Positions 1-64,000 of a stretch of DNA of 64,000 bases are shown piece by piece. The notes under the pieces are model-generated. The model was given only the letters and a program-made list of their open reading frames with translations. It was not told the origin of the DNA and did not search any database. How positions within the stretch are numbered: position 1 is the first letter of the stretch; every line of letters starts with the position of its first letter. Where the stretch lies: positions 1 to 64,000 of the IMG/VR virus record IMGVR_UViG_3300027706_000002; one strand, 5' to 3'. This stretch comes from a virus. Position numbers and translations under genes: made by a program.

Positions 1-2
1 AG

Positions 3-125
3 AAGAAGAAGAAGAAGCGATACAACGCAGCCCGGACTACGGAGTTAGGGAAAACGCGGTATCGCGGATACGATGGGTTCCGAGCGGGAAGATTTTTCTT
101 GCTTCGGCGGAGCTACTCTATATAA
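3..125 (+). CDS. Possible C-terminus of a truncated upstream gene
   Basis: The third frame is open from the window edge to a TAA at 123-125, giving 40 residues that begin with a lysine run and stay basic (many R, K, Y). The stop lies 6 bases before the ribosome binding site of the next gene, as expected for tightly packed phage genes. Frame 1 instead stops at 48 and frame 2 stays open into the next gene, so the assignment is uncertain. No family is recognisable from so short a piece. Confidence 0.3.
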   Translation, partial: KKKKKRYNAARTTELGKTRYRGYDGFRAGRFFLLRRSYSI

Positions 126-145
126 TAGTCTCCGAAGGAGGACAA

Positions 146-385
146 GTGATTACTGTATACCAGGGAAGATATTGTACAACTTGCGACCGTTGCGGAATAA
201 CGAAACAAGGAGGTCCAAGGCGGACGTTACTGCAGACGATCCGCTGGCTGTGGAAGCTAGGCTGGAAGGCTCCGACCCCTTGGCCGTGCGAGACTTTGGC
301 GGATCTGTTCCGCCTTAACCTACTGTGCCCCGCTTGTAGTGGGGGCAGAAAACTTCCGGAGGAAACATGGCAGTATGCTACGTGA
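146..385 (+). CDS. Small zinc-finger protein
   Basis: A 79-residue protein with two Cys pairs, CTTCDRCG near residues 10-17 and CPAC near residues 61-64, the pattern of a treble-clef or zinc-ribbon fold that binds one zinc. Start is a GTG at 146 with GAAGGAGG about 4 bases upstream. The frame is open further upstream but has no better start. It overlaps the next gene by 19 nt, so the two are probably translated together. Between the Cys pairs lies a Trp-rich, basic segment. Function unknown; small zinc proteins of this type in phages are often nucleic-acid binding. Confidence 0.65.
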   Translation: MITVYQGRYCTTCDRCGITKQGGPRRTLLQTIRWLWKLGWKAPTPWPCETLADLFRLNLLCPACSGGRKLPEETWQYAT

Positions 386-660
386 TCGCACATCCCCCGC
401 AACCGGAAGCCCATCAGGGCTACGAGGGACCGTTCTTCGCTGCCCACGATCCCGAACAGGGTTGGGGATGGACCTGGTTCCCGCTCGAAGCACACACCTG
501 GGATAGTCGAGACGCAGCGGACGAGGCAGCGGCCCGGTGGTACCCCGAAAAGTATCGCAGTCTCCGCGTCTACGAGATGTTGTTGCTCAAGACTCTGTAT
601 GGAACGACGTGTGTATTGCGAGTCTCGAAGAACGAGATGCGGGTGGAAAAATACCATTGA
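367..660 (+). CDS. Hypothetical protein, 97 aa
   Basis: Unrecognised soluble protein rich in aromatic residues (WGWTW near residue 35) and with an AADEAAARWYPEKY helix near residue 52. Start ATG at 367 is preceded by GGAGGAAAC, a good ribosome binding site, and overlaps the end of the zinc-finger gene. No membrane segment or signal peptide is seen. It sits in the plus-strand early-type cluster ahead of the ParB-like gene, from which it is separated by a 127-nt spacer with a hairpin. Confidence 0.65.
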   Translation: MAVCYVIAHPPQPEAHQGYEGPFFAAHDPEQGWGWTWFPLEAHTWDSRDAADEAAARWYPEKYRSLRVYEMLLLKTLYGTTCVLRVSKNEMRVEKYH

Positions 661-670
661 TCCGGCCTGA

Positions 671-753
671 CCCTCCCTACCCCTTTCCTTTCGCCCCAGG
701 AAGGGGATGGGGAGGGCCAACCGAAGAAATCTCACTCGAATTGTGCCGAGTGA
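671..753 (+). promoter_or_regulatory. Intergenic hairpin and inverted repeat
   Basis: Between the 97-aa gene and the ParB-like gene, arms at 671-686 and 701-716 form a GC-rich imperfect stem (one bulge, one mismatch) without a following T-run. A second inverted repeat, TCACTCG (732-738) / CGAGTGA (747-753) with an 8-nt spacer, follows. Together they could be an attenuator and an operator; no clear promoter boxes are visible. Function is inferred only from symmetry. Confidence 0.35.
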
Positions 754-787
754 CGGTTGGCGAGGAAGTGTACCAGGGAGTCCTACA

Positions 788-2152
788 ATGACGAAGAAGG
801 CGAAGTCGGTGGCAAAGGCGTCGAAGGAAGCTCGGCAGAAGATCTCTTCCAACGTTCGTCCCGTTCTCTACGAGAACGACTACAGCGAGAAGGTGGAGAT
901 CACGGCGGAACGAGCCAAGGAGCTTCTGGGCTGGGAAGAAGAACAGCCCCCACACAAGAAGTTCGGATCGGACTATCTTCTCAAGGATCGGAACGACGTG
1001 AAGATCCGCTGTATCAATAACCCCAACAACCGGCCTTTCTACCCTTCCAACTGCGAGTCTCTCGTCCAGGAGATCCTCAACAAGCGTTGGCGGTTTAACG
1101 GAGAACCGATCATCGTCGGCAAGACTGGTCTTCTTCTCAACGGACAACACCAGTTGGTAGGTCTCGTTCTCGCCGAGCAGGATCGCACCGGCAAACAAGC
1201 TACGCACTGGGCTACCTTGTGGGATGGTCCGGTGACGATGTTGAAGACAATCCAGTACGGGGTCGAGGAAGACGACAACACGGTCAATACATTGGACACG
1301 GGGAAACCCCGTTCCCTCGCGGACGCTCTATATAGAACAGAGGCTTTCCAGAAGCTCAAGCCCAAGATCCGGCAGAAGGCCGCTCGGGCAACGGACTACG
1401 CGGTGCGGCTTTTGTGGCAGCGTACTGGATTGGTGAAGGATCCCTTTACTCGGATTCGCACTCACTCTGAGTCCCTTGCCTTCGTGGAACGACATCCCAA
1501 GCTCCTCAAGGCAGTCCAACATATCCTCAAGATTAACCAGGAGGGATCGTTGGAAAGTTTGGGTCTGGGGTTGGGCTACTGCGCCGGTCTACTCTATCTC
1601 ATGGCTGCCTCTCAGGATGACGGCGATACCTACTTCAATGCAACGCCTCCGAACGAGTCTCTACTGCGGTTGGGGAGATGGGAGAAGGCTTGTGAGTTTT
1701 GGGAAGAGCTAGCTGCTTTGGATGGTAAGCTACGCTCGGTTCGCTATGCTCTAGCCGGGCTACGCGATCCGGATAACGGCCGGGGAGGTTCCCTCGCGGA
1801 GCAGGTCGGGGTGGTGATCTTGGCTTGGAACCTCTATCAGGATGGAGATCTTCCTCAGGAAGCGGACCTGGTTCTTCACTACCTGTATGACGAGGATGGG
1901 GGGAAGCATCTCGACGGACATCCGGAGATGGCTGGAATCGATCGGGGTCCAGGCGGAAAACGAACCAAGGTGAAAGTCTTCTCTGAAGAAAGTTCAGAAG
2001 AAGCTGAGGAGCCACAGGAGTCTTCTTCAGAAGCACCGGAGGAAGAGAACTCAGAGGAGGAATCACAGGAGTTCGAGTCAACGAAAAAGGAGCGTCTCGA
2101 GATGATCAAGCAGCGGCACAAAACTGGAGAATACAAGCGTTCCGCACAGTAA
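788..2152 (+). CDS. ParB/Srx-like domain phage protein
   Basis: A 454-residue protein. The N-terminal part has the ParB/sulfiredoxin-like signature NGQHQLVG near residue 118, followed by the phage-typical block VNTLDTGKPRSLADAL near residue 160. The middle is helical and the last 80 residues are a Ser/Glu-rich acidic tail ending in a basic patch. Phage members of this family are not partition proteins; the fold binds nucleotides or DNA and the role is unknown. ATG at 788 is chosen over the upstream in-frame start at 707 because AGGGAG lies at a proper distance and the upstream stretch overlaps the hairpin. It precedes a helicase gene. Confidence 0.75.
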   Translation: MTKKAKSVAKASKEARQKISSNVRPVLYENDYSEKVEITAERAKELLGWEEEQPPHKKFGSDYLLKDRNDVKIRCINNPNNRPFYPSNCESLVQEILNKRWRFNGEPIIVGKTGLLLNGQHQLVGLVLAEQDRTGKQATHWATLWDGPVTMLKTIQYGVEEDDNTVNTLDTGKPRSLADALYRTEAFQKLKPKIRQKAARATDYAVRLLWQRTGLVKDPFTRIRTHSESLAFVERHPKLLKAVQHILKINQEGSLESLGLGLGYCAGLLYLMAASQDDGDTYFNATPPNESLLRLGRWEKACEFWEELAALDGKLRSVRYALAGLRDPDNGRGGSLAEQVGVVILAWNLYQDGDLPQEADLVLHYLYDEDGGKHLDGHPEMAGIDRGPGGKRTKVKVFSEESSEEAEEPQESSSEAPEEENSEEESQEFESTKKERLEMIKQRHKTGEYKRSAQ

Positions 2153-2215
2153 TGTTCTTTCGGTGACTAGAAACGGAGAAGAGGCTTTCTTTCCCCTAAC
2201 TTACAGGATTCTACC

Positions 2216-3895
2216 ATGAAGAAGTCTTCGTTTAGTGCCGATATGGGTGCCGCTCTGTCTTCCCTGAAGAAGTCTACGGCCCCCAACCACGTCGTGATCG
2301 AGGCTTTGGCGGGAACGGGCAAAACGACTACCTTGGTGGAGGGTCTCCGCCAGCTTCGCGGGCTCACGGTTCGGATCCAACCCAGTCCTCAGCAGGCTGC
2401 TATCTGGTGTGAGCTGGAGAAGAGCCGAGGAGCCAAGGACGTAGCCTTCGTGGCGTTCAATCGTTCCATCGCCGACGAGCTCGCCGAGCGAGTACCCCCG
2501 GGTTGTGAGGCGATGACTATGCACTCGCTCGGTTATCGGGCTGTCCGCAAGGTCTACCCCAATCTCAATACGGATAAGTACCGAGTGTACAACCTGATCG
2601 CTAGGATTCTCGGACAGGATCTCCGCGAGCTCCGCCGCGAGCGTCTCCCTCTTCTCCAAGCGACGAAGGAGCTCGTGGGAAAGTGTAAGATGAACTTGAC
2701 GGGGTTCATCGAGGGGAAGTTGTTGGATCCGGAGGACGAGTTTTGGGACGAGCGTCTGAACGACCTTCTGATCCACTACGACCTCGATCTGGAAGAGGTT
2801 AACGTCGGGGAACTGTTGACCCTGACTCCGAAGGTGTTACACGCCTGTAAGGATTTTACAGCTGACGGGCAGGTGGATTTCGACGATCAGATCTGGCTCC
2901 CCGTGGTCCTGGGATTACCTTTGGTGAAGGTCTACGATCTTCTCCTGGTGGACGAAGCGCAGGATCTGAACCGTTGTCAACAAGCTCTGGCGAAACGGGC
3001 CGGAAGGCGATTGATCCTCTGCGGAGATCCACAACAGGCGATCTACGGTTTCGCCGGAGCCGATTCGGAGTCGATGCCTCGCATGACCGAGGAACTGAGC
3101 TTGACTCCACAGGGCTGTGTGACGCTGCCTTTGACGATGACTCGCCGTTGTGGAAAGGCCATCGTACAAGAGGCGCAGGTCTTTGTCCCCACCTTTACCG
3201 CTCACGAGAGTAATCCTGCCGGTCAGATCCGTCGGGCTCTCTACCCGATCCAAGGCACTCGTAAGGAGCGTCGAGAGATTCCCCTCGAAGAAAGCTACCA
3301 GAAGGAAGTCCAGGAAGGCGATATGCTCTTGTGTAGGGTCAACGCTCCGCTCGTCCGCCAGTGTTTCGCCTTTTTGCGGAGAGGTCGGAGGGCTAATATC
3401 TTGGGTCGGGATGTGGGAACGGGGTTGGTGAGCTTGGTGAAACGTTTGAGTGGTTGGGGAGATACCCCCGCACAACAAGAAGAAGCTCGCTCTGTTCCGA
3501 TCGCTACCTTCCTCCGGGATCTTCATGACTGGGAACACCATGAGATCTCCAAGGAACAAGCGCAACGCAACCCCTCTGAGTCGAAGCTCGTTCTGATTGC
3601 GGATAAAGCACTGTGTCTACAGTGTTTCGCAGACCAATCGAAAACCGTCGGCGAGATGCTGGATAAGATCAACGCGGTGTTCACTGACGATCCGACGAAG
3701 CCCGGGATTCGACTCAGTTCCATACACAAAGCGAAAGGCCTGGAGGCGAAACGAGTCTTTCTCCTCCGCCCTGTTGCCGAGGGAGCGACGATTCCGCACC
3801 CAATGGCAAAGACCGAATGGCAGCGGAAGCAAGAATACAACCTCTTGTACGTGGCCGTGACTCGAGCGATCGAAGAGCTCGTCTACGTGGACTGA
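2216..3895 (+). CDS. UvrD/Rep-like superfamily 1 DNA helicase
   Basis: A 559-residue ATP-dependent helicase that should unwind DNA during replication or recombination. Motifs in order: Walker A EALAGTGKTT near residue 25; motif Ia FVAFNRSIADEL near 78; Walker B LLVDEAQDL near 245; motif III LCGDPQQAIYGFAGA near 265; motif V SSIHKAKGLEAKRVF near 505; motif VI LLYVAVTRA near 545. It is shorter than bacterial UvrD (about 720 aa), as usual for phage members. The start follows an AGGA box with a 9-nt spacing. It is co-oriented with the ParB-like gene and a 105-aa protein, forming the left plus-strand operon. Confidence 0.93.
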   Translation: MKKSSFSADMGAALSSLKKSTAPNHVVIEALAGTGKTTTLVEGLRQLRGLTVRIQPSPQQAAIWCELEKSRGAKDVAFVAFNRSIADELAERVPPGCEAMTMHSLGYRAVRKVYPNLNTDKYRVYNLIARILGQDLRELRRERLPLLQATKELVGKCKMNLTGFIEGKLLDPEDEFWDERLNDLLIHYDLDLEEVNVGELLTLTPKVLHACKDFTADGQVDFDDQIWLPVVLGLPLVKVYDLLLVDEAQDLNRCQQALAKRAGRRLILCGDPQQAIYGFAGADSESMPRMTEELSLTPQGCVTLPLTMTRRCGKAIVQEAQVFVPTFTAHESNPAGQIRRALYPIQGTRKERREIPLEESYQKEVQEGDMLLCRVNAPLVRQCFAFLRRGRRANILGRDVGTGLVSLVKRLSGWGDTPAQQEEARSVPIATFLRDLHDWEHHEISKEQAQRNPSESKLVLIADKALCLQCFADQSKTVGEMLDKINAVFTDDPTKPGIRLSSIHKAKGLEAKRVFLLRPVAEGATIPHPMAKTEWQRKQEYNLLYVAVTRAIEELVYVD

Positions 3896-3930
3896 GCTTT
3901 CGAAGAACCCATTACCGCAAGGAGAAAACC

Positions 3931-4248
3931 ATGAGTTCCAAGACAAAGAAACAAAAACTGCTGAGTCCTTATGAGAAAGTACAGGAGAAGCGGCGTCTCG
4001 ATCGGGAGCGTTGGGAGAAGATCCGTCAGATTGCTCTCGAGCAGGGATTTGCGCTTATCCAAATTTCCCCCCGTCGTTACTTGGTTGCTAAGCTCGATAC
4101 CGTTAGTGCTGGTCGCTACTCGGTCGTTCCTCACGGTGGCTTTTGGACCTACTTAGGAGCGACGGTTGTCTGTGGACCTACGACGTGGGAAGAATGCCGG
4201 CGTTGGATCGCTGAGAACAGCGAACCCTTACCTGAGGAGCTTCAATAA
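3931..4248 (+). CDS. Hypothetical protein, 105 aa
   Basis: A small protein with a very basic N-terminus (KKQKLL...EKRRLDRERW) and a C-terminal alpha/beta part. ATG at 3931 is preceded by AAGGAG at ideal spacing; the frame is open upstream but without such a site. It follows the helicase by 35 nt and ends just before the convergent terminator, so it is the last gene of the left plus-strand operon. No family recognised. Confidence 0.75.
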   Translation: MSSKTKKQKLLSPYEKVQEKRRLDRERWEKIRQIALEQGFALIQISPRRYLVAKLDTVSAGRYSVVPHGGFWTYLGATVVCGPTTWEECRRWIAENSEPLPEELQ

Positions 4249-4305
4249 CATGTTAGGTCTGTCCCCCTATCTCGATCGGATCTTCGGAGATTAGAGAGAG
4301 AAAAG

Positions 4306-4363
4306 ACCCCACCCTTGGTTGCGAACGCCGGAAAGGAGCAAAAAACCGGCCCAAGGGTGGGGT
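4306..4363. terminator. Hairpin terminator at a convergent gene junction
   Basis: Perfect 13-bp stem, arms 4306-4318 and 4351-4363, with an inner GCCGG/CCGGC stem at 4327-4331 and 4346-4350. Read on the minus strand the stem is followed by TCTTTTCTCTCTCT, a terminator-like tract for the glycosyltransferase gene. On the plus strand the tail is weaker (GTACTCTAGAGTTTTTC). It lies between the ends of convergent genes at 4248 and 4369. Confidence 0.8.
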
Positions 4364-4368
4364 GTACT

Positions 4369-5106
4369 CTAGAGTTTTTCCTGCCGAAAGCGTTCCGGTC
4401 CGGCCTTTCCTCGCCTTCCTTTCCAGATCTCAACCATCTTCTTTCGCCGTTCTTGAGCTTCTTCGGGCTGTGATCCGTCTCGGCGAATTGTCGCTCGTCC
4501 GCACCAGTTTTCTCCGGCCGGGCCCAAGTGTAACACTTCGAAAGGCGGACGGATCTTCTGCGCAGAAGGCCAACGGAATTGGAAAAAGGAATCGGCTCCG
4601 CCCGCGTGTTTCCAATCCACTTCGTGCCAAGGAGGTGGTCCCAGGTGGGGATCTGCGGGATGAAAGATCTGTGAGTATCCTGCCCACTCGGCGATATTCG
4701 GGTGGATCGGATAATTCTTCCATTGTGATTCTTCAGGTATAGGTTGGAGAACGTCCTCGAACATCCTCCGTAGCGGGGTATAGAGGCAACCGATCTCCTT
4801 CGGGTATTCCGGGATCTTCCGCGGCCACAAAACATCCGCATCCATCAGGCACATCCAATCGTCGAGTTGCCGATACTCCATCTTGTCCAAGGCTTCCTCC
4901 AGAGCGAGCCACTTATTGAATATCGCTCCGTCGCGGTAGAAGGCATCGGTCACATAGAAATCGCATTGCGAATAATACGCCAGATCTATCGTCCGGTGGT
5001 CCTGAGGAGCGGTTACAATCAGGATACGGTTGAAGTGGTGCCGGTTATAGGGAAGAGTTACCTCAAGAAGATCAGCATAGTCTACACAAACGAGTACCGC
5101 GTTCAT
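4369..5106 (-). CDS. Glycosyltransferase, GT-A like
   Basis: A 245-residue cytosolic protein with a GT-A fold pattern: an N-terminal Rossmann-like strand (AVLVCVDYADLL), a second strand ILIVTAPQD, and the metal-binding DxD motif in CLMDADVLWP near residue 100. It would transfer a sugar from a nucleotide sugar to an unknown acceptor. The N-terminus and DxD region resemble the gene at 25555-26406, so the two are probably paralogues. ATG at 5106 is chosen over a GTG at 5154 because that alignment starts there. It is the last gene of the sugar island and ends in the hairpin terminator. Confidence 0.75.
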   Translation of the reverse strand: MNAVLVCVDYADLLEVTLPYNRHHFNRILIVTAPQDHRTIDLAYYSQCDFYVTDAFYRDGAIFNKWLALEEALDKMEYRQLDDWMCLMDADVLWPRKIPEYPKEIGCLYTPLRRMFEDVLQPIPEESQWKNYPIHPNIAEWAGYSQIFHPADPHLGPPPWHEVDWKHAGGADSFFQFRWPSAQKIRPPFEVLHLGPAGENWCGRATIRRDGSQPEEAQERRKKMVEIWKGRRGKAGPERFRQEKL

Positions 5107-5309
5107 GGGATCGATTTGCCTCGATTTTGGTTTCGGAGGGAGAATCCCCCACACGAGCCCGAATCCGGACCAAATACGGGCGTGCAGAATACCTAACTTG
5201 TGTAGGGTACAGAGTTTACGAGTTTTATAGTCCGCTATCGTAACTTATGTCTATTCCAATAGTTACGTCGATTATCGAAAAACGGAACGTTAACGAAGCA
5301 CCTTTTAGG
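5107..5309. other. Intergenic stretch, no gene seen
   Basis: 203 bases between the methyltransferase and the glycosyltransferase, AT-richer than its surroundings. On the minus strand there is a TATAAA box near 5230 but no convincing -35 at standard spacing. No open frame with a ribosome binding site was found. It may carry a promoter for the last gene of the island. Confidence 0.4.
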
Positions 5310-5999
5310 CTAGAGGTAGATAATTCCTACCCCGCAGCTGCGGCCTTGCCAGTGGTAAAGCCATTGATCATAGGAGTTACGGATACCGTTCCTTTCGACC
5401 TCCTTCCATTCTTCCGTTTCGAGGATCTGTTGAGTTCGGTAGCCTCGATTCTTGAGCACTCGGAAGGCTTCTCCGGGAATTGGATCCTGGATGTCGTGTA
5501 GGAAGGCGATGGATCCGGGTCGTAGTAGGGGACGGTAGAAATCGAAGTCCCGCTGGAAAGCTGTTTTGTCTCCGTCCAAAAAGAGAACGTCGAGCGCATC
5601 CCCCTCGAGAAACTTTACCACCTTGGGGTAGTTACCTATCTCGTAGCTCGATCCGGGAATCCAAAAGAATTGGATCTGCGGAAAGGCTTTCTCGAATTCC
5701 TCAGCGTAGGGAGTACCCTTTATCTCGATAGAGATGACCTTGCGAAGCGTCGGCAGCCCCTTGCACCAATGGTATAGACCTCCACCCTTATCGGAACCGA
5801 TATCGAGAAGCGTGCGCGGCCGGACCTTGCGGGCTGCTTGTAGCATTGTCCGAAGCTCTTGTTTCCTTTGGAGAGGGAAGAAGTATCCGGTTTCGAAGAC
5901 TTCGGGGTAGAGATCCCACCCTGCGGGCCGGCTACTATCGTCTCGAAAGAACCGTTGAATCTCTTCTAGCATTCCTTCCGGAAATTTCTCTTCACTCAT
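5310..5999 (-). CDS. Class I SAM-dependent methyltransferase
   Basis: A 229-residue protein with motif I LLDIGSDKGGG near residue 65 for SAM binding, a following acidic residue in ISIEIKG, and a motif IV-like strand VLFLDGDKTAFQRD near 139. The pattern resembles methyltransferases related to cephalosporin-hydroxylase and macrocin-O-methyltransferase families that act on sugars or small molecules. Starts could be GTG 6002 or ATG 5999; GGAG is best spaced for the ATG, which overlaps the upstream stop. Its neighbour is a second, different methyltransferase. Substrate unknown; a sugar is suggested by context. Confidence 0.8.
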   Translation of the reverse strand: MSEEKFPEGMLEEIQRFFRDDSSRPAGWDLYPEVFETGYFFPLQRKQELRTMLQAARKVRPRTLLDIGSDKGGGLYHWCKGLPTLRKVISIEIKGTPYAEEFEKAFPQIQFFWIPGSSYEIGNYPKVVKFLEGDALDVLFLDGDKTAFQRDFDFYRPLLRPGSIAFLHDIQDPIPGEAFRVLKNRGYRTQQILETEEWKEVERNGIRNSYDQWLYHWQGRSCGVGIIYL

Positions 6000-6580
6000 C
6001 ACTTCTCCAGATAAAAGGACCAGGGGCTCCCGTCCAACTCCACGACCAGGTGAATCGGTCTACCGCCGATCTCGCGGGCAAATTCGAAGAGTACGGGTTG
6101 TAGATATCTTCCCCAACCGCCGAGATGTTCTCCGGGACAGACGATATCATGTCCTCCCAGGATGCCTCCGGGACGCAGTTTCCGCCACCACAGGCGGAGA
6201 TCCTGGAGGAAGTATTCGGGTTGGTGATTTCCGTCGATGTAAACGAAATCAATCGACTGGGGAGCGAAGAGGTTGTGAGCTTCTTGGCTCGTGAGTTTAA
6301 GGATTCGAGCCTTATTCTCGAGACGTTGACGAGCGACGGCTTCATCCTCTTGTCGGTTTTTGTGACTAGTTGGATCTTCAGGATCGTATCCCGATAACCA
6401 TGGATCGACGCAGTGGAGAGTACCTTCCGTCCATTGTTCAAGGAAACGGAGGGCGAAAAGACCTTGATCGGTTCCAATTTCGACGGCGGTTTCTTTCAAG
6501 CCCCTTTGGATAAGGAAGGAGCCGAAGTTGTGACGTTCGATAAAGGGAGCCTGGTGTAGAAGGAGGTTATTTCTTTGCAT
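5999..6580 (-). CDS. Class I SAM-dependent methyltransferase (Methyltransf_24-like)
   Basis: A 193-residue enzyme with motif I AVEIGTDQGLFALRFL near residue 32 and the block DFVYIDGNHQPEYFLQDL near 110, followed by LRPGGILGGHD, which is typical of Methyltransf_24 enzymes that often methylate sugars. It overlaps the radical SAM gene upstream by 14 nt and abuts the other methyltransferase downstream, indicating translational coupling. No membrane segment. Confidence 0.85.
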   Translation of the reverse strand: MQRNNLLLHQAPFIERHNFGSFLIQRGLKETAVEIGTDQGLFALRFLEQWTEGTLHCVDPWLSGYDPEDPTSHKNRQEDEAVARQRLENKARILKLTSQEAHNLFAPQSIDFVYIDGNHQPEYFLQDLRLWWRKLRPGGILGGHDIVCPGEHLGGWGRYLQPVLFEFAREIGGRPIHLVVELDGSPWSFYLEK

Positions 6581-7520
6581 TGCCGAGATAGTCCGTGGTA
6601 CGTTGGATTTTGCCGAGACCTAATTGAACGAGATCGGTAACAACCTGGACGGGGCGATGGCGACGTTTAGGGCGAAAGATGGAGGCGTGGGTAGCAGAAG
6701 TCTGTTCGATACCTTCTTCAGCCATCGCGAGTTCGCCATAACCCTTTAGAGGTACGCCGCACTCGTGGCAGTGTTTGCGAACCTGGGAGGCGAAGGCGGA
6801 CATCCCCAATTTCCACCAAGGTAATCCGAAGAAGAGAAGAGTGGGATCGATCCCTGTATCGGGGTAGTCGGGGTCGTCTTGATGGAGAATACTTTGCGCT
6901 CCCGCGACCTCGCAGAACCAGGCTCGTAGTTGACCGCGAAAGACTCCGATCATTGCTGACCAGTGTTGGTTAATATCACAGCGGCTGATAAGTTCCCAGC
7001 GTTGTCCTTCGTCGGCGATAATGTCTCGCATCGCGAGATGAACGGGACTGTGTCGGGAATCTCGCTCTAAACCGACCGGATGGCACTCCGGCCAATCCCT
7101 TTTGAATTCGTCGTAGGCTGCGCGATCGAGATGAACGTTGAGGTTACTGACTGCAGGATTGAAAGTCTCCTGCATAATCTTTCCCTTGCCGACAGGGTGA
7201 TTACACCATAAACCCCGTTGCTCGTAAGGTATATGCCGACGGAGGATCTCACACAACGAGGAAAATTGCGGATGAAGAGCGGGATTACCGCCGAAGATCC
7301 CTACGACACCGAAGTAGTCTCGTAGAGATAGTACCGCTGCTTCGAAGTGTTCGGGAGAAATAAATTCGGTTCGTCCCGCGAGGTTGGAACCCTGTGTGCA
7401 GCCAAAACAGGCCTTATCGCAGGCTCTCGTGATATGGATCTGGATAACCCCTTCTCGGTATTTACCAGGTCTTCTCGTCCCCGGAGCGACCATCCTTTCG
7501 AGGGCCTCTCGTTCCGTCAT
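6567..7520 (-). CDS. Radical SAM enzyme
   Basis: A 317-residue protein with the 4Fe-4S motif CDKACFGC (Cx3Cx2C) near residue 34 and a GGNP motif (GIFGGNPALHPQF, near 75) in place of the GGEP SAM-binding motif. A second Cys group, CHECG near residue 248, and FCEVAG near 203 could hold an auxiliary cluster or zinc. It would generate a 5'-deoxyadenosyl radical to modify a sugar, peptide or nucleotide. The start has AAAGGAG at good spacing. Context with glycosyltransferases and methyltransferases suggests sugar modification, but the substrate cannot be read from sequence. Confidence 0.88.
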   Translation of the reverse strand: MTEREALERMVAPGTRRPGKYREGVIQIHITRACDKACFGCTQGSNLAGRTEFISPEHFEAAVLSLRDYFGVVGIFGGNPALHPQFSSLCEILRRHIPYEQRGLWCNHPVGKGKIMQETFNPAVSNLNVHLDRAAYDEFKRDWPECHPVGLERDSRHSPVHLAMRDIIADEGQRWELISRCDINQHWSAMIGVFRGQLRAWFCEVAGAQSILHQDDPDYPDTGIDPTLLFFGLPWWKLGMSAFASQVRKHCHECGVPLKGYGELAMAEEGIEQTSATHASIFRPKRRHRPVQVVTDLVQLGLGKIQRTTDYLGNAKK

Positions 7521-8596
7521 GATTGGCTCCTTTCGTTATAGCGGCAACGCAACGCTTCGATATCGCGGGCGAGAATCGTTCCGAGATGATGATAGTCGTA
7601 GTAGCTAGTTGCCCGAAGAGCGAAATGGCGTTGTCGTTGTGGATCGTAGCTGGCTTCGAGGCGACTCAGGAGATCGGCGATTTGCTCGGTGGGTGTCTCA
7701 GGATGTATTCGTACAAGGTTGTCGTCGATTTCCGGGAGGACTTCGTCCCCGGGAAGATCAGTGAGAACGATACAACCTGCGGCGGTAGCTTCGATAATCT
7801 TACGAAGGGCATAACCGAATCGGGAGGCAGTACAGATCGCTACACGATGTCGACTTAATTGTTCAAGATATTGTGGAGTGTGACAACCATTTTGATGGTA
7901 GCCGGGGTGGTGAAGAACAGTACAGTTCGGTAGCCGGTTTGCATCTCGGAAGAGGCGTTGGCGAAGCGGATAGGCATTCGATACCGCCCCGGAAAGAAAA
8001 CAACCGGCACGACCTTCGCTACGATAGGTGGGAACGTGTACAGGATCGAGACTGTGGTAGGTCCGAATGCAGTGCTCTTCACGGATATAGGGTGCCAAGT
8101 GTTTTACGATACGGGGGTGGTAGTAGATAATCCAGGCGTGACAACCGATTTCTTGAGCAGACTCGGCGTGGTAGTGGGGCCTTTGTTGCGAGTCTTTGAG
8201 GATTGTGAGCTTGAAGCGTTCTTTGTCTTGAGCGAGGCAGTCAATACGGTTGAAGCGGGCTCGACGATCGCGGAAGTCCCGTGGTTGCGCGTCCCACTCT
8301 CGTTTATCCTGGACGACGATAACTCCGGGGTTGAGGTGGCGGACGATTCGTCCTACGTCGGTCTCGTTGCGAGGTAGGCCGTAGCCCACGAGAAGATAGC
8401 CCGCGTGTTCGAGAGCGAGGGCTATTTGCCAACCTTCGTCGGTGGTATGCTTTTGCATCGAGGAAACGGCGAGCATCACCCTATGCCGATTCTCCTCGGG
8501 CGGAGGGGTGTAAGGCGGAGCTTCTAATCGACCGGGAGATAGTTGCTCTCGGGGACCAATTCCGGCGATGACTTCTGCGATAGAAATCGGACGCAC
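7517..8596 (-). CDS. Glycosyltransferase, GT-B like (CgeB/GT1 type)
   Basis: A 359-residue protein whose C-terminal half has the GT-B nucleotide-sugar binding pattern: ASRFGYALRKIIEATAAGC followed by VLTDLPGDEVLPEI near residue 285, as in CgeB-like spore-maturation and family 1 enzymes. The N-terminal half has Rossmann-like strands (LAVSSMQKH, LLVGYGLP, VIVVQDKRE). A GTG start at 8596 is chosen: GGGAGGT lies 6 nt upstream and the codon overlaps the upstream TAG by one base. It overlaps the radical SAM start by 4 nt. Confidence 0.78.
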   Translation of the reverse strand: MRPISIAEVIAGIGPREQLSPGRLEAPPYTPPPEENRHRVMLAVSSMQKHTTDEGWQIALALEHAGYLLVGYGLPRNETDVGRIVRHLNPGVIVVQDKREWDAQPRDFRDRRARFNRIDCLAQDKERFKLTILKDSQQRPHYHAESAQEIGCHAWIIYYHPRIVKHLAPYIREEHCIRTYHSLDPVHVPTYRSEGRAGCFLSGAVSNAYPLRQRLFRDANRLPNCTVLHHPGYHQNGCHTPQYLEQLSRHRVAICTASRFGYALRKIIEATAAGCIVLTDLPGDEVLPEIDDNLVRIHPETPTEQIADLLSRLEASYDPQRQRHFALRATSYYDYHHLGTILARDIEALRCRYNERSQS

Positions 8597-9399
8597 TAGA
8601 GCACCTCCCTTCCGCGATCGACGGTTAGATTGCGCGTGTAGGCTGCTTGGAGAATGTGAGGATCTTGCCCAGCTTCCAGGAGGAGTCGGATCGCCTGTTG
8701 AAGATCTTTGGGAAGGCAAGCTCCACCGAAACCATAACGTCCGTCCGGTCCGGGGACTCTCGTGTGGAAAGGACTGACCCGACCGTCGGTAAGAATCCCA
8801 GACAGAACTAGATTCCAGTCGAGTCCTTTCTTTTCGCAGAACGCTTGTATTTCGTTGAAAAAAGCTACCTTGGTGGCGAAGAAAGCGTTAAGAAAAAGTT
8901 TCACCGCCTCACTCTCATCGGAGGTCATCCAGAGTAAAGCGACTCCTGGAAAGCGTTGTTTGAGTAGGTGGGCCAAACGATAACCAGTTTCGTTTTCTTG
9001 AGGAAGGTCGTTACCTGGGAGACCGATAATATTTCGACTCGGAATCTGTGCGTCGATTTCTGCGCAACGAGCGGTTAGAAATTCGGGACAATGGACGACG
9101 TTGCGGAGACCGTGGATCTCGTAAAGTTTGCGGGTGAGTCCGACGGGGCAGCTTGATTTAATGACAAAGTGGTTTTGCCGTTCGTTGTCGGGGATGTCCC
9201 GGAAGAAACCTTCTAACTCTCCCTCGGGGATACAGATAAAAACGAGATGACTGAGTAAAACTTCCTCGATCTCGTGTGTACGTCGTTCCTCCATCTTATC
9301 GTAAATACGGATCTCTTGAACGTGTTCGATCCAAGCTCTCGCTGTAGCTCGGCCGACCACTCCTCCTCCAACGATTCCGAGACGGACTCGGTCTTTCAT
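8596..9399 (-). CDS. Short UDP-glucose/GDP-mannose dehydrogenase-like protein
   Basis: A 267-residue NAD-dependent enzyme of the UDP-glucose 6-dehydrogenase family, which oxidises a nucleotide sugar to a uronic acid. Visible: Rossmann motif GIVGGGVVGRATA (residues 8-20), SSCPVGLT near 82, PEFL near 105, the central-domain K167 in EAVKLFLNAF, and the catalytic Cys228 in GFGGACLPKD. Family members are normally about 390-440 residues; this one stops soon after the catalytic loop, so the C-terminal UDP-binding domain is missing. It may be a reduced form acting on another carrier, or rely on a partner. Strong AAGGAG site before the ATG. Confidence 0.85.
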   Translation of the reverse strand: MKDRVRLGIVGGGVVGRATARAWIEHVQEIRIYDKMEERRTHEIEEVLLSHLVFICIPEGELEGFFRDIPDNERQNHFVIKSSCPVGLTRKLYEIHGLRNVVHCPEFLTARCAEIDAQIPSRNIIGLPGNDLPQENETGYRLAHLLKQRFPGVALLWMTSDESEAVKLFLNAFFATKVAFFNEIQAFCEKKGLDWNLVLSGILTDGRVSPFHTRVPGPDGRYGFGGACLPKDLQQAIRLLLEAGQDPHILQAAYTRNLTVDRGREVL

Positions 9400-9626
9400 T
9401 CTTGCTCCTTCGACTCTGCTGGATCCTGTCCGAGAATACGTCGCAAGTATTCTCGGGCTCCTTGAACCTTACCTTGGACAACACGACGAGCCCAAAAATC
9501 AAGAGCGTTAAGTCGCTCGCGACGTCCCTTACAACCACATTCCTTCCCCAAGAGTTTCTGGACTCGCTCCTCCGTAACGCCTACCGTTTCCAAGGCTTTC
9601 TTGACTAAGTCTCCGAGGGGTTGCAT
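9396..9626 (-). CDS. Small CGC-motif phage protein
   Basis: A 76-residue protein with a helical N-terminus (LGDLVKKALETVGV) and the motif CGCKGRRERLN near residue 30. Proteins with a short Cys pair followed by RR/KR-x-x-LN next to glycan or tail genes are frequent in phages and have no assigned function. It overlaps both neighbours (4 nt and 22 nt), so it is translated within the sugar island. Its ribosome binding site is weak. Confidence 0.65.
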   Translation of the reverse strand: MQPLGDLVKKALETVGVTEERVQKLLGKECGCKGRRERLNALDFWARRVVQGKVQGAREYLRRILGQDPAESKEQE

Positions 9627-10327
9627 GTCTGTCCGGTTTCCTGTAAAAATCGGAGAGCGTCGTAACCTTCTCCGCGAAAATTGGGAGCTTGTGGATGCGG
9701 ACGATTGCCCATCGAGCTAGTTAAGCCTACGTGTTGGACGAGACTGGGCGAGTGCACATATTCCTTACCGCCTGCTAGGTTGAAAGCGGTGACGATACCG
9801 CCGTCAATACTTCTCCAACCTCGATCCGGATCGGCCGCACGGTCCCATAGATGATTCGAACCGAGCAGGGTCAAAACACCCGCTCGATCGAAAACAAGGG
9901 CTACCGCTCCTCGACCCCTTTGGTTCGATTCGTACCAACCGACACGACCTTGGGCTAGTTTCTCATTAGCCGGGAAGGTGTAAAGATTGAAATAACCTCC
10001 CTTGGGATAGGGAGTACGTTCGAGATACTCGCGAAGATTGCGATAGGTCACGAGATCGTCCTGGAAGATGGCATAACGTTCTGCTGTAGGCTGACGAAGA
10101 TAGATCTCGGCCAGAGCCAGGGTCCAGTTGGCAGCAGTTCGTATCTTCGGCCAGTGATTCGTTACTTCGAGCTCGTAACGATAGTCTTCTGTGACCGATC
10201 GCGAAGAACAATCGTCAACGAAGATCCAAGGCTTATCGAAGCCGGCTCTTGCCAGACTCGTAAGAGTTCTGGGAAAAAGGTCGTCCTTGCGAGAAGGTAC
10301 AGTAGTAATACCGTAAGACCATTGCAT
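9605..10327 (-). CDS. Glycosyltransferase, GT-A like
   Basis: A 240-residue protein beginning with the GT2-like strand YGITTVPSRKD, a long DDCS segment near residue 39 and an acidic metal-binding motif FQDDLV near residue 89. The C-terminal block PSLVQHVGLTSSMG is typical of phage and viral glycosyltransferases related to families 2 and 25. It is the first gene of the sugar island, overlapping the end of the tail gene upstream as TAATG. The acceptor could be tail protein or DNA; context next to tail genes favours virion protein. Confidence 0.78.
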   Translation of the reverse strand: MQWSYGITTVPSRKDDLFPRTLTSLARAGFDKPWIFVDDCSSRSVTEDYRYELEVTNHWPKIRTAANWTLALAEIYLRQPTAERYAIFQDDLVTYRNLREYLERTPYPKGGYFNLYTFPANEKLAQGRVGWYESNQRGRGAVALVFDRAGVLTLLGSNHLWDRAADPDRGWRSIDGGIVTAFNLAGGKEYVHSPSLVQHVGLTSSMGNRPHPQAPNFRGEGYDALRFLQETGQTCNPSET

Positions 10328-11169
10328 TAGTGGTTAAATTCCTCAATCGACCACACGGTGTGACCTTCGGCGGCCAAGGTGTTGCCTACGAGAAGGTTCA
10401 GAGGTCCGCCACTATTCTGATAAACGTAAACAGTGAGGAGATTCGTAGCAGCTAAAGGAGATATAAAAGAGCAATTATGTGCGGTGTAGGTGCCGTTTAC
10501 CGCATTAACCGTATTGTCGGCTAGTACGAATCCTGTATCTTCGTAAACCTGTATCTGTCGATAGCCAGTTGCGTTACTCTCCCAAAGGGCTTGCATAGTG
10601 AAGAAATAATAACCGAAAAACGGAATGTGGATCGTACTGCTTAGAGCGGAGGGTATGTAGTTATCTGTATCATAGTTTTGCGCACTCAAGGGCCATTGGA
10701 TTGGGGTGAGGGTATTATTAGGGATAGATACGTCAAGAGCGAGACCGTAGGAGGCTCTGGAGTAACGGAGAGTAGAACTTCCTCCAACAGCCGTAGGCAC
10801 CGCCCACCAGGTTCCATACTTATCTCGAGTGACAAGAATCCAGCTGTGGCCGGGAATCGCCGAACCGAGATTGTGAACCGTTTTGCTAAACTTTTGCGGG
10901 AGGAGATCGCAGGTGGTCGTTGGGTTAAGGAAACGATAGATCTCGCAAACAGCTGAACCGGGGCAGTTCCCGGAACCTGTACCTGTTCCTTCGAAGTTGA
11001 TCGCCGGAATCCCCCCGGAAGGAGTAAGAGCCGCGTAGACTTCGGGAGCGGTGTTATCTGTCGTAGGAATCGCCGGACGACGCTGCGTGTTGAGAATGCG
11101 CCTATGTTCCGCACGCACGGTCTCCAGAAGAGCCTTTTTCTGCCCGGGAGTAAAGCCGTGGTTTTGCAT
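10327..11169 (-). CDS. Virion protein with C1q/TNF-like C-terminal domain
   Basis: 280 residues. The N-terminal 100 residues contain a helical start and EVYAALTPSGGIPAI..., a block common to planctomycete phage tail proteins. Residues about 100-270 are beta-rich and resemble a jelly-roll domain of the C1q/TNF type often used by phages as a trimeric receptor-binding head. Its position at the end of the tail module suggests a tail-tip accessory. No enzymatic motif seen. Confidence 0.6.
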   Translation of the reverse strand: MQNHGFTPGQKKALLETVRAEHRRILNTQRRPAIPTTDNTAPEVYAALTPSGGIPAINFEGTGTGSGNCPGSAVCEIYRFLNPTTTCDLLPQKFSKTVHNLGSAIPGHSWILVTRDKYGTWWAVPTAVGGSSTLRYSRASYGLALDVSIPNNTLTPIQWPLSAQNYDTDNYIPSALSSTIHIPFFGYYFFTMQALWESNATGYRQIQVYEDTGFVLADNTVNAVNGTYTAHNCSFISPLAATNLLTVYVYQNSGGPLNLLVGNTLAAEGHTVWSIEEFNH

Positions 11170-11537
11170 TAGCTAGGCACCGCCAAGAGGGAGATCTTCG
11201 TCGGCCCGCCGAGAGAACGTAGTTGTAACGGTCCCGCCGGACGAAAGCGAACGGAACGGCCCGGATCGATGAGAGCGAAAGGTACAATCCCACAACAGAG
11301 AAGGACGGTGTGATCCTTGCCCTCGTTGCGTATACAAAGCATCGAAGGATGCGGGACCCAACCGAGATCGAGATCCAATAGCTCCGTTCCTAAGGCAATC
11401 CGGTTACGAGCGTAAGGCTCTTCTCCGCTGTGTAACCAGTACCCGAAACGACTCTCCCAGGATACCGGTTCACCTTCCGGAGACTGGTGGTAGGTTTGTT
11501 CAATTACGCCAGCACGACACTTAGGGGAAGCAGACAT
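11169..11537 (-). CDS. Hypothetical tail-module protein, 122 aa
   Basis: Unrecognised, beta-rich protein with an acidic LGTELLDLDLGWV segment near residue 48 and a hydrophobic LLCCGIVPFALI strand near 80. Its start and stop overlap both neighbours as TAATG, so it belongs to the tail operon. Probably a small virion component. Confidence 0.6.
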   Translation of the reverse strand: MSASPKCRAGVIEQTYHQSPEGEPVSWESRFGYWLHSGEEPYARNRIALGTELLDLDLGWVPHPSMLCIRNEGKDHTVLLCCGIVPFALIDPGRSVRFRPAGPLQLRSLGGPTKISLLAVPS

Positions 11538-11944
11538 TAGTAGTCGAAAGCCTCCACGAGAACGTTAGCAGTAGCGTGCGCCGCCTTGATGCGCATCGTA
11601 CCCATCGCGGGGTCGATACGGAAGACCGATTCTTCTCCAGGAAAGAGCCAAGCGAAGTTGATCAAGACCCCGCCGGATTTCGGACCGTATTGTATGTAGT
11701 TGTTATTAATCGAACCGGTGCCGACCGTACTTTCGTTTTCCAAATTCATAATACGGCACCAACCACCTTGCTGGTGGAGTTGTGATAGATTGACGTCCAC
11801 TCCCGAGGTCGTTACCTGAAGAGCTCCGGGAGTAGGACCGAGGCTCCCTTGCATATCCGCCGTAACCGTTTGTGGTTGCGACTGATACTGGAGTTGCCCC
11901 TTTTTGATTTGTAATCCCGTGGTAATTCGGACTTCGTTGGCCAT
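11537..11944 (-). CDS. Hypothetical tail-module protein, 135 aa
   Basis: Beta-rich protein with many Gln, Asn, Gly and Thr residues in the N-terminal half (LQIKKGQLQYQSQPQTV) and a compact C-terminal beta domain. AAGGAG precedes the ATG at 11944. Composition and place in the tail operon suggest a structural protein; no known family. Confidence 0.6.
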   Translation of the reverse strand: MANEVRITTGLQIKKGQLQYQSQPQTVTADMQGSLGPTPGALQVTTSGVDVNLSQLHQQGGWCRIMNLENESTVGTGSINNNYIQYGPKSGGVLINFAWLFPGEESVFRIDPAMGTMRIKAAHATANVLVEAFDY

Positions 11945-11956
11945 CGGCGAAACTCC

Positions 11957-13186
11957 TTAGAAGGTGAGCGGGATTCCCAGGAGAGTAAAGTCGCTTTCCG
12001 GGTACTTTTGGATAATGTTGTATCCCGCTGTCGTTGAACTGAGGTTGACGAAGAAGCCTCCTGAACCCGTAGCGTTCCCGGAAGAAGGCGTGTGAGAAGG
12101 ATCGTCCGGGTGATAAGAAAGCTCGAAGGTTGTAGAGGTTAGGACATTGATGACCCAAATACCGTTGGCTTCGGTATTCAGTTGTACCTGGGAGATAGAG
12201 ACGATATTTCCTGTAGCGAGACCGTGTGGATTCACGGTCGTGATGACGATAGGTTCTGTATTCGATGCGCTCGAGATCGCTCCGTATACAGCGGAGGTAA
12301 TCGGCTTTCCCTGACCGTCGAGGACAGCGTGCATCGGGTTGCCTTGTAGGTCGTAGAGACGGATAAAGTGTGAAGGGTTAAAGCGACTAGGAGGCTGTCC
12401 ACCGATATCGTCTAGAACCCAGTTCCCGGTGCTGGGATCCCAGTGACCGTTGAGAGCCTTCGAACCTTCGTCCAGGAGAATCCGATCGAATCCCAAGACG
12501 TCGGTAATCGACTTTGGCGCACGAATATCGAACTCGAAGGTTCGCTCATAGTAGAGATAGCAAGAACCGTAGAACTTTCGTTCCCAAGAGACGTTGGATA
12601 ACTTGATCGTTCGCCGGGGGAGGCCCCACAAAGGAAAAGCGTTCACCGTGTCTACCATCGGTAAAAAGAGATCGATCTCGAGGGCAGCCCGGTTTTGCGA
12701 GATTTTGACCGTAGGACGGTTAGCGTCGAACTCTACCTGAGGTCCGCGAATCTGTTCAAAGGCCGAATTGAGGATCTGCCGACCGAAACGATCGAAGGTA
12801 GCCTCTTCTTGATATTTACTGAAGGTTCCGGAAATACGATCGGGTACCAACAGAGGATCATCCCACTGCTGATCCTTACAACGTTTATCGTCTCCCTTCG
12901 TGGAGAAGGTCTGCTCAACGATCCAGAGATTAACCCGCTCTCCCTCGGTATACTGCGGATGCGGAGTAACGACGGCATCGAGCTTACAAGTTGCCCAGAG
13001 ATCCACATCACCGTCTACAACCCAATACTGTCCTGGTTGAGGAAGTCCAGGACACTGGAGGACGGTTGCCGGCCCGTCGAGCGAGGAAGAAGTCTCGATC
13101 TGCCAACGAATTTTGTATTCACGGTGCCCGTCTCGATCTCGAGTCATCGTCCATGTGCGAGGTCCGCCGCGTAGTCTAGCCGTCAT
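11957..13186 (-). CDS. Tail structural protein with FCCH-like domain
   Basis: A 409-residue protein directly after the tape-measure gene, a place usually held by distal-tail or baseplate-hub proteins. Residues about 315-360 match the small FCCH-like beta domain found in many phage virion proteins (TVNPHGLATGNIVSI then NGIWVINVL and FELSY). The N-terminal 250 residues are beta-rich (YKIRWQIE, GERVNLWIV), compatible with a distal tail protein. GGAGGAG lies before the ATG. Role inferred from order. Confidence 0.6.
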   Translation of the reverse strand: MTARLRGGPRTWTMTRDRDGHREYKIRWQIETSSSLDGPATVLQCPGLPQPGQYWVVDGDVDLWATCKLDAVVTPHPQYTEGERVNLWIVEQTFSTKGDDKRCKDQQWDDPLLVPDRISGTFSKYQEEATFDRFGRQILNSAFEQIRGPQVEFDANRPTVKISQNRAALEIDLFLPMVDTVNAFPLWGLPRRTIKLSNVSWERKFYGSCYLYYERTFEFDIRAPKSITDVLGFDRILLDEGSKALNGHWDPSTGNWVLDDIGGQPPSRFNPSHFIRLYDLQGNPMHAVLDGQGKPITSAVYGAISSASNTEPIVITTVNPHGLATGNIVSISQVQLNTEANGIWVINVLTSTTFELSYHPDDPSHTPSSGNATGSGGFFVNLSSTTAGYNIIQKYPESDFTLLGIPLTF

Positions 13187-14613
13187 TAGAAGTCTCCTCC
13201 CTCGCCGGAATATTCCGTATCCCGTGGACTCGGATTGGTATTTTCTACCATCTTGTCCACTTTCTTGGAGATCTCTTTGAGGATGGGAGTGTTAGCGTCC
13301 GGTTTCGGTCCGGCGGTGCTACCGAGACCTTGATTCGCCTGGATACGCGAGATAGCCTCCGCGGAACCGAAGAGAGCGGCTTCGAGTCTCGACTCGGAGC
13401 GACCTCCCTTGGCTCCTTTTTCTAGAGAATCTCCAATACCTTTTCCTACAGCGAGCGCAGCGTCCTCGGCCTTTTTTCGATCGCCGAGAAGCTCCTTGAC
13501 TCGTTGTTCAACGTAAACGGCCATGCTGGCGTCAGTTTTCTTCGCTAGTTCGATATATTTTTGAGAAAGCTCAAGCTCCAGTTTGCCGATTTCCCGCTCC
13601 GGCATTTTGAGGGACTTGGAGAAGTCTCCGGACTTGATAGCGTCCCCGAGCCAATCGAAAAGAGCTTTGGCCTTGTGGACGTAGTGCTCGAGGTCATTGT
13701 ACCAAGTAACCACCTGAAGTTTAAGTCCGGTCCAGATAAAGCTGGAGATGTCTCCGAAGTGACTGAAAACAGCCTCTACCCAAACGAACGCTCGAACGAT
13801 TGATTCCGCCCAGCCTTTCCAATCGACAGACTTAACCAGATCCTTAAACCAATCCGAAAGCCGACGAAGGAGGGGTAAAAACGGCGTAATTGCTGAGTTG
13901 ATAAGCAGACCGATATTTTTCTTGAGATCGTCGAAAGTACGACCGAGTCGTTGCATCTCGGCATCGTTTGTCGCTCCCGCGTCACGAGCCTGTTCCCAAG
14001 AAGCTGCTAGAAATTTTTCGATTTCCGCTGTTCTCGTGGCTTCGTCTGCACTACGAGCGAGACCCAACTGATGAGCAACGAGATGGGTATTCCCCTTCGC
14101 CAGGGCGATCGTTGAGTGAAGATAAGCCTCTGCTTCTCCCCCTTTCGCTGCGGCGATCGCTACGGCGTTTTTGACCGCAGCCTTTGCCATATCATCGGTC
14201 AAACCAGCCGTCTGCGCCTGCTTGAGCATCTCGAGAGTTTGACCTTTAGAGGTCGTGGTGATATCAGCGAGAGCCGCAGCGAACTTTTGGTAATCGGCGA
14301 TGACCGATTGGGCGTCCCGACCGCTCATACGGATCGCTGTCGCCAATTGTGTCATGCGGAGTTCGGCCTGCTCACTCTTTTCTCGAGCTCCTTCCAACCA
14401 CTTAAGACTACCGATCGTGGCTCCCAGGAGAGCGAGAGCCTGACCAATCCCCGGGATCGCGGAGACCGCTTTGCCGATCGCTTCCATCTGGGTCTTGATT
14501 CCCTGGGTGGCCTCCGCCGTCTTCTGCATCGCCTCCTGCAGCATCCCCATATACTGCGCCGCGTCTCCGGTCAGGCGGACTAACAGATTCTCGAGTTCGG
14601 TTTCGTTGGCCAT
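13186..14613 (-). CDS. Tail tape measure protein
   Basis: A 475-residue, largely helical protein after the tail-chaperone pair, the canonical place for the tape measure that sets tail length and is ejected with DNA. Heptad-like segments cover residues 1-110 and 150-230. Hydrophobic stretches occur near 50 (ISAIPGIGQALALLGATIG-like) and around 240-300 with Trp-rich patches that may cross the host membrane. At 475 residues it predicts a short tail, assuming the usual 1.5 A per residue (about 70 nm). It overlaps the chaperone long form by about 200 nt. Confidence 0.85.
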   Translation of the reverse strand: MANETELENLLVRLTGDAAQYMGMLQEAMQKTAEATQGIKTQMEAIGKAVSAIPGIGQALALLGATIGSLKWLEGAREKSEQAELRMTQLATAIRMSGRDAQSVIADYQKFAAALADITTTSKGQTLEMLKQAQTAGLTDDMAKAAVKNAVAIAAAKGGEAEAYLHSTIALAKGNTHLVAHQLGLARSADEATRTAEIEKFLAASWEQARDAGATNDAEMQRLGRTFDDLKKNIGLLINSAITPFLPLLRRLSDWFKDLVKSVDWKGWAESIVRAFVWVEAVFSHFGDISSFIWTGLKLQVVTWYNDLEHYVHKAKALFDWLGDAIKSGDFSKSLKMPEREIGKLELELSQKYIELAKKTDASMAVYVEQRVKELLGDRKKAEDAALAVGKGIGDSLEKGAKGGRSESRLEAALFGSAEAISRIQANQGLGSTAGPKPDANTPILKEISKKVDKMVENTNPSPRDTEYSGEGGDF

Positions 14614-15276
14614 GGTACCCTACCGCTGCGAACCATTCGGTTTTCGCTTGTTCCGTTACCCGTTCCACGTCCTGGGAAGAATTCTCTGTATCTGCGCTAT
14701 CGAAGCGAATCACGAAGTCACTGAGTCGGACCCTATTACCGTGGATCTTGGCAAGCGTTTGGGCGATCTGCATAGCATAGTAGTCCGCCCGTACTGGAAT
14801 GTTCTGTTGTTGGGCTAACCAGGCGATCCAGACCAAAAACTGTCGGTGCGTAAGAGGTTTCTCGACCCCGAAAAGCTCGTTGAGACCCACTCCCAGATCT
14901 AGGCTGAGGCGGAAGTGCCCGGCGTGGGTCTTGAGGAGTTTTTTAGGTCATCCCCCCTTACTTCCAACCAGGCTTGAGCCCGATTGTAGAGAGTTTGGAC
15001 GACTCGCTTGGGCCAACTCTTTACCGTTGCCAAAGGAACCGGACGATTCTCTTCGTCGAAAAGACACAAAGAGACGAGAAGAGGCACGGTTTCCGGGACT
15101 CCTTCCAGGACACGCGGCTTTCCCTGTTCGTCGAACTTGGCTCCACGAAGCATCGCGGAGCGGTAGATTACATGGGCCCCTTCCGTCAGTTCCCGGAGCG
15201 TATAGGCTTTACCACCTAGACGCACCGGGATTTCCTGAGGAAGGAGGTTGTCAATCACAATGGATTCTTCGGACAT
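14408..15276 (-). CDS. Tail assembly chaperone, long form made by -1 frameshift
   Basis: A -1 shift at the slippery heptamer at 14944-14938 joins the short chaperone frame (113 codons) to a second frame open from there to 14408, giving about 289 residues, like lambda gpGT. The -1 frame continues without stop through LLKTHAGHFRLSLDLGVGLNEL into ELFGVEKPLTHRQFLVWIAW, a well-formed helical domain. The last 65 residues overlap the tape-measure frame and are low-complexity (D/G/S/R), so the true end of folded protein may be nearer 14600. An independent GTG at 14890 lacks a convincing ribosome site, which favours the frameshift. Confidence 0.78.
14899..15276 (-). CDS. Tail assembly chaperone, short form
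   Basis: 125 residues between the tail-tube and tape-measure genes, matching the position and size of lambda gpG-type chaperones that coat the tape measure during tail assembly. It has an alpha/beta N-terminus (RLGGKAYTLRELTEGAH) and a helical C-terminus ending in LKNSSRPTPGTSASA after the frameshift site. Strong TAAAGGAG site before ATG 15276. It is expected to be the major product. Confidence 0.8.
   Translation of the reverse strand: MSEESIVIDNLLPQEIPVRLGGKAYTLRELTEGAHVIYRSAMLRGAKFDEQGKPRVLEGVPETVPLLVSLCLFDEENRPVPLATVKSWPKRVVQTLYNRAQAWLEVRGDDLKNSSRPTPGTSASA
14938..14944 (-). promoter_or_regulatory. Slippery heptamer for programmed -1 frameshift
   Basis: Minus-strand sequence reads CTA AAA AAC in the short-form frame, i.e. 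the canonical slippery heptamer A_AAA_AAC in exact register. The frame entered after a -1 slip is open and encodes the downstream chaperone part. The pattern is established for tail chaperones across siphoviruses. A downstream stimulatory structure was not identified. Confidence 0.85.
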
Positions 15277-15300
15277 TGGTTTGCTCCTTTAGGTCGTTGT

Positions 15301-15777
15301 CTAGGTTCCGGCCGCTGCTGTGAAGACCGGAGCTTCTTCTGTAAAGGTGTTCGGATCCCAATTGGTCGGGGTCACCGTGATATTAATCATCGGCATCTCG
15401 CCTTCCTTGTGTTCCTGGACTTCGGCCTTTTGGAGAAAACCCCAGAAACACAAGGTAGAGTGATCCGGATAACGAATCGTAATCACAGTGGTATCGTTCA
15501 AAAGTTCCAAGATACCAGGGTAGACGTCAGGATCGTAGGCGCAAGAAGCCGAAACGTCGGTGAGAGTCTTCAGAGCTCGATGCTCGTAAGTTCTCCACAC
15601 GTCGTTATGCATCGTGGTGGTATCGATCTTATCTCCGCCGTCAAATCCCGGCGGTTTGACCGTCTTTTCCCACAATTGAATGGCGGGATTGAGTCGGAAG
15701 GTAATCAGAGTGCGATAGCCATCCGGCATTTTGAAGCCAGAAGGCTTAACGCGAGTACTGGGTGTTGGAGCAGACAT
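15301..15777 (-). CDS. Major tail (tube) protein
   Basis: A 158-residue beta-rich protein directly upstream of the chaperone pair, the usual place of the tail-tube gene. Features include a strand-rich core (YRTLITFRLNPAI, TVITIRYPDH, INITVTPTNWDP) and a C-terminal EEAPVFTAAAGT tail, as in several siphovirus tube proteins. AGGAGGT lies before the ATG. Identification rests on order, size and composition. Confidence 0.78.
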   Translation of the reverse strand: MSAPTPSTRVKPSGFKMPDGYRTLITFRLNPAIQLWEKTVKPPGFDGGDKIDTTTMHNDVWRTYEHRALKTLTDVSASCAYDPDVYPGILELLNDTTVITIRYPDHSTLCFWGFLQKAEVQEHKEGEMPMINITVTPTNWDPNTFTEEAPVFTAAAGT

Positions 15778-15796
15778 CGTACCTCCTCGGTTCCGT

Positions 15797-16243
15797 TTAG
15801 CTGAGGCGATAGGTAGCTAGGGTCATGTTAATGGTAAACAGACTACGTTTGGTATTCGGCGTATCTTTTCCCAGGACTAGTATGGTGCTCCGGGCGATGT
15901 TGTAGAGTTCGTAGGTTGCTCCGCTAAGCGTGAGAAGCATGCCGTAAAGGTCTTCATCGAGACTACGGCGGATTGCGTAAGTTTTTACATATCCCGTCGC
16001 ATGATCGGCCCCACGAACGCGAACCTGGATACCCCGATGTTCGAAACTTTCTCCATCTACCATCGCTCTTCCGTCGCCCTGCGCGGCGGTATCGTAGACC
16101 GTGATACAATTGTCGGGCATGGACGGTTCGTTAGTAGCGTAGACCGGCCATTGCCCTCCCAACAGCGGATCGCTCCCCAAGCCGAGCGCAATAAGAGCGT
16201 GTCGGATCAGGTCTGCCGGGCTGTGAAGGAGAGGGAGGGACAT
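15797..16243 (-). CDS. Tail terminator / minor capsid-like protein
   Basis: 148 residues starting with SPADLIRHALIALGLG, a helix then beta domain that fits tail-terminator or tail-completion proteins located between the gp10-like and tube genes. Start is ATG 16243, overlapping the previous stop as TAATG, with AAGGAG upstream; a longer frame to 16303 lies inside the previous gene and is rejected. It would close the tail tube and connect it to the head. Confidence 0.68.
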   Translation of the reverse strand: MSLPLLHSPADLIRHALIALGLGSDPLLGGQWPVYATNEPSMPDNCITVYDTAAQGDGRAMVDGESFEHRGIQVRVRGADHATGYVKTYAIRRSLDEDLYGMLLTLSGATYELYNIARSTILVLGKDTPNTKRSLFTINMTLATYRLS

Positions 16244-16602
16244 TAGGACGACTCCTTCCGCGTAAACGCACTGGCCTTTAGAGCCCCTGTATCCACGGGG
16301 CAAAGTTTTTGCGATTCCCTCTGAAGACGGAGACCAGCAAGGAGAAGAGACTGTTCCAAGGTCTGTCCTCGGCTGGCTGCTTCGCTGATAATCCGGCGAA
16401 GAACGGGTTGTAGCTCCCGGGCCGGTTGTTCGAGGAATTTCGCTTGACCAACGGGATGGTGGGCTTGCAGGTTTTCATGGACGTAGATCGCGTAGGCCTG
16501 CGTGTAACCCACGACGACGGCAGCACCGTGATCCTGCTTGGCTTTATTAAGCCGAGCTTTCATCTTAGTTAACAGTTGCTCGATTCTTTCGACGCTTGCC
16601 AT
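16243..16602 (-). CDS. HK97 gp10-like head-tail protein
   Basis: 119 residues with features of the HK97 gp10/neck family: IYVHE near residue 40, HPVGQAKFLEQPAREL near 49-64, and a C-terminal CPVDTGALKASAF (near 101-113), the last being typical of this family. These proteins join the connector to the tail. It lies before the tail-terminator gene, consistent with siphovirus order. Confidence 0.8.
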   Translation of the reverse strand: MASVERIEQLLTKMKARLNKAKQDHGAAVVVGYTQAYAIYVHENLQAHHPVGQAKFLEQPARELQPVLRRIISEAASRGQTLEQSLLLAGLRLQRESQKLCPVDTGALKASAFTRKESS

Positions 16603-16604
16603 GG

Positions 16605-17762
16605 TTACACTTGTATGGTAATTCCGCCGTTGCTCATGTCGACGTAGCTATTTCCTTCGTCGTAGAAATAGGCCGGAGTCGCTCCATCCAAAAATCGAAT
16701 CGCACCCATTCCCCAAGACCCCGAGTAGGCGTAGACATTATCGCGGTGAGTTCCTCGTGGTTGTCCGAATCGCAACGCAACGAGAGGGGCGTTACTATTG
16801 ATCGACTCGAAGTGATTTCCCACGATATGAACGGGGCCTTCGTGATTGAAGTCTAGACAGTAGTCTCCTGGAAGGAGGTTAAAAGCAAATCGGCAATCGG
16901 TGATCTTGATCGGAGCAAGAGGACCGTGACCGCCTTGAAAGTGGGTGCTCCAAGCCCTTCGCAGATTCTCGCCGTTACAGGCTTCCATTGTACAGACACC
17001 GGGGAAGAAATCGTCTTGACGGATCGCGGTGTCTTGGCCGTTAAAAGTACACTGATGACAATGGGTGTAACAACCATATTTACACCAGATACCGTAAGTG
17101 CCGCCATTAAAGCCTACGTGATTGAATCGTAGGAAGTGCGCTTGCGAGGATCCGGCAACAACCACTCCACTACTACATTGGTCGATTGTACAGTCTTCCC
17201 AGATATGCGAGTCGTTGTTGACATCACCGCCGACTCCGCCGGCGATTGTAAACCCTTGGGAGAACCTCTCGACTCGTAGACGGCGAAAGAGATTGCCCGT
17301 AGAAACGACTCCGTAGGGCGTGGAAGCAGCGTTGCTCATTAGCACCGCCGTCCAACCCGGATTCTGAGCGTCGTCGTGGAGGAGCAGGTTGCCGATATGG
17401 CACTCTTGACAAGACTCCATCCAAAAGAGAGCGGCCGGATCGATTGAGGCTAGCTCCTGTCCGCCGTGGTAGTGAAGTTGTGTAGCTGCTGGAGAATCTC
17501 CGAAAATATAGAGGCCGAGGATACTGGGAATCTTGATCGGACGGTCGATGTAGTAGTGTCCTGGGGGAATGTAAACTGCTCCGGCCGCGTAGGTGTTATC
17601 TTGTGAACACTGTTGGTTGATCGCTAGCTGAATCGAGCAGCGATCAATCGACTCGTCAAGAGAAACTGCGAACGGGTAGATAGTCTGCGCTTGCGCCAGA
17701 CTATTGAAGCGTTCACTGAGCTTATAGAGCCTACCCGTCGCTGGAGCCTTAACCGTTTTCAT
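16605..17762 (-). CDS. Right-handed beta-helix tail protein (spike-like)
   Basis: 385 residues with the repeated short-strand pattern of pectate-lyase-like beta-helices: an entry YIPPGHYYIDRPIKI near residue 65 then repeats such as DCTIDQCSSGVVV, CTFNGQDTAIR, DCRFAF and GNHFES. This fold is used in phage tail spikes that bind or cleave polysaccharide. Start ATG 17762 has GAGG at 7 nt; a TTG at 17774 is less likely. Many Cys and His residues (HCHQC) occur in the helix. It interrupts the head-tail joining genes and is followed by other adhesin genes. Confidence 0.8.
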   Translation of the reverse strand: MKTVKAPATGRLYKLSERFNSLAQAQTIYPFAVSLDESIDRCSIQLAINQQCSQDNTYAAGAVYIPPGHYYIDRPIKIPSILGLYIFGDSPAATQLHYHGGQELASIDPAALFWMESCQECHIGNLLLHDDAQNPGWTAVLMSNAASTPYGVVSTGNLFRRLRVERFSQGFTIAGGVGGDVNNDSHIWEDCTIDQCSSGVVVAGSSQAHFLRFNHVGFNGGTYGIWCKYGCYTHCHQCTFNGQDTAIRQDDFFPGVCTMEACNGENLRRAWSTHFQGGHGPLAPIKITDCRFAFNLLPGDYCLDFNHEGPVHIVGNHFESINSNAPLVALRFGQPRGTHRDNVYAYSGSWGMGAIRFLDGATPAYFYDEGNSYVDMSNGGITIQV

Positions 17763-17770
17763 GAGAATCC

Positions 17771-18757
17771 TCAACCGTATTGATAGACACGAACTTCACC
17801 GCGAGCACCGCTGCCGCCCTGCCCTCCGACGTTCGTCCCGCCGCCCCCTCCACCGCCACCCCCTCCTGGAGCTCCGCCGTCTCCGCCACGTCCACCCGTC
17901 GTGGAGTTACTCCCTCCTCCACCCCCGCCACCTTGTCCTGACTTGATGTAATTTCCTGCGGTTCCCGCTGTTCCCGGATTACTTCCTGCTGTTCCTCCGC
18001 CTCCACCGCCGCCGCTATTACCGCTCGCTCCACCTCCAGCACCGCCTGCTCCACCGGCCTGTTGCGTGCCGGGATTGGCGTTCGTTACTCCGCCTCCTGC
18101 GCCGCCTCCAGAACCTCCCCAATAGGAATTACCGCCGGCCCCTCCGGTGGCGGCCCCTGTACTAGAAGCGTTACCGCCTCCTGCTCCACCATACTCCGCC
18201 GCGAGGCCGGCTTGCGCCGTCGCGGAAGGGGCTGAGGCTCCGGCTCCACCGAATCCAGCGAGGTTATTCGTAGATTGAGGTCCGCCTCCAAGATTATTAC
18301 TGTTACCGCCCTGACCGGCGGACATGATTCCCCCGCCCGCTCCTCCAGTACTCGTATTGACGTTGCCGCCGTTGCCTCCACCTCCTCCATAAGCATAGAT
18401 GTACGTGCCGAATTGGGAAGTTCCTCCGGAAGAACCCGAAGTGCCCGCCGCTCCAGTACCGCCTCCACCACCGCTATTCGGACACGTACCCACAGTTATG
18501 GAAACCGTATCCGTGATGTCCTTGGCGTTGAGAAAATCTCCGTTTCTTGCTCCGCCCCCTCCTCCTCCGCCCCCCTGGCGGACGTTAGACACTGCGGCCC
18601 CCTGCCCTCCGCCACCCTGCCCGCCGGCCCCGATAACGTCCGGATAGACGAGCTTAGCAAATGGGTGTTTGTACCAGGTTCCAGAAGCAGTAAAGATCTG
18701 TATATCGATCAACCGCATGCCTGGAGGAGCCTTCGGGGCTAGCGTACCGAAGCTCAT
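17771..18757 (-). CDS. Glycine-rich tail fibre adhesin
   Basis: 328 residues, of which most after residue 45 are poly-Gly runs separated by Ala, Ser, Asn and Thr. The N-terminus (IDIQIFTASGTWYKHP) and the ending RGEVRVYQYG match the Gly-rich domain of phage tail proteins, where Gly-rich segments pack as polyglycine-II helices and loops carry receptor specificity, as in gp38-type adhesins. The gene overlaps its upstream neighbour by 4 nt. High-Gly repeats make it a hot spot for recombination. Confidence 0.82.
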   Translation of the reverse strand: MSFGTLAPKAPPGMRLIDIQIFTASGTWYKHPFAKLVYPDVIGAGGQGGGGQGAAVSNVRQGGGGGGGGARNGDFLNAKDITDTVSITVGTCPNSGGGGGTGAAGTSGSSGGTSQFGTYIYAYGGGGGNGGNVNTSTGGAGGGIMSAGQGGNSNNLGGGPQSTNNLAGFGGAGASAPSATAQAGLAAEYGGAGGGNASSTGAATGGAGGNSYWGGSGGGAGGGVTNANPGTQQAGGAGGAGGGASGNSGGGGGGGTAGSNPGTAGTAGNYIKSGQGGGGGGGSNSTTGGRGGDGGAPGGGGGGGGGGTNVGGQGGSGARGEVRVYQYG

Positions 18758-19173
18758 AGATCGGCTCCTGTAGCCAAGATGTTGATTTGCTTACCGCTTG
18801 TAACGGTCACCGGAGCGTAGGCGTAGAGCGTGTAGCCGCTCGGCAGATCTAGGTACTTGTTCCCGAAGGCGTCCACCGGCAGGTTTGAGAAGTTGCTGTT
18901 GTTGAAGACGGACACCGTCGGCGTGGAGTCGATCGTACCCGCCGTGATCGGTATCTGTATCGTCCACAGGTCGTAATTCGTAGCACTGACCGTCACGCCG
19001 ATCGTGATATCGCGGGCGGACGTATCCGTGGAAGATACCTGAAGCCCGTAGAGTCGTGAGCCATTAGCTCCGGGCGTGAAGATCGTCTTCTTCGTCTGCC
19101 CGTCGGCGTTAACGATCGACTGGATAGCATCGTTGATCGCTTGGTGAAACACCGGAGTCGGAGTAACGGCCAT
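18754..19173 (-). CDS. Hypothetical tail protein, 139 aa
   Basis: Beta-rich protein with alternating hydrophobic/Thr-Ser strands (DITIGVTVSATNYDLW, TVSVFNNSNFSNLPVDAF), typical of phage virion surface proteins. A GGAGGAG site precedes ATG 19173 and it abuts the large fibre gene upstream. Conserved small proteins like this follow tail fibre genes in many metagenomic phages; function unknown. Confidence 0.62.
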   Translation of the reverse strand: MAVTPTPVFHQAINDAIQSIVNADGQTKKTIFTPGANGSRLYGLQVSSTDTSARDITIGVTVSATNYDLWTIQIPITAGTIDSTPTVSVFNNSNFSNLPVDAFGNKYLDLPSGYTLYAYAPVTVTSGKQINILATGADL

Positions 19174-21416
19174 TATAAAGCTCCTCCTACAACAGTAAGT
19201 AGACTCGGATTAATCGCGATAATATCGGTAGCACTCGTTCCGCTATTGTCCCGAGCGATCGTACCGCCCCCTCGGAAGTTAAGGACAGTGCGAGCGGTCT
19301 GCGCTGTACCGTTTCCCTGTATCGTTTTGTAGGCGTTGACGGTTAATGCGCCTGTCGAAGCTAAGGAACCGTCTCCGGAAACGCTTACTGGTGCGTAAGC
19401 AGTACCTCCAGCATTTCCGACAAGAATCTGCCCCGCTCCTGGAGCGGTATTGGGGACAATGGCCGCCTTTGTCTGGGTGTCGTTGGTAACATTTCCCAGA
19501 GACACATCGCTAGCCGCGAGGTTCAGTGTACTGCCGAAAGTCAGAGCATGTCCAGACAGGGTGAGGAAGGTGTAGCTACCATCTAGACTGATCGTACCGC
19601 TCGTAGTGATCGGTCCTCCAGTGAGTCCTGTCCCGGTAGCGACGCTCGTCACGGTACCGGTCGTAGTCGAGAGCGTCTTCCAGGTGGAACCGTTGTAATA
19701 CGTCGGCGCAGCCAGGGTGCTGTTGTAGATGAGCAGGCCCGTCCTGGGGGACGTGATGTTGTTCTGCTGCGTCGTCGTCAGGGAGTTGAGCCCCAGCCCG
19801 ACGGTCGTCTGCTGTAGGTCGATGGCGCAGGAGGCGTCCGGCACCAGGGAGCCGCCGATGCCGAAGTTGCCAGATTGCGTGAAGGCGGCTAGGACGTTGT
19901 CGGAGTCGTTCGTCCAGAACAGAGTGCCATTGTTAATCATGCCATGGCGGCCTTTGTGGCCGGTCGTCTCCCAGACGATGCACGGCTGGTCGGTAGCAGC
20001 CACGCCGAGGCGGACGCTGTTGTAGCCGAGAAGGGAGCCGGACACCGCCCTCGCCACTGTCAACGCCTGCGTGGTCGTCCCCTTGGCAACGCCCACGCCG
20101 ACGTCGGTCATGAGCCACTGGTCGTTGGCGACGGCCCGCCAGGTGCTGCCGTCGGAGAAGATCTCCAGGTAGTTCTGGTCCCCCAGGATAGTGAGGCCCG
20201 TCTGCCCGTCGATCGTGCCGCCACCCTGGACGGAGAGGTTCGCTTGGCTGCCCCCGGACACCTTGAGGACGACGCGTGTGCCAGCTGGCAGGCCGAAAGC
20301 CGGGTATAGGCTCACGTTGGCCGCACCGGCACTCGTGTCGATGAGCACGTAGCGGTCGGATACGGCGAGGCTGGCGGTGCCGCTGACGGTGCGTCCGGAG
20401 GCAACCACCACCTCGCCCGACTGCTGCGGGAGGGAGATGGTGTAAGTCAGGACGGAGGCAACGTACTTGTTGAAGCGCAGCTGGGAGCCGTTGTCGTCGT
20501 AGACCTCCCAGTAGGTGGTCGCACCGGCAACGTTGAACAGGCGGAGGCGCACCTGGTGGCTGCTGCCGGCGATGATCGTCTCCGAGCCGCCGACGTATAC
20601 CATGGGGTTGTTGATGTCAGCTAGGTCGCAGCGGAGCTTGCCGAGAGCGTCGTTCCCCGGAGCTGAGACGATGCCGCCGGCCAGCTGCAACTCGATGTTG
20701 GCGTTGGCTGCGTCCGGGTAAATGCCGGCGTTGAAGACGGTGTTACTACCGATAGTCCCGGGTATGTTTCCCCAAGTGATACAGGCATGTGAATTATTCG
20801 GATCTAGCTGAATCCCAGCCTCAGTACTCCCGAAGATGTGAACACCGATAGTCCCGGTGAAGTGTTGCTGCGCCGTCCACGTGTTCTGGTGCCCCACGTT
20901 AATGGAGGCGACCACCGCTCCGGTCGTTGGACTAATCGTCAAGGAGCCATCGGAGTTGCTAACGGAGGTAACGCCTCCGGCTGGAGAAACCCAAGTACCG
21001 TCGGCTCGTAGAAAGTTAGTCGTACCTCCCCCAGAAGCAGGGACAGCCCCTTGATTGGTAGAATCGAAAAGAGGTAGGTCTGTGCCGAGGAGAGTCCGAA
21101 ACGTTGGCTGAGCCGCTGGTCCCGAACCAGGACCGGCGAAGATAGTCCCGGCTACCTGGACGTCGAGTCCAAGAGTTAAAGTTCCGGAGGAAGTAACCGG
21201 AGAGCCGGATACGGTAAAGAGACCGATCGGAGCAGCTAAAGCTACCGACGTGACCGTGCCCGATCCAGAAATCGGAGCCCAAGTGCCGTCTCCATGAAGA
21301 ACGTCCCCCGCGTTACCTGAGAGAGGCAAATCGGTCACGATCAAAGGATCGAACTCGACTAGCTGGACGACCCCGCGATTAAGAACGATTCGGTGTAGGA
21401 ATTCGCGTTGGCTCAT
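19173..21416 (-). CDS. Long tail fibre protein
   Basis: 747 residues with repeated fibre motifs: GNAGDVLHGDGTWAPI near 36, GTVTSVALAAPIG near 53, NFLRADGTWVSP near 134, and a second GTVTSVATGTGLTGG near 590. The repeats indicate a trimeric beta-structured fibre. No endosialidase-type chaperone ending is obvious. The DNA from about 19730 to 20725 (residues roughly 230-560) is clearly richer in G and C and in NNC/NNG codons than both ends of the gene, suggesting an exchanged central segment. Start overlaps the upstream stop as ATGA. Confidence 0.85.
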   Translation of the reverse strand: MSQREFLHRIVLNRGVVQLVEFDPLIVTDLPLSGNAGDVLHGDGTWAPISGSGTVTSVALAAPIGLFTVSGSPVTSSGTLTLGLDVQVAGTIFAGPGSGPAAQPTFRTLLGTDLPLFDSTNQGAVPASGGGTTNFLRADGTWVSPAGGVTSVSNSDGSLTISPTTGAVVASINVGHQNTWTAQQHFTGTIGVHIFGSTEAGIQLDPNNSHACITWGNIPGTIGSNTVFNAGIYPDAANANIELQLAGGIVSAPGNDALGKLRCDLADINNPMVYVGGSETIIAGSSHQVRLRLFNVAGATTYWEVYDDNGSQLRFNKYVASVLTYTISLPQQSGEVVVASGRTVSGTASLAVSDRYVLIDTSAGAANVSLYPAFGLPAGTRVVLKVSGGSQANLSVQGGGTIDGQTGLTILGDQNYLEIFSDGSTWRAVANDQWLMTDVGVGVAKGTTTQALTVARAVSGSLLGYNSVRLGVAATDQPCIVWETTGHKGRHGMINNGTLFWTNDSDNVLAAFTQSGNFGIGGSLVPDASCAIDLQQTTVGLGLNSLTTTQQNNITSPRTGLLIYNSTLAAPTYYNGSTWKTLSTTTGTVTSVATGTGLTGGPITTSGTISLDGSYTFLTLSGHALTFGSTLNLAASDVSLGNVTNDTQTKAAIVPNTAPGAGQILVGNAGGTAYAPVSVSGDGSLASTGALTVNAYKTIQGNGTAQTARTVLNFRGGGTIARDNSGTSATDIIAINPSLLTVVGGAL

Positions 21417-21904
21417 GGGTGTATTCCTGAACTAAAGTCTCCGGTGAGTCCGCCCGGAGGTGTGACGAGCGGCACCGATTTCGCGTTGGGAATCCGCATG
21501 AGCCCCAACTTGTGGAAACTGTGTCGAGCCTTGATATCCGGGGTCTCGTTACGCCACTTCACTTCGTGGAGTTCTTCGTCGAAAGCAGCAGAACCGAGAT
21601 CGTAGGCTGGGGCCGCAGGAGCCGTTCCGGTTCCGTAGCGAGTTAAGGCCCCGTGACCGCTATACCACTGTTCGAGATCTCCTTTCCACATCCAAGAGTT
21701 CATCGGTACGTGTTGAGCAACCACCACCTCCGCGTCCAAGGCGATCGTATTCCCTTCCGGATCGAGAACCTCGCGATGCTTCATCAACCAACGACAAGGA
21801 ATCTCGATAGGAAAGTCTACAACGGGTTGGCCGTATTCGTCGTAGCCCAAAAACGGCCAGACAACCGCTCGCTGTCGCAGAAATGCTAGCTCTTGTGCTG
21901 GCAT
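21413..21904 (-). CDS. Head-tail connector-like structural protein
   Basis: 163 residues: basic/hydrophobic start (QELAFLRQRAVVWPFLG), a beta core (RWLMKHREVLDPEG, AEVVVAQHVP) and a helical end with ELHEVKWRNETPDIKARH. The block around the DPEG and VPMNSW strands resembles small head-closure proteins of siphoviruses. It sits with other connector-like genes (21937, 22282). Role inferred from place and size. Confidence 0.6.
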   Translation of the reverse strand: MPAQELAFLRQRAVVWPFLGYDEYGQPVVDFPIEIPCRWLMKHREVLDPEGNTIALDAEVVVAQHVPMNSWMWKGDLEQWYSGHGALTRYGTGTAPAAPAYDLGSAAFDEELHEVKWRNETPDIKARHSFHKLGLMRIPNAKSVPLVTPPGGLTGDFSSGIHP

Positions 21905-21936
21905 AGAACCCCTTCCCGGTTAACTCCTGGGAAGAA

Positions 21937-22272
21937 TCAAGCTCGCCGCGAGCGTGGCTTACCGCCTTGGGCTTGAGGAACTGAGGGACGCTTTCCCTCG
22001 GTGAGCGATTGTAGGGTTTTCTCGAGAGCCTCAGTCCGTTGCGCCACAGAAGTCTGGTAAGGCATCCAACGGCAATGGGCTTCAGCGGCTGGTACTGGAT
22101 CTTCGTCTTGAAGAAGACGGATCGAACCGTAACCTTCTACAGCCCCACTCGGGGAGAAAACTGTTACATTAATCAAGCGTTCGTTCCAAACCTTCGTGAC
22201 AATAGCAGCCTGTTCCTCGGCATCCCCCCGCACGTAGAACCATACAATTCTACCCACTGTCGGTCGGATCAT
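21937..22272 (-). CDS. Conserved phage small protein (PTVGRIVWF type)
   Basis: 111 residues beginning RPTVGRIVWFYVRG, followed by AAIVTKVWNERLINVTVFSPSG. This short beta domain, recalled from many phages of diverse hosts, has no known function. A basic C-terminal tail (QGGKPRSRRA) could contact nucleic acid. AAGGAG precedes the ATG. Confidence 0.68.
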   Translation of the reverse strand: MIRPTVGRIVWFYVRGDAEEQAAIVTKVWNERLINVTVFSPSGAVEGYGSIRLLQDEDPVPAAEAHCRWMPYQTSVAQRTEALEKTLQSLTEGKRPSVPQAQGGKPRSRRA

Positions 22273-22281
22273 TGTTTCTCC

Positions 22282-22716
22282 TTACCATACATCCGGACAA
22301 GGACACCAGGTACATCCTCCGCTTCCCCTTGTCCCCATCCAGAATCCGCGAGCGAATTGTCGCTTACTAATCGCCGAGAGGCATCCGCTAAAATCGAGAT
22401 TGATAGCCACCTGGCCGTATTTACTTCCTTCGACGGACATTGTCGTTTGTCCCTGAAAGGTCGCTGAGGCTTCTGAGGTTGATTTCACCTGGTAAAGTTG
22501 ATCCATTACGTGGTAGTAATGGCAAGCTAACCAGCGTTCAATCAGTTCCGCCTTAGCGTCGGTCAAAATGATCGTCGGAGGGAGTCGGCTTCTAGAACAA
22601 ACGACCACGTCATCAACCACCGCACTAGCGGTATCAATAAAGGGCTGTAGGTCCGTGAAATCGTCGTAGTTATCTCCCAGAATCGCCTGGACTGCAGCTA
22701 CTGTTGTTCTCGCCAT
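22282..22716 (-). CDS. Head-tail connector (gp6-like) protein
   Basis: 144 residues, mainly helical: DDFTDLQPFIDTASAVVDDV near 17-37 and AELIERWLACHYYHVM near 55-70, the two-helix pattern of connector adaptor proteins that sit under the portal. A Cys-rich C-terminus (GGCTWCPCPDVW) is unusual. AGAGGAG lies before the ATG. Confidence 0.7.
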   Translation of the reverse strand: MARTTVAAVQAILGDNYDDFTDLQPFIDTASAVVDDVVVCSRSRLPPTIILTDAKAELIERWLACHYYHVMDQLYQVKSTSEASATFQGQTTMSVEGSKYGQVAINLDFSGCLSAISKRQFARGFWMGTRGSGGCTWCPCPDVW

Positions 22717-22780
22717 CGCCGACTCCTCTGCCGACCCTCAGGGAAGCACGCCTACCTCACACGGAGGTTCTGCGTCAGCG

Positions 22781-23284
22781 TCAGCCTCCTCCGATACAGC
22801 CTCGAGAGCCTCCTGGGAAAAAGAAGGGCTGTTGTACCCGAGGAGCGAAGGCCGGAGTAGCATAGGTGAAAGCTCCTTCGGCCGGAACGGTCGGAATTCT
22901 CTTGGCCGGAGTCTTTTGTAGAAATTGTTTGATTCGGGTCTCGTTGGCCGGCCCGTAGATCTCTGCCCGGACTTCGAGTTCTCCTCCGCTAGGAACCGCA
23001 ACGACAACTCCTACCGGAAGGAGTCCGGGTAATCCCTTCGAGCTACAGAGCACTGCTCCGCGTACCGAAGTGCTGGGTACATTGATAAAGACGACCAAGG
23101 GTCGATCAGAACGCAGTGCAGCATTGTAGGCTTCTGTGTAGTCCCCGTAACAGCTACAAGGATCGCAAGTACAATCCACGCCGCAAGAACAGGTGGGAGT
23201 GGTAAGTTTGAGGCGTTCCGGTTCCGCCGCGTTGACTAGTAAAGGCAAAGCAAAAGTGAAGAGGAAGAGGAGGGTCTTATACAT
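22781..23284 (-). CDS. Exported Cys-rich, thioredoxin-fold-like protein
   Basis: 167 residues with a classic signal peptide (MYKTLLFLFTFALPLLVNA, cleavage after residue 19). The mature N-terminus has a Cys cluster, CSCGVDCTCDPCSC, then a block YNAALRSDRPLVVFINVPS as in thioredoxin-like domains, but without a CxxC at the expected active site. Similar secreted proteins with a Cys cluster occur in planctomycetes and their phages. ATG 23284 is chosen because the signal peptide and AAAGGAA site start there. It is an odd cargo among connector genes and may act on the host envelope. Confidence 0.7.
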   Translation of the reverse strand: MYKTLLFLFTFALPLLVNAAEPERLKLTTPTCSCGVDCTCDPCSCYGDYTEAYNAALRSDRPLVVFINVPSTSVRGAVLCSSKGLPGLLPVGVVVAVPSGGELEVRAEIYGPANETRIKQFLQKTPAKRIPTVPAEGAFTYATPAFAPRVQQPFFFPGGSRGCIGGG

Positions 23285-23342
23285 GGAAGTTCCTTTCTTG
23301 TAACGAAATTCGAGGTCGAAACATTGAGTACAGTCTAGAGAA

Positions 23343-23717
23343 TTAGGCTCCCGGCTGCGGTAGGGGAAACAGAGCACTGAGGCTATCTTGGATCATCTGG
23401 GTGAGGACCTTTAGACCGTTTTCCGGCACGTCGTACCACACGAATTGCGAACTGGCGAAGACCTTACCACTGGCGTGCTTCTGATTATTCTTTCCCGTCT
23501 CGAGTACGGTCAGGTTCAAGGTAACCACCGGGGTCCGGCCTCTAGGATTACCAGAATCTGAAGGTGGAGGGTTTTGCGTGATCGTGCTGACGAAGAGAGC
23601 TAGACCCATCTCCATCTTCTGGAGAGTTGGATAATCTACTCCTCCCCAGCTACGGATCAAAGGAATTCCCGGGCCGTGTAGGGTGACCGTGACGGTGAAG
23701 GTCTTATTCGGTTGCAT
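23343..23717 (-). CDS. Hypothetical protein, 124 aa
   Basis: Beta-rich protein starting KTFTVTVTLHGPG and ending in an amphipathic helix LKVLTQMIQDSLSALFP. TAAGGAG precedes the ATG. It lies between the exported Cys-rich protein and the papain-like protease. No family recognised. Confidence 0.62.
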   Translation of the reverse strand: MQPNKTFTVTVTLHGPGIPLIRSWGGVDYPTLQKMEMGLALFVSTITQNPPPSDSGNPRGRTPVVTLNLTVLETGKNNQKHASGKVFASSQFVWYDVPENGLKVLTQMIQDSLSALFPLPQPGA

Positions 23718-23726
23718 AGGGACTCC

Positions 23727-24647
23727 TTAGAGTTTGCGCCAATCGATCGTCGTGGGCGGAAAACCAACTGCGTGTGAGTAGGCGTAGGTATCGCCTTGCC
23801 GTAGATCTGGTTCGATCTCTTGGAGATCCGAAAGGTAACAGCCTGCGGGTAATTCGATCTCTTCCCCAGACTCTAACTTAACAAGGTTGTTCGTTGAACC
23901 GAGGTAGTCTCCCCAAGAATTTTGGTAAACGACCGCTCGTCGTCCACCCTTAACGGTACAGCGACCCCGGAGGCACTGTGAATGAGGCCACTCGTTTCCT
24001 GTACGAGGACAAAAGCCGTTGGCTTGTCGTTGCATCGTCCGCGAGATAGAACCGCAGATATTAATCGGCTTCCACTGCCCCAAGGCAGCCCAAGCCTGTT
24101 CTGCGGTAGTGATCGGAGCAACGTCCTGAACGGGGTGCCGCTTGGCTTCGCCTTCGACGGGTTTTGCCCCTTCTGCTCCCCACTTCTTGCATCGCTGTAC
24201 GTTATAGCCGTCGGAGAGATCGGCGTTGGGATACTTGACGTAGAAGCATACGCCATACTTGTGGAGCCAGTCCGCACACCAAGAGCCGGTAGACCCGTCT
24301 TGATAGTCTCCCCATTGGCCCCCTATCTCGCAACGAGAACCCCCATAAATCGGCTCCCGAGCTACTTCGGCTGGTGGGGTGCCGTCTCCATTGACGGCGC
24401 ACTGAATCGTTAAGGTATCTTCTGCCGCTTTACCGCCTCCATGTGAGACGCAGGAACCGATCTGCCCTTGATCCCAGACGGGGAGTAAGCGACCCCAGAC
24501 CTTTTCTTCGAGCTTCCAGAAGAAAACATCTTGGTTATTATCGGCTATCTGTAACTGGGTAAGACTCCCGTAGAGACGAGTCAGTTGGAGCTTGGACCAG
24601 TATTGGTGGATCGACAAGGGCCGATAAAGCCAACCGAAAAACGGCAT
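23727..24647 (-). CDS. Papain-like (C1-type) cysteine protease
   Basis: 306 residues with the catalytic triad of papain-family peptidases in order: Cys66 in DQGQIGSCVSHGGG, His222 in EWPHSQC, and Asn243 in YQNSWGDYLG, with Gln60 or Gln62 for the oxyanion hole. The active-site order and the QNSWG motif are specific. An additional dozen Cys residues suggest disulfides or metal. No signal peptide is seen, but the neighbours 22781 and 24647 are exported. Starts are ATG 24647 (AAGGAG upstream) or an in-frame TTG one codon earlier. It might cleave host surface proteins or virion proteins. Confidence 0.88.
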   Translation of the reverse strand: MPFFGWLYRPLSIHQYWSKLQLTRLYGSLTQLQIADNNQDVFFWKLEEKVWGRLLPVWDQGQIGSCVSHGGGKAAEDTLTIQCAVNGDGTPPAEVAREPIYGGSRCEIGGQWGDYQDGSTGSWCADWLHKYGVCFYVKYPNADLSDGYNVQRCKKWGAEGAKPVEGEAKRHPVQDVAPITTAEQAWAALGQWKPINICGSISRTMQRQANGFCPRTGNEWPHSQCLRGRCTVKGGRRAVVYQNSWGDYLGSTNNLVKLESGEEIELPAGCYLSDLQEIEPDLRQGDTYAYSHAVGFPPTTIDWRKL

Positions 24648-25342
24648 CAACGGACTCCTTGGAGAGATTTACTGAGAGTAGCAAAAACCTGTTGGGCCTT
24701 CTTACGGTCGAGAAGGTCGGAAGGCTTGCCGCGCAACTCTTGGTTGAGGTAGTCTCCGCAAGCGGTTCGGAGGGTTAAGAGATCTCCGTCGGCTAGAACC
24801 TTTTTACGTTCTTGTTGTAAAGCGTCGAAAAGATCGCCGAGAGTCTGTACAGAGTTGTCTCGTATATGGGGTGGAGCGAGATCTTTGTAGAGACGCTTCA
24901 GAGCGGCAAGGTGTTGAGCCTTCTGCGGATCCTTGTCATTGAGATAAGCCTGCCGCAGAGCCTTCGTGAGGTTATCTGCGGCAGGATCGGGCGGGGCAGG
25001 GGGTGGAGGATCCGGCGAGTCTCCCACGACTACGAGACAAGTGGCCGCGTCCGACGGAACGTCTCCTTCCGCCGTCCAGGCAATAATACGATAGCTTCCC
25101 TCCTGAGGAGCTACAACCACGAGGGTCTTTGTATCCCGCAAAAGTTCAACGGGAAAGACGTTGAGACCTTCGTCCAAAGCGTACCACTTCACGACCTTAT
25201 TAAGGGTCTGCGCCTTAATCTCGATGAAGGCTCCGGGTTTCCCCGTAACCTTTTTCGGGAGTTGTAAAGCAGGATCTCCTGCCAAGGCTAAAGCGGTTAA
25301 CAGACAAAAGGTGCAGAACGCCAACGAACCTTTGTATCGCAT
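24647..25342 (-). CDS. Exported protein with Ig-like N-terminal domain
   Basis: 231 residues with a signal peptide (MRYKGSLAFCTFCLLTALALA). The mature part starts with a beta domain (KKVTGKPGAFIEIKAQTL, VKWYALDEGLNVFPVELL, YRIIAWTAEGD), resembling an Ig-like fold, then a Pro-rich linker (PDPPPPAPPDP) and a helical C-terminus. Similar proteins occur next to the papain-like protease in planctomycete phages as I recall. Overlaps the protease start as TGATG. Probable envelope-acting partner. Confidence 0.7.
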   Translation of the reverse strand: MRYKGSLAFCTFCLLTALALAGDPALQLPKKVTGKPGAFIEIKAQTLNKVVKWYALDEGLNVFPVELLRDTKTLVVVAPQEGSYRIIAWTAEGDVPSDAATCLVVVGDSPDPPPPAPPDPAADNLTKALRQAYLNDKDPQKAQHLAALKRLYKDLAPPHIRDNSVQTLGDLFDALQQERKKVLADGDLLTLRTACGDYLNQELRGKPSDLLDRKKAQQVFATLSKSLQGVR

Positions 25343-25355
25343 GGAACTCTCGGAG

Positions 25356-25514
25356 TTAGATCTTGTTGACCTTTGGCAAAATTTTCGGAATCAGTTCGAT
25401 CGCTAAGGCATGGAGTGTTCCTACCAAGAAAAGCATGAACGGTTTGCCTCGAAGAGATTCCTCAAGGACGTTAAAGATCAGATCGATGAGGTTCTTCAGC
25501 TGATCGGGAGTCAC
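25356..25514 (-). CDS. Small membrane protein, 52 aa (holin-like candidate)
   Basis: A short frame from GTG 25514 to TAA 25356, with GGAG 7 nt upstream of the GTG. It starts TPDQLKNLIDLIF, has a hydrophobic segment FMLFLVGTLHALAIELI at residues 26-42 and ends basic (KILPKVNKI). One transmembrane helix with charged ends fits a small holin or regulator, but no homology is recognised. It neatly fills the gap between the exported protein and a glycosyltransferase. Confidence 0.6.
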   Translation of the reverse strand: MTPDQLKNLIDLIFNVLEESLRGKPFMLFLVGTLHALAIELIPKILPKVNKI

Positions 25515-25554
25515 TTGTTTTCTCCGTTTTTGTCACGGGGGAGGAACGATTCGC

Positions 25555-26406
25555 TTAACGTTCTTCCCACCACTGCCTACAGATCTCACAAAAACGACCG
25601 TGCTTACCGTGATGTGGGTGGGGTGGATAGCTATTGTGACCGTGATGACAACAACCCCAGTTCTTCGGTACGGGACTACCCGGGGCCGCAAAACGCTTCG
25701 TTGTCCTTCCTTGCCAATTAGCTCCGAGCTTCGATTCCTCAGCTTCCAGGTGTAACGCTACGATCTCGGGAAGGTGAATCCGCTGTCGGCGATCCCACAA
25801 AAGGGCGAATTGTACATCGGTACGGGCCGCAGTACTGTGGCGATCGGGGTAACGACGATAGCGAATTCCTCTCCACTCCGCAGCGGAAGCGTACCACAGC
25901 TGACTGTAGCCAATGGGTACATAGCCGTGATGCGGGTTGACCCAACGAGTACCGATCTCGGTGTGCTTGGGGAAGTTTACGCGGCAGTGATAGTCGTGGT
26001 GTCGATGTCCCGAAGTCTTGAACTTCTGCCACCTGTCCCAACCGACGACTCGAACCCGATCCCAACCATAGATACAATCTTCATGCAAGTGCGCCGTCTG
26101 TAGCAGCTGTCGGAAATCTGAGGGTTGAATAATATCCGCGTCCATATGCAAGTGCCAACTATCGGCTGACAGTTGCATCAGACCGCGATTGATGCCTCGA
26201 GCTTTGGCAAAGGTGCCCTTGCCCTCGCGAGTAAAATCGTCTGTAACGACGACCTCCAAATTGTGTTTCCTACAAACTTCCCTCGTCTCCTCATCCCCAG
26301 GAGTCGTTACGATTACCCAACGATCGAATAAGGGACGATTGTAGACCGCTGTTTCGTTGAGGAAGTCTCCGTAATTGACACAGACTGTAACCGCCTCGAT
26401 CCGCAT
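25555..26406 (-). CDS. Glycosyltransferase with His/Cys-rich C-terminus
   Basis: 283 residues. The N-terminus VTVCVNYGDFLNETAVYN and the metal-binding LHMDADIIQP near residue 90 mirror the glycosyltransferase at 4369-5106, so this is a GT-A paralogue. The last 40 residues are a metal-binding tail: CCHHGHNSYPPHPHHGKHG followed by CEIC, likely a zinc site. ATG 26406 has GAGGAGAGG upstream; the longer frame overlaps the next gene and is rejected. Found away from the sugar island, among membrane-protein genes. Confidence 0.75.
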   Translation of the reverse strand: MRIEAVTVCVNYGDFLNETAVYNRPLFDRWVIVTTPGDEETREVCRKHNLEVVVTDDFTREGKGTFAKARGINRGLMQLSADSWHLHMDADIIQPSDFRQLLQTAHLHEDCIYGWDRVRVVGWDRWQKFKTSGHRHHDYHCRVNFPKHTEIGTRWVNPHHGYVPIGYSQLWYASAAEWRGIRYRRYPDRHSTAARTDVQFALLWDRRQRIHLPEIVALHLEAEESKLGANWQGRTTKRFAAPGSPVPKNWGCCHHGHNSYPPHPHHGKHGRFCEICRQWWEER

Positions 26407-26416
26407 AACCTCTCCT

Positions 26417-26644
26417 CTAGTCTCGGTAGTATCCTTCTGGGCGATCTTTCTTGATTCGTTGGGAGCCGTACTCCTGTTCCGCCAGTTTCGTTTGTACCCA
26501 ATCAAGACGTTGTTGGATAACCTTCATCTTGTAAAGAATCTGGTTCGCTTCGCTCTTGAGAAGAATAACCTTCCAAGCCAGTATCAAAATACTGACTGTG
26601 AGGCTAACTCCTGCGGCAGCAAGTAGGGGAGATTCTCCAAGCAA
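26417..26644 (-). CDS. Small membrane protein with coiled coil, 75 aa
   Basis: One N-terminal transmembrane segment (LLAAAGVSLTVSILILAW, residues 6-24) followed by a helical, coiled-coil-like region (residues 28-60). The start is a TTG at 26644 with GAGGAGG 7 nt upstream; no ATG is available. The topology fits an Rz-like spanin or a holin partner, without sequence proof. Confidence 0.62.
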   Translation of the reverse strand: MLGESPLLAAAGVSLTVSILILAWKVILLKSEANQILYKMKVIQQRLDWVQTKLAEQEYGSQRIKKDRPEGYYRD

Positions 26645-27001
26645 CTAGGAACCTCCTCGATTTCTCCCGGTTTCTGAGGTCTTATACCGCTGAACCTCTT
26701 GAGTGAGCTCGGAAACCCGTTGCGCGAGTTGCGTCATCGCTTGCGTCGTTTCCCGAGTCACCTGGAGAAGAGAATTCATAATCTTGTTATTGTGTTCTCT
26801 CGCTTCTCGCAGGCCTTCCAAGAAATCCTTCTTCATCGTTTCCAGGTGGATATCTCCGCGTTGGAAAAGCCCATCGATCCGATCTACCAGACCTTTGACC
26901 TGTTCATCTCGACTACGCACGTATTGTAGAAAATAATACATAACCACTAACGACGCAGCCGAAGATCCCACCGCAGGGATCCAGCTGAAGTCAGCTACCA
27001 T
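26645..27001 (-). CDS. Membrane-anchored coiled-coil protein, 118 aa
   Basis: A transmembrane helix at residues 10-28 (VGSSAASLVVMYYFLQYV) and then about 80 residues of heptad-rich helix (QVKGLVDRIDGLFQ ... AQRVSELTQEVQRY). It directly precedes the 75-aa membrane protein. Together they resemble paired membrane proteins in phage lysis cassettes. AGGAGC precedes the ATG. Confidence 0.65.
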   Translation of the reverse strand: MVADFSWIPAVGSSAASLVVMYYFLQYVRSRDEQVKGLVDRIDGLFQRGDIHLETMKKDFLEGLREAREHNNKIMNSLLQVTRETTQAMTQLAQRVSELTQEVQRYKTSETGRNRGGS

Positions 27002-27065
27002 AGCTGGCTCCTGGAAAAGGGAAGAGATTGCGGGGGATCAGCGAGACGATCGGTAATACAAGAGA

Positions 27066-27482
27066 TTACTTGATTACTCCTGTATTCTTGAGGACGCGAA
27101 TTATCTCCTCTTTGCTCTTAGCTCCCTTGAGATTGATTTCTTCGGCCGCAGCCCACTGCTGTAGCTCCTTGAAAGACATCGATTCGAGAGTCTTACTCGC
27201 GTCTGCGCTACCTCCAACGACAGCCGTTTGTGGTGCGGCGGTGTTGGGCCCCGCTTGAGAATTGCTGGGAGAATTGTGAGTAGAATCGCCGACGAAATCG
27301 TCTGGAAGACGTTGGAACTTGGAGGGGAAGTCTGGATTGACCTTACTCCAGGGGGAGAATTTTTCTACCAGATCGACGTCGGTTTCAACGATCGAACCCT
27401 GAGGATAGGTTCGGATTTCCATACGACCGTCCGGAAGACGCACTTCTTCCAAGTGTTGGCCGTGAAGGACACGAAATTTCAT
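27066..27482 (-). CDS. HeH/LEM-like C-terminal domain protein
   Basis: 138 residues. The N-terminal 70 residues form a beta domain (MKFRVLHGQHLEEVRLPDG). A Ser/Ala/Asn linker leads to a C-terminal helix-extension-helix motif, MSFKELQQWAAAEEINLKG followed by KEEIIRVLKN, as in SAP/HeH/LEM-like domains of phage head-completion and Rho-N proteins. It lies just downstream of the capsid gene and its terminator. Likely a virion-associated or nucleic-acid binding protein. Confidence 0.7.
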   Translation of the reverse strand: MKFRVLHGQHLEEVRLPDGRMEIRTYPQGSIVETDVDLVEKFSPWSKVNPDFPSKFQRLPDDFVGDSTHNSPSNSQAGPNTAAPQTAVVGGSADASKTLESMSFKELQQWAAAEEINLKGAKSKEEIIRVLKNTGVIK

Positions 27483-27508
27483 AGCTAGCTCCTTAAAGGT
27501 TGAACAAA

Positions 27509-27539
27509 CCCCAGCAGGTTGGCGTAAGACCTGCTGGGG
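27509..27539 (-). terminator. Hairpin terminator after the major capsid gene
   Basis: Perfect 11-bp stem, arms 27509-27519 and 27529-27539, 9-nt loop, followed on the minus strand by TTTGTT. It lies between the end of the capsid gene (27562) and the next gene start (27482). It probably limits read-through from the very highly expressed capsid gene into the downstream genes. Confidence 0.78.
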
Positions 27540-27561
27540 GAGGAGAAGGGCGGTTGCTCGA

Positions 27562-28827
27562 TTACGCGGTGGTCGCGTGGAGAATACCGCAGTTGCCGTA
27601 GTAGTCCGCCCGCAACTGAGGTACTTGGATACACATCACCTTGAAGTTCAATTGCATACCGCCCTTGGTTTCCCATTGGACGGTCGTAATATCCATGCCG
27701 TTCACAGCCCGAGCTACGTCCGGAGTCATCTGGACCATGAGCAGCGTAAACGGGGAAGTAGCCGTAGCCGTGAAACCTTCGCCGCCCGGACCCTTCGCCG
27801 GGTCGGGTTTAGAGGCAAACAGGAAGTCCAAACGGCGAACGTCCATGATGCCTTCGATCGATTTGAGACGTTCACGAAGCGTCTGTGTAGCTACGTTACC
27901 GCCGGTGAGAATGTAATCGTTGTCCATGTACTGATCCCAATCGTTGCTGTGGTACAGCATGAAGGGACCGTAGAACTTGTTGGCGTAAAGCTGATCGCGC
28001 ATGGCGAGAACGTTACGCAGCGTGGTAGCCGCCGTCCAACCGCCGGCAGTCGGGGCGGTCAAGGTCGTGTAGGTAAGTCGATTGGGAAAGTTGGTATACC
28101 CGAAGACCGTACTGGCCCGACCATAGCCACCGACCTGAGTCGAGTTGCCGCCGTAGGTAATGCCAGTGTTAGTACCGATCAGAGTTTTTTCGATCGTCTC
28201 TGCCACACGGCGAGCGGCTGCTTCGCCCATCGTCGTATCCAGAGGCGTACCTGTATTGCGAGACACTGCCAAACGGCGAGCCGAGAACCAAAAGTCCGTA
28301 TGCGTGATGGGCAAGGGCAGGCCCTGCAGCTGGAACTGCGGGGCGTCACTACGACCTTCCGCGAGACCGTCCATGTCCACGACAGCTTCGCCGGGATCCG
28401 ACATCGTCTCATGTTCCAAGATCATCTTCGACATGCCGTTAAAACCGCCGAAGCTATTTGCGGCGGCGAGATCCGCCCACGCACGGAGACGGAAGCGAGC
28501 GGCCCGTAAAACGACCGTGTCTAACTGGAGCCATTCTTCCTTTCGCAGCGAGGTCGCGTTGAAGACCGGACTGTTAATACCCCGTTCTTGAAGGACGCGA
28601 ATGGGCAGCTGCTGACGTAGGGGAACTTCCCGTTTCAGTTCTTTGTTGTAGACCATCTTGCGCGTATTCATAATCACGCAAGGTTGTCCTCGAGTGGGAC
28701 TGTTGGGATTGTCGTCGATAAACGGACGCAACAGCCCCGGATCGAAACGCACATCCATCAGTTGTTCCGCCAACGACCCGTGCGCTTGGCCGTTGAGGAT
28801 AAAATCGGTGTTTGCGAACTGGTACAT
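27562..28827 (-). CDS. Major capsid protein, HK97 fold
   Basis: 421 residues with HK97-fold capsid features: an extended N-terminus, a helix-rich middle (EEWLQLDTVVLRAARFRLRAW near 97), the block SRNTGTPLDTTMGEAAARRVAE near 190 that is shared with encapsulin-like and siphovirus capsids, a long loop region, and a C-terminal strand set (TVQWETKGGMQLNFKVM). There is no delta-domain-sized N-terminus; scaffolding is probably supplied by the 858-aa protease/scaffold upstream. It is followed by a terminator and preceded by a decoration-protein gene. Confidence 0.88.
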   Translation of the reverse strand: MYQFANTDFILNGQAHGSLAEQLMDVRFDPGLLRPFIDDNPNSPTRGQPCVIMNTRKMVYNKELKREVPLRQQLPIRVLQERGINSPVFNATSLRKEEWLQLDTVVLRAARFRLRAWADLAAANSFGGFNGMSKMILEHETMSDPGEAVVDMDGLAEGRSDAPQFQLQGLPLPITHTDFWFSARRLAVSRNTGTPLDTTMGEAAARRVAETIEKTLIGTNTGITYGGNSTQVGGYGRASTVFGYTNFPNRLTYTTLTAPTAGGWTAATTLRNVLAMRDQLYANKFYGPFMLYHSNDWDQYMDNDYILTGGNVATQTLRERLKSIEGIMDVRRLDFLFASKPDPAKGPGGEGFTATATSPFTLLMVQMTPDVARAVNGMDITTVQWETKGGMQLNFKVMCIQVPQLRADYYGNCGILHATTA

Positions 28828-28884
28828 TGGTGGAAATCTCCGTCTCTGTTATCCGGTGAGGTAGAAGTTTTGCGTTACAAGCGG

Positions 28885-29370
28885 TTAGCCGCGAGCACCT
28901 GTAAACATGACCCAGTTCAGGTCATCTTGTTTAAGATCGTCCTCCATGAGGATGAAGGGGCCGTCTGAAGAAGAACTGCTTTGTTGGGCTAGTTCTCCCG
29001 TACCCTTCGTCACCTTGAGGCGGGTGCCGACCGATAGGATTACTGAAGTACCCGTTCCCGGGTTATCGGCGAAACGCATATTCAGTTCGTCCCCGGGTAG
29101 AGGACAGTAGAGGAACCCTCGCGTTCCGCTGACGTAGGCGTCCTCGATCGTTTTGCCCTGAAGATGGTCCGGGAGCAAAACCGCGATCAGTCGAGGATCC
29201 CCGGTCGAGCTCGGATTGTAGACCTCCCAGGTATTGCGGCCGTTCACCGGAGCGGTGCCGGCCTGTAACTGCATAACCACTCCAGGCTTGGGCGTGCCGG
29301 AGATAATCCCCTCCAAAAAATTCCCTCGCGGGTTGTTCGTAAGCACAACTCCGCTACCGTGCTGGCTCAT
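28885..29370 (-). CDS. Capsid decoration / stabilising protein
   Basis: 161 residues, beta-rich, located between protease/scaffold and major capsid genes, as with lambda gpD-type or DUF2190-type proteins. N-terminal GNFLEGIISGTPKPGVVMQL and C-terminal beta strands fit a small trimeric cementing protein. CAGGAGA lies before the ATG. Identification is by order and size. Confidence 0.62.
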   Translation of the reverse strand: MSQHGSGVVLTNNPRGNFLEGIISGTPKPGVVMQLQAGTAPVNGRNTWEVYNPSSTGDPRLIAVLLPDHLQGKTIEDAYVSGTRGFLYCPLPGDELNMRFADNPGTGTSVILSVGTRLKVTKGTGELAQQSSSSSDGPFILMEDDLKQDDLNWVMFTGARG

Positions 29371-29510
29371 TGAGAGTCTCCTGTAAGGTCATTCTTTGTA
29401 CCTGGCTCCCGACACCGAGTCCCGTCCGACGTCCCCCTACAACGCCCTGGAGCCTCGATGCCGGGAACCAGAGTACAAAGGAATGACAAATCTTCTCTGT
29501 TCCGGGTGGA
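29371..29510 (-). promoter_or_regulatory. Long imperfect hairpin between protease and decoration genes
   Basis: Arms 29388-29410 and 29463-29487 pair over about 22 bp with three single-base interruptions, enclosing a GC-rich loop of about 52 nt. It sits in the untranslated spacer upstream of the decoration and capsid genes. There is no T-run, so it looks more like an RNA-processing or stabilising structure that could separate low-level protease mRNA from high-level capsid mRNA. No gene is visible in the spacer. Confidence 0.5.
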
Positions 29511-32087
29511 TTAGACCGCTTGTCGTTGTTCCTTAACCAATTCCTGCCAATTAATCCGGGGCGGCCACTCTTCGGTCGTCTCTTGGGAGACGTTGGACGT
29601 GGGAGCCGAGGGAACTCCTGGAGGAAGGTACAGGTGGGGACGGGGAGCCGAGCTTACGGAAGAGATCGAATCCATCAACGTATTGCGGGCCGGAGTCGGC
29701 ATCGCCGCAGCGAGCTTCCGCAGCTGGTTGAGATCCATCTTTTCGTAAACTTCCAAGAGGGTCTTCTTGGCGGTATCGTCCGCCGCGTTGGCCGTGATAT
29801 GGTCGAGGAGTGCAGCCCGTTCTCGACCCTTCATCTCTCGGGCATACTGAATATCCTCGCGGATATCCCGGGGCAACGAGTTAAGGTTCATACGGTTCGT
29901 ATTGTATTCCGACGGGATGCCTGCACCACCCGCCTGCCGTGCCTTGGTTTTCTTGGGAGGACCGTCGAAGGAGTGCAGATCCTCCGACTCCAGACCCTCC
30001 TCGTCCTCCTCTTCTCCCTCTTGGAAGTCGAGGTCACCCCCGAGATCCTTCGTCATCTTGGCGTTGAGAGAGATGAGAAGCCGATCGGACAAGCCGAGCA
30101 GCTTTTCCTTCTCCTCTTCGCAGGCGCAGCCGTTGGCCACCAGCTGATTGGCGATGGCCGTGCGCTGCTGAGTGGTCAGCGGCATCTTGAGATCTCCTGT
30201 ACTGTTAGTGACGGCAGCCATATGCAGCGAAGCAGCCTTCCGGTGCATATTGGCCGCGTTATCGTGCTCGTGCGCCCGATCATGGTAGCCGTCCTTGCGT
30301 AGACGCAAGGCTTCATCTTCGTGTGCGGCTGCTGCGGAGAGATGACTCTTAGCGGCTTTCTTGGAACTCTTACCTTTGGAGTGTCCTAGAGCTTCGACCG
30401 AGTGGCTCAACGCTCCGTCGTGGCCGGTTTGCATCGAGGCCATTCCTGCCTCGGTTGAGGCAGACCCGGCATCGTTATAGCTCATCATGTTGCGACTGCC
30501 TCCTCCCATGTAACAATTAATCGCTCCCGGATAACCGTCCGCGTCATTTTCCACTTCCGGCTCCGCTGTAGGGTTTGTTCCCGGCGGAATGCTCTTGGGC
30601 GGTTTGGGAGTGGGTGTTTTACTTTTCGGCTGTTTGGCGGCCTTGGCCGGCTTTACAGGTTTAGCTGGGGCAGCGTCGGCTTTCTTGGACCAACCTGTGT
30701 TATCAGACTTATCCCCAGCAATCTCGCCGCCTCGAGTTAGAATTGCGTTTTGGGCCCTTTTGTCGTCGCGTTTTTCATGGTTCGTAGCGACAGCCTCTCC
30801 ACGTTCGATCTTGTTCTTGTGGAGAAGAGCCTGCGCCCCGTGGTAGTGTACCTTGGAAAGGTGGTAATCGGCTTTATTCTTGTGATAGCCGGCTAGCTCA
30901 TAGTCGGGCGACCCCTTCGTGGAGCCTGGATTACTCGCCTCTTCGTAGGCCGCAAGATGGGCGTTGGCCGCGTCTTGGTGAACCTTGAGAGCCTCCTCGT
31001 GCCCTGTGGGATTTTCCAGAGCGATACCCGAGGAGTGTTCGGCGGCATCGGTCAGGGCCTTAGCGTGGTTGGAACGCTTGCCGAGAGACCAGTTACCTTT
31101 CCCCAAACCCTTCGCCGGAGCGGTCGAATCAATTTCCGAAGGCTTTTCAGCGTCTTTATTCGTACTAAGCCCCAAAAGCTCGGCGATACGGTTGAGAAGA
31201 GTTCGCTTGTTCTCGATGGTATCACCTTTATGCTGCGAGGTATTTTGCCGCCCACAGTCGATACACAGACCCGTCGTGGGGTTGACTCCTGTAGGACTAC
31301 CACAGTACTTACAGGTCTCTGGATACCCTTTACTGAGAGGTTGTTCCGCCGTTGGGTCACTATTGTGTGTATTATTCCCCACGGTGCCCCCCATCTTTTT
31401 GTAGATTTCTGTAACGACAGCGTAGTAACTGTCTCCGTCGTAGTCGCCTTTATCTGCAGCTTCTTTGGCCTTTTCCCAGATGTCCTCGTCCTCAACCCAA
31501 GACGGATTAACCGTGAGGTCCATCGGGTGTTTGTCATGATTGACCAGAACTCCGCAACCGTCCTTAATCGAGCAGGCTCCCACTTCGTCGGGAAGCACAG
31601 CTACGTGGTCTGGCCGATAATTCCGAGCGATATATTCGTAGGGACGTCCCTTGTGATCCGTGCCGGACGCGGGTTCATTGTCGGTATAAAGACCGGTGGA
31701 AAGCTCGAGAGGTTGTCCTTTAAGCAGAGAATTCAGGATACGAGAGTCGAGAGCTTGGAGTCGCTCGATATCGAACCAACCATCAGCCCGTAGCTTTCCG
31801 TTGGCAGAGGCATTCTTGATAAAGCCGATATATTGACGGGCTGCCACCCCGGGGTGTCTAGCAGAGACGGGACGACCGAGTTCATCGAAGGGATGCCGGA
31901 GAGTCAGCGGCATACCGTCCCACTTCTGGGGATCGTCTGCCACTTCCTCGGGAGGATAGTAGAGAGCTCCCTTGGATCCATTGAGCACGCCGGGGACAAT
32001 CAGCGATAGGGGGGCCACGAGATATTCGCGACCATCGCGGATTGCCCGGCGGACTCGACCTGCTACGTTAGCGAGTAGCCTTTCCAT
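29511..32087 (-). CDS. DUF2213-type capsid maturation protease fused to scaffold
   Basis: 858 residues. N-terminal 190 residues match the DUF2213 prohead-protease family (YLVAPLSLIVPGVLNG, WDGMPLTLRHP, LELSTGLYTD). Then follow a block PSWVEDEDIWEKAKEAAD near 200, a zinc ribbon CKYC...CIDC near 258-280, two His/Ala-rich helical repeat regions (about 340-430 and 550-630, with a recurring A-x3-H spacing), and a C-terminal acidic/helical part (residues 640-858) like a scaffold. Protease and scaffold in one chain is known in HK97-like phages. ATG 32087 has AAGGA upstream and replaces a TTG at 32108. Confidence 0.82.
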   Translation of the reverse strand: MERLLANVAGRVRRAIRDGREYLVAPLSLIVPGVLNGSKGALYYPPEEVADDPQKWDGMPLTLRHPFDELGRPVSARHPGVAARQYIGFIKNASANGKLRADGWFDIERLQALDSRILNSLLKGQPLELSTGLYTDNEPASGTDHKGRPYEYIARNYRPDHVAVLPDEVGACSIKDGCGVLVNHDKHPMDLTVNPSWVEDEDIWEKAKEAADKGDYDGDSYYAVVTEIYKKMGGTVGNNTHNSDPTAEQPLSKGYPETCKYCGSPTGVNPTTGLCIDCGRQNTSQHKGDTIENKRTLLNRIAELLGLSTNKDAEKPSEIDSTAPAKGLGKGNWSLGKRSNHAKALTDAAEHSSGIALENPTGHEEALKVHQDAANAHLAAYEEASNPGSTKGSPDYELAGYHKNKADYHLSKVHYHGAQALLHKNKIERGEAVATNHEKRDDKRAQNAILTRGGEIAGDKSDNTGWSKKADAAPAKPVKPAKAAKQPKSKTPTPKPPKSIPPGTNPTAEPEVENDADGYPGAINCYMGGGSRNMMSYNDAGSASTEAGMASMQTGHDGALSHSVEALGHSKGKSSKKAAKSHLSAAAAHEDEALRLRKDGYHDRAHEHDNAANMHRKAASLHMAAVTNSTGDLKMPLTTQQRTAIANQLVANGCACEEEKEKLLGLSDRLLISLNAKMTKDLGGDLDFQEGEEEDEEGLESEDLHSFDGPPKKTKARQAGGAGIPSEYNTNRMNLNSLPRDIREDIQYAREMKGRERAALLDHITANAADDTAKKTLLEVYEKMDLNQLRKLAAAMPTPARNTLMDSISSVSSAPRPHLYLPPGVPSAPTSNVSQETTEEWPPRINWQELVKEQRQAV

Positions 32088-32105
32088 CAGCTGTCCTTGG
32101 CTGTA

Positions 32106-32128
32106 CAACCCCGGTTCCCTCGGGGTTG
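32106..32128 (-). promoter_or_regulatory. Hairpin in the protease/scaffold leader
   Basis: Perfect 8-bp GC-rich stem (arms 32106-32113 and 32121-32128, 7-nt loop) 19 nt upstream of the protease start, in the spacer after the winged-helix gene. No T-run follows, so it may modulate translation or mRNA decay rather than terminate. Confidence 0.4.
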
Positions 32129-32174
32129 GGTCTAGGGATAGCTTAGCTAGCCATTCGAGGAAGGTAAACTTGTA

Positions 32175-32444
32175 CTAATAGGGCTTAGGCTTTTCTTGTC
32201 CATTACTGTAGGTATCGAGACAGTAATAGGTACAACCTTCCATGATTTTACAGGAGATCGTAAAACCATGATGACGGAGTTTCGCACGTAAGCGGGAGAT
32301 GTGAAATTGGATCGAGGTTAACGCGGCGAGTTCATCATCCAGACAAGCGTGGAGTTCCTGGCGAGTGTGGAAGTGGCGATCCCGTAACACCGTAAACATA
32401 CGGCGTTGTATCGGTGTCAGGGAAACGGGTAAATCATCAAGCAT
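32175..32444 (-). CDS. Winged-helix DNA-binding protein, 89 aa
   Basis: A small protein resembling the OmpR/PhoB-type C-terminal winged helix: LTPIQRRMFTVLRDRHFHTRQEL (first helices), an acidic linker, ALTSIQFHISRLRAKLRHHG (recognition helix) and a beta wing ending in YYCLDTY. No receiver or sensor domain is present. It lies immediately after a sigma-factor gene and before the protease/scaffold gene, suggesting control of late genes. Confidence 0.78.
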   Translation of the reverse strand: MLDDLPVSLTPIQRRMFTVLRDRHFHTRQELHACLDDELAALTSIQFHISRLRAKLRHHGFTISCKIMEGCTYYCLDTYSNGQEKPKPY

Positions 32445-32453
32445 ACGTCTACC

Positions 32454-33047
32454 TTAACTCGCCCAGCGATAGAGCTTCCTGCGGAGATGGGCTAGTGCTT
32501 TTTGTTCTTGGAGTTTAATCGCTTGCCGAGACAGACCTATCTCGCGGCCGATTTCGGCCCCGTTTCGATACTTGTAATAGATCTCTTCCAAGAGAGCTCT
32601 TTGCTTCTTGGGAAGTTCTTTAAAGGCTTTCTGTAGAGCCTCTAGAAGCTCGAAGTCCGGATCTTCCTTCGGTCGAGGAGCCTGAACCATCTCCTCCAAA
32701 CAAAGATCCTCATTTTCTAGACAGATCTGGTTCGCCAATTCGTTACGACTCTTACGCAGTAACCCATGATTTTTATTGACATAATTAAGCAAGTGGTTCA
32801 AGATACACTTTACCGCAAAGGTACTAAAAGCCACTGGCTTACCTGTTTTCTTACTCGGACGGTGAGGGTCGTACTGGTCCACGGCCCGAACGAGAGCGAA
32901 AGTACCCTCTGCTAAGAGGTCGTCCCAACTACCGATCGTACGAAGCTTCGGATCGCGATCTTTTGCGGGGAAAGCTCGCCCCGCAATCCAATAAACAAGC
33001 GGTAGATTTTCCGTAATCATCCGATCACGTTCCGGACCCTGTTTCAT
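32454..33047 (-). CDS. RNA polymerase sigma factor (sigma-70 family)
   Basis: 197 residues. Region 2 is visible as LPLVYWIAGRAF, DLLAEGTFALVRAVDQYDP and FSTFAVKCILNHLLNYV; region 4 is LPKKQRALLEEIYYKYRNGAEIGREIGLSRQAIKL near 145-180, with the helix-turn-helix at the end. Region 1 is absent and region 3 is minimal, as in short alternative sigma factors. It should redirect host RNA polymerase to phage promoters. Overlaps the next gene as ATGA. Confidence 0.9.
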   Translation of the reverse strand: MKQGPERDRMITENLPLVYWIAGRAFPAKDRDPKLRTIGSWDDLLAEGTFALVRAVDQYDPHRPSKKTGKPVAFSTFAVKCILNHLLNYVNKNHGLLRKSRNELANQICLENEDLCLEEMVQAPRPKEDPDFELLEALQKAFKELPKKQRALLEEIYYKYRNGAEIGREIGLSRQAIKLQEQKALAHLRRKLYRWAS

Positions 33048-33424
33048 CGGCGATTCCTCGGTGGTGCGTCGTTGTCTTCGTCCGCCTTTTCTTCCATCTC
33101 GCGAAGAGATTCCTGTCCGGTTTCTCCCTCCGTCCGCAGTAAATCCTCGTCTTCCCCCGGAGGGAAAACCCCGATCGTCTTACCTCGCCCCGAACGTTTT
33201 CGTAGGACTCGTTCGGTCGCTTCTTCTCCTTCTTCTAGCTCTGGGACGTGCATCCCCTCATTATATACTGATTCGGTAACTGTTTCAGGATCAACCTGAA
33301 CTCCATTTATCCAATATTGCGTGTAGTCGAGAGTCGGCACGTAACGGGTAACCAATTCCCCCCGTACTGTTTCAGGAGGTAATTGACGATCGTCATCTCG
33401 GAAAGTCTTCGCGGCTACTTCCAT
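33044..33424 (-). CDS. Hypothetical acidic protein, 126 aa
   Basis: A protein with a short N-terminal beta segment (TRYVPTLDYTQYWINGVQV) and a long charged C-terminal half rich in Glu, Asp and Arg. It is coupled to the sigma-factor gene by a 4-nt overlap and to the large head protein by a 10-nt overlap. A role as an accessory to either is possible; no family recognised. Confidence 0.62.
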   Translation of the reverse strand: MEVAAKTFRDDDRQLPPETVRGELVTRYVPTLDYTQYWINGVQVDPETVTESVYNEGMHVPELEEGEEATERVLRKRSGRGKTIGVFPPGEDEDLLRTEGETGQESLREMEEKADEDNDAPPRNRR

Positions 33425-36288
33425 TGGATATCCCGAAAAGGAGTATCGCTACGCGATTGATTACAGGCGAGACAAGCGGGTACCAAGTTATCATGGCGGT
33501 ACTTTCCGCCTTCTCGAGCCGTATAGATCTTATCGCGGGTCACCGTATTCTCGTTTAATTCTACCCCACAGTAGACACAGCCGCACGTGGTTCCGTCCCC
33601 GAATTCCTTAAGAAGACGCAGACGACTCGCTCGGCGATCCTTGGAGCTTCCCCGAATATTCGCTTCGTAACGGTCGGCTCCGAGACGATCAATCTTTTCG
33701 TGGGCTGCGGCGACCTCTTCGGCCGTAGGTCGCAGGGCGGTAGCCGCCTTCGCTTGAGCTTGGAGGCGGAGTTTTTGTAGGGCCTTTTTACCTACTGCTC
33801 GGATCTTACTTCCACTACCCCCACTGCTCCCCCCTTCTTTACCGCAGCTAGGATCGACTCCTCCTCCTACACCCGTCGCGCAAAAGACGTTCAAGGTCGA
33901 TTGGGGCCGGCTTTTCGAGACGGACAAATCGATATCCGCTTCGTGAAGGGCTGCGTCGATCGAGGATTTACTGCGTTTTTGTCCTTCGGTATCCTCGCCG
34001 ACGTTAGCCGGAATCCAGGCACATCGGCAGTTTGGATGCACCGGGATTATCCCACGAGCTTCCTCGACCTTCAAGACAACTCCTTCCAACGCCTCACACT
34101 CAGGACAAACGGTATCGTCTCCGGCGGAAGAAAATTCGACAGCGGCCCCAACCTCCTCCACACCCATCTGCTCCAGAGCTTCCAGTTGCCCCTCCGCGTG
34201 GGCTCGAATAATCTCGGTTCTCGCGATCAATTCGGCCCGTTGTCGGCTGAAGCCGATATCGTCCTCGAGGTCGTCCGCAATCTGTCGAGGACTCTTTCCC
34301 TGGACGAGCCCGTCGGCTAGGGTCCGACTCATCCGCTGCGAAAGATCCGCCGTGACGTTCTGCATCTCATCGAAAGAACGGGCGGCGAGCAGCTGGACCT
34401 TCTCGACCGCGACGGGGCGGCCGAAGGCACTCCGCAGGAATTCCTGTTTTGTCCCTTGATAAAAGTCCAGCTGCTGCGGCTCCGTGGCCGCAACGCGCAC
34501 CGCCGCCCGCGTATCGTCGAAAGCTCGTCCCGCACCCTTGCGGAATCCGGATTCGATAAATCTTCTCCACAATTCCTCAACTTCCGGTGAGGTAAGATCC
34601 TTACCGAACTGTTGTTTGAGCCAGGCTTGGAACTGTTTGAGCTTTTGTGGATCGGAGGAGAATTTCCAACGAGTATTGGAAAGAATTACCGAGTGGGCTG
34701 GATGTCCGGCTCCCGGAGAAAAGTGCGACGTCCCCTCGATCCAGACCTCTCCATGGAGATCGGCGAGGAGTTCCTGAACTGCTTGCGCGATGAATCCTTC
34801 TTCGCTTCCTTGCGAATGGAAAACCAGATTACCTGTCAACGGACTGATAAGACGATGCATCTCGGCGAGAGCGATCACCGGAGCAGCGGTAACTAAGGAA
34901 GCTCCTGGAAGAGGGACAGGAACTCCGGCTAAAGCCGCACCGATAATCGCCTTGGCGTAGGTAGCTCCGTAACGCTTTTCGAGCTTGGCGTACTTCTCCT
35001 TAACCTTGTCTTTGATTTGCTGGTAGATCTTGTCGGGAAGACCTTTGACGAATTTGCCTATTTCCTGCAGCTTAGTTCCTGCTCCTCCTTGTCCCGGAGA
35101 ACAGGTAGGATCAACGCCCCCACCCGGCCCGGTTGGGCAGAAAGCGTTGATCGAAGGAAAACCGGGGATGTTTCTGCCGTCGGAATCGCTCGGTAGACCT
35201 CCTTCGTTACGTCGTGTTGGGCCTACGTTTTTCGCGGGACTCTCCCAGGCTCGTTCCGTCCCAACTGAATCCCACAAGGCGCAACAATTTCGGTCGTTCA
35301 CCGCGAAACGGACCTTGGGATGAGTACAAAAGCCTGTTTGAACGAATCGACAATTCCCACAATTCGTACCCGAGACTCCGGGCGGTAAAGTAACAAAGTC
35401 TACAGCCTTCGCCCGATCCTTATCTTCGGGGATAACTCCTCCGAGCACATCCAAGGGTGCGTTACCTTCCTGGGAGAAAGTAGCCGAAGGCGGACCTACG
35501 GCGATACCGTAGCGGATAAACTCATTGCCATAGACATCCTTATCATGCCACAACCGCAAAAAGTCTTCCGCGTCGATCATCACTCGTCCCGGTTTCTGGA
35601 CGGAACCCGAGTCGGCGATAACATTATCCTCCGAAGAATCCTGGCAAAATACATACCCCATTCCCACTCCGATCACGACCAGATAATGGCCGTAATCGAA
35701 GCGAGCTTCGGGAGGAACCCAGGGTCCATAGTCTTGTACTGGAACGATCACCGGCATTCCAGCTTCGATATAACTCCGCAACTCCCCGAGACCTAACTCT
35801 TGCTGCGCGATAACCGTGCAACCTAAGCTCTGGAAATACCCGACAATCGCTTGCGGATGGGTCGATTGTTCGACATCGGTTCCCAGAGCCTCCTTCCACT
35901 GTGGTAGCGTCTCTGGACCTACTCCCAGGTATCTCCCCACGACCATACTAGCCGCTGCGCCACAACTGTAGTGATCTCGTTGTCGCACGTCGGGGACTTC
36001 GAGAATTTTACAAGATTTCTCGGTGTGTACAGGTTGCGGCTCTTCCTGCGGAATAGGGTACTTCCGCTCATTGAGAGCGAAAGGATCGTGGGAAGATTCC
36101 TTTAGTCCTAAAGCATCCTCCTCAACGATGAGGTGGACGACAGCTTTTTGTAGAAGGAGAAAACGTTTCCGTAATTGGGAGACAAAGGTACGCCGCAACG
36201 TGGCGGTGCGCGAAGGATCGAGCCGCAGCGGATTACGCTTTCTTGCAGCGGTAACCAAGACACCCTTACGATAGCGACGCTTTTTCAT
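33415..36288 (-). CDS. Head morphogenesis fusion: C39 protease, MuF, HNH domains
   Basis: 957 residues. Residues 90-270 form a C39-like cysteine protease: Cys109 in DHYSCGAAASM, His201 in DYGHYLVVIGV, and QDSS at 216-219. A Cys-rich patch follows (CGNC, CTHP, CC; 310-336). NAFCPTGPGGGVDPTC (381-396) begins a helical region. Residues 640-760 match the Mu gpF/SPP1 gp7 minor head domain (IARTEIIRAHAEG, CPEC, HPNCRC). NVFCATGVGGGVDPSC (801-816) repeats the earlier motif, and an HNH-like nuclease closes the chain (CGCVYC 902-907, His932, CLAC). Probably packaged at the portal vertex. ATG 36288 overlaps the upstream stop. Confidence 0.87.
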   Translation of the reverse strand: MKKRRYRKGVLVTAARKRNPLRLDPSRTATLRRTFVSQLRKRFLLLQKAVVHLIVEEDALGLKESSHDPFALNERKYPIPQEEPQPVHTEKSCKILEVPDVRQRDHYSCGAAASMVVGRYLGVGPETLPQWKEALGTDVEQSTHPQAIVGYFQSLGCTVIAQQELGLGELRSYIEAGMPVIVPVQDYGPWVPPEARFDYGHYLVVIGVGMGYVFCQDSSEDNVIADSGSVQKPGRVMIDAEDFLRLWHDKDVYGNEFIRYGIAVGPPSATFSQEGNAPLDVLGGVIPEDKDRAKAVDFVTLPPGVSGTNCGNCRFVQTGFCTHPKVRFAVNDRNCCALWDSVGTERAWESPAKNVGPTRRNEGGLPSDSDGRNIPGFPSINAFCPTGPGGGVDPTCSPGQGGAGTKLQEIGKFVKGLPDKIYQQIKDKVKEKYAKLEKRYGATYAKAIIGAALAGVPVPLPGASLVTAAPVIALAEMHRLISPLTGNLVFHSQGSEEGFIAQAVQELLADLHGEVWIEGTSHFSPGAGHPAHSVILSNTRWKFSSDPQKLKQFQAWLKQQFGKDLTSPEVEELWRRFIESGFRKGAGRAFDDTRAAVRVAATEPQQLDFYQGTKQEFLRSAFGRPVAVEKVQLLAARSFDEMQNVTADLSQRMSRTLADGLVQGKSPRQIADDLEDDIGFSRQRAELIARTEIIRAHAEGQLEALEQMGVEEVGAAVEFSSAGDDTVCPECEALEGVVLKVEEARGIIPVHPNCRCAWIPANVGEDTEGQKRSKSSIDAALHEADIDLSVSKSRPQSTLNVFCATGVGGGVDPSCGKEGGSSGGSGSKIRAVGKKALQKLRLQAQAKAATALRPTAEEVAAAHEKIDRLGADRYEANIRGSSKDRRASRLRLLKEFGDGTTCGCVYCGVELNENTVTRDKIYTAREGGKYRHDNLVPACLACNQSRSDTPFRDIQWK

Positions 36289-36467
36289 AGGTGTTTCAGG
36301 TAACGAGCTTTCCAAGAGTTAGTAGCCAAGCGTACCAGGAGGTAATTCCGCAATCTCCTGAGCCGCTCGGCTTCTTGGGTATCTTGTAAATACTCAGCGA
36401 TCTGCCGCTGTTTGAGCACTTCGCTGAGCATACGCTGGCTCCAGCTTTTCCGAAAGAAACGTAGCAT
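36285..36467 (-). CDS. Small basic protein, 60 aa
   Basis: Very basic, helical protein (RFFRKSWSQRMLSEVLKQRQI ... RLRRLRNYLLVRLA). Start has GGAGGA at 10 nt. It overlaps the head-fusion gene as ATGA, so co-translation with it is expected. Could bind nucleic acid or serve as a chaperone; no family recognised. Confidence 0.6.
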   Translation of the reverse strand: MLRFFRKSWSQRMLSEVLKQRQIAEYLQDTQEAERLRRLRNYLLVRLATNSWKARYLKHL

Positions 36468-36470
36468 TCT

Positions 36471-36839
36471 CTAGTATCCTCCCGTCCGTATCCAGGCGAC
36501 GATTGCGCTGATTGTATCTCGCCAACGAATCGAACGTACCTTGGCCGTGGCTTCCGCTGCTTCCTCTTCGGGGTTGTAAAGACGTTGCTCGCGAGCTTGC
36601 TTTTTGCGGAGACGCTCGGCTGCAGCCTTTCGATCCGCTAACCAGACCTTATCCCCTAACCACTTAATACCGCCGATAAGCAATTGGGAGATAGCCATGT
36701 GTTCGAAGGGATAGCAATATGCCATCATCACACGAATATCCATGGCGGCCGTCCCTTCCCCGGGAGTAGGCCCCTGGAACCGAGTGGGTTGGGCAAGAGA
36801 AACACAGGCTTGTCGCTTATGCTGTGTGTCAACGGCCAT
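36471..36839 (-). CDS. Hypothetical protein, 122 aa
   Basis: N-terminal Pro/Gly-rich part, a middle segment with hydrophobic ISQLLIGGIKWLG near 50, then a charged helix (DRKAAAERLRKKQAREQRL). AAGGA lies before the ATG. It is coupled to the upstream sigma gene by an 11-nt overlap. No family recognised; an amphipathic or membrane-associated role is possible. Confidence 0.58.
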   Translation of the reverse strand: MAVDTQHKRQACVSLAQPTRFQGPTPGEGTAAMDIRVMMAYCYPFEHMAISQLLIGGIKWLGDKVWLADRKAAAERLRKKQAREQRLYNPEEEAAEATAKVRSIRWRDTISAIVAWIRTGGY

Positions 36840-37428
36840 GAGAGTCTTTATCCTTTAAGGCCCGAAGCTTCCGCAGACCTTTCCACATCTTATTCCAGAT
36901 TCTTTGCTCTTTACAACCTAACTCCTGGGCGATATCTCTACAGCGACGTCCCCGGATCCAGTGTTCGTAGAGTAACCAAGCCGTCTCTCGATCAGGTAAT
37001 TGTTCGAGAAGCGTCGCGATCTCTTCTTTTACCTGATAAACCTTAAAAGGATCTTCCGGCTGCTCGAGTTCGTTGTTGAGTTTCTCCCAGGAAACCCGCG
37101 AGGAAGCCTCTCGATAGCTCGTTCGACTGCAGCGTATCAGGCCGCTGTGTTGTCGTATCCAATCGAAGATAGCTCCTTGCGCTCGGAGACCCAGGTAGGT
37201 TTTCGGTTGGCTTCGGGCCGGATTATAGCGTGGAATTCCGTCCAAGATTCCCAGTACAGCCACATGGACCAGGTCTTCCAACTCACAGTCCATCCGCTTT
37301 CGACTGCGTCGAACCTTGTGGGCGAGAAGACGAGCGAGAGGGAGATAATACTCACACAACCTACGGCGAGATTCGGCTGTGGGTTGTCGGAAATATTCCT
37401 CCCATAGTCGCTTTTCTTCCTCTGTCAT
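36829..37428 (-). CDS. Sigma factor, FliA/WhiG-like
   Basis: 199 residues. Region 2 appears as LCEYYLPLARLLAHKVRRS, DLVHVAVLGILDGIPRYNPAR and YLGLRAQGAIFDWIRQHSG, the last being characteristic of FliA/WhiG-type sigma-28 factors. Region 4 is LPDRETAWLLYEHWIRGRRCRDIAQELG then QRIWNKMWKGLRKL. Start ATG 37428 has AGGAGG. It is a second, different sigma factor 4 kb from the first. It probably controls a late promoter class. Confidence 0.88.
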   Translation of the reverse strand: MTEEEKRLWEEYFRQPTAESRRRLCEYYLPLARLLAHKVRRSRKRMDCELEDLVHVAVLGILDGIPRYNPARSQPKTYLGLRAQGAIFDWIRQHSGLIRCSRTSYREASSRVSWEKLNNELEQPEDPFKVYQVKEEIATLLEQLPDRETAWLLYEHWIRGRRCRDIAQELGCKEQRIWNKMWKGLRKLRALKDKDSHGR

Positions 37429-37438
37429 CGTCCTCCTC

Positions 37439-38194
37439 TTACTGGAACTTTCCTCGGGTGAAGAGAGTTCCATCGTCGCTCACCGAAGCAGCGGCCACTA
37501 CCGTCGCCCCGTTATCCGCGTAGACCGTCTGAACGGCTGCCGTTTGCGTGATCTTATTGCGAGCAAGCATACTAAGCCATACAATCTTGTCTCGTAAGGT
37601 ATCGTTCGCGGTCGGTGGAGCCGCTAGTTCACCGTTCGTATCGACCACGAGAGCGTTGTACGCTTGTAGCATCCGTGCGCCGGCTTGCGGAAGTACATAA
37701 GGACCGGGCAGGTTGGTGCTCCAGACCGCGTCTGCGATATCCGTCGGCGTTAGGCTACACAAGGTATAGCCGACAGTGCCGATCGCGTAGTTGACGCAAT
37801 CCAGGGTGGTATTGAGGATCTCGTCGACGATCGCCTGGGTAGCTCCGAGATCCACTTCGATCGCCACCGGAGCCATGTTGGATGCCCCGGAGAAGCTGAA
37901 GGCTACGCTCTTCGCTCCAGAGGCTAAAGCTGCGTTCGGCGGACAAAACTGATACCAACCCGCCATAAACGAATCGCTGATAACCTTGAAGCCTCCTGAA
38001 GTGTAGGTGCCCAAGGTCATATTGTTTAGCGTTACCTGCGTCGGGGTCGTATCGGTGTCCCGATGGTAATAACAGATAAGCCCTGGACTCGTGTTAGAGA
38101 GACCTGTGAGACCTGAACCGTCGGTAACGGAACTATTCTGGATGAATAGGTGCCAGATCTCGTTCAGCGATCCCGGTCTGCGTATCAGCTTCAC
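37439..38194 (-). CDS. Hypothetical virion protein, 251 aa
   Basis: Beta-rich N-terminal 130 residues (VTLNNMTLGTYTSGGFKVI ... AVAFSFSGASNM-like) and a helical C-terminal part with DIADAVWSTNLPGPYV near 150 and ARMLQAYNALVV, a short segment common in phage baseplate or capsid-surface proteins. GTG 38194 has GGAG at 8 nt. It overlaps the next gene by 62 nt. Probably structural. Confidence 0.62.
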   Translation of the reverse strand: MKLIRRPGSLNEIWHLFIQNSSVTDGSGLTGLSNTSPGLICYYHRDTDTTPTQVTLNNMTLGTYTSGGFKVISDSFMAGWYQFCPPNAALASGAKSVAFSFSGASNMAPVAIEVDLGATQAIVDEILNTTLDCVNYAIGTVGYTLCSLTPTDIADAVWSTNLPGPYVLPQAGARMLQAYNALVVDTNGELAAPPTANDTLRDKIVWLSMLARNKITQTAAVQTVYADNGATVVAAASVSDDGTLFTRGKFQ

Positions 38195-38477
38195 GTTTCT
38201 TTCTCCGATAATACTTGCGCTGGGCTGCGCGAGCGGCTTCAGGATGTTCTCGATTCCACTGCTTAGCTCTTTCGATCATCTTTTCGCGGTTCGCCGCGTA
38301 GTAAGCTCGGCGGCAGCGTTTCAGGCTCTGCTTATTCTTCATGTACCACCTCCGCCGAGCGGCACGCGTCTCCTCAGGATGCTCGGCAGCCCAGCGACGG
38401 GCTTTAGCGATGTAGTAGTCTCGTTTGGCAAGGTAACGCAGGCGATTCTTGAACCTTTGAATCTCCTTACTCGTCAT
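38133..38477 (-). CDS. Basic repeat protein, 114 aa
   Basis: Highly basic, helical protein with three related repeats of the form Y(Y/W)-x-x-(A/K)-R-x-(K/S)-x-R-x-(W/Y)-x-x-x-(H/K)-PE: RDYYIAKARRWAAEHPEE, RAYYAANREKMIERAK and KQWNREHPEAARAAQRKYY. Such repeats occur in many phages and probably bind DNA. AGAGGAG lies before the ATG. Confidence 0.66.
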   Translation of the reverse strand: MTSKEIQRFKNRLRYLAKRDYYIAKARRWAAEHPEETRAARRRWYMKNKQSLKRCRRAYYAANREKMIERAKQWNREHPEAARAAQRKYYRRKKREADTQTGIAERDLAPIHPE

Positions 38478-38485
38478 AAACTCCT

Positions 38486-38683
38486 CTAGCGTAGCAGGTC
38501 ACGTATGGGAACTTGTACTGGAAGTTGTGCCTCCGCTCTTTTTTGTAGTTCGTTGAGGTGGTTCTCCCACCAAGAAGGTCTCTCGATTCGGGAACTCCCC
38601 CGGTTACTTTTCATACATCTCCAGCAGTATCCCGACCTCGGTTTCCGTCCCATAAGAACTCGACGACAACCTAAACACTCCAT
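38486..38683 (-). CDS. Small zinc-ribbon protein, 65 aa
   Basis: Two Cys pairs, CLGC (residues 3-6) and CWRC (19-22), form a compact zinc knuckle, followed by a basic then helical C-terminus. ATG 38683 is the start; a longer frame reaches into the beta-helix gene and is rejected. AAGGGG lies at usable spacing. Similar knuckles occur in phage HNH-adjacent genes, but no nuclease motif is present here. Confidence 0.6.
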   Translation of the reverse strand: MECLGCRRVLMGRKPRSGYCWRCMKSNRGSSRIERPSWWENHLNELQKRAEAQLPVQVPIRDLLR

Positions 38684-38687
38684 TGGG

Positions 38688-40535
38688 CTACCCCTTGGGT
38701 CCTCCTCCGTAACCCGGGTGGACGAGCATACCGCCCGTTGCTGCAGGCGTTTGTACTGCTCCGATGTCCACGTAGGAATCTTGAGTAATAAACGGAATGC
38801 CGGTTTGCACCGTTTGCCCCGGCTGTCCCGCCCCACGTAGAGCCCGACCCGCCCCTGCCGTATTGTTAAGGCCGAAATCCGCTCCGGCAGAGTTGAGAAA
38901 CGGATCGGCAGACAGAGCCGCGTAGTGGATAACCTGGATTGCTTTTACCGTACTGAACAGAGTTTCACAGTTAAATGCAGAGCAATTCATGAAAAGATTA
39001 CTCGCTACGGGCTGTCCGGACGTGAAACCAGCACTTCCCGAACCTGCGAAACCTACGGCTAAGCAGTTGATATACCAACCGCCGATGACGGTACCACTCG
39101 GGTTCGTCGAGAAACCGATATTACCAGTGTGCGGAGTGGAAGTTCCCGTCGTGTCGTAGGCCGTACAGTTGACAAACAGATTACTGGAAGCGTCGCTGTG
39201 GAAACCCTGCCCTGCCGATACCTGCGCAACGCAGTGGACACAGCTAGCATTTCCAACCAGGTCGAAACCGTATCCCGAGGAGGAAACATTCGCCATACAT
39301 TCGAAGAAGACAGTGCCGTTGCCGCCCGTGTTGGACCTGAAGCCCTGGCCGGCGTCGCCGTCGGAGAAGCAGCGGAGGAAGAAGTTGCCGACGTTCGTAG
39401 AATCGAAGCCAGTGGAGAAGCCGCCCGTCGTCTCGCAGTCCCTCACCAGGTTGTTGCGGTCCGTTGTGGCAACCGCTGTCATCCCAGAATGGGTATTGGC
39501 GTCGAATTTGATATTCGCTACCTGGTTGTAGGTTTTCGCGATCGTCAGGATTGTCGTGGAATCGGTGCCGGCCTTAATTGTCGGTTTCGTTTGATCCTGG
39601 TTGTAGGTAAAGCGGTTCGTGTTATAACCGATGAACTGTGCCTGGCTAGAATCGCTGCGGATAAGACCCCCGGAAACATTCGTAGAACCGCTCGTCAAGG
39701 TGTAGGTGCCTGCCTTGATAAATACGCAACCCGAGTCGATACCAGCCTCCAGCTGAGCACCGGCAAGACCCGGAGTTGCTAAAGCTCCGCCGAGCTTTCC
39801 CTGACCGCCTGTGGAGCCGAGTGTCCCTGCACTCTTATCGACGTAGTAGGCTCCTGACCCATCGACGTTAACGATCTCCAACCGTTGCACCGTAAAACCA
39901 GTCCCGCCAGTAACGTTAATCGTATTACCAACCAGGTCCACCGTTCCGGGATGGGTGACACTCGTGAGTTTTTGGTTATTCGAACCGTCAATAACAAGAT
40001 CCGTATAGGTCAACTGGACGCCGTCTTGCTGGGAGTAGTCCGTTCCCGGTGGTCCGTAATCGTTGGCGTTCGAGGTATCAAAATTGTTATCGAGAACAGT
40101 ATTGGTACCGACGGTATTGTGGAAGGTGTTGGAGGATCCGGTGCCCGCATTGACAGGATGGTAAGGACCACCCGGCGTCGTTGCCATATAGATACAGTAA
40201 TCGATATCGCCGACGTCGCCGACTCCCGAAAGCAGGGTTGGGCGAGATGGGCTATTGACCTGGATATTCGCCGCACCGCTTAGCGTGATACTCGACTCGG
40301 CGGACATCGGTGATTCGAGAGTTCCTTTACCACCGCTACCTGTACCGAACGCTCCGTTATTTTGCGCATAGGTCAACACGAAGTAATAAGTACCCGCTGA
40401 GATACCGCTCCCCCCGGCGTTGACCAAGGTAGGGGCTGCTGGAGGCGAGATACTCCAACCACCCCGGAAACCGCCAGAGTTATTATCGTTGCCGGTGGTC
40501 CGGACCTCCCAGCACATACGCTCAGAAAAGCTCAT
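38688..40535 (-). CDS. Beta-helix virion protein, 615 aa
   Basis: 615 residues. N-terminus WEVRTTGNDNNSGGF and a later TDYSQQDGVQLTYTDLVIDG with NTINVTGGTGFTVQR and GTLGSTGGQGKLGGAL are the signature of a large phage/planctomycete family of parallel beta-helix tail or surface proteins. Repeated strand-turn units follow (FVNCTAYD, FFECMANVSS, FMNCSAFN). A patch of about 39310-39480 has higher GC and different codon choice. It is not near the other tail genes, so it may be a capsid fibre or a second adhesin. Confidence 0.78.
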   Translation of the reverse strand: MSFSERMCWEVRTTGNDNNSGGFRGGWSISPPAAPTLVNAGGSGISAGTYYFVLTYAQNNGAFGTGSGGKGTLESPMSAESSITLSGAANIQVNSPSRPTLLSGVGDVGDIDYCIYMATTPGGPYHPVNAGTGSSNTFHNTVGTNTVLDNNFDTSNANDYGPPGTDYSQQDGVQLTYTDLVIDGSNNQKLTSVTHPGTVDLVGNTINVTGGTGFTVQRLEIVNVDGSGAYYVDKSAGTLGSTGGQGKLGGALATPGLAGAQLEAGIDSGCVFIKAGTYTLTSGSTNVSGGLIRSDSSQAQFIGYNTNRFTYNQDQTKPTIKAGTDSTTILTIAKTYNQVANIKFDANTHSGMTAVATTDRNNLVRDCETTGGFSTGFDSTNVGNFFLRCFSDGDAGQGFRSNTGGNGTVFFECMANVSSSGYGFDLVGNASCVHCVAQVSAGQGFHSDASSNLFVNCTAYDTTGTSTPHTGNIGFSTNPSGTVIGGWYINCLAVGFAGSGSAGFTSGQPVASNLFMNCSAFNCETLFSTVKAIQVIHYAALSADPFLNSAGADFGLNNTAGAGRALRGAGQPGQTVQTGIPFITQDSYVDIGAVQTPAATGGMLVHPGYGGGPKG

Positions 40536-40540
40536 CGGCC

Positions 40541-40963
40541 TTACTCCACAGTGACCTTACTCTTGGATCCGTCTTCGTGTTCGATCGTGAACTGTCGCAC
40601 GGCTGGTGTAGGAACTTCGACGTGTACCGCTGCTTCGGGTACGTTGATTGTAGGCCGCAGTTCCATCCCAGCTAAAACTTGCGCAAGCTGAGCCACCTGC
40701 TCCCGACCCTCCGCCAACTCGTTCAACACAGGAGCCAGAGCTTCTGCAACAGCGGCCCCGATCGCTTCGCCGAGTGTCCGGGTATCGACGTTGATCACTG
40801 GCTGCCCTCCCCCTGTACTGATTACCGTGGGGGAAGGTTGCGCATTCGTTGTCGCTGGAGCCATCCGCTCCAAGAGCCTCTCCAGGCGTCCGAAGCTCTC
40901 CTGGATGGAAGAGCCGATGGCTTTTCCTACCATCTGTCCGATTTCGATGTCAGCTTCGTTCAT
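40541..40963 (-). CDS. Hypothetical protein with coiled-coil, 140 aa
   Basis: N-terminal helices (IGQMVGKAIGSSIQESFGRLERLLERM), a Pro/Thr/Gly linker, a second helical block (LGEAIGAAVAEALAPVLNEL) and a C-terminal beta strand pair (VRQFTIEHEDGSKSKVTVE). It lies between portal and beta-helix genes, so a head accessory role is likely. AGGGTAG lies before the ATG. Confidence 0.6.
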   Translation of the reverse strand: MNEADIEIGQMVGKAIGSSIQESFGRLERLLERMAPATTNAQPSPTVISTGGGQPVINVDTRTLGEAIGAAVAEALAPVLNELAEGREQVAQLAQVLAGMELRPTINVPEAAVHVEVPTPAVRQFTIEHEDGSKSKVTVE

Positions 40964-40966
40964 CTT

Positions 40967-43024
40967 CTACCCTCGTAAGCTCCGTAACAGAGCTCCCCAG
41001 AATTGGTAATTACGAACCACCTTGGGACGCGGTGGGTCTACAACTTCTTCGGCCCCAGCCGGCACCTCACCGTCCTCCGGCTTCCGTTGTGCGTCAACCG
41101 TTGCTACGTGGGGTGGACGATAGGTTTCTCGGGTTTGCTTCAGCTTCTTGGAATAGCGTTTCGCTTCTCCACGACCTTGGCTCGTCGCTTCGGCTTCTTC
41201 AGCTCCCCCTCGGGTATCGCGAGCGTAGGAAAGATTGGCGGCTGGGGTCGGCTTTTCGAGTTCCTTTTCCCTCGAAGTCTCACTCGCGTGCTCGGCCTTC
41301 GAAGACGGATTACCTTGGGCTGATCCGAGAACGGGTGGAGGGGGTTTCGGCTTACTAAAACCCGGTGGAGGAGCCGGCTCGAACCCATGCTTATCGGCTA
41401 GAGCTTCCGCCTCTTCTTGTTTATCCTGTTGAGCTTCCTCAGCGGTTTCCAAAACAGCTTCTGCCTCTTCCTCGTCCCAACCGAGAATGCGAGTCAGGTA
41501 ATCTCGGGGAGGAACAACTCCTTCGACTCCGCCGGCCACATAGGCCGCGATGGCTTGGGTCGTCTGTAGAGCAATGGCCGCTTTGTCCTTCTTCGTCGTC
41601 GAGTCGAGATCCGGCCATTCAATCGAGTACCCGGAAGGTTCCGGCAAGACTCTCAGAAGAATCAATCGGTCGATAAAGGGAGCGATAATCCTGGGAGTAA
41701 TGTGGAACTTCTGCCTCGCTCGTAGACGGTCGTTCCAGGCCGCGTCGTCCTGGGAAGAAGCGAGTTCGCCGCGTTCACTCCCCATAAAGACTCGCAGCGG
41801 TACGCCCAGCTTAATACAGATCGCTTCCAGTTGCACACGGATCTGCGGACTCGGATCTACCACCTGGGGAGCAAGGGATTTCGCGGTCATCCCCAACAAG
41901 CTAATCCAACGTTGTAGTCCGCTGTGATAATCCTCCATCATCTGGCGCAATCCGCCGATGTCGAGGATCGCGTCCCCACCCATCTCGGGATGCGTCTCGA
42001 TGGATAACCCCGGAAAGGCCCCCCGCCAATACATCTCTGCAGATCCTCCATAGAGCTTACGGAGATCGAGGATCGTGTTGAGAACGGCCCGCATCCGAGG
42101 AGCCCCGAAGATCTCGGAGGACTGGAGATTATCGGCGATATGGATAACCCGGCTCCAGTGGACGCGGACCGTCGCGAGAGGAAGGCCGATCCCAGTGTGG
42201 GGTTGCCTGGGATCGTTGAGGGTAACGCGGTACATGATAGGCATACCGAAGCGAGGGCTATACATACTCGCTTCGTACTGTACCACTTGCACGAGATGTT
42301 CGTCGAAGACCCGCAGAAACAGCAGCCTGCGCTGCTGGCTGTCCTTCCGCTGCGGTTGCATCGGCGTGAATTGAACTCCGAAATACTGCGCGTCGGTTCC
42401 CATCGTCGAGGCTAACGGTTGCTCGAGAGCCTTGGGTAGTTGTCCGCCGTAGATATCCTTCGAGGTCAGATCGCTCACCCCGGTCACGTCGATCGGTGCC
42501 CCATCCGGCGGTGCGCCGTCTACAGGTTCCTCGAGCAGTTTTCCGTCGTCCAATCCCAACAGCAGAATTCCGTAGGTGCCGATTCCTGACATAATATCGG
42601 CTCGAAGCAGGTAACTCCACACGAGGGAGCCTTCTTCGTCCTGTAACCAGGACTCGCCGTTAATCATCAGGTTAGAACCCAAAGCGTCCCAGGCTTCCTC
42701 GAACTCCGTCGCGTTTTCGGCAGACTCGTCTTCGTACACCGTTGGACTCATCTGCCAACACTCTTTCGGATAGACCTCCACGACCCGTTCGGCGATCGGG
42801 TTACGATCGTAGAGACTGCGATAGAGTTCAGCGTTAAGAGCGTCGGGCCAACCGCACTCGTTCTCGATATCTTTATGTTGAGAATTGAACTGCTTAAAGA
42901 ATTCCTGGCGGCAGGTCCACCAGTTATTAACCAGCTGCTCCAGACGAGCGAAGCGTTGTTCCTCGTTGAGAGTGGGAACGCTGTTTCCTGCCGGTTTTGT
43001 CGTCTTACGTGACGTGGACGCCAT
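40967..43024 (-). CDS. Portal protein
   Basis: 685 residues. N-terminal half shows portal-like features of the DUF1073 type: SLYDRNPIAERVVEVYPKECW near 68, ADIMSGIGTYGILLLGLDDG near 142, SRVIHIADNLQSSEIFG near 290 and PLRVFMGSERGELASSQDD near 405. The C-terminal 170 residues are acidic then Pro/Lys-rich and probably disordered or head-inward. It follows the terminase genes and precedes head genes. GAAGGAG lies before the ATG. Confidence 0.87.
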   Translation of the reverse strand: MASTSRKTTKPAGNSVPTLNEEQRFARLEQLVNNWWTCRQEFFKQFNSQHKDIENECGWPDALNAELYRSLYDRNPIAERVVEVYPKECWQMSPTVYEDESAENATEFEEAWDALGSNLMINGESWLQDEEGSLVWSYLLRADIMSGIGTYGILLLGLDDGKLLEEPVDGAPPDGAPIDVTGVSDLTSKDIYGGQLPKALEQPLASTMGTDAQYFGVQFTPMQPQRKDSQQRRLLFLRVFDEHLVQVVQYEASMYSPRFGMPIMYRVTLNDPRQPHTGIGLPLATVRVHWSRVIHIADNLQSSEIFGAPRMRAVLNTILDLRKLYGGSAEMYWRGAFPGLSIETHPEMGGDAILDIGGLRQMMEDYHSGLQRWISLLGMTAKSLAPQVVDPSPQIRVQLEAICIKLGVPLRVFMGSERGELASSQDDAAWNDRLRARQKFHITPRIIAPFIDRLILLRVLPEPSGYSIEWPDLDSTTKKDKAAIALQTTQAIAAYVAGGVEGVVPPRDYLTRILGWDEEEAEAVLETAEEAQQDKQEEAEALADKHGFEPAPPPGFSKPKPPPPVLGSAQGNPSSKAEHASETSREKELEKPTPAANLSYARDTRGGAEEAEATSQGRGEAKRYSKKLKQTRETYRPPHVATVDAQRKPEDGEVPAGAEEVVDPPRPKVVRNYQFWGALLRSLRG

Positions 43025-43238
43025 TGGCGTCTCCTTCGCTAGAAGAAGAAGTCAGTGGGGCGGAGAATCGGGTTGGCTTAGGGGTAGACCCGGGGTAGGG
43101 CTGCCTGTCCCTTTTCCGCTTCCGTACTTTCCTCGGGGCGAACGTACCGAACTCCCTTACGATCCTTCGTACAAGACAAAGACAGTCGTCCCTAGGATAG
43201 CGGAAGCCTAAGTGAAAGCCTAGGGGAATGTTACGCTG
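43025..43238 (-). other. Spacer between terminase and portal, no clear gene
   Basis: 214 nt with no reading frame that has a ribosome binding site. A 7-bp inverted repeat, CCCTAGG / CCTAGGG (43190-43196 and 43219-43225), lies just 3' of the terminase C-terminal gene on the minus strand but has no T-run. A 33-codon frame ending near 43078 starts only with TTG and lacks a ribosome site, so it is not called. Confidence 0.4.
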
Positions 43239-44180
43239 CTACCCTCTCTCGTGGATCGCTCCCACCTTACGCCGCGTACCGACGTGTTCACTTCCCCACA
43301 CAGCCAACACGAGAGCGTCGGCCTGATCCGGGGAACACCCAAGTAATTCCTTGAGGGTCTTTTGTTTCGATTGTGGATCCTTTTTATCCTTCGGGAGAAG
43401 GTACAGCCTTCCCTCAGGATCGTAGGTTAATGGAATCGGAGCGAGTTGCCGACGAAGCTCGGTATAGTCAGCGGGCAAAGCAAAACCCTCGGGGTTAGCG
43501 GCCGGATCCAACTTCGAGCGTAGCAATCCATACATCTCCGCTCGCCGGTTAACGTAAGCGTACTTCTCTTCCTGCTGTTCGCGACGATCGGATACGGGAT
43601 AACGGCTGTAGCGAATCTCCAGAGACGGAACCTCGCCGAAAGCCACCGTGACGACCTCGTATCCCATCGACCGCAGGCGATCGGCGTGTTGTTTTCCTCC
43701 TCCGCCGCGATCCATGTAGACCTTGTGGGAAGGAACGGAGTGCTTCTTGGCGAAGGCTAGTAGCTCGCTGGTAATCACCGAAGTATCGGGGGTCTTCTTT
43801 GCAACGAGCTCGATAAGACCTCGCTTATCGACAGCGGCCATCGTCGTCTCCGCTCCCCCTTCTCCTGGATCCACACCGATAGCAATCGCGGTACGGGCCA
43901 CATAACGCAATTCCTCCGCACGTCGGGCTGCAGCGTTTAACCAATCCGGAGGAAACAGTAGATTCTCCGCACCCTCATAGAACTCCGCGTCCAGGCCGAT
44001 ACACTGACGGACCTTGTCCCAAGTGACTCGCCGTTTTGCGTAATCGATCCAAGGTAAGACACCCGGCAGTAAGACTTCTCCCGTCGGCTCCAAGCCTCTC
44101 GACCTCTGCTCCAATCCCCAACGCACATTAGGGCTGTCTTCGGCCCGGATGCGGATAATCTTGCGGTAGTAACGAGACAT
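43239..44180 (-). CDS. Terminase large subunit, nuclease half (split)
   Basis: 313 residues carrying the RuvC-like nuclease of TerL: Asp104 in AIAIGVDPGEGG, the MDRGGGGKQHADRL block near 155, and SPDQADALVLAVWG near 290 with the last catalytic Asp. Its start, RYYRKIIRIRAEDSPNVR, is what normally follows the ATPase motif in a one-chain TerL, so this is the C-terminal half. The ATPase half is a separate gene at 44730-45380; two small genes lie between. The pair would act together in DNA packaging and cutting. Confidence 0.87.
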   Translation of the reverse strand: MSRYYRKIIRIRAEDSPNVRWGLEQRSRGLEPTGEVLLPGVLPWIDYAKRRVTWDKVRQCIGLDAEFYEGAENLLFPPDWLNAAARRAEELRYVARTAIAIGVDPGEGGAETTMAAVDKRGLIELVAKKTPDTSVITSELLAFAKKHSVPSHKVYMDRGGGGKQHADRLRSMGYEVVTVAFGEVPSLEIRYSRYPVSDRREQQEEKYAYVNRRAEMYGLLRSKLDPAANPEGFALPADYTELRRQLAPIPLTYDPEGRLYLLPKDKKDPQSKQKTLKELLGCSPDQADALVLAVWGSEHVGTRRKVGAIHERG

Positions 44181-44183
44181 ACA

Positions 44184-44501
44184 CTAGCTCGGCTCAGAAG
44201 GAGGTTGTGCGGGAGTGGGAGCGTAACCGGGGGTTTCTCCCCAGGAAAGCATTGCCCCTCGTAAGGCAGCGTAAAGACTCTCGAACATTGCGGCGGAGAT
44301 CTGGACGAGAGCCAATTTACCGTCCGGCAGATAACAAAGCAGAGCAACGCTGCTCTTTCCTGATTGCATACCTCCTTGTAAGACGATAAAACGATCGAGA
44401 GAGATTTCTACTACTTCCTCTTCGGCTAGTACTTCCTCTTCGGCTAGTTCCGGAAAAGGAGGCGGATCGCCCTGGCGTAAAATCTGAATCCTCGTATGCA
44501 T
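44184..44501 (-). CDS. Small protein inside the split terminase, 105 aa
   Basis: N-terminal acidic Pro-rich part and a compact domain LDRFIVLQGGMQSGKSSVALLCYLPDGK near 36-63. GGMQSGKS fits a Walker A pattern by chance or design, but no Walker B is present, and the block looks like a small phage beta-domain (ends with SAAMFESLYAALRGAM). Overlaps the upstream stop as TGATG. Function unknown. Confidence 0.6.
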   Translation of the reverse strand: MHTRIQILRQGDPPPFPELAEEEVLAEEEVVEISLDRFIVLQGGMQSGKSSVALLCYLPDGKLALVQISAAMFESLYAALRGAMLSWGETPGYAPTPAQPPSEPS

Positions 44502-44785
44502 CAGTCGTCTCCGTTGAGAAGGTATTCGACGGCCTCCTGGGGAGAATCGAAATAGCGAATCCCTGCCGTCGTAAGAAGGATCTCGCCACTCTTAACGATC
44601 CTACCTTTATCGTCCAAGTAACTACTCAAGCATCTCCACAAGAACCACTTGCCAGGTTGGATAGGTCGATTCGGGCTGCCGGAAGGATAGATCCTCGATC
44701 CATCGCTAAGCAGATAGAAACCGAATTGTTTATCCGGAGCGGGCAGCCGCACTTTGCCCTGTTTCTTGCGCGAGAACATCCCCAC
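44501..44785 (-). CDS. Small protein inside the split terminase, 94 aa
   Basis: Basic N-terminus (FSRKKQGKVRLPAPDK) then a beta domain (FGFYLLSDGSRIYPSG, WFLWRCLSSYLDD) and a short C-terminal helix (SPQEAVEYLLNGDD). A good AAGGTGGGG site precedes ATG 44785, which lies inside the last 56 nt of the ATPase gene. No homing-endonuclease motif seen. Confidence 0.62.
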   Translation of the reverse strand: MGMFSRKKQGKVRLPAPDKQFGFYLLSDGSRIYPSGSPNRPIQPGKWFLWRCLSSYLDDKGRIVKSGEILLTTAGIRYFDSPQEAVEYLLNGDD

Positions 44786-45380
44786 CTTGCACCCCCCTGT
44801 AGAAGAAGTTACTGCACGGATAGGGGTTGCCGATAATCAGCTTGCGCCGTGCCCAAGTATCCGAACGTTCGTAGCTCACGTCGTCTACACCACTCGCTTC
44901 GTCAGCGATAAACAACGTCCGGGGAATCCCGTCCCCCTGTTCTGCTATATGATGTCCGAGCATCCCTTCGCCCTTGGCCGCCACTCGGCCTATGAGATAA
45001 CTCAGACCACAGACCTTTCCTTTGACCACTTTGCGGATGTGGAGATGATTCACGAGTAGCGGTCCACCGTGGTTCGTATCCAAAGGTTGCGCAGCCGATT
45101 GAACGAAGCGACGGATTTCACCCCAGAGCACTCCCTCTAGCTGCGTGTGGTCTACCGAGGTCGTCACGATCCTACAAGGATGTCGACTGAGAAAGAACCA
45201 CAACGCGGTGAGTCCAGCGATAAAATCCTTACCAAGCATATTCCCCGCCGGTACATAGGTCTCATCGTTGTCCTGTACGGAATAGAGAATCTCCCACTGC
45301 TTATCGTACAGTCGGATATCGGGCCAATAGCGGCTGATAAACCGAACCGGATCAATGACCTTCGTTGGAATTGTCGCCAT
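44730..45380 (-). CDS. Terminase large subunit, ATPase half (split)
   Basis: 216 residues with the packaging ATPase: a degenerate Walker A PAGNMLGKDF (residues 44-53), Walker B TLFIADEAS (155-163, Asp160-Glu161), and coupling motif IIGNPYPCSNFFYRG (182-196). The chain ends 20 residues later in a different-looking tail, just where the nuclease half should begin. Overlaps the small-subunit gene by 29 nt. It would need the separate nuclease polypeptide to make a working TerL. Confidence 0.88.
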   Translation of the reverse strand: MATIPTKVIDPVRFISRYWPDIRLYDKQWEILYSVQDNDETYVPAGNMLGKDFIAGLTALWFFLSRHPCRIVTTSVDHTQLEGVLWGEIRRFVQSAAQPLDTNHGGPLLVNHLHIRKVVKGKVCGLSYLIGRVAAKGEGMLGHHIAEQGDGIPRTLFIADEASGVDDVSYERSDTWARRKLIIGNPYPCSNFFYRGVQGGDVLAQETGQSAAARSG

Positions 45381-45957
45381 TGGAAACCTCGCTCAGCTGA
45401 CCGATCCGTTCCTGGAGCAGACGAGTTACAGGATTGGCGGCGAGATCCTGCCGCTCGTAAAGCTCGTCCCAATCGATCCCTACGTTGACGGTTTGCGAAG
45501 AGTTGGCTTGGAAGAAGACTTGGAGATGCGGATCGTTCTTGAGTACACCTAGCAGCTTGAGACGGGTTTCGATACAGCGTTGGACGGTTTCCAGGTAAGC
45601 CACATTACCCGTTTGTCCCTTGCGCTGCCGCTCTTCGGAAATCCCGTTGGCGTTTTCGCGTACCGTAATCGTCTCTGCATCCTTTTGGCTTCTTTCCCAA
45701 GCAGCCCACGCTTCTTTCTCTACCGCATCCATTCTCGCCAGTTCTTCCGCCAATCGAGCCGCATAGTCTTGGGTCGCTCGTTCCTTCCACATCTCCCGAA
45801 TCTTCTTCAGGAGCACGTGGATACGAGGTTGCGTGACGCCCACCTTGGCCGCGATTTGCCGCTGTGAATAGCCCATCACGTAAAGTTTCGCTACCTCAGC
45901 GTACAATTCTTCTTTCGCACGCATCGAGGGACGTTCAATTCGTCTTCGTCCTGGCAT
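45352..45957 (-). CDS. Terminase small subunit
   Basis: 201 residues with an N-terminal helix-turn-helix (VAKLYVMGYSQRQIAAKVGVTQPRIHVLLKKI, 22-53) that would recognise the packaging site, followed by long helices (ARLAEELARMDAVEKEAWAAW) for oligomerisation. It precedes the TerL ATPase half with overlap, as expected for TerS. GAGG lies 9 nt before the ATG. Confidence 0.82.
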   Translation of the reverse strand: MPGRRRIERPSMRAKEELYAEVAKLYVMGYSQRQIAAKVGVTQPRIHVLLKKIREMWKERATQDYAARLAEELARMDAVEKEAWAAWERSQKDAETITVRENANGISEERQRKGQTGNVAYLETVQRCIETRLKLLGVLKNDPHLQVFFQANSSQTVNVGIDWDELYERQDLAANPVTRLLQERIGQLSEVSNGDNSNEGH

Positions 45958-46024
45958 CGTCGCGGACCTCTACAGCGATTACGTCGTTGAAGATAACTGC
46001 CGATCTATCGCACAATACAGCTCA

Positions 46025-46033
46025 ATTCTAACA
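46025..46033 (-). promoter_or_regulatory. Candidate extended -10 promoter before terminase genes
   Basis: Minus-strand TGTTAGAAT, an extended -10 (TGn plus TAGAAT, 5 of 6 consensus), in the 102-nt AT-rich spacer upstream of the small terminase gene. No clear -35 at 17 nt. It would start transcripts about 60 nt before the gene. Confidence 0.35.
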
Positions 46034-46059
46034 GTTTTCTAAGCGATTTAACTCGATCA

Positions 46060-46710
46060 CTACGTCGTTTTCTCGATCGCTGGTAATCCGGCGATACGCC
46101 GAACGTGGTCCAAGGATTCAATCACTCGTACACCGTCCAGGTAGACGTAGCTTCCAGCAATCCGAGGACTCAGGTCGATAAAGTGAACTTCTCGAATCGG
46201 TTGGAGAAGAACCATCTTCGGCCCCCAATTAAACCAGAAAGTACTACGACAGTAAATCGATTCCGTAAAGCCTTGGCGAAAACTGCAAATAAACTCTCCC
46301 AACTCTGAACGAAGTTTGTCATAAAGATGGACATGATACCAGAAGTTCGACTGAAGAAGATAAGTCTTATCCGAGGGATACTTCGATACTCCGCAGTCTG
46401 CGGAGAGAGAATCGTAAGCCTCGTGTAGCCAGAAGGACCAACAGTTATCCAGTAACTCCCGCTCGCGGCGGCGCAGTAACTCGCCCCGCGTTAGGGCGGC
46501 AGCTGGCCCGGGTTCTGTTCGGTAGAGTAAGATAGTGTGATCAGGATGCGGAATTGCCGTCGTTAGTTCGATCTGCAACCGAATGAACTCCGCTCGCTCT
46601 TCCTGACCATGATCCTCCAACCAATCAGCGTAGATGAGGCGCAGGCCCCTATCCGAAGGTTCTCTACAGATCGCCTCGAGAAATCCTCTATCGTCGGAAA
46701 AGGCCCCCAT
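46060..46710 (-). CDS. TIGR02996-domain protein (planctomycete marker)
   Basis: 216 residues. The N-terminal 50 residues match the TIGR02996 'repeat-companion' domain: FLEAICREPSDRGLRLIYADW then LEDHGQEERAEFIRLQIEL. In cellular genomes this domain is essentially restricted to Gemmata-like planctomycetes. The remaining part is a mixed domain rich in Tyr, Trp and Phe. It follows the primase-helicase gene directly (CAGGAGGGG site). Function unknown even in the host; in a phage it probably mimics or interferes with a host system. Confidence 0.85.
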   Translation of the reverse strand: MGAFSDDRGFLEAICREPSDRGLRLIYADWLEDHGQEERAEFIRLQIELTTAIPHPDHTILLYRTEPGPAAALTRGELLRRRERELLDNCWSFWLHEAYDSLSADCGVSKYPSDKTYLLQSNFWYHVHLYDKLRSELGEFICSFRQGFTESIYCRSTFWFNWGPKMVLLQPIREVHFIDLSPRIAGSYVYLDGVRVIESLDHVRRIAGLPAIEKTT

Positions 46711-48921
46711 CTAGAACCCCTCCTGTTGCTCCTCGCGAAGTACCCGCAAGTATAAACCCCGTACCTTTTCCGTGAGCTTCCAACGTTGTCTTCGCGTACC
46801 CGGACAGACATAGGATTCTACCGCTCCGATCCGACGTAGAAACCGCAAAAAGAGGCTCAGACGTTCGCTTGATTCTCCGGTTAGAATCTCCAAAGCCTGT
46901 AGATCTCGGCCTTGCGAGCCTACTTTGGCGAGCTCCTTCGTGAGCGTCAAGATGAGACCTCGAGCCGTATCCAGAGCCACCCTTCGGACTCTTCGCATCA
47001 CTTCCGCGTCCAGTTCCGAACGATTCAATACTACTGCTAAACAAGCAGCTAACCGTTGGATTTGCGTGACGAGACGGGCCGCAAATTCTCGCTCGGCTAC
47101 CTCCTGTTGCTTCGTCGAGGGACGAGCTCGCATAAAGGCTACCAGCTTTCCGTAGCGGATACACTGATGGATTGCCTCATCCGACATGTGGATATTCCCC
47201 AGGAGCTTCGTAGCATTGTTCCGCAGATACTCCACGTAACCCCCCGTGAGACGCATCGCCTGGACAATCTCCGGCGGAAACTGTGTATCCATACTTCCGT
47301 TCGCTTCCATGCCGAGATTGCGACGGTTCCGATTTGCTAATCGTAACAGAACCTCATCCTCCAACGTATCATCGATCCCATCCATAATGACACAATCGAG
47401 AAAGCGTTCCCCCAATTCCGAAGAGTCGAGAATCCGTAACGAGCTCGTTCCGCACAAGATCCAGGTCATACGGATCCCCTGGTAATCTCGGCTCATCCGG
47501 TTACGGTAGTGGGTGCGAGACGTAGTGTCGTAGATATCTCGAGCTTCTGAGAGAATCTGTCCGAGATTGGGAGATTGGAGAAGAGTATCGCCGTCCTTCG
47601 TGATAAGCGTCTTATCTTTAAGCCGAATCAGAAGAGAATTGTCTTCCTTACCGTCGCGATCGGACTGAAACCCGCTGTGAAAGCCCCGAATCGTACTCTT
47701 GCTAACCACGTATTGTTTTGCTACGGCTAGAGCTTCACACAAGGTACTTTTACCGCAGGATGCAGGACCCATAATCTTACACCACAGTTGGTCCCCTACC
47801 GCCTTCGTCGAGGTTACGCAAGCCAGCATCACACTCAGAGCCCGATCTAAACCTTCTGTCCACTTTAGGGCTTTCTTCCAGGAGTTAACCAGGGTTTTCC
47901 AATCAGTACACTCCAGAGGGTCCATATCCAAGGCCCCCTGCGCGGGTCGCTCTCCTTCCCGACGTACCGCTTTCCAATCCTCCGGAGGCAGTGAAATCTT
48001 GGCGAACAGTTGTTCGGCTCGATAGAGACGTTGCTTAACGGTAGTGCCCTGGCGGAGCCAATCTCGTACATCGTATCCGTCCGCTAAGGCCGGGTCGTAT
48101 CCCTGCGGACCCCACAGAAGAATCTGTACGGATTTCGGTGGTTTCGTTGCTGCTTCGAGCTTCCGCAAGGCTCTTTTCATCCCATCGGCTCCTGGGGAAA
48201 AGAAACCTCCTCCAGCCGTTCGTTCGCGAGGATGATCCGAGTCGTACAGAAGAGAAACCGTCTTCCCCTCGAACATCTCCACCCACTCGTCCAGAAACGT
48301 AGAACAAGAAGGAACTGCCAAGACGTTGGCGTGCCGATCGCGTTTTCCCAATCGCAGAGTTTCCCACAAGGCAATAGCGTCCCAGGGGCCTTCACACAGG
48401 TAAACAAGGGACTTACCAGCGTGGTAGAGATTGCAGCCGAAGAGTTGGTGGCCTCCCACGAAACCTTCTCCCCCTTTCAAGGCTTCGTGAGGAGCCGCCA
48501 ATAGAGCTTTCCGTTGGGGAGTTCTGGCATAGCGGTAGAGTTGTACGAGTCTCCCGTCCGCTAGCCAACCCGGGAAAAGCCACTCGCTCGTTATTACCGA
48601 ACGAGCGAGGCCCCACTGTTGTAGCGTCCCGGGGTCCAAGAGTCCACGCTCTTCCGCTAACTCTTTCCAGTCTTTTGTGGAGGAGAAGCTGATCGCGTAT
48701 AGTCTACGCAGAAATTCCAGGGGGTTGCCGTGTTCTCCGCAGACCTTACAATCCCAGCTACCGTTCTGCGGATTGGCGTGGAACTTGTTTTCCTTACCGC
48801 AAAAAGGACAATCGGCTATAGCTTGAGATTCTCCTTCTTGGTATCGAAGTTCTACCCCGTAGAAAACAAACGGTTTGAGGTTGCGAGGAGTAGTTGAAGA
48901 CGGCGTGGTATTTCTTGGCAC
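46711..48921 (-). CDS. DNA primase-helicase-like replication protein
   Basis: 736 residues. A zinc finger (Cys38, Cys41, Cys58, Cys61 in CPFCGKEN and CKVCGEHG) as in CHC2-type primases is followed by a TOPRIM-like part (Glu177 in LCEGPWDAIAL, Asp227/Asp229 in LLYDSDHP). A P-loop ATPase follows with Walker A GPASCGKS (385-392) and an arginine-bearing segment GERFLDCVIMD near 515, resembling SF3/VirE-like phage helicases. It likely primes and unwinds at the phage fork. The start is GTG 48921 with GGAGGA at 10 nt. Confidence 0.85.
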   Translation of the reverse strand: MPRNTTPSSTTPRNLKPFVFYGVELRYQEGESQAIADCPFCGKENKFHANPQNGSWDCKVCGEHGNPLEFLRRLYAISFSSTKDWKELAEERGLLDPGTLQQWGLARSVITSEWLFPGWLADGRLVQLYRYARTPQRKALLAAPHEALKGGEGFVGGHQLFGCNLYHAGKSLVYLCEGPWDAIALWETLRLGKRDRHANVLAVPSCSTFLDEWVEMFEGKTVSLLYDSDHPRERTAGGGFFSPGADGMKRALRKLEAATKPPKSVQILLWGPQGYDPALADGYDVRDWLRQGTTVKQRLYRAEQLFAKISLPPEDWKAVRREGERPAQGALDMDPLECTDWKTLVNSWKKALKWTEGLDRALSVMLACVTSTKAVGDQLWCKIMGPASCGKSTLCEALAVAKQYVVSKSTIRGFHSGFQSDRDGKEDNSLLIRLKDKTLITKDGDTLLQSPNLGQILSEARDIYDTTSRTHYRNRMSRDYQGIRMTWILCGTSSLRILDSSELGERFLDCVIMDGIDDTLEDEVLLRLANRNRRNLGMEANGSMDTQFPPEIVQAMRLTGGYVEYLRNNATKLLGNIHMSDEAIHQCIRYGKLVAFMRARPSTKQQEVAEREFAARLVTQIQRLAACLAVVLNRSELDAEVMRRVRRVALDTARGLILTLTKELAKVGSQGRDLQALEILTGESSERLSLFLRFLRRIGAVESYVCPGTRRQRWKLTEKVRGLYLRVLREEQQEGF

Positions 48922-48948
48922 GGAAAGTATCCTCCCTAATAGAAGAAC

Positions 48949-49407
48949 CTAGGCGTCCTCGGGGAACGCGGCCGGCTTCTTGTCCTGCGAACCGGAGACT
49001 GCACGCCGTTCTGCTTCGGTATCCCGATTGGCTCGATCGGCAGACGTACTACTATATCCGTTCGGGTAACGAACGGCTAGCTTAGCCAGATTGTGGAGAA
49101 GAACGTCCTCCAGACGTATCCCCAAAGCGTTGCAAGCTAACGCCACGTACCACAGTAGATCGCCAAGCTCGGACTCCAGAGCTCCTCGATCGAGATCCTT
49201 TCCATAGTACAACCAGTTCTCCACGCAAGAATTGATCTCTCCAGCTTCACCGGCGATACCGATAGCCGCGTGGAGAAGACGGATCGGGGTTAAGAGCCCG
49301 ATCCCCGGAGAGGTGGGAAGAGCGGGAGGACTGAAGATCCGTATCCGAGACTCCTGCTGATCGCATTCGGTTCGGCTGGCCATCTTTTGATAAGCATCCA
49401 AGTCCAC
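48949..49407 (-). CDS. MazG-like nucleotide pyrophosphohydrolase
   Basis: 152 residues with the MazG motif set in LLHAAIGIAGEAGEINSCV near 45-63 and ESELGDLLWYVALACNALG near 77-95 (E-x-x-E...E-x-x-D pattern). Such enzymes hydrolyse (d)NTPs to monophosphates and in phages adjust nucleotide pools. The true start is GTG 49407 with AAGGAG at 7 nt; the longer frame is not supported. It belongs to an operon with thymidylate synthase and nucleotidase homologues. Confidence 0.85.
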   Translation of the reverse strand: MDLDAYQKMASRTECDQQESRIRIFSPPALPTSPGIGLLTPIRLLHAAIGIAGEAGEINSCVENWLYYGKDLDRGALESELGDLLWYVALACNALGIRLEDVLLHNLAKLAVRYPNGYSSTSADRANRDTEAERRAVSGSQDKKPAAFPEDA

Positions 49408-49424
49408 AGTACATCTCCTTTTTG

Positions 49425-49664
49425 TTAAAGAGATCCATGTAGTTGTTGTTTCGCTCGTTCGATTTCCAGGTACTTTTCCAGATAATGCTTGGCTTTTTCC
49501 AGGTCTTCGATACCTCCTTTCTTCTTCCATCGACAGATGTACTTCGTGATGACTCCTTGAAAGTAATCGAGATCGTTGGCCGCTACGAAGTCCCAGTGTT
49601 GTATGGTCATCGTTTGGTAGTGATTACCGCCTACCTGTCGATCGTTGGCGGCTTTCGAGCTCAT
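49425..49664 (-). CDS. DUF3310 (SaV-like) protein
   Basis: 79 residues matching the DUF3310/SaV-like family: DRQVGGNHYQTMTIQHWDF, then YFQGVITKYICRWKKKGG and a C-terminal LEKAKHYLEKYLE helix. The family is common in phages next to nucleotide metabolism genes and is sometimes annotated as a nucleotide kinase, without firm evidence. ATG 49664 follows AAGGAGG and overlaps the TS gene end. Confidence 0.87.
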   Translation of the reverse strand: MSSKAANDRQVGGNHYQTMTIQHWDFVAANDLDYFQGVITKYICRWKKKGGIEDLEKAKHYLEKYLEIERAKQQLHGSL

Positions 49665-50797
49665 GGTATCTCCTCCTTCTTTTTCTTCGCCTGCAAACGT
49701 CGCTCGATCCAGTTGCGGGCTGCGATTTTCCAATCATCGGCTTCGATATTTCTCGTCCAGAGTAGACTCGTTGCGGAACCTCGCTTGTAGTGCTGGTAGG
49801 CTAATAGGAGCGGAAAGGCCACATATCTGAGAAACGGCTCTTTCCATTGTAGTTTTTCAGTATCGAAGACTTCTCCGGAAAAGACCTCGACGAAGTGTGG
49901 AAGTTCTTTTTCGAAAACGACGGGATCTTGTACAAGGGGCACGAAGTTCCAATTAGAGGTTCCGTACCATTCATCGGATTTTGCGCCTCCTATTTGATAC
50001 TCCTCGAGCCACTCGAGCGGTTTCCAGTTGTCCAGGTATACATGGAGGTTGTTGGTAAATTGATTGTAGACCCCTACCTTGAGCCCCAATCGGGCCGCCA
50101 GGTACTCCTGGAGAAAAGAGAAATGTACTGCGTTGGCTCCGAGGGTTCCCCAAATCAGGTCGTTGCTGCGATTACAGACAGTAAGGTTGAGATAGGCGGG
50201 GACATCGTGGGGCTTTCCCTTGCAGCGAGGACAGGTTTCTACGCTAGAGGAATCTTTTCCTGCACACTCTGGACAGACTCCGCTTTCCACGGACAAGTAA
50301 GCGTGAGTATTACAACAGACGTCCAGACTCCTCTCCACCCAAAGCAGATCATCTTGAACGGACCACATCTGCAGTACCGCTCGCCGCGAAAACGGATTCT
50401 TTTGGAGATGGTCTACCAGGATATCGAGTTGATCGTAGAATTTCGTACCGTTGTATGCGAGAGCTTTTCGCCAACGGTAGCCGTAAGCTCCGCGTAGCGT
50501 GGTTCCATCGTCGGAGTACTGAAGCATGCGCTTATTGTAGCGAGCGAGAGATTGTACATCGTTTCTCCCAGCGAGCATCCATAACGCTTCGTACAAGTGG
50601 AAAAAGGGATTGGCGTCTCGGGCCGCGTTGAAGAGTACCCTTTCCCAAGGTCTACGGTAGGTCACTAGGACAGGCTCATCGTAGTAAGCCACCTCACCGT
50701 TTCGGCTCGGACCTGTTTCGATCGGGCCGAATCCGCTGAAAAAACAATGGACCAGACGAGCGAACGCGGTGTTGACGTTGCGGGTGCTTAGCTCCAT
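49661..50797 (-). CDS. Thymidylate synthase homologue, possibly dUMP hydroxymethylase
   Basis: 378 residues of the ThyA fold. Catalytic Cys in DVCCNTHAYL (Cys161 or Cys162), conserved CNRSNDLIWGTLGANAVHF with Asn222 that selects uracil, and NNLHVY (His252, Tyr254) for the deoxyribose. A zinc-ribbon insertion (CPEC 175-178, CPRC 189-192) separates the catalytic Cys from the NRSND block; this is unusual. It could make dTMP or, as the homologues in hypermodified phages do, 5-hydroxymethyl-dUMP. Neighbours are a nucleotidase, MazG-like and DUF3310 genes, and the thymine-modification genes lie 2 kb away. ATG 50797 has AAAGGAGG. Confidence 0.87.
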   Translation of the reverse strand: MELSTRNVNTAFARLVHCFFSGFGPIETGPSRNGEVAYYDEPVLVTYRRPWERVLFNAARDANPFFHLYEALWMLAGRNDVQSLARYNKRMLQYSDDGTTLRGAYGYRWRKALAYNGTKFYDQLDILVDHLQKNPFSRRAVLQMWSVQDDLLWVERSLDVCCNTHAYLSVESGVCPECAGKDSSSVETCPRCKGKPHDVPAYLNLTVCNRSNDLIWGTLGANAVHFSFLQEYLAARLGLKVGVYNQFTNNLHVYLDNWKPLEWLEEYQIGGAKSDEWYGTSNWNFVPLVQDPVVFEKELPHFVEVFSGEVFDTEKLQWKEPFLRYVAFPLLLAYQHYKRGSATSLLWTRNIEADDWKIAARNWIERRLQAKKKKEEIP

Positions 50798-51384
50798 GAG
50801 GGAACCTCCTTTTTGTAGACGCACGCCGTTTTCTCCAGGACTTCGCTGAGCCTGGCGAGGGGATTGTCTTGGTACGGATGCTCGGAATTGTGGTGGCGGG
50901 GAAAGACGATTCCTTGTCCTCCGGCGGCGCAAAAGCGTTCAATGTTCGTATCTCGATCATCTATCAGGATCACCGATTCTCCGGCGAAGATCTCCTTGTG
51001 AGGAGTGATGGCGAAGCGATCGAAGCGAATTCCGAAGAAACGCTTGAGCCAACGGACTTTTCCACAGTAGCTACTCACGCAACTCGAAGGTGCGCTGATT
51101 ACATGCCAATCTTCTGTAATTTCTTGGGTAAGAGCCAAAACTCCTCGAGCCCAAGGTGTCGGCTCTAATTTCGCCCAGAACATCTCCGAACCGTTGATTC
51201 GATCCCAAAATTCTGCTTCTAGTAGGGGCCGCTCTCTTCCTAAAGCTCGGCTCAGTGGCGGAATCAAGTCCCAGACTCCTTTTTCCCAATGTCGGAGTAC
51301 CTCTTCCTTCCGCACTCCCCAAGCTCCGCAGGCTGCCCCGACGAAGTCACACAAGACCTCGTCTAGATCGAGTAGAATTCTCAC
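50788..51384 (-). CDS. HAD-family 5'(3')-deoxyribonucleotidase
   Basis: 198 residues with the HAD nucleophile motif LLDLDEVLCDF (Asp6 and Asp8), motif II in WHVISAPSS near 92, and motif III-like LIDDRDTNIERF near 140. The family dephosphorylates dUMP/dTMP. Next to a TS homologue it may remove dTMP so that modified precursors dominate, as dTMPases do in SPO1-like phages (inference). GTG 51384 has AGGAG at 9 nt. First gene of a minus-strand operon divergent from 51521. Confidence 0.85.
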   Translation of the reverse strand: MRILLDLDEVLCDFVGAACGAWGVRKEEVLRHWEKGVWDLIPPLSRALGRERPLLEAEFWDRINGSEMFWAKLEPTPWARGVLALTQEITEDWHVISAPSSCVSSYCGKVRWLKRFFGIRFDRFAITPHKEIFAGESVILIDDRDTNIERFCAAGGQGIVFPRHHNSEHPYQDNPLARLSEVLEKTACVYKKEVPSWS

Positions 51385-51445
51385 GGTCTTAACTCCTGAA
51401 CTAATTCGTGGTTACAACTATTTTCAAAAATTTTTACAAATGGGC

Positions 51446-51473
51446 TTGTATTTAAATCCCACCCTATTATAAT
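51446..51473 (+). promoter_or_regulatory. Sigma-70-type promoter
   Basis: TTGTAT (51446-51451), 16-nt spacer, and a perfect TATAAT (51468-51473), with an A/T-rich UP-like tract at 51414-51440. It lies in the 136-nt divergent spacer and drives the plus-strand operon starting at 51521. The best promoter in the window and of host type, suggesting immediate-early use. Confidence 0.82.
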
Positions 51474-51520
51474 GTACAGTAGTCGGAGATTACTAGTACA
51501 CGAGAAAAGGAGCCTCCCCG

Positions 51521-51772
51521 ATGAACGACACCGTAGCGAGTCTGGTCCACCTGTACAAAACTGCCGCTGATCTGGAGCGCAGCGAGCAAGAGTTTCAAGA
51601 CACTCTCGGCCTGCTCGACAGCCTGAACAAGCCAGCCTTACTAACTTTGACTCGCCAGATGAACCTGGTCCTACCTTCGCGGATCTCCACCGAGCTCCTG
51701 CGCATCCGTATCCGCGAGCGGATCCGCAACCGTCGCGGTATGGCGTTACGTTGCGAGATGTTGGGTTACTAA
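51521..51772 (+). CDS. Hypothetical helical protein, 83 aa
   Basis: Mostly helical: VASLVHLYKTAADLERSEQEF then a basic C-terminal third (RIRIRERIRNRRG). AAAAGGAG precedes the ATG, 48 nt after the consensus promoter, so it is probably among the first genes expressed after infection. No family recognised; small early phage proteins often bind host factors. Confidence 0.68.
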   Translation: MNDTVASLVHLYKTAADLERSEQEFQDTLGLLDSLNKPALLTLTRQMNLVLPSRISTELLRIRIRERIRNRRGMALRCEMLGY

Positions 51773-51792
51773 CCAGGAAGGAGCGATTCCCC

Positions 51793-51821
51793 TTGAATCT
51801 TTCAACGACCTGCGGTACAAT
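51793..51821 (+). promoter_or_regulatory. Sigma-70-type promoter before the winged-helix gene
   Basis: TTGAAT (51793-51798), exactly 17 nt, and TACAAT (51816-51821). It is 100 nt upstream of the gene at 51922, leaving a leader of about 90 nt. The -10 box lies in the centre of the palindrome listed separately. Confidence 0.78.
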
Positions 51822-51828
51822 CCGCAGG
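51809..51828 (+). promoter_or_regulatory. Palindromic operator centred on the -10 box
   Basis: Perfect 7-bp arms CCTGCGG (51809-51815) and CCGCAGG (51822-51828) flank the 6-bp TACAAT -10 element exactly. A dimeric DNA-binding protein bound here would block open-complex formation. The next gene encodes a winged-helix protein, a natural candidate for auto-repression. The symmetry is directly seen; the function is inferred. Confidence 0.65.
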
Positions 51829-51921
51829 GATGGGCCCTGTTGATCCACCTCCCCGATTCGGTAGGGCCTGGAAACGCTGGGAGTTCCAGCGGCTAACGGA
51901 TCAAATACAAAGGAGTCTCGC

Positions 51922-52314
51922 ATGCCAGTTTCTACCAAGTCCACTTCCTCTTCCTCCAAGAAAACCCACACGGAGAACGGCAACGGCCATCGTGGACGGG
52001 CACGTAAGGAGGGTCTGCGATCTCCGCAGATTCGTATTCTACAAGCTCTCTCCAAGGCCAAAAGTCCTATGACCCGCTCGGAGATCGCAGCGAAGTCCGG
52101 AGTCGATCCCGCTTGGTTCACGTCCTACATCGGGGCGCAAGACGAGCTTCGTATGAAGGAACTGGAGCGGATCCGGGGGTTCAAGTCCCTGATCGCTCTG
52201 GACTACGTGCGTCGCGAGCGTCACGACGTTGAGGGTCGGGATACCGATCTCCACCAGATCACCGTCCAAGGCCGCAAAGCTCTGCAAAAGGCTCTACAAG
52301 CGGCGGAAGCGTAG
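51922..52314 (+). CDS. Winged-helix DNA-binding protein, 130 aa
   Basis: A low-complexity N-terminus (Ser/Thr/Lys, residues 1-30) is followed by a MarR/PadR-type winged helix: SPQIRILQALSKAKSPMTRSEIAAKSGVDPAWF (34-66), then ALDYVRRERHDVEGRDTD (wing) and ITVQGRKALQKA. Very similar small winged-helix proteins are, as I recall, frequent in planctomycetes. ATG 51922 has AAAGGAG. It may regulate its own palindromic promoter. Confidence 0.8.
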   Translation: MPVSTKSTSSSSKKTHTENGNGHRGRARKEGLRSPQIRILQALSKAKSPMTRSEIAAKSGVDPAWFTSYIGAQDELRMKELERIRGFKSLIALDYVRRERHDVEGRDTDLHQITVQGRKALQKALQAAEA

Positions 52315-52333
52315 TTCCTCGGTTTCCACGTTC

Positions 52334-52357
52334 CTTGGAGTCCTACTTGGAGTCCTA
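52334..52357 (+). repeat. Tandem 12-bp repeat carrying a doubled ribosome site
   Basis: CTTGGAGTCCTA occurs twice in direct succession (52334-52345, 52346-52357), each copy containing GGAG, immediately before ATG 52360. The duplication gives two potential ribosome binding sites of which the second is at 9 nt spacing. Confidence 0.75.
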
Positions 52358-52359
52358 CG

Positions 52360-52557
52360 ATGCAACTCCACATCGATACCCGGATGATTCGCAACCAAGG
52401 CCGAAGAGCCTATCGGGCTTGTGTGCTTGACCGCGATTCCCTGGAGGAGATCTACACTACTCCGCGTAGCTATCCCACGGCCCAAGACGCTTCTGACGTG
52501 GCTTGGGATTGGGTCCAGGAGAACTATCCCTTCGCGTCCGTGACTACGGAGGACTGA
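52360..52557 (+). CDS. Hypothetical protein, 65 aa
   Basis: Small alpha/beta protein: RRAYRACVLDRDSLEEIYT then YPTAQDASDVAWDWVQENY helix. Preceded by the tandem repeat ribosome site and followed by the strong terminator, so it is the last gene of the right plus-strand operon. No family recognised. Confidence 0.68.
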   Translation: MQLHIDTRMIRNQGRRAYRACVLDRDSLEEIYTTPRSYPTAQDASDVAWDWVQENYPFASVTTED

Positions 52558-52560
52558 GCC

Positions 52561-52582
52561 TCCTCTCCTCTCCTCTCCTCTC
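52561..52582 (+). repeat. TCCTC microsatellite
   Basis: Four perfect TCCTC units plus two bases directly after the stop codon of the 65-aa gene and before the terminator. The purine/pyrimidine strand bias could form triplex DNA, but no role is evident. Confidence 0.7.
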
Positions 52583-52596
52583 TGGAGCTATCTCTC

Positions 52597-52630
52597 CTCC
52601 CCGTCCTCTCCTCCCCGAGAGGACGGGGAG
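52597..52630 (+). terminator. Strong rho-independent terminator
   Basis: Perfect 14-bp stem (arms 52597-52610 and 52617-52630) with a 6-nt loop followed by TTTCGTTT on the plus strand. It ends the 51521-52557 operon at a convergent junction. Confidence 0.9.
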
Positions 52631-52686
52631 TTTCGTTTAGACCTAACGCTCTCCTATCCTTCCCCCTAACGCTTCTCCTTGGCTAG

Positions 52687-52746
52687 GATCGTCTAGGACG
52701 AACGCGAACTCCTTCGTTGTGGGGTGGGTCAATTCCCTAGACGATC
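52687..52746. repeat. 11-bp inverted repeat at the convergent junction
   Basis: Arms GATCGTCTAGG (52687-52697) and CCTAGACGATC (52736-52746) are perfect complements, enclosing 38 nt with an inner ACGAA/TTCGT pair. It lies in the 196-nt spacer between the plus-strand terminator and the end of the minus-strand modification operon, with no gene between. It may be the minus-strand terminator or an RNA-stabilising structure, though there is no T-run. Confidence 0.6.
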
Positions 52747-52753
52747 GCCCCAC

Positions 52754-53737
52754 CTACCACAAGCCTGCAAGTTTGCCGGCCCGATAGAGCCTTTGGACGA
52801 GCCGAGATCGGCCGAAGCGAGCCAGAGAGCGGCGGCAGGCCGCGATATCCTCACCGACATGGTAGCGTCCCCGAGTATGCGCCTCCCACTTGCAGAGGAT
52901 CGTCTCGGCTTCCTGGACGTTGAGGGGACGGTCCTCCCTCGGAGGAGCCTTACGGCCGGATTGCCCTCGAAGGACTCTCCGCACCGCCCACAGCCCTAGA
53001 TCGGCGGGGAACTCCCCCTTGCCGGTCTCCTGTCTCCACAGCCGAGCGGCCCCTTCGAGGGGTGAGGAGTAGAGGGCAAAGACAGACTCCGGAGGAAAGC
53101 GGACGCGAGCCAGTCCTAACCGCTCGAGCATATCAGAGGCCTTGAAGCCGATCCAGGGGCCGAATCCGATCCAGCCCTGGACGTGCCGGAGAACCTCCAC
53201 TAGACTCTTCGCCGTCTCTTCCCCGGTTAGCAAGGGTCCGAACAGCCTGTCGATCCCTTGCTGCCTCAGCCAAGTAGAGGACCGCACGGCGATCTGTCCT
53301 CGATAGTGCCGACGTTCCTTCCCGCGAGGATAGTAAGCGGAGCGGGCTGCACGACAGAAGGCTCTCCAGTAGTGAGGCTCCTCGTGCTCCGCGATCCAAC
53401 TTGCGGTTCCTATATCGTAATAGGACCAGTAAGCGAGAAGCCAACGACTACACAGTGCTAGGTCCCTCGAGAATCCGGCTGTATGGAGAAGTACATAGAC
53501 AGGATCGAGATCCCGAGTCTCCAGGAGCTTCCGACCGAAAGCGTCTACGTCAAGGTGAGCCAAGCGAGGATGGTAGGCACCGCCTGCTCTACGCTCTTGC
53601 GGTAACAGGGTACTCCCTTTTCCAGAAGACGGAGTCTGGCCTTGTAGATCGTTTGTACTCGGTGTACCGTATTGTGGGGATTGAGTGGTTTGTCGTTGCC
53701 GACGCTGGCCCTTCTTCCTTGAATCCTTTGTAGGCAT
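52754..53737 (-). CDS. Alpha-glutamyl/putrescinyl thymine pyrophosphorylase-like protein (clade 3 type)
   Basis: 327 residues; the helical domain of the amino-acid:DNA transferase / thymine pyrophosphorylase superfamily is seen as RDLDPVYVLLHTAG, SRWLLAYWSYYDIGTASWI, YPRGKERRHYRG and GWIGFGPWIGFKASDML. Members act on pyrophosphorylated 5-hydroxymethyluracil in phage DNA and attach an amine such as putrescine or glutamate. The basic N-terminal 60 residues overlap the upstream kinase frame by 193 nt, so the real start may be nearer 53563. It closes the modification operon. Confidence 0.8.
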   Translation of the reverse strand: MPTKDSRKKGQRRQRQTTQSPQYGTPSTNDLQGQTPSSGKGSTLLPQERRAGGAYHPRLAHLDVDAFGRKLLETRDLDPVYVLLHTAGFSRDLALCSRWLLAYWSYYDIGTASWIAEHEEPHYWRAFCRAARSAYYPRGKERRHYRGQIAVRSSTWLRQQGIDRLFGPLLTGEETAKSLVEVLRHVQGWIGFGPWIGFKASDMLERLGLARVRFPPESVFALYSSPLEGAARLWRQETGKGEFPADLGLWAVRRVLRGQSGRKAPPREDRPLNVQEAETILCKWEAHTRGRYHVGEDIAACRRSLARFGRSRLVQRLYRAGKLAGLW

Positions 53738-54081
53738 GTTTCGACTGCTGTAGTCAGAAATAACACGCGAAGTTGTGGAATCCTGGCGGACCACTTGACG
53801 TCTTCACTCAAGAGTAAACCTTCGCAAAGCACCTTGGGAAAATCTCGGCGGACCTTTTCTAGTAAACGGAAGACTTCGGCCGCAGAACCGATTGTATCAC
53901 AACCGCCGCAAGGAGTCTCGTAGTGTCCTAAGATAGCCATCGGGCCATCGAGTTGGTAGTAGTACAATGGTTTTCTACGGCCGGGGACGTAACGCGGTTC
54001 CCACCTTCCTAGAGCTTCCATGACTCTTCGAACCACGGTGCTTTTGCCAGATCCGGAAGTACCGCGTACTTGTATAATCAC
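53545..54081 (-). CDS. 5-hydroxymethyl-dU DNA kinase homologue (P-loop)
   Basis: 178 residues with Walker A GTSGSGKST (7-15) and the hallmark blocks RRKPLYYYQL, LGHYETPCGGCDTI near 51-64 and VLCEGLLLSED near 85, ending with RIQGRRAS and PLNPHNT. This set matches phage P-loop kinases that phosphorylate 5-hmdU within DNA, rather than adenylate or thymidylate kinases. It overlaps the unknown 171-aa gene as ATGA and the pyrophosphorylase downstream, so the three are co-translated. Confidence 0.85.
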   Translation of the reverse strand: MIIQVRGTSGSGKSTVVRRVMEALGRWEPRYVPGRRKPLYYYQLDGPMAILGHYETPCGGCDTIGSAAEVFRLLEKVRRDFPKVLCEGLLLSEDVKWSARIPQLRVLFLTTAVETCLQRIQGRRASVGNDKPLNPHNTVHRVQTIYKARLRLLEKGVPCYRKSVEQAVPTILAWLTLT

Positions 54082-54593
54082 AGTACAAGCTCCATCGGTT
54101 CTAAAGCCTGACCCATGAAAGCTGCGTAGATATTCTCCGCGTTGAGAAGGTAGCGTACCTCTTCGAAGACGTTCGGCAGGATTACTCCTTTGTGCCGAGC
54201 TTTCTTGAGGAGAGAGCTAGGACAGAACCGGCGATAATCATCCTTAAACGGATGCGGAGATCCTGCGAGATAGTGCCCCTCAGCGGCTGCTGCTCCGTAG
54301 AGAACGAAAAGGAACTTCTCTCGCGATCCCTCGAGAAGAAAGTCCGCTCCAGGGAGCATCCAACGACCCGTTCCATGCGAAGCAGCTAGATCGGCCGCGT
54401 AGACGATCAGGCCTCTTACATATTGAAGTTTACTGGCCGGCCAAAGTAGGTTGACCTCCAAAACGTCTCCTGGAACTGCGGGACGGTCCGGAGGTTCTTC
54501 CAGGAGGCTAAAGCCGACACTCTTGCTTACCTTGCGGACTTCGTTGAAGACCACGTTGCTCATGTCTTGGAAACTGACTTCGTTCGCAGTCAT
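54078..54593 (-). CDS. Hypothetical protein of the modification operon, 171 aa
   Basis: Alpha/beta protein with DVLEVNLLWPASKLQYVRGLIVY near 43-65, a GTGRWMLPGADFLLEG block near 74, and HPFKDDYRRFCPSSLLKKARHKG near 113. No family recognised. Its ATGA overlap with the DNA kinase ties it closely to base modification, so it is a good candidate for a tailoring enzyme or substrate-binding partner. AAGGAG 7 nt before ATG 54593 sets the start. Confidence 0.68.
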   Translation of the reverse strand: MTANEVSFQDMSNVVFNEVRKVSKSVGFSLLEEPPDRPAVPGDVLEVNLLWPASKLQYVRGLIVYAADLAASHGTGRWMLPGADFLLEGSREKFLFVLYGAAAAEGHYLAGSPHPFKDDYRRFCPSSLLKKARHKGVILPNVFEEVRYLLNAENIYAAFMGQALEPMELVL

Positions 54594-54627
54594 CACTGTA
54601 CTCCTTTTAAGGATCTCGGCGAGTACC

Positions 54628-54858
54628 CTACACGGTTCGTAAATCTCTCACCCAGGATGGTTCGGGAAGACGTACCACGTCATCGTTGTCAGAAGCGTGT
54701 AAGTGCTCCCGCATCGCCCACTCGAAAGCGGCTGCACGTTGATCATAGGTCCAAGAGGCGATTCTAGCCTTATCCACTTCCTCGAAGTCCGCGAGCAGAA
54801 GAGCCGTCGCGACTGATTTCGGATCAGTAGTGCGCTGACAGATGTTGAAATCGGTCAT
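54628..54858 (-). CDS. Hypothetical protein, 76 aa
   Basis: Small acidic helical protein with VATALLLADFEEVDKARIAS and DQRAAAFEWAMREHLHAS helices. It overlaps the FkbM gene as ATGA and has TAAAGGAG upstream. This type of short helical protein is common in phage metabolic operons; function unknown. Confidence 0.66.
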   Translation of the reverse strand: MTDFNICQRTTDPKSVATALLLADFEEVDKARIASWTYDQRAAAFEWAMREHLHASDNDDVVRLPEPSWVRDLRTV

Positions 54859-55562
54859 CGTTGTGCTCCTTTACAGAAAATCAGGCGATCGAAGTAAGTC
54901 TTAGCAGAGTTCCCTTCACGGAGAAGCCGATCATATTCTGGGGGATAACGGACTTCTCGAAAACGACGGTGGAGTTTCTCGAGTCGTCTACGCAGATTGT
55001 CTACGCTTGGATCTCGGCTGGTGTGATATTCAAGAACGAGCTTTTCGCACTTCGGCAGGAGATCTTCGTCGAGGATACCGAATTCACTTCCCTCGATATC
55101 CATCTTGATCCCTTGGACAAAATAGAACTGTTTCTTGAGTTCTCCAGCCCAGAGATTCTCTACCGTCCTATGTTGTTTTGACCCTCGATACTCCAAAAGG
55201 CTTCCGCGAGCGTATTTACCTGACGCAGAGGACTGAAAGAAAGAGACTCGAGAGTCTTTCTTACAGCTTACTGCTCGGTTAATACAGCGGAAGTCTACGG
55301 CGTTACGGCGTAGAATCGCAAAGCAATCCGGATCCGGTTCGTAGCAGATCGCCGTAGCTCCTACTGTTTTGCAGTAGACAGCGAAAGCTCCGATATTCGC
55401 CCCTAGGTCCAACCAAGTCTCCCCAGCTTCTACATCGAAACCGAACGAAGGCCGGCGGTAACACTTCCGCTCGAGGACCTCCTGGAGAATATTCTCGTCC
55501 GAGGTTCCCGGGCGGTAAACCAACGGTATCCCTTCGTATTCCTTGTATTTTAACGATTCCAT
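54855..55562 (-). CDS. FkbM-family SAM methyltransferase
   Basis: 235 residues with motif I TWLDLGANIGAFAVYC near 50-65, the acidic ribose-binding residue in ICYEPDPDCF near 75-85, and the FkbM signature KMDIEGSEFGILDE near 150. FkbM enzymes methylate hydroxyls on sugars and other small groups. In this operon it may methylate the hypermodified base or an attached group, which is inference. It overlaps both neighbours. Confidence 0.85.
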   Translation of the reverse strand: MESLKYKEYEGIPLVYRPGTSDENILQEVLERKCYRRPSFGFDVEAGETWLDLGANIGAFAVYCKTVGATAICYEPDPDCFAILRRNAVDFRCINRAVSCKKDSRVSFFQSSASGKYARGSLLEYRGSKQHRTVENLWAGELKKQFYFVQGIKMDIEGSEFGILDEDLLPKCEKLVLEYHTSRDPSVDNLRRRLEKLHRRFREVRYPPEYDRLLREGNSAKTYFDRLIFCKGAQR

Positions 55563-56005
55563 AACCTGCGGATCTCCTGTTTGATGGCCCGTTCTAGCTC
55601 CGCCTCATCCCGGAACGGTCTGGGGTTTTGCCATAGTTTTAGAGCCAATCGCATACCGGCCCTCCTTTCGGGACTTCTGGTAAGCTCCAAAGGACTTCCT
55701 GGCCGATAAGCCTCTTTATGGGACTCCGTAGTACCAATCAGGTTCATCAGACCTTTGCGGTACTTCTCGGCGGAGACCCATTGCGGACGACATCTGTAGC
55801 AAACCTGACGGAGAAACGGTATGACTTTTTGTATAAACTCGAGGGCCTCTTTAATGGTGGACACGAGGTTGTGGGCGATAAGGGTCCTCCCCATGTTCTT
55901 GACCAGGGTGAGAGTAATTGATTTTATCTGTTGCGTTTCAGGCTGTACACGAGTCGGGTGTAGACCGTCGGTGCGGTAGTTCTTGTAAGGCTTTCTTGCG
56001 TTCAT
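55550..56005 (-). CDS. Hypothetical protein, 151 aa
   Basis: Basic, helical protein: TLVKNMGRTLIAHNLVSTIKEALEFIQ, a FLRQVCYRCRPQWVSAEKY block with a CxxC-like pair near 66-69, and a C-terminal charged helix AELERAIKQEIRRLWN. Start ATG 56005 follows AGGA and overlaps the next gene. No family recognised; CYRC may bind zinc. Confidence 0.62.
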   Translation of the reverse strand: MNARKPYKNYRTDGLHPTRVQPETQQIKSITLTLVKNMGRTLIAHNLVSTIKEALEFIQKVIPFLRQVCYRCRPQWVSAEKYRKGLMNLIGTTESHKEAYRPGSPLELTRSPERRAGMRLALKLWQNPRPFRDEAELERAIKQEIRRLWNR

Positions 56006-56853
56006 GTTGGTAATCCTGAGTAAAGCTGTTTCGGTCGGCCCTGTCCCCAAAGGGCACGTTCGTACTTATCCCACTCACACAGACAATTCTGGAGGTCGAT
56101 AGCCTCGAGCCGAGAGTAGATTTTGTTCGGTAGTTCGTTCGAACAGAGGACGAGGAGCTTACCGAACTCCTGTTCGAACTGTTGACGGAGGAGAGAGGTC
56201 TTATAGGGTCGATCATACAATCGGTTCATTCCTCGGACCGATCCTGGACCTACAGGAGCCCAAGTCTTTCGATCCCTCCAAGTACCCGCTACCGCCCAAC
56301 GGAGATCCGCTACAACCTGTCCTGCCATAAAACTACTAAACCCCCAGTAGGGTAGTAAGGCTTCCACCGATTTCCGCATAGAGTTCAGGTCTAGAATCGG
56401 TGGATGATTTACCAAGGGTTGACAGACCTTATCAATCACCATCTCCGTCTTATCCGTTGTTCCAATGCCGCGTACCATATAGGCCGCGTTGAAAATCCGC
56501 TCGCCCTGGCGCTTTAACTCCCGGAGGATGCCTTTAAACAGGAGTGGTTTCCAATCCTTCGGGAAACCGATAGCCTCCAAGGCGAGCGGTTGGTTGAAAT
56601 GCCGAGCTATCGTACAAGCTACAAGCATGTGGGGGTGATCGTAGTTGGGTAGATACCAATTTTGGAGTAACCAGGTACTCACCTTATCGTCCATGCGCCG
56701 CACATTACAGAAACGGTACTTCTGAAGAATCTCATCATCCGTCCAGGGCCGCAATTGACCGGCGGTTTTGCGACAGCGAATCGCCTCCCGTTCCTCAATC
56801 CAATAGAGGAAACGCTCGGTATTCTTCAAACGTTTTACCTGTTCTATGCGCAC
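56002..56853 (-). CDS. Thymine-hypermodification helical-domain protein (HMUDK_hel/ADDT type)
   Basis: 283 residues with the conserved blocks FLYWIEEREAIRCRK near 14-28, PWTDDEILQKYRFCNVRRMDD near 34-54, STWLLQNWYLPN, and GFSSFMAGQVVADL near 175. This alpha-helical domain accompanies 5-hmdU DNA kinases and is related to the alpha-glutamyl/putrescinyl thymine pyrophosphorylases. It is a second, distinct member beside 52754-53737. GTG 56853 has AAGGAAA at 8 nt and is preferred over a TTG at 56874. Directly downstream of the DNA polymerase gene. Confidence 0.8.
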   Translation of the reverse strand: MRIEQVKRLKNTERFLYWIEEREAIRCRKTAGQLRPWTDDEILQKYRFCNVRRMDDKVSTWLLQNWYLPNYDHPHMLVACTIARHFNQPLALEAIGFPKDWKPLLFKGILRELKRQGERIFNAAYMVRGIGTTDKTEMVIDKVCQPLVNHPPILDLNSMRKSVEALLPYWGFSSFMAGQVVADLRWAVAGTWRDRKTWAPVGPGSVRGMNRLYDRPYKTSLLRQQFEQEFGKLLVLCSNELPNKIYSRLEAIDLQNCLCEWDKYERALWGQGRPKQLYSGLPT

Positions 56854-56876
56854 GGATCGACTTTCCTTTTGCAAAC

Positions 56877-58985
56877 TTACAGGGTAATTCCTTCGCTCCA
56901 GTTATCGGGATGGTACTCACAGCCTACGGGGGTCGGAATCCCAAAATCCAATTCCCCACCTTTCGCCATCAGCTGTTGAATAACACGTATCCTCCACAAA
57001 TTGGAAATTGGGGATTTCTTACCGTTACGACCCGGAGAAGCCTGCGCTTCGGCTACGGGATCTCCTCCTTTCGGAAAATCAAGTACGAGTTCGTCGTGTA
57101 CTTGCATTGTAATTCGACCGTCGAATCCTAGTTTTTTCCATTCGTTGAGTTTCTCCTGAACTCGTAGCATCGCTTTCATCGTCCACCACATCGCAGAGCC
57201 TTGGATATGATAGTTCAAGGGAACAGTTTCCAAGATCTTACCGAACTCCGTCCGTGTACACAGCAGCGGATAGCCACGTTCTGGATCGACCGTCCGATCG
57301 GGAATCGTCTCCACATAACCGAAACGGTTCGCCAAGTCGATACACTTGCGGTTGAGAGCCTCGAGCTTACCGAATCGTTCTTTCAAGCGAGCGTGTGAAC
57401 CGAGACGGTGGAAAGCTCGATCAGCGGTTCCCCACTGTCGAGGATCGTTTGGGAGAACTGCTCCGTATTGCACTGCGAATCCGCCGTTCTTACACCACTG
57501 ATACCAGGTGGCCGCGTACTTCTTTTTACAGTGCGGACCCACCTTCTCCCGTCCGACCTCCCGAAGCTCCTTTTCCCAGATATCAGGGTAGACGGTGTGG
57601 AAATTAAGCAGGTGTGTTGAACCATAATAGGGCGGATCGTCCGGATGCTCAAAGAGTTCGATCAACTCCTTCTCGCCCGACTCGTAAGCCGGCAGACGTA
57701 GCTCGATATTCTTGGCGTCTAGAGACCACCATTCCCTTCCCGGAGCCGGCCCGAAACAGTAGCGGAGGTTAAAACCTTCTTGCTTACTGATGTTTTGCTC
57801 GTTGGGGTTATTGCTACTCCAACGCAGGGTATCGGTTCCCGTCGGGTTAAGTTGCGGATGGAGAAGAAACCACTCTTCGGTATCCTCTTTTCCAAGAGGA
57901 AGCCAAAATCTTCTGTAGGCTTCCATATAGGTAATCGCAGTGTCTCGCCGTCTCTTCTGTTCGAGAGCCTCGAAGTACCGTCGATACTTGCTACGTTCGG
58001 GTAGCTGCTCTTGAAGAAGACGTAAGGCCGCTTTATTGAGACTGAGGGAGCCTTTTTCCGTTCGAGGGATAGCGATACTCCCCGCGTTACTGCGACGAAA
58101 GCCTTCGTTAAGCACCGCTACCGAGCATTCTAGGAGGGACTTATTATTTCCAGATTTGGGAAGACGGAGTTCCTTACCGAGCGAACTGGCAATCGAAACC
58201 ATTACCCGACCGAGTCGAGAAGACTCTTCACGGTATTCTTGTAAGAGCTTGATTTGTCGTTTTCGGCTAATCGTAACTCCTTCTCGCTCCATCGTGTGGG
58301 CAATAGGTAAGACCTTACGACGTTCTTGATAGATGCGCAGGAGCTTTCGCTTTTCCAAGAGTCTCTCAAAAACTTTCCAAAGCTCTAAGGTCACCGCCGA
58401 GTCGGTGTTGGCATAATCGGCGGTAATGGTTTTCCAAGATTCAGGGGTTGTTTCCGGCTCGAGATTGTATAATTGCCGGGGAAGCCACAGATCGAATTTC
58501 CAGGTAGACTCCTTAGCGGAAGGCATATGCGGATCGCCTTGGGTAGCGATTCTCCAATCCATACCCTTGGCAATTCGGCGAGCCTGGAGGAGAGCCTCCT
58601 TGAGCCGAGCCTCGTAGGGCTGGATATCCTCGTTGAGGTAGAACAAAGCCATCGAGGTCAGGTCGTGCGGCCGATTAGAAGCAAGAAGATGACCGGCTAG
58701 CAGCGTATCGTCTACCTTTTCCCAAGGTACAACGATTCCCAAGGTTCTTAGTGCGGCTATGTCGAACTTGGTGTTTTGACCGACGATACGTTGTGCAGAT
58801 AGAAGAAGAAAGCGAATCTCATCGAGATCGCTAGCAGGGACTTTCGGTTGTCGATTTTCGGGATCGACCTCCCACTCCCAGTAGAATACCTCTCCGTCAT
58901 CTCGAGCAATCGTCACGAGGAAAGGTTTCGCTCCGTGGTAGAAATCAACTCCGGTGGTTTCTGTATCCAGTGCGATCATCCGCAT
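56877..58985 (-). CDS. DNA polymerase I-like (family A) with 3'-5' exonuclease
   Basis: 702 residues. Exonuclease motifs: ALDTETTGVD (Asp7, Glu9), NTKFDIAAL (71-79), and YANTDSAVT (191-199). Polymerase motif A is WSLDAKNIELRL (Asp423, Glu428; the usual is DYSQIELR), motif B has Lys499, Phe503 and Tyr507 in CKNGGFAVQYGA, and motif C is MQVHDELVLDF (Asp631, Glu632). No 5'-3' exonuclease domain. Phe at the '762' position is linked to fast, accurate phage polymerases and virulent lifestyles. Start ATG 58985 lacks a strong ribosome site; TTG 58997 is possible. Confidence 0.93.
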   Translation of the reverse strand: MRMIALDTETTGVDFYHGAKPFLVTIARDDGEVFYWEWEVDPENRQPKVPASDLDEIRFLLLSAQRIVGQNTKFDIAALRTLGIVVPWEKVDDTLLAGHLLASNRPHDLTSMALFYLNEDIQPYEARLKEALLQARRIAKGMDWRIATQGDPHMPSAKESTWKFDLWLPRQLYNLEPETTPESWKTITADYANTDSAVTLELWKVFERLLEKRKLLRIYQERRKVLPIAHTMEREGVTISRKRQIKLLQEYREESSRLGRVMVSIASSLGKELRLPKSGNNKSLLECSVAVLNEGFRRSNAGSIAIPRTEKGSLSLNKAALRLLQEQLPERSKYRRYFEALEQKRRRDTAITYMEAYRRFWLPLGKEDTEEWFLLHPQLNPTGTDTLRWSSNNPNEQNISKQEGFNLRYCFGPAPGREWWSLDAKNIELRLPAYESGEKELIELFEHPDDPPYYGSTHLLNFHTVYPDIWEKELREVGREKVGPHCKKKYAATWYQWCKNGGFAVQYGAVLPNDPRQWGTADRAFHRLGSHARLKERFGKLEALNRKCIDLANRFGYVETIPDRTVDPERGYPLLCTRTEFGKILETVPLNYHIQGSAMWWTMKAMLRVQEKLNEWKKLGFDGRITMQVHDELVLDFPKGGDPVAEAQASPGRNGKKSPISNLWRIRVIQQLMAKGGELDFGIPTPVGCEYHPDNWSEGITL

Positions 58986-59000
58986 CGCAGCACCCAAGAA

Positions 59001-59240
59001 AAATATCTCAGAGGAAAACCCGCTCTCGTCTGCTCGGTAGAAACGATCTACCTTGTTGCGGGAAAACCCAAGTCCCAGAGAATAACCCTGGTACTTCTAA
59101 AACACGCTGCAGACGAGAACGGGTAATTCAAAAGTCTCGGGCAGGAGTCTTTGCGGATCCGGAGAGAGGTTTAGACCAGGGAGGTTCTTCCGGATATCCC
59201 CTCCATCTCCCACCCGAGACCATCGCAAGGAGAGGGTCTC
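59001..59240. other. Structured spacer upstream of the polymerase gene
   Basis: About 240 nt without a supported gene. It contains an almost perfect 15-nt inverted repeat (59019-59033 with 59109-59123, one mismatch) enclosing 75 nt, and an 8-nt one, GTCTCGGG/CCCGAGAC (59134-59141 with 59213-59220), with inner GGATCC/TCCGGA symmetry. The two lie side by side. It could be an mRNA leader structure or a replication origin. Confidence 0.45.
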
Positions 59241-60305
59241 CTACAAACTGATCAGATCGTCCCAAGAAATATCTCGGTAGATCTTCTGATTGTCGAGATT
59301 CTTCAGGTTCACAGTACGTTTCTTGGAGTTGACTCCGGTCACTTCACACTCCACCGGCTTCTTGGCGGGTTTCTTGGTCTTCGGATCGAGGGGGCGGTAT
59401 CCGTACACATCTTCCTTGACCGGCTGGAAATCCTTCTCTTCGTCTTCCTCCGTATCCCCCTCGTCCTCAGCCTCCGAATTCTCCTCGGTAGACTCTTCTT
59501 CCTCCTCAGACTCCTCAGACTCCTCTTCCCCCGAAGCTTCTCCCCCGGCTAACACAGCCACCGCTTGCCAATCTTCAGCTTCGTTGACCTCCTGTTCTGA
59601 GACCCCTGCAGCATAGGCAAGCTCCCGTAATTTGTTTTGGGCCTCTTCTTCACCCGCGTCCGCCGCAGCGGCCAACTCACCCAGATCCGGACTTTCCTCA
59701 GACTTCCCGTTTTTGGAGGGCTTTGTGCGATCGACCACTGCTGGAGCTCCAGCTTCTTCGTCCCACTCCGCCGGACCCGCCCAAGTGTGTTGAGTACGCG
59801 GATCAGGGTAGGCTGCTGTCGGCTTGCTTTCCCAGGTGCGGAACTTGAAATAGTGGGGGCCTTCTTCCATCCAAGCCTCCAAGGCTGCTTCGAGATCCGC
59901 CGGCTCAACCTCTCGTTCGTTAAAGCCGATCGCGTCCAGGGTCTTCTGGACGAACTTGTAGTGCTCATCGAAGGTCTGGCGAGAACGATCCGGGGTTTCG
60001 AACATCGGTTCCGGAAAAACGCTCGTGGTACCGCCTGCCACGGGACGTCCGTTGTACTCTTCAGGGAAGACGGCCACCCCCCGGGCATAGAAATACCACT
60101 TACCCTTCCAGGCCTTATTTTTGGCGTTGTCATCGTACTGGCGGAAGCCGATTTCGGTCAGCTTGGCGATTCCGTTGTCCACTCCAGCGGGAATCCTCAC
60201 GAAACTGTCGATTTCGATTTCGTCCTCCTGGTGAGCTTTGTGGGAAGCTTCCAGGTACTTGCGGTTGCTCTCGTAGAAACTGCTTCGGGTTTTCTGTGCA
60301 GGCAT
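59241..60305 (-). CDS. ssDNA-binding-like replication protein, acidic tail
   Basis: 354 residues. N-terminal 200 residues form a beta domain (SFVRIPAGVDNGIAKLTEIGF ... KWYFYARGVAVFPEEYNG), as in phage single-strand DNA-binding/replication accessory proteins. Then follow a Pro/Lys linker, an Ala/Glu segment, a very acidic stretch (about 250-300, nearly all Glu/Ser/Asp) typical of SSB C-tails, and a final beta segment. It lies between the RecA-like ATPase and Pol A. TAAGGAG precedes the ATG. Confidence 0.68.
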   Translation of the reverse strand: MPAQKTRSSFYESNRKYLEASHKAHQEDEIEIDSFVRIPAGVDNGIAKLTEIGFRQYDDNAKNKAWKGKWYFYARGVAVFPEEYNGRPVAGGTTSVFPEPMFETPDRSRQTFDEHYKFVQKTLDAIGFNEREVEPADLEAALEAWMEEGPHYFKFRTWESKPTAAYPDPRTQHTWAGPAEWDEEAGAPAVVDRTKPSKNGKSEESPDLGELAAAADAGEEEAQNKLRELAYAAGVSEQEVNEAEDWQAVAVLAGGEASGEEESEESEEEEESTEENSEAEDEGDTEEDEEKDFQPVKEDVYGYRPLDPKTKKPAKKPVECEVTGVNSKKRTVNLKNLDNQKIYRDISWDDLISL

Positions 60306-60316
60306 CTTCCTTCTCC

Positions 60317-61204
60317 TTACTCGGGTTTAATCAGGGAACGAATCTTCTCGTAACTGGGATCCACGATACAAGCAGGAATTTCTCGGGCACTCCTTCGAGG
60401 AGTGCGGAACTTTGCGTAGTACACCGGATCGGGAGCCGTGCGTAGACAGAACTCGACCTTACCTCCTTTCCTCTGTATTGTTTTAAACTTATTGGGACCG
60501 ATCTTGATCTTTTTCTCTACGGCTCCTTCACGGAGGAAAGTCTGGACGACGTAGTCTACCGCTGTGTTCAACCATCTCGCGATGGAAGGTTGTAGACTAG
60601 CCCCCACATAGGGAGCGAGAAGCTCCTGATTATCTTCAGCAGAGAATTCTCGCTCTTGAGCGACCACGACCACGTGTTGCTGTATTCGCAGAAGATCGTG
60701 CAGGTGTTTTCTGAAACGAACGGTCACTTGACCGTACTGTTCGCGACTAGCGAGACCCCAATTCTTTTGCAAAAGGGTCCCTTCCTCCAGTCCGAGAATC
60801 TCCTGCAGGAGAAGATCCTGGAAGCCGGAAGCGTGGTCGAGAACGAGGGTGCGATACTTACCCTCTTGTCCACGTAACCAAGTGAGGATCTCCTCCAATT
60901 CCTCGCTCTCTTGGAGAGCAACCTGATGGATCGTCTTACGATACTCGGGAGTATCAATGCTTCGCAGTTCCCCGGATTGGTTTCCTCCGGAACTAATAAT
61001 TGCCAGGATTGGCTTGGGGAAGGTCGCCCAGAAGGTGGTCTTCCCGGTTCCACTTCGGCCGTAGACCAACATCTTCAAGCCTTCTTCTTCATCGAAACCG
61101 ATCGGAGCGATACGATTAACGATTCCTGGAACAGCCTGTCCGTTGACCGTCCTAGGGTCAGACTTGGAGATCGGGATCGGGCGTTGCGGGGTCACCTTCG
61201 GCAT
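60317..61204 (-). CDS. RecA-like P-loop ATPase (AAA_24/Sak4 type)
   Basis: 295 residues with Walker A YGRSGTGKTTFW (48-59), Walker B TLVLDHASGF near 118, and IQQHVVVVAQERE near 167, the pattern of AAA_24 phage recombinases/ATPases such as Sak4. It probably works with the adjacent ssDNA-binding-like protein in strand annealing or replication. It starts inside the CsrA gene (47-nt overlap) with AAGGAG upstream. Confidence 0.85.
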   Translation of the reverse strand: MPKVTPQRPIPISKSDPRTVNGQAVPGIVNRIAPIGFDEEEGLKMLVYGRSGTGKTTFWATFPKPILAIISSGGNQSGELRSIDTPEYRKTIHQVALQESEELEEILTWLRGQEGKYRTLVLDHASGFQDLLLQEILGLEEGTLLQKNWGLASREQYGQVTVRFRKHLHDLLRIQQHVVVVAQEREFSAEDNQELLAPYVGASLQPSIARWLNTAVDYVVQTFLREGAVEKKIKIGPNKFKTIQRKGGKVEFCLRTAPDPVYYAKFRTPRRSAREIPACIVDPSYEKIRSLIKPE

Positions 61205-61379
61205 CTTGTTGCTCCTTGTTACGTTGTTTTTCCAGATACCGTTCTTCTCGTTCGACGGGAACGTCCGGAGGAGCCTGGATTCCTAGGCGAACCCGGCCTT
61301 CGCGTTGCGAGATCACGACGATACGAATATCGTCACCGATCACGATTCTTTCACCGATTTTTCGAGTGAGTACCAGCAT
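61158..61379 (-). CDS. csrA: CsrA-like RNA-binding translational regulator
   Basis: 73 residues, of which the first 48 are a textbook CsrA: MLVLTRKIGERIVIGDDI, then RVRLGIQAP and VEREE. RNA-binding residues Leu4, Arg6 and the VRLGI strand with Arg are present. Bacterial CsrA binds GGA in mRNA leaders and blocks or stabilises translation. The last 20 residues are an extra acidic, Pro-rich tail. A very strong AAAGGAGGT precedes the ATG. It is the first gene of the replication block and may retune host or phage mRNAs. Confidence 0.95.
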   Translation of the reverse strand: MLVLTRKIGERIVIGDDIRIVVISQREGRVRLGIQAPPDVPVEREERYLEKQRNKEQQDAEGDPATPDPDLQV

Positions 61380-61440
61380 CCTACTCTACCTCCTTTAAGT
61401 GGGAAGATCGTTATACCCTAATGCTAGGTCGGACGCTAGG

Positions 61441-62544
61441 TCAGTCTTCCTCGAGTTCTCTGAATAATCGCTCAGTAGCTTCCAGGCCTACCCTCGAACC
61501 ACTTTCCAGGTACTCGTCCAGATCGCTCGCTCCCCCTTCATTCAAGATATTCCACACTCCGTAAGGATGTTGCCAGTGTAAGGAACCCCAAGGTTCCCGA
61601 CCTTCTTTCCAACAGAGAAGCGTCCACTCCCACCAGTCATATAGCTGCTCGAGAATAGGCTCCAAGCACCTTTTACGGAACCGTTTCAGATCACAGGGAG
61701 GAACTTCCACTCGCCAACGGTAAAAATATTCGTGCGGTTCGTTGCGAATACACTCGGCCAGCCGAGCGTAGTATTCTCCCCTCGATTCCGTCTTCTTCTG
61801 GACAATACTCCCCTTTCCTCCCGAAAGGGGCCGGCGAACGACGTTGTAGCGTACTCCGTTGATCCTCCAAGAATCGCTACCTAGAACCTGAGAAATTTCC
61901 GTTCGCTGTTGTTCGAGGGCGGTAAGATACAACATCGTTTGTAGGTCGAAGGTTAGCTGCTTCTGAATGATCAGTGGATCGACCTGCCCCTTCGTCTTGT
62001 TTTCTTGGAGATACACGTGTTTATCAACGAAGTCTACGGAGTCCCAACGTCCCCGTAAACGAACCTTTCGCCCAGTAGGTAAGGTGTAAGGTACGTCGAA
62101 AACTTTTTCTTGGAAGATGGGTTGTCGTTGGACGACGTCGGGGTGCTTTTTCCAATAGTCCAGGTAGATCGGATATTGTATCTTTACCACTTGGTACCAC
62201 TTTTCGACTTCTTCCTGGTGTAAGGGATAACGCGCAATAAGTTGCGTCGCGTATTGGAGAAGAGCCTCCTTTGTCTCGGGCCAATTCTTACCTGCCGCTG
62301 TCGCCTCTTCGCAGTGATGCCACAGATGGCCGAATTCTAGACGATGGTTAAAATCCTGTTTCGTTCGCAGTCCTTCGAAAGTCAGAATCCGAAAGCGTTC
62401 TCGGCAGACGAGCCATCGGGACAAAAGCGAATAGGTAATCCCGTCTTCCCTCGGTCCTTTCCAGAGAGGCTCCTGGGAAGAAGGAGAAGACGACGGGGAA
62501 ACCCCTTTATACTTACGTTTCTGGACTTCTTTGGAAAAACTCAT
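61441..62544 (-). CDS. PD-(D/E)XK nuclease (RecB/Cas4-like)
   Basis: 367 residues. The nuclease core is seen as LEFGHLWHHCEEAT near 67, RLRGRWDSVDFVDKHVYLQENKTKG near 162-186 (the D...ExK active site), and QLTFDLQTMLYL near 193-204. This matches phage exonucleases of the PD-(D/E)XK superfamily, with no Cas4-type Cys cluster obvious. It precedes the CsrA/ATPase operon and may serve recombination. The stop lies within a GACCTAGC direct repeat. Confidence 0.82.
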   Translation of the reverse strand: MSFSKEVQKRKYKGVSPSSSPSSQEPLWKGPREDGITYSLLSRWLVCRERFRILTFEGLRTKQDFNHRLEFGHLWHHCEEATAAGKNWPETKEALLQYATQLIARYPLHQEEVEKWYQVVKIQYPIYLDYWKKHPDVVQRQPIFQEKVFDVPYTLPTGRKVRLRGRWDSVDFVDKHVYLQENKTKGQVDPLIIQKQLTFDLQTMLYLTALEQQRTEISQVLGSDSWRINGVRYNVVRRPLSGGKGSIVQKKTESRGEYYARLAECIRNEPHEYFYRWRVEVPPCDLKRFRKRCLEPILEQLYDWWEWTLLCWKEGREPWGSLHWQHPYGVWNILNEGGASDLDEYLESGSRVGLEATERLFRELEED

Positions 62545-62552
62545 GGTAGACC

Positions 62553-64000
62553 TCAGCTAATAGCCCAATCTTCCTCGGAAACGGACCAAGGAGCACCCTC
62601 GCATCGCACGGTTGCCGAGAAAGGACGGTAAGCATTGTTTTGCCGGAAGCGAGCGTAGGAAGCCTTATAGTAGTTGGGAGATCCTGGAGGACTCCGCAAA
62701 AGAATCAATGGTTGTTTCGGAAGCGAGCGACCGAAATCACATTGGGAGACTCGTAACTGGGATCCTGGAGTAAACGATTGCGGTTCGATGTAGAAATAGC
62801 TCTGGGACGGAGCATAACCCTCATAGTCCAAACAAATTCCAGAAATATCCAAGCGTCCGCCGTTACTATTGTCTCGGCAGCGAAGCCAGTGCCGGGAGCG
62901 TCCACTTTCTCCCGAGAAGCAGTCCTGTAGAGTAAGGCTGCTCCCAGTGACCGCGATCGCGCAGTCTCCGAACCCAAGAAAGTCACAGTCTTGGATGTGG
63001 CCAAGCCAATTGAACGCTTGGATCGCCGCGTAGTTGTGATAACGAAAGTTACAGCGGCGAACAGTCACCGGATAGCTATTATCGAGAGGTAAGGCCCCCA
63101 AACCGAAAGCTCCTCCGTCGAGCGTACAATTTTCTACGTCGAGTTTCAGACACAGTCCCAATCCCAAGACTATACCAAACCGATTACCGTAGGATTGGAG
63201 ATAGAGGTCGCTAATCCGAGTCGTTTCTGTAGCGACAGCAGCGGGGATCCTACAAGCGTCCGTAAGGAAAAAACCCGTTCCGCTTCCCCAGGAAGACCAA
63301 TAGGGTACTAGTTGTTGGGGATTCGGAAACTGATTAAGAGGTAGTTGGAAAATTGTATGGGGATCAGCCTGAAAGTACCGGGTGAGGTCCAGAACGGGCT
63401 GCCCGTCGAGACGAAGCGAAGGTAGATTGAGACCTTGGTTCTTATAGAGAAGACGGTCACTGAGTTTAAGTCCGAACCAGGAGAGATCAGGGACAGTACT
63501 GTAGTATTCATTACCTACGATGCGTCGGCCGCTCGCCCCTAATCGAAACGGAGCGAAATCACTGCTTTCTCCCAGAGAGCTTCCCGGGGGAAGAGTACGA
63601 TCGACGGAAACCTGAAGACCGTTTTGGAACCCTTGGATGGAGCCGGAGGAGAAATTGATTTGGATAGCCCAACGCTGTAACGAAACATCCGGAGGAACTC
63701 CCCAACCCGTATCGAAGACTGTTCCGTCGCTCAGTCGAAAGCGTAGGTGGACTCGGCTATCCTGATTGTTGAGATAGATATCCCAGGGCGTAGGGGCCCA
63801 ACCTCGATCGAAGGTATTCTCCATACATCCCAGGAGGGGATAAGACTCACTCTGTTTCCACCCTCGGTTGTTGAAAACGCAGAACTCGATCGTAAGTTGT
63901 CCGAGCGGCGCAACGGTCTTAAATAAAGAACCCAGTAAGGCGGGACTCGCCGGAAAGGCTAAATGAGCGGTATCTCGAGTACGCAGGCCACAACATCCCA
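62553..64000 (-). CDS. LamG/beta-helix tail protein, 5' end outside window
   Basis: The frame is open to the window edge with no stop, so the ATG at 63824 is internal and the gene continues beyond 64000. The first visible part (HLAFPASPALLGSLFK, LGQLTIEFCVFNN, PWDIYLNNQDSRVHLRF, then RWAIQIN) is a LamG/concanavalin-like lectin domain. From about 63330 downward a right-handed beta-helix follows (DACRIPAAV, DVENCTLDGGAFGL, RRCNFRYHNYAAIQ, QDCDFLG). Such chimeras bind or cleave surface glycans as tail spikes. Confidence 0.78.
   Translation of the reverse strand, partial: GCCGLRTRDTAHLAFPASPALLGSLFKTVAPLGQLTIEFCVFNNRGWKQSESYPLLGCMENTFDRGWAPTPWDIYLNNQDSRVHLRFRLSDGTVFDTGWGVPPDVSLQRWAIQINFSSGSIQGFQNGLQVSVDRTLPPGSSLGESSDFAPFRLGASGRRIVGNEYYSTVPDLSWFGLKLSDRLLYKNQGLNLPSLRLDGQPVLDLTRYFQADPHTIFQLPLNQFPNPQQLVPYWSSWGSGTGFFLTDACRIPAAVATETTRISDLYLQSYGNRFGIVLGLGLCLKLDVENCTLDGGAFGLGALPLDNSYPVTVRRCNFRYHNYAAIQAFNWLGHIQDCDFLGFGDCAIAVTGSSLTLQDCFSGESGRSRHWLRCRDNSNGGRLDISGICLDYEGYAPSQSYFYIEPQSFTPGSQLRVSQCDFGRSLPKQPLILLRSPPGSPNYYKASYARFRQNNAYRPFSATVRCEGAPWSVSEEDWAIS

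Follow-up and report, generated by a model that had tools for sequence, protein, structure and literature searches.

Organization of the locus

The sequence analyzed, hereafter called the window, is a stretch of 64,000 nucleotides from a 66.4 kb viral record (IMGVR_UViG_3300027706_000002). Its head module contains a gene for a MuF-family minor head protein to which several other modules are fused (Table 1). The ATG of this gene overlaps the stop codon of a 60-aa upstream ORF as ATGA and is favoured for this reason over a TTG at 36315. According to Pfam and PHROGs, the gene lies between the portal gene (40967-43024) and the DUF2213 and major capsid protein genes (27562-32108), which include an MCP-like DUF6260 gene (27562-28827). 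The same phage encodes a DNA polymerase A, a primase-type zinc finger, a UvrD-like helicase and a thymidylate synthase-like gene; no integrase was found among the ten large window ORFs searched. Two standalone sigma-70-like genes flank the MuF gene in the head module, one downstream (32454-33047) and one upstream (36829-37473), and no homologues of them were detectable in related loci. A small wHTH-like ORF (89 aa, 32175-32444) has homologues in about 50 related loci, situated between the MuF and DUF2213 genes in the loci checked.

An earlier note on this DNA had described a single 957-residue chain with C39-like, MuF and HNH-like regions, and the ORF, Pfam and PHROGs bear this out. The present analysis, which relies on sequences and structural models throughout, adds two copies of a junction motif, a Cys-rich stretch, a transferable hydrophobic helical module and an overlapping downstream gene. 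The full-length AF2 model is of low confidence outside the N-terminal helix, the C39 module, part of the helical module and the MuF core.

Table 1. Features of the MuF gene and its downstream neighbour (window coordinates)
Feature	Residues	Position	Strand	Basis or remarks
MuF-family minor head protein with fused modules	957 aa	33415..36288	minus	Stop codon included; ORF, Pfam, PHROGs
Conserved N-terminal helix	about 10-62	36103..36261	minus	Nearly all MuF-family members
C39/papain-like peptidase module	91-270	35479..36018	minus	Pfam, tetrad, fold; port 1, between N-terminal helix and MuF core
Cys-rich stretch	about 307-345	35254..35370	minus	C310-x2-C313 ... CC; sequence; disordered in AF2
Junction motif, copy 1, with Gly-rich linker	384-396, preceded by N381-AF	35077..35148	minus
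Hydrophobic helical module	403-490	34819..35082	minus	AF2 helices 403-454
MuF core	530-800	33889..34701	minus	Pfam Phage_Mu_F at 654-758
Junction motif, copy 2, with Gly/Ser linker	803-815, preceded by N800-VF	33808..33891	minus	C-terminal port, after SRPxSxLN core end
HNH-like module	832-957	33418..33795	minus	Pfam, PHROG; CxxC pairs C904/C907 and C939/C942; D919-K920
Overlapping downstream gene	126 aa	33044..33424	minus	Homologues only directly behind five HNH-bearing MuF genes

A MuF carrier with two ports

The MuF core is recognized by Phage_Mu_F (PF04233; 4.5e-16, 60 bits against a cut-off of 29.6), by TIGR01641 SPP1_gp7 (63.3 against a cut-off of 39.65) and by PHROG 758, head morphogenesis, which covers residues 536-777 (4e-31). 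No PDB chain matches it by sequence, and the 'minor capsid protein' of JBD30 proved to be a decoration protein rather than a MuF protein.

No relatives were found directly when the full-length protein was used as a query against the viral contigs; they were obtained through the junction motif pattern and an alignment of the MuF core. A profile of the core, applied behind a pattern prefilter that can miss divergent members, found 85 related stretches in the viral contigs, of which 80 loci were kept, and no relative in 85,000 genomes. The family so defined comprises 68 non-redundant ORFs of up to 2296 aa, found only in uncultivated viral contigs of IMG/VR, which are in part redundant and fragmentary. 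Within the reach of these filters, which divergent members can escape, no member came from a cultivated phage.

Minimal members of the family, of about 330 aa, consist of the N-terminal helix and the core. The helix, placed by AF2 at residues 29-56 with a pLDDT of about 80-96, directly precedes either the core or an insert in nearly all members. Modules are thus accommodated at two fixed places. Counted over the complete non-redundant relatives, port 1 (between helix and core) holds an insert of at most 68 aa in 37 and of 172-1251 aa in 20, and the C-terminal extension behind the core (port 2) ranges from 0 to 1631 aa. The cargo recognized by Pfam in the relatives includes ART-PolyVal, ADP-ribosyltransferase exoenzyme, sigma-70 regions 2 and 4, topoisomerase IB, NUDIX, inorganic pyrophosphatase, histidine phosphatase, PI3/4-kinase-like and 2H phosphoesterase domains. 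The view of this gene product as a MuF head protein bearing enzymatic modules is therefore supported by Pfam, PHROGs and the relatives, and the label 'polymorphic', which had also been proposed, is right in a strong sense: relatives exchange modules at fixed ports.

Several relatives, designated here by locus number, show further peculiarities. In L067 (4650-6851) and L127 (4449-7700), sigma-70 regions 2 and 4 stand behind the MuF core with junction motifs at the borders, which suggests a virion-delivered sigma factor. Topoisomerase IB occurs in the head region of L115 (3696-5705) and L132 (10104-11783), either as a MuF fusion or as a separate protein with two junction motifs. The MuF protein of L044 is divided over two ORFs (6354-7877 and 8144-10117), and both begin with a leader that is short and basic, followed by a junction motif. 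Inteins interrupt the MuF core in L017, L075, L093, L101, L117 and L129, apparently at two sites near Cys/His residues. Finally, (N)PFVSEAQRRxxYA or a similar sequence recurs near the N-termini of several head proteins in L052, L063, L075, L074, L083 and L044.

Modules in the first port

Pfam Peptidase_C39_2 matches residues 96-218 of the window protein with a score just above the cut-off (E 4e-5, 24.7 bits against 24). The tetrad Q103, C109, H201, D217 is invariant across eight related modules (alignment A2); Cys109 and His201, already singled out in the earlier note, are part of it. In the PDB, a sequence profile of the module matches the pseudomurein endoisopeptidase PeiR, the top hit (1.6e-6), and the C39 domains of PCAT and ComA. 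The domain was also modelled alone (pLDDT 77.5) and compared with known structures using VIA-align. The best agreement was obtained with the double-glycine protease 6mpz (Z 18.2, rmsd 1.9 over 135 residues), ahead of ComA (3k8u, Z 17.0), PeiR (8z4h, Z 16.8) and the papain-like toxins 9l5u (Z 13.8) and 8ssm (Z 13.3). As modelled, the module appears closest in fold to double-glycine proteases. Conservation of the tetrad together with the predicted fold suggests that the active site is probably functional. The C39 module occupies the first port in all eight MuF members that have it.

The Cys-rich stretch that follows possibly binds metal; no relatives of it were found among the related loci. The hydrophobic helical module, on the other hand, recurs in L016, L011 and L048, each time behind a copy of the junction motif, and in L004.

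The HNH-like module and its downstream gene

At the C-terminus, PHROG 960 (HNH) covers residues 832-954 (1.7e-17). The Pfam matches fall just below their cut-offs, both for HNH_5 at 904-945 (E 6.6e-6, 26.4 bits against 27.5) and for HNH (21.2 against 21.4), and two relatives pass both. The HNH-like end announced in the earlier note is thus present, with the two CxxC pairs that frame the fold in CxxC-type HNH domains. Its reading as a canonical nuclease is not supported, since the general base is missing: in an alignment with Cas9-type HNH domains, their D-H corresponds to D919-K920, and Lys replaces the catalytic His in all five HNH-bearing members of the family. Arg stands at this position in four standalone phage relatives that carry an HNH endonuclease annotation, and in L060 and L054 the Asp and both CxxC pairs are lost as well. 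His932, named in the earlier note as a residue to mutate, does exist, but the five family members have H, N, H, P and S at its position; it is neither conserved nor the catalytic His. On sequence grounds, naming the module a nuclease would be premature.

The HNH-like module is in the second port in five of five carriers, and a profile of the small overlapping gene finds matches behind all five of these MuF genes and nowhere else among the fetched loci. The small gene comes in two subtypes (window, L044 and L015 versus L060 and L054), linked by position and by weak similarity: a profile built from three sequences alone reaches L060 with an E value of no better than 1.4. The small gene is a candidate partner or immunity gene for the HNH-like module.

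Exchange of cassettes between related phages

On a tree of the MuF core, in which many forks are weakly supported so that the counts are approximate, the distribution of the C39 module takes six changes for eight carriers, and those of the HNH-like and helical modules five changes for five carriers each. The sister phages L093 and L053, about 80% identical in DNA, offer a direct view of an exchange. In the main blocks of the alignment, their head regions are 75-89% identical. The MuF protein of L093 ends with '...APEGIL'; that of L053 reads '...RPESIL-N' and continues with a junction motif, behind which comes the HNH-like module. The small overlapping downstream gene is likewise present in L053; its profile finds no match in L093. 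The two phages therefore differ by an exact C-terminal cassette made of the HNH-like module and the small gene. Such a clean exchange between close phages indicates that the carrier is a plug-in platform.

A junction motif at module borders

The two copies of the junction motif in the window protein, N-A-F-CPTGPGGGVDPTC (C384-C396) and N-V-F-CATGVGGGVDPSC (C803-C815), conform to the 13-residue consensus C[PA]TGxGGG[VI]D[PN][ST]C. A degenerate DNA pattern for the motif found 49 stretches in the viral contigs and none in the contigs of 85,000 genomes, a filter that can miss divergent members; a looser pattern found at least 119 stretches. Over all loci, at least 154 non-redundant viral ORFs bear at least 231 copies, and 19 of these ORFs have the present MuF core. 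Invariance of the Cys, Gly and Asp residues is partly by construction, because the searches fixed these positions; those that some searches left open (V/I as well as the N/K/R and F ahead of the motif) are still restricted. The third positions of the motif codons vary freely, which points to selection at the protein level. A role as a DNA-level recombination site was rejected: seven of the ten codons for shared residues differ between the two window copies.

Motif copies keep clear of Pfam domains: of 39 copies in 16 MuF proteins, 9.4 would be expected to fall inside one and none does (P 1.6e-5). All copies in a given record, up to 13, are on one strand, and a reversed control pattern gave none. 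Copies also cluster within records, with, for example, 13 of them within 11.5 kb of a 98 kb record. Wherever the context is readable, the carriers belong to the head module: C-terminal parts of portals, MuF and DUF2213 proteins, S78 prohead proteases and a capsid/protease fusion. Standalone carriers contain ART, RelA/SpoT, pentapeptide, topoisomerase IB, Ntox46 or HELAH zincin-like sequences. The phages concerned use different portal families (PHROG 146 and 12). In L187 (2076-3197) and L156 (4014-5051), near-identical 34-aa leaders and a junction motif are followed by differing C-terminal domains, both ART-like by eye, a polymorphic-effector layout outside MuF.

Both window copies have a pLDDT below 50 in the full-length model, where the alignment is shallow, as would be expected for a flexible linker. 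None of the listed Pfam, PHROG or NCBIfam matches covers the motif, and it is absent from PDB chains. Searching cultivated phages by tblastn with short peptides gave no hit, a test weakened by low-complexity masking, and the strings of this and other junction motifs that were tried occur in no open paper, itself a weak test of novelty. Relatives have analogous repeats at their module borders, namely N[YW]xPDQPRDxxGRFxSGGG, FxDCPRDxxGHCLPSG, NxREAxLKAWxTRGR and NPEGCNQYTGPxC, which suggests a class of border elements rather than a single sequence.

Of 29 records with the motif or a family member, six gave a C39 match; among those devoid of it are records of 60-112 kb holding 1-13 motif copies. 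The motif is therefore not, as a general rule, an obligatory C39 target. I take it to be an element of head-lumen proteins that would serve at junctions or in packaging. It may be a packaging tag, a processing site, a site for redox chemistry or metal, or a hinge with which linked domains could pass through the portal.

Discussion

I propose that the window encodes a polyvalent MuF head protein that delivers effector modules by means of interchangeable cassettes, a reading that I consider likely. The N-terminal helix and the MuF core would place the protein inside the head at the portal, as in SPP1, whose portal carries gp7 into the procapsid interior, where this protein supports the start of infection (PMC6316719). 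Port 1 would bring a C39-type cysteine peptidase together with the Cys-rich stretch and the hydrophobic helical module, and port 2 an HNH-like module of DNA-binding or nuclease-like character, the cassettes being set apart by Gly-rich linkers headed by the junction motif. By analogy with SPP1 gp7 and the polyvalent proteins, the protein would be packaged and probably ejected with the DNA at infection, and its modules would then act on the host.

Since the nearest folds of the C39 module are those of the PCAT and ComA double-glycine proteases, at least as modelled, an attractive alternative is a self-processing polyprotein, in which C39, acting in the prohead or following ejection, would cut each motif at its GGG (after G391 and G810) and so free the modules. 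Both GGG triplets lie within linkers predicted to be flexible, and the motif is found in five of eight C39-bearing MuF proteins versus 11 of 60 others, an association that is however confounded by protein size and sampling. Double-glycine leaders have hydrophobic residues at positions -4 and -7, which the junction motif lacks. Moreover, the motif persists in records where no C39 was detected, so that C39 is not what maintains it. Self-processing is possible, but I would not expect it.

Cutting could instead be the task of the capsid maturation protease, polyvalent head proteins being split at the motif inside the prohead before ejection. Carriers such as portal tails, MuF, the S78 prohead proteases and the capsid/protease fusion are proteins expected in the prohead lumen. 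Yet the usual prohead cleavage sites need less than two invariant Cys and 13 conserved residues, and the major capsid protein of the window is without the motif, which makes this explanation unlikely.

Another alternative takes the HNH-like module and the overlapping ORF for a mobile or homing insertion rather than cargo. The clean presence or absence between L093 and L053, the scatter of the module on the core tree and the inteins inside MuF of relatives would all fit. Against this, the module is an in-frame C-terminal fusion headed by junction motifs, its catalytic His is lost in all five carriers, and ART, sigma-70 and other enzymes occupy the same port; a mobile insertion is accordingly improbable. 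Equally doubtful is a role of the C39 module as a cell-wall peptidase during entry, for in spite of its sequence match and close fold to PeiR it sits in an internal head protein, neither a tail nor a lysis gene, and the matches to double-glycine proteases and papain-like toxins are just as relevant.

Delivery of effector modules by a polyvalent head protein thus remains the preferred reading, and it can be extended, tentatively, beyond the MuF family. The junction motif might be a general cargo tag of phage heads, or a tag and processing site combined, used in unrelated lineages, in which case the enzymes behind it would be ejected virion cargo. Portal tails, MuF proteins, prohead proteases and standalone effectors would then all be carriers, and virion-delivered sigma-70 factors would be among the cargo. 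Which effector proteins phages presumably inject with their DNA is usually guessed from gene position; a short searchable motif that recurs between domains of head-module proteins in unrelated phages would allow candidates to be listed directly, among them ADP-ribosyltransferases, a RelA/SpoT-like enzyme, topoisomerase IB and sigma factors, and would help to test how cargo gets into the head. If the motif works as a portable tag, chosen enzymes could be loaded into phage heads.

Comparison with known systems

The C39 module shares its fold (Z 17-18) and its Q-C-H-D active site with the PCAT and ComA double-glycine proteases, but is located outside any ABC transporter and is only about 20% identical to them. 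With SPP1 gp7 and Mu gpF, the window protein has in common the MuF domain (TIGR01641) and the position of its gene in the portal/head module; SPP1 gp7, however, is a short carrier without such modules.

A further parallel is with the polyvalent proteins of phages and conjugative elements (Iyer et al. 2017, PMC5512222). The window protein likewise unites at least two disparate biochemical domains on one chain in a phage head context. That paper describes disparate enzyme domains, fusion to MuF or portal proteins, location in the head region, ART and 2H cargo and proposed injection with the DNA, and MuF-enzyme fusions are regarded there as injected effectors. Unlike the cargo described here, C39 and sigma factors do not figure in its main text, and the passages found there contain neither junction motifs nor an internal port.

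MuF toxins are reported to be polymorphic toxins of temperate phages, found mainly in Firmicutes (Jamet et al. 2017, PMC5576092). The present family has no relative in the 85,000 genomes searched behind the pattern prefilter. Both have a MuF carrier, a variable C-terminal extension and an adjacent candidate partner gene; in the family described here, cassettes are also inserted between the N-terminal helix and the core.

Follow-up and report, generated by a model that had tools for sequence, protein, structure and literature searches.

Organisation of the terminase locus

About one member in five of the terminase family described here encodes the large terminase subunit (TerL) as two genes, and in the virus analysed the enzyme very probably consists of two polypeptides that assemble with each other. 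The window, i.e. the whole stretch of 64,000 nt that was analysed, is contained in a record of 66,371 bp, and its terminase locus is a split TerL and not a standard TerL: ATPase and nuclease are not found on one polypeptide but in two genes with stop codons between them.

On the minus strand, the genes are arranged in the order TerS-like gene, ATPase gene, o94, o105, nuclease gene and portal gene. The TerS-like gene (201 aa; 45352..45957) has an HTH N-terminus, matches HTH profiles and Terminase_5 (E 0.016) and adjoins the terminase; it overlaps the ATPase gene by 29 nt, and weak tblastn relatives of it were seen in four related loci (L006, L010, L018 and L020). The next gene (216 aa; 44730..45380) encodes the first part of TerL, the ATPase core or ASCE subdomain, as judged from homology and fold match. 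It is followed by the two small genes o94 (44501..44785) and o105 (44184..44501), both with the codon usage of coding sequence, and by the gene for the second part of TerL (313 aa; 43239..44180), which comprises the last ATPase strand, the lid and the RNase H-fold nuclease. The portal gene (40967..43024; PF06381 with E 7e-22, PHROG_146 with E 3e-57) lies directly downstream of the nuclease gene, and this order matches that of the relatives. TerL is located between TerS, called from its HTH and position, and the portal. The first-pass annotation had described an ATPase and a nuclease gene with two small ORFs between them, and all these ORFs were recovered on the minus strand at the positions it gave.

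From the ATPase gene to the nuclease gene, all four genes overlap or abut. The overlap of the ATPase gene with o94 amounts to 50–56 nt, depending on the choice of the o94 start, the o94 stop and the o105 start share one base (TGATG), and 3 nt separate the o105 stop from the ATG of the nuclease gene. The ATPase frame follows the family sequence up to GVQGGD, beyond which it continues for about 15 residues through the beginning of o94, in a frame other than that of o94. The GGD codons of the ATPase gene (GGTGGGGAT) at the same time form a ribosome-binding-like stretch together with the o94 start (AAGGTGGGGATG). A single copy of the nuclease was found in the 66,371-bp record.

The start of o94 is probably the ATG at 44779, behind an AAGGTGG motif. 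With the rest of the phage as reference, the codon-usage scores per codon of o94 and o105 in their own frames are 0.063 and 0.057, the ATPase gene having 0.070; spurious ORFs score -0.079 on average, yet 5 of 63 reach at least 0.069. Searches of Pfam, PHROGs, viral_contigs and the fetched loci gave no relative of either o94 or o105. A Walker A-like string, GGMQSGKSS, is present in o105 without any other P-loop feature, so its interpretation as a P-loop ATPase was rejected, as was that of a duplicated piece of the terminase, there being no similarity beyond this string. An 18-bp tandem duplication with one mismatch (44408–44443) inside o105 encodes the acidic EEEVLA/EEEVV. Scans for sigma-70 promoters and terminators stayed at chance level.

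Conserved motifs and selection

The ATPase gene has the features of an ASCE ATPase, namely Walker A (AGNMLGKD), the DE of Walker B (DEAS) and motif III (IGNPYP), all conserved across the family, in which Walker A ends with KD and not with KS or KT. The model of a fused relative (L002) aligns with the terminase ATPase cores of T4, P74-26 and Sf6. The ATPase half gives no match in Pfam or NCBIfam, resembles a PHROG of unknown function only weakly and is without relatives in genome_contigs. The nuclease part matches the terminase family PHROG_2 with E 1e-10 over residues 64–301, a partial match, and has the acidic active site of an RNase H-fold nuclease, with D104 and D157 conserved and D285 nearly so. 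Matches of the nuclease half in genome_contigs are distant (the best, 36%, in an archaeal MAG), and there is none among characterised phages.

Split and fused genes do not differ in their conservation of Walker A, the DE, motif III and the nuclease acids, and every family-invariant residue is kept in both halves of the window. In two pairs of related split genes, dN/dS was 0.04 and 0.24 for the ATPase part and 0.09 and 0.10 for the nuclease part (pairwise 0.04/0.09 and 0.24/0.10); in fused pairs it was 0.02–0.08. Purifying selection acts on both parts in the related split pairs. In the window, the pieces of TerL are intact and co-directional; that such pieces are under selection was measured on the related pairs.

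Position of the cut in the fold

The names ATPase and nuclease, which the first-pass annotation had given to the two halves, do not describe them exactly, since the model of the fused relative L002 (built from a 66-row alignment, pLDDT 92.4) places the cut within the ATPase domain, some 70 residues ahead of the nuclease domain. Residues 2–271 of this model correspond to the ATPase domain including the lid (P74-26, Z 22) and residues 273–502 to the nuclease domain (E217 and Sf6, Z 19.8). Motif III is found at 178–183, the cut at about 196–204, the following strand at 205–209 and the lid helices at 218–263. The second protein would thus consist of the last beta-strand, the lid and the nuclease. 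In the solved structure of D6E, an ASCE subdomain and a lid make up the ATPase domain, which a linker connects to the nuclease, and in motor models the lid passes on the power stroke (PMC5727402). By this domain plan, the cut separates the ATP-binding core from the lid.

The model of the second chain of the window (pLDDT 90.6) leads to the same division, with the nuclease domain starting at residue 72–73 and about 71 residues before it: the last ATPase strand is placed at about 4–14, the lid at about 15–71 and the nuclease at about 72–305, residues 73–300 matching the nuclease domain of Sf6 gp2 (Z 20). The N-terminal segment of the isolated second chain, which carries the strand sequence YYRKIIRIRA, is modelled with low confidence and forms no strand, whereas the fused model shows this segment as a strand with high confidence. 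This suggests that the segment needs the ATPase core as its partner and that the chains share a sheet, and the two chains should, as far as the models indicate, interlock through this shared beta-sheet.

Fused and split relatives

The first scan yielded 22 viral contigs whose N-terminal parts match the ATPase half at 50–75% identity. Most of these relatives are fused; nearly all have one reading frame, with 0–55 nt between the matched ATPase and nuclease stretches, and among the 74 fused genes of the first survey, 70 had a gap of 12–57 nt between the domains. The earlier statement that the nuclease part normally continues the same chain is borne out by these fused relatives. Because they encode both parts in one frame, the split in the window is a genuine division of what is normally one gene and not a chance neighbourhood.

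A wider survey was made with alignments of both halves, counting only members in which both were present. Among 112 distinct terminases, 87 are fused, 24 are split at the same linker and one (L276) is broken elsewhere by a frameshift inside a domain, the sole break outside the linker in about 1.5 kb. What had been presented as one odd genome is a condition that recurs within the family. The breaks sit in a linker of about 20 residues and almost never in the other approximately 490 residues; the binomial p of about 4e-33 for 24 of 25 breaks in the linker (60 of 1,530 nt) is a guide only, since the splits are not all independent. For several splits there is more than one assembly (L020/L009, L108/L109, L102/L103 and L129/L131). 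L084 was rejected as an extra break because its second match was spurious. Two further contigs that look split are truncated by contig ends and stand outside the split count. In L006, the ATPase half (5663–6310) ends with a stop at the same linker and other genes follow, starting with a 117-aa cysteine-rich ORF with a signal-like N-terminus; the nuclease half is absent from this 45-kb record. In L251, a nuclease ORF is found without an ATPase in the 335 nt upstream.

In about twelve split members the two genes overlap or abut, leaving no space for an intron. The halves overlap by the 4 nt of ATGA in L165 and L149 and by GTGA in L127, and a stop is followed by ATG within a few bases in L137, L108, L069 and L020 (stop-NN-ATG in the last). 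In the other split members the halves are 0.1–3.1 kb apart and the cargo between them is varied. It consists of one ORF in L029 (66 aa), L129 (79 aa), L253 (229 aa) and L174 (163 aa, HNH-like by eye, with no match in Pfam or NCBIfam), of four small ORFs in L118 and of five to six in each of L073 and L115; in L160 (659–2412) it comprises genes for an acetyltransferase and for a sigma-70 factor in which regions 1.2, 2 and 4 are present, and in L101 an HNH_3 gene (PF13392, E 1e-13), a phosphoesterase-like gene and further genes. With its two small genes o94 and o105, the window falls in the middle of this range. L073 and L115 share similar small ORFs between the halves (121/120 aa and 133/127 aa, compared by eye), and cargo can therefore be inherited with the split. 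The fused terminase L018 (5609–5850) has an in-frame insertion of about 80 residues at the same linker, so that the loop tolerates long in-frame insertions too.

Evolutionary history of the split

The evolutionary tree was based on the joined TerL halves. The distribution of fused and split states needs 14 changes on this tree (13–15 in the bootstrap trees), and the best-supported branches force at least 5 of such changes. A single origin of the split was rejected, the AU test giving p 5.6e-50 for one split clade. Six more distant phages from annotated genomes, i.e. phages of Streptomyces, Enterococcus, Curtobacterium and Pseudanabaena, a methanogen virus and phage C72C1, are all fused, each with one gene of 1.4–1.7 kb over the match. 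Since these outgroups from characterised phages are fused, splitting appears to be derived and recurrent; the fused state is most likely ancestral, with fission having occurred many times and refusion being possible.

Alternative explanations for the interrupted gene

The cargo could be the cause of the split, if a homing endonuclease or similar mobile element had broken terL, from which a two-chain enzyme would still follow. Freestanding endonucleases split other phage genes (PMC2988022), and an HNH-type gene lies between the halves in two split relatives, recognised by profile in L101 and by eye alone in L174. This cause is nevertheless unlikely, because o94 and o105 match no endonuclease family in Pfam or PHROG, as expected from the first-pass annotation, which had seen no homing-endonuclease signature, no target duplication flanks the insert of the window, the inserts vary between loci, most split relatives are without a recognised endonuclease and about half are without an insert. 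Homing endonucleases could account for a few of the split members at most.

Considerably less probable is an intron of 550 bp, self-splicing or of an unknown kind, with full-length TerL being made from a spliced mRNA. Group I introns in terL are documented in Jug phages (PMC12363816) and in Bastillevirinae (PMC11878797), and the insert is positioned where the relatives have a single reading frame. The search for group I and group II intron cores, however, found no Rfam family above the gathering threshold, either in the window or in the 13 split loci scanned, in agreement with the earlier remark that no intron was obvious, and no credible match in the insert at E up to 10. Moreover, the insert is packed with coding ORFs tiled by overlaps, and its RNA folding is no better than that of shuffled sequences (z 0.44). 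Many relatives are split at the same place without any insert, and these cannot hide an intron. An intein was rejected owing to the stops and frame changes between the halves, and a programmed frameshift in the window is impossible across the 550-nt insert.

Slightly further down in probability comes a terminase broken in this record, i.e. a decaying provirus or defective genome in which the halves are pieces of a pseudogene. The record is one uncultivated assembly with no replicate, a scan for its o105/nuclease junction having given no second copy in another contig, although near records may be hidden, and such records may include defective genomes, but all invariant family residues are kept in both halves, the genes have their own start codons, neighbours in operon order and coding scores, and the same state recurs under purifying selection; it is this selection and conservation that make decay unlikely. 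The least probable explanation is an assembly or sequencing artefact: metagenome contigs are sometimes chimeric, but an insert of 550 bp with two coding ORFs and a GC content of 0.52–0.53 (0.54 in the window) bears no signature of error, the same architecture is found in replicate assemblies of relatives, and breaks elsewhere number 1 against 24.

Proposed two-chain enzyme and start signals

The first-pass annotation had left two possibilities side by side, two polypeptides or an event rejoining them. The former is clearly favoured, whereas rejoining is opposed by the insert-free splits, whose genes overlap or abut in different frames, and by the lack of an intron match at the split loci tested. 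The best reading is a heterodimeric TerL, in which, to judge from the models, the chains would reassemble non-covalently across the shared beta-sheet; we infer that both are translated, bind each other and form a working motor. The first chain would be the ATPase core and the second the last ATPase strand, the lid and the nuclease, both translated in sequence from one operon of overlapping or abutting genes. On docking, the shared sheet would be completed and the lid closed over the ATP site, and the heterodimer would replace each TerL monomer in the motor.

Fission presumably takes place in the flexible loop that follows the conserved (K/Q)-G-G-D motif, where a stop codon and a nearby start codon would be enough, with the GGD codons often providing a ribosome-binding-like sequence. 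A (G/E/A)-(G/A)-(D/N/E) motif at the end of the core could be located in about half of the genes. In fused genes, pairing of the coding DNA with the anti-Shine-Dalgarno sequence is stronger at this motif than at about 93% of the other positions in the gene (n=31, median percentile 0.07). Selecting the motif by its amino acids favours purine-rich codons, which biases this comparison. The recurrent fission could be explained simply, by a ribosome-binding site already present in a flexible loop. In the window, the GGD motif serves o94, and no ribosome-binding sequence was found at the nuclease ATG, which should therefore depend on translational coupling to o105. After the split, the gap would be an ordinary intergenic site in which cargo may settle, in the window o94 and o105.

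It is conceivable, if somewhat doubtful, that the motor of the family is a hetero-oligomer whose chains are made, dosed and possibly exchanged separately, and that the split, having arisen many times, is favoured. If so, a possible advantage could be that the nuclease/lid chain is swapped or titrated independently of the ATPase.

Comparison with known terminases and other split enzymes

TerL is commonly taken to be a motor subunit of one chain and serves as a universal marker gene of phages. The large terminases of Sf6 (gp2), P74-26, D6E, HK97 and T4 (gp17) have the same ATPase-lid-nuclease fold, motifs and neighbourhood (PMC5727402), but they are single chains, whereas in the window the chain is cut between the core and the last strand with the lid. 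Essential enzymes made of two polypeptides are known from split NrdA of Aeh1, which is fully functional with mobE inserted in nrdA, and from phage 25, where 43A and 43B co-purify with polymerase activity (PMC2988022). The TerL described here resembles these two, as well as the split DNA polymerase 43A/43B of phage 44RR and the split topoisomerase subunit 39/60 of T4. Those splits, however, belong to single lineages and are mostly tied to homing endonucleases or to one spacer, while in the present family the same point has been split many times, mostly without a recognised endonuclease. In Jug phages and Bastillevirinae, group I introns likewise interrupt the coding sequence of terL, but splicing restores one chain; the split TerL gave no intron match, and overlapping genes run from one half to the other.

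Interrupted terminase genes are also represented by UL15 of herpesviruses, which is spliced so that the parts are rejoined into one chain, and SPO1-like phages are an example of terL with an intron. The open-access literature on split terminases contained introns or nothing relevant, and no report of a naturally two-chain terminase or of recurrent TerL fission at the loop between core and lid was found there.

Natural two-part motors would allow core, lid and nuclease to be purified, mutated and mixed separately, and the disputed coupling of ATP hydrolysis, lid movement and DNA movement could become directly testable. Pipelines for annotation and phylogeny that expect a full-length TerL will miss or mis-score such phages.

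Neighbouring genes

Between the TerS-like gene and a primase-like gene, the minus strand encodes a protein with a TIGR02996 domain (46060–46710; E 9e-20). This domain, known from Gemmata genomes, hints at a possible planctomycete host. The adjoining 736-aa gene on the same strand (46711–48921) has an N-terminus with a DnaG-type zinc ribbon and a P-loop, and is probably a primase-helicase.

Follow-up and report, generated by a model that had tools for sequence, protein, structure and literature searches.

A phage thymine-hypermodification locus with a predicted FkbM-family finishing enzyme

The 64,000-nucleotide stretch of phage DNA analyzed here, referred to below as the window, holds a locus whose gene content assigns its core pathway almost certainly to the M6/PaMx11 type of thymine hypermodification. 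The enzymes that usually finish the modified base are replaced by a methyltransferase of the FkbM family, whose relatives adjoin DNA-base-modifying genes in many phages; the DNA base predicted is therefore one not described in the literature searched. The core is that of a known pathway, and the finishing step by a methyltransferase would be a new variation on it. Taken as a whole, the best explanation, an M6/PaMx11-type pathway by way of glycinyl-thymine with unusual finishing by an FkbM DNA O-methyltransferase, is an even proposition.

Organization of the locus

The modification genes lie on the minus strand in two units. The ORF list and family profile searches place the genes of the 5-hmdU DNA kinase helical protein (HMUDK_hel), the FkbM methyltransferase, the P-loop kinase and the amino acid:DNA transferase (ADDT) in a contiguous row with the upstream DNA polymerase I-like gene (Pol A, 56877–58997); Pol A keeps its place in the gene order in many clade relatives, to which it is 40–53% identical. 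The second unit comprises the genes of a dUMP-hydroxymethylase-like TS homologue (378 aa, 49661–50797; PHROG_5131, E 5.9e-92), an NT5C-type 5'-deoxyribonucleotidase (198 aa, 50788–51384; PF06941, E 2.4e-10), which many clade relatives carry at this position, and a MazG-like nucleotide pyrophosphohydrolase (48949–49530; PF03819, E 1.9e-9; PHROG_229, E 5.4e-36); a DUF3310 protein (49425–49733; PF11753, E 2.5e-9) is encoded on the same strand. The two units are separated by three plus-strand genes (51521–52557) and by a GC-rich 14-bp hairpin (52597–52630), detected by sequence scan between the converging units and possibly a terminator, terminator-like matches overall being no commoner than in shuffled sequence. 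The single operon with Pol A proposed in the initial annotation holds from Pol A through ADDT, whereas TS, NT5C and MazG, correctly recognized there as neighbouring genes, form a unit of their own. An ORF at 51381–52121 was rejected as a gene because of its non-coding codon score, and a near-DNA search against phages gave no match.

The thymine-modification core

The genes of the general M6/PaMx11/ViI type, namely those for a predicted TS-like hydroxymethylase, the P-loop and helical proteins of the kinase, and ADDT, are present. The closest solved structure to the TS homologue is a CMP 5-hydroxymethylase (E 4.9e-15, against E 8e-9 for the best TS), and its uracil-selecting residue, Asn222, aligns opposite the Asp of that enzyme; it shares 39% identity with the Yuavirus enzymes and is a predicted dUMP hydroxymethylase. 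HMUDK_hel (290 aa, 56002–56874) matches PF18723 (E 2e-44) and PHROG_2396 (E 8.9e-52). The best viral-fold matches of its AlphaFold model (pLDDT 94) are to helical domains of the 5-hmdU DNA kinases from phiW-14, RSL1 and SP10; a fold match to HhH DNA glycosylases (best E 0.13) is at most suggestive.

The P-loop subunit of the 5-hmdU DNA kinase (178 aa, 53545–54081), with the motifs ETPCGGCDTI and EGLLLS by which it had originally been named, has its best relatives among the PaMx11-group kinases (38–39% over 98%; 38% identity to PaMx11 gp49), and its Walker A motif, GTSGSGKS, and other invariant residues are intact. The ADDT gene (52754–53563, about 269 aa), with an inferred TTG start, overlaps the end of the kinase gene. 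Its product matches PF18724 above the family cut-off (E 1.2e-11) and PHROG_6364 (E 2.7e-49), is homologous to the crystallised PaMx11 glycinyltransferase, and has structural homologues in PDB entries 25qc (E 2.6e-45), 8z2m, a glycinyltransferase (E 1.2e-36), and 8z2n. Relatives of ADDT and FkbM were reached only by alignment queries, single-sequence scans with ADDT, FkbM and the orphan protein p172 giving nothing. The profile searches place the kinase, the helical protein and the transferase, all with their invariant residues intact, in the 5-hmdU DNA kinase and amino acid:DNA transferase families, and the two helical-type proteins of the initial annotation, one alpha-glutamyl/putrescinyl thymine pyrophosphorylase-like and one a second member, prove to be HMUDK_hel (PF18723) and ADDT (PF18724). 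The current names for such "alpha-glutamyl/putrescinyl thymine pyrophosphorylases" are kinase helical domain and amino acid:DNA transferase.

Missing finishing enzymes and comparison with known systems

Thymine hypermodification is known to be finished by radical-SAM/PLP enzymes, by FAD lyase/GNAT, and in a few other ways; a radical SAM, PALP (PLP enzyme) or DAO (FAD enzyme) is present in 77 of 96 ADDT-bearing loci. Neither PALP nor DAO was found in the whole 66-kb record, even at E ≤ 1, nor a pathway-type radical SAM or GNAT within the window. The phage therefore belongs neither to the 5-NedU branch of M6, lacking PALP in the record and an M6-type radical SAM in the window, nor to the 5-NmdU/acetylated branch of PaMx11, lacking DAO in the record and a PaMx11-type GNAT in the window. 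A radical SAM at 6567–7520 was rejected as a tailoring enzyme, with no match to the M6-type profile. The TET-associated glycosyltransferase TAGT (PF20691) and the Tet_JBP oxygenase (PF12851) are also absent from the record, and the phage has neither a TAGT glycosylated-hmU system nor a cassette of the TET/JBP-FkbM type. Among the 96 ADDT-bearing loci, only this phage and one other have FkbM in place of the radical-SAM, PLP or FAD enzymes.

Pseudomonas phage PaMx11 (5-NmdU-type; TS, kinase gp49, helical protein gp50, glycinyltransferase gp46, FAD oxidoreductase gp47, acetyltransferase gp48) shares the core, with kinase and helical protein as separate genes and identities of 38% (kinase), 32% (helical protein), 32% (ADDT) and 41% (TS), but its FAD lyase and GNAT are missing here, FkbM and three orphan proteins standing in their stead. 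The core is likewise common to Pseudomonas phages M6 and Lydia (5-NedU; ADDT, PLP enzyme, radical SAM, kinase, helical protein, TS; identity 39% for both ADDT and TS), whose PLP enzyme and homologous radical SAM are missing here. An uncultivated IMG/VR clade (L094–L106 and L119), with the order Pol A-hel-kinase-rSAM-ADDT-PALP-NT5C-TS-primase, shares gene order and backbone with this phage (ADDT 37–51%, kinase 34–59%), whereas its slot beside kinase and ADDT mostly holds radical SAM and PALP or DAO. The backbone sister, L180 (Pol A-RNR-hel-FkbM-TS-primase), keeps the same order (FkbM 44%, helical protein 46%, TS 46%, Pol A 53%), although kinase and ADDT were not found on its contig. Homologous FkbMs also occur in ParB-TET/JBP-FkbM cassettes, as in Pelagibacter phage HTVC112P (gp17-19, 32%) and Prochlorococcus phage MED4-184 (30%); there the hydroxymethyl group is made by a TET/JBP oxygenase, and TS and the helical protein are absent in Pfam searches of the cassette genes. 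P-HS2 is a further cultured phage with a homologous FkbM cassette. A parallel is the 5-hydroxymethylcytosine carbamoyltransferase of the MetaGPA study (PMC8670742), a transferase whose direct target is the hydroxymethyl group of a modified pyrimidine; it transfers carbamoyl to cytosine, whereas here a methyl would be transferred to a uracil derivative.

The FkbM methyltransferase and its viral relatives

The predicted base-tailoring enzyme, an FkbM-family SAM methyltransferase of 235 aa (54855–55562), exceeds the curated cut-offs of both TIGR01444 (E 8e-18; 65.2 bits versus 37.7) and PF05050 (35.3 versus 22.7), in agreement with its first identification. Of its best 80 viral relatives, 72 are no more than 4 kb away from a DNA 5-hydroxymethylpyrimidine system, 65 of them in ParB/TET-JBP cassettes. 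A modification core accompanies 36 of 42 near FkbMs and only 1 of 31 more distant ones. Since the best relatives so often adjoin modification systems and the distant FkbMs so rarely do, the presence of FkbM in the cassette is not incidental, and the enzyme very probably acts in base modification. Of 50 records searched with the curated Pfam model, 34 have a confirmed Tet_JBP oxygenase, and none of these is a hel-linked one. The literature searched, which covers the key papers incompletely, makes no mention of FkbM in TET/JBP operons; an earlier description is possible.

In the tree, the FkbM of this phage groups with five HMUDK_hel-linked FkbMs (support 100/96). Its nearest relatives, L176, L177, L179 and L180 (44–51% identity), are four of the five closest and belong to helical-FkbM-TS cassettes. 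No ADDT, kinase or TAGT glycosyltransferase was found on these four contigs, which are fragments of 17.9–33.8 kb; the kinase and ADDT partners may therefore be encoded elsewhere. In L178, FkbM overlaps ADDT, and kinase, helical protein and TS are also present; in L015 FkbM adjoins ADDT. The linkage to modification cores and the hel-linked clade strengthen the case, raised earlier, for FkbM as a possible source of a new base.

Proposed pathway and alternatives

In the pathway proposed, the TS homologue would convert dUMP to 5-hydroxymethyl-dUMP, with NT5C and MazG shifting the pools, and the phage Pol A would incorporate 5-hmdU. By homology, the helical protein would bind 5-hmdU sites and, together with the P-loop kinase, phosphorylate them in DNA, and ADDT would exchange the phosphate for an amino acid, most likely glycine, like its crystallised PaMx11 homologue. 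FkbM, as a putative O-methyltransferase, would act on a 5-hydroxymethyl-derived group instead of radical-SAM/PLP or FAD-lyase/GNAT tailoring. Its most likely substrate would be 5-hmdU left unphosphorylated by the kinase, methylated at the hydroxyl to give 5-methoxymethyl-dU, with the amino-acid adduct as second choice.

Specific O-methylation of 5-hmdU is proposed with slightly less than even confidence. The simplest shared substrate would be 5-hmdU itself because four of the five closest FkbM relatives show no kinase, transferase or glycosyltransferase; the base in the TET/JBP cassettes may be either T or 5mC. More tentative still is the wider proposal that this FkbM subfamily consists of DNA O-methyltransferases capping the 5-hydroxymethylpyrimidine hydroxyl (5-methoxymethyl-dU here). 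Such capping would be interchangeable with transfers of the kinase/amino-acid, glycosyl and other kinds, HMUDK_hel would serve as a shared module that targets 5-hmdU, and this phage would combine the methyl and amino-acid branches.

It is rather unlikely that FkbM instead puts its methyl on the amino acid attached by ADDT, either as an N-methyl or as a carboxyl-methyl ester derivative of glycinyl-thymine, or at the side chain of a different amino acid, in direct replacement of the radical-SAM/PLP or FAD-lyase step. The joint occurrence of FkbM and ADDT in L178 and L015 would fit such methylation equally well, as does the position of FkbM in one operon with kinase and ADDT here; both the window and L015 lack the usual tailoring enzymes. 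However, no ADDT was found beside the nearest FkbM relatives, and amino-acid transfer is not known from the TET/JBP-linked ones.

Sugars and natural products are common targets of FkbM enzymes, which have many small-molecule substrates, and here too the target may be a small molecule or a glycan. An ordinary M6/PaMx11-type system ending at glycinyl-thymine, with FkbM merely sharing the operon and acting elsewhere, for instance on a glycan or host molecule, would agree with the 17 of 96 ADDT loci whose flanks hold no recognised tailoring gene; it is nevertheless improbable in view of the strong, non-random linkage of the FkbM subfamily to differing DNA-modification cores.

The proposed pathway treats the three orphans as probable accessory factors, although the enzyme that truly finishes the base could be any one of the three. 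Of the sizes first given, 171, 76 and 151 aa, the second stands, and the others become 172 and 166 aa (150 aa with the later start at 56002). All are on the minus strand: p166 (55550–56050), whose codon score barely exceeds the 95% level of non-coding sequence; p76 (54628–54858), with a good score and a 4-nt overlap with the end of FkbM; and p172 (54078–54596), also with a good score. Homologue searches spanned phages, IMG/VR, GTDB genomes, PDB and family libraries, not every library for both p172 and p166. None of these sources gave a homologue of p172, whose AlphaFold model is unreliable (pLDDT 40); p166 had no family or homologue in family libraries and phage/viral relatives, nor p76 a homologue in family libraries and viral relatives. 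A MiaE-like assignment of p166 was rejected as a weak match (E 0.0097). That one of the orphans finishes the base, possibly as an unrecognised enzyme class, with FkbM as one of several steps towards a more complex product, is about as improbable as the glycinyl-thymine endpoint: they lie inside the cassette and two have good codon scores, but no homologue, fold or motif supporting catalysis was found. A decayed or inactive cluster, with virion DNA holding plain T or 5-hmdU, is very improbable: the usual finishing enzymes are missing, but the core frames are all open, their motifs are conserved and their starts overlap.

Significance

From the recurrence of a methyltransferase next to differing routes to 5-hydroxymethylpyrimidine DNA, a new class of enzyme that modifies DNA is predicted, along with a base that is small and uncharged and may aid phages in escaping restriction.

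Organization of the Predicted Modification Locus

The window covers 64,000 of the 66,371 bases of an IMG/VR virus record, and no near DNA match to its 44–60 kb part was found among 50,697 phage records. Its modification genes lie in two minus-strand units. The first, read 5′ to 3′, has RecA-like and SSB-like genes, then Pol A (58997–56877), the 5-hmdU DNA kinase helical protein HMUDK_hel (56874–56002), the orphan p166 (56050–55550), FkbM (55562–54855), two further orphans, p76 (54858–54628) and p172 (54596–54078), the kinase (54081–53545), and the amino acid:DNA transferase ADDT (53563–52754), the gene ends mostly touching or overlapping. A 14-bp hairpin (52597–52630) and three plus-strand genes (51521–52557), one encoding an HTH protein, part the Pol A–ADDT run from the second unit, in which NT5C (51384–50788) and the TS-like gene (50797–49661) precede DUF3310, MazG, and a primase-like protein.

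HMUDK_hel matches PF18723 (E 2e-44), ADDT matches PF18724 (E 1.2e-11), and the NT5C, TS, and MazG domains all exceed their Pfam cut-offs. The kinase, with a weak Pfam score, shows 38–39% identity (over 98%) to PaMx11-group kinases, and its P-loop and other invariant residues are intact. The crystallised PaMx11 5-PmdU glycinyltransferase gp46 (8z2m/8z2n) is a homologue of ADDT, as is 25qc. Among solved structures, CMP 5-hydroxymethylase is closer to the TS homologue than any thymidylate synthase is. At the residue position that, in proteins of this fold, governs the choice of uracil over cytosine (PMC8670742), the TS homologue has Asn222 and CMP hydroxymethylase has Asp. The TS homologue also contains a zinc-finger-like insertion (CPEC...CPRC); a Cys-rich insertion lies at about the same place in the comparison locus L015.

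Elsewhere in the window, also on the minus strand, a TIGR02996 (Gemmata obscuriglobus repeat-companion) domain protein (46060–46710; 70 bits, cut-off 29) suggests a planctomycete (Gemmataceae-like) host. The phage encodes a sigma-70-like factor (32454–33047, minus strand) and, adjoining the RecA-like gene, a CsrA-like regulator (61158–61379, minus strand; PF02599, E 4.6e-21; NF002469, 72 bits against a cut-off of 73). A second minus-strand enzyme cluster (4369–11169), with a radical SAM protein (6567–7520), two Methyltransf_24 proteins, a glycosyltransferase-like protein, and a UDP-glucose-dehydrogenase-like protein, perhaps serves a virion glycan or further modification.

Tailoring Genes in ADDT Loci

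When 96 ADDT loci, the window included, were compared with family-specific profiles, radical SAM, PALP (PLP enzyme), and/or DAO (FAD enzyme) genes were recognised in 77, none of these nor FkbM in 17, and FkbM in only two, the window and L015. The counts are approximate, as there are truncated loci and cases of two loci on one contig. In the clade with the same backbone, radical SAM, PALP, or DAO usually fills the slot adjoining the kinase and ADDT; PALP, DAO, TAGT (TET-associated glycosyltransferase), and Tet_JBP were not found in the window record. L015 (8004–14941) has the order hel, kinase, divergent ADDT, FkbM, a myo-inositol-1-phosphate-synthase-like gene, and TS, a cassette that could possibly give an inositol-linked base. 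In another locus (L099, 4542–7191), ATP-grasp (glutathione-synthetase-like) and JmjC/cupin-like genes, perhaps for further tailoring, lie 3′ of ADDT and PALP, and in L094 (9706–10557) an aldo-keto reductase joins DAO and radical SAM in the ADDT cassette, a trio repeated in L125 and L170.

FkbM Relatives and the Predicted Methyl Substrate

The nearest named-phage relatives of the window FkbM lie in ParB–Tet_JBP–FkbM cassettes (HTVC112P gp17–19; MED4-184). Among the 80 best relatives from an IMG/VR scan with an alignment query, 65 are accompanied by ParB and/or TET/JBP, seven by HMUDK_hel and/or TS (one also by kinase and ADDT), and eight by none of these; a curated model confirmed Tet_JBP in 34 of 50 records tested. 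A modification core is present in 36 of 42 FkbM loci scoring above 40 bits against the window FkbM versus 1 of 31 control loci, from the unlinked branch, below 40 bits, with some contigs common to both sets. A maximum-likelihood tree places the window FkbM in one group (support 100/96) with those of five loci, L176–L180, all HMUDK_hel-linked. Four of these carry hel–FkbM–TS, with no ADDT, kinase, or TAGT found on their contigs, which are fragments; one, L180, shares the backbone order of the window. In the fifth, L178, FkbM overlaps ADDT, after which come genes for an ApbA-like protein, the kinase, hel, and TS.

The main rival reading is that FkbM methylates the amino-acid adduct. The same FkbM clade occurs with TS and hel alone as well as with TS, hel, kinase, and ADDT, and its more distant members with TET/JBP; the 5-hydroxymethyl group is the only substrate common to all, and the most economical prediction from gene content is thus that FkbM would O-methylate 5-hmdU to 5-methoxymethyl-dU. 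Hypermodified T is only partial in M6-like phages, about 30% in Yuavirus phages (PMC11946847), and incomplete hypermodification could leave 5-hmdU free for FkbM.

A Possible Wider Role of the Helical Protein

The predicted fold of HMUDK_hel is confident (pLDDT 94). Among viral structures it matches best those of 5-hmdU DNA kinase helical domains from phiW-14, RSL1, and SP10; a weak likeness to HhH DNA glycosylases and the glycinyltransferase is not significant as a fold match. Within 2.5 kb of the hel gene, 156 hel-bearing loci have TAGT (48), kinase (40), kinase and ADDT (36), FkbM alone (4), FkbM with kinase and ADDT (3, including the window), FkbM with TAGT (2), ADDT alone (1), or none of these partners (22); some of the last group adjoin sulfotransferase-like, radical-SAM/SPASM, or divergent TAGT-like genes. 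Two loci, L065 and L066, and about 50 others lacking ADDT combine HMUDK_hel with TAGT and TS, no kinase being found in them, and are probably glycosylated 5-hmdU systems. These neighbourhoods fit a helical protein that would act as a 5-hmdU-DNA recognition module used by various transferases rather than as a part of the kinase only, and "kinase helical domain" may be a misleading name for the family.
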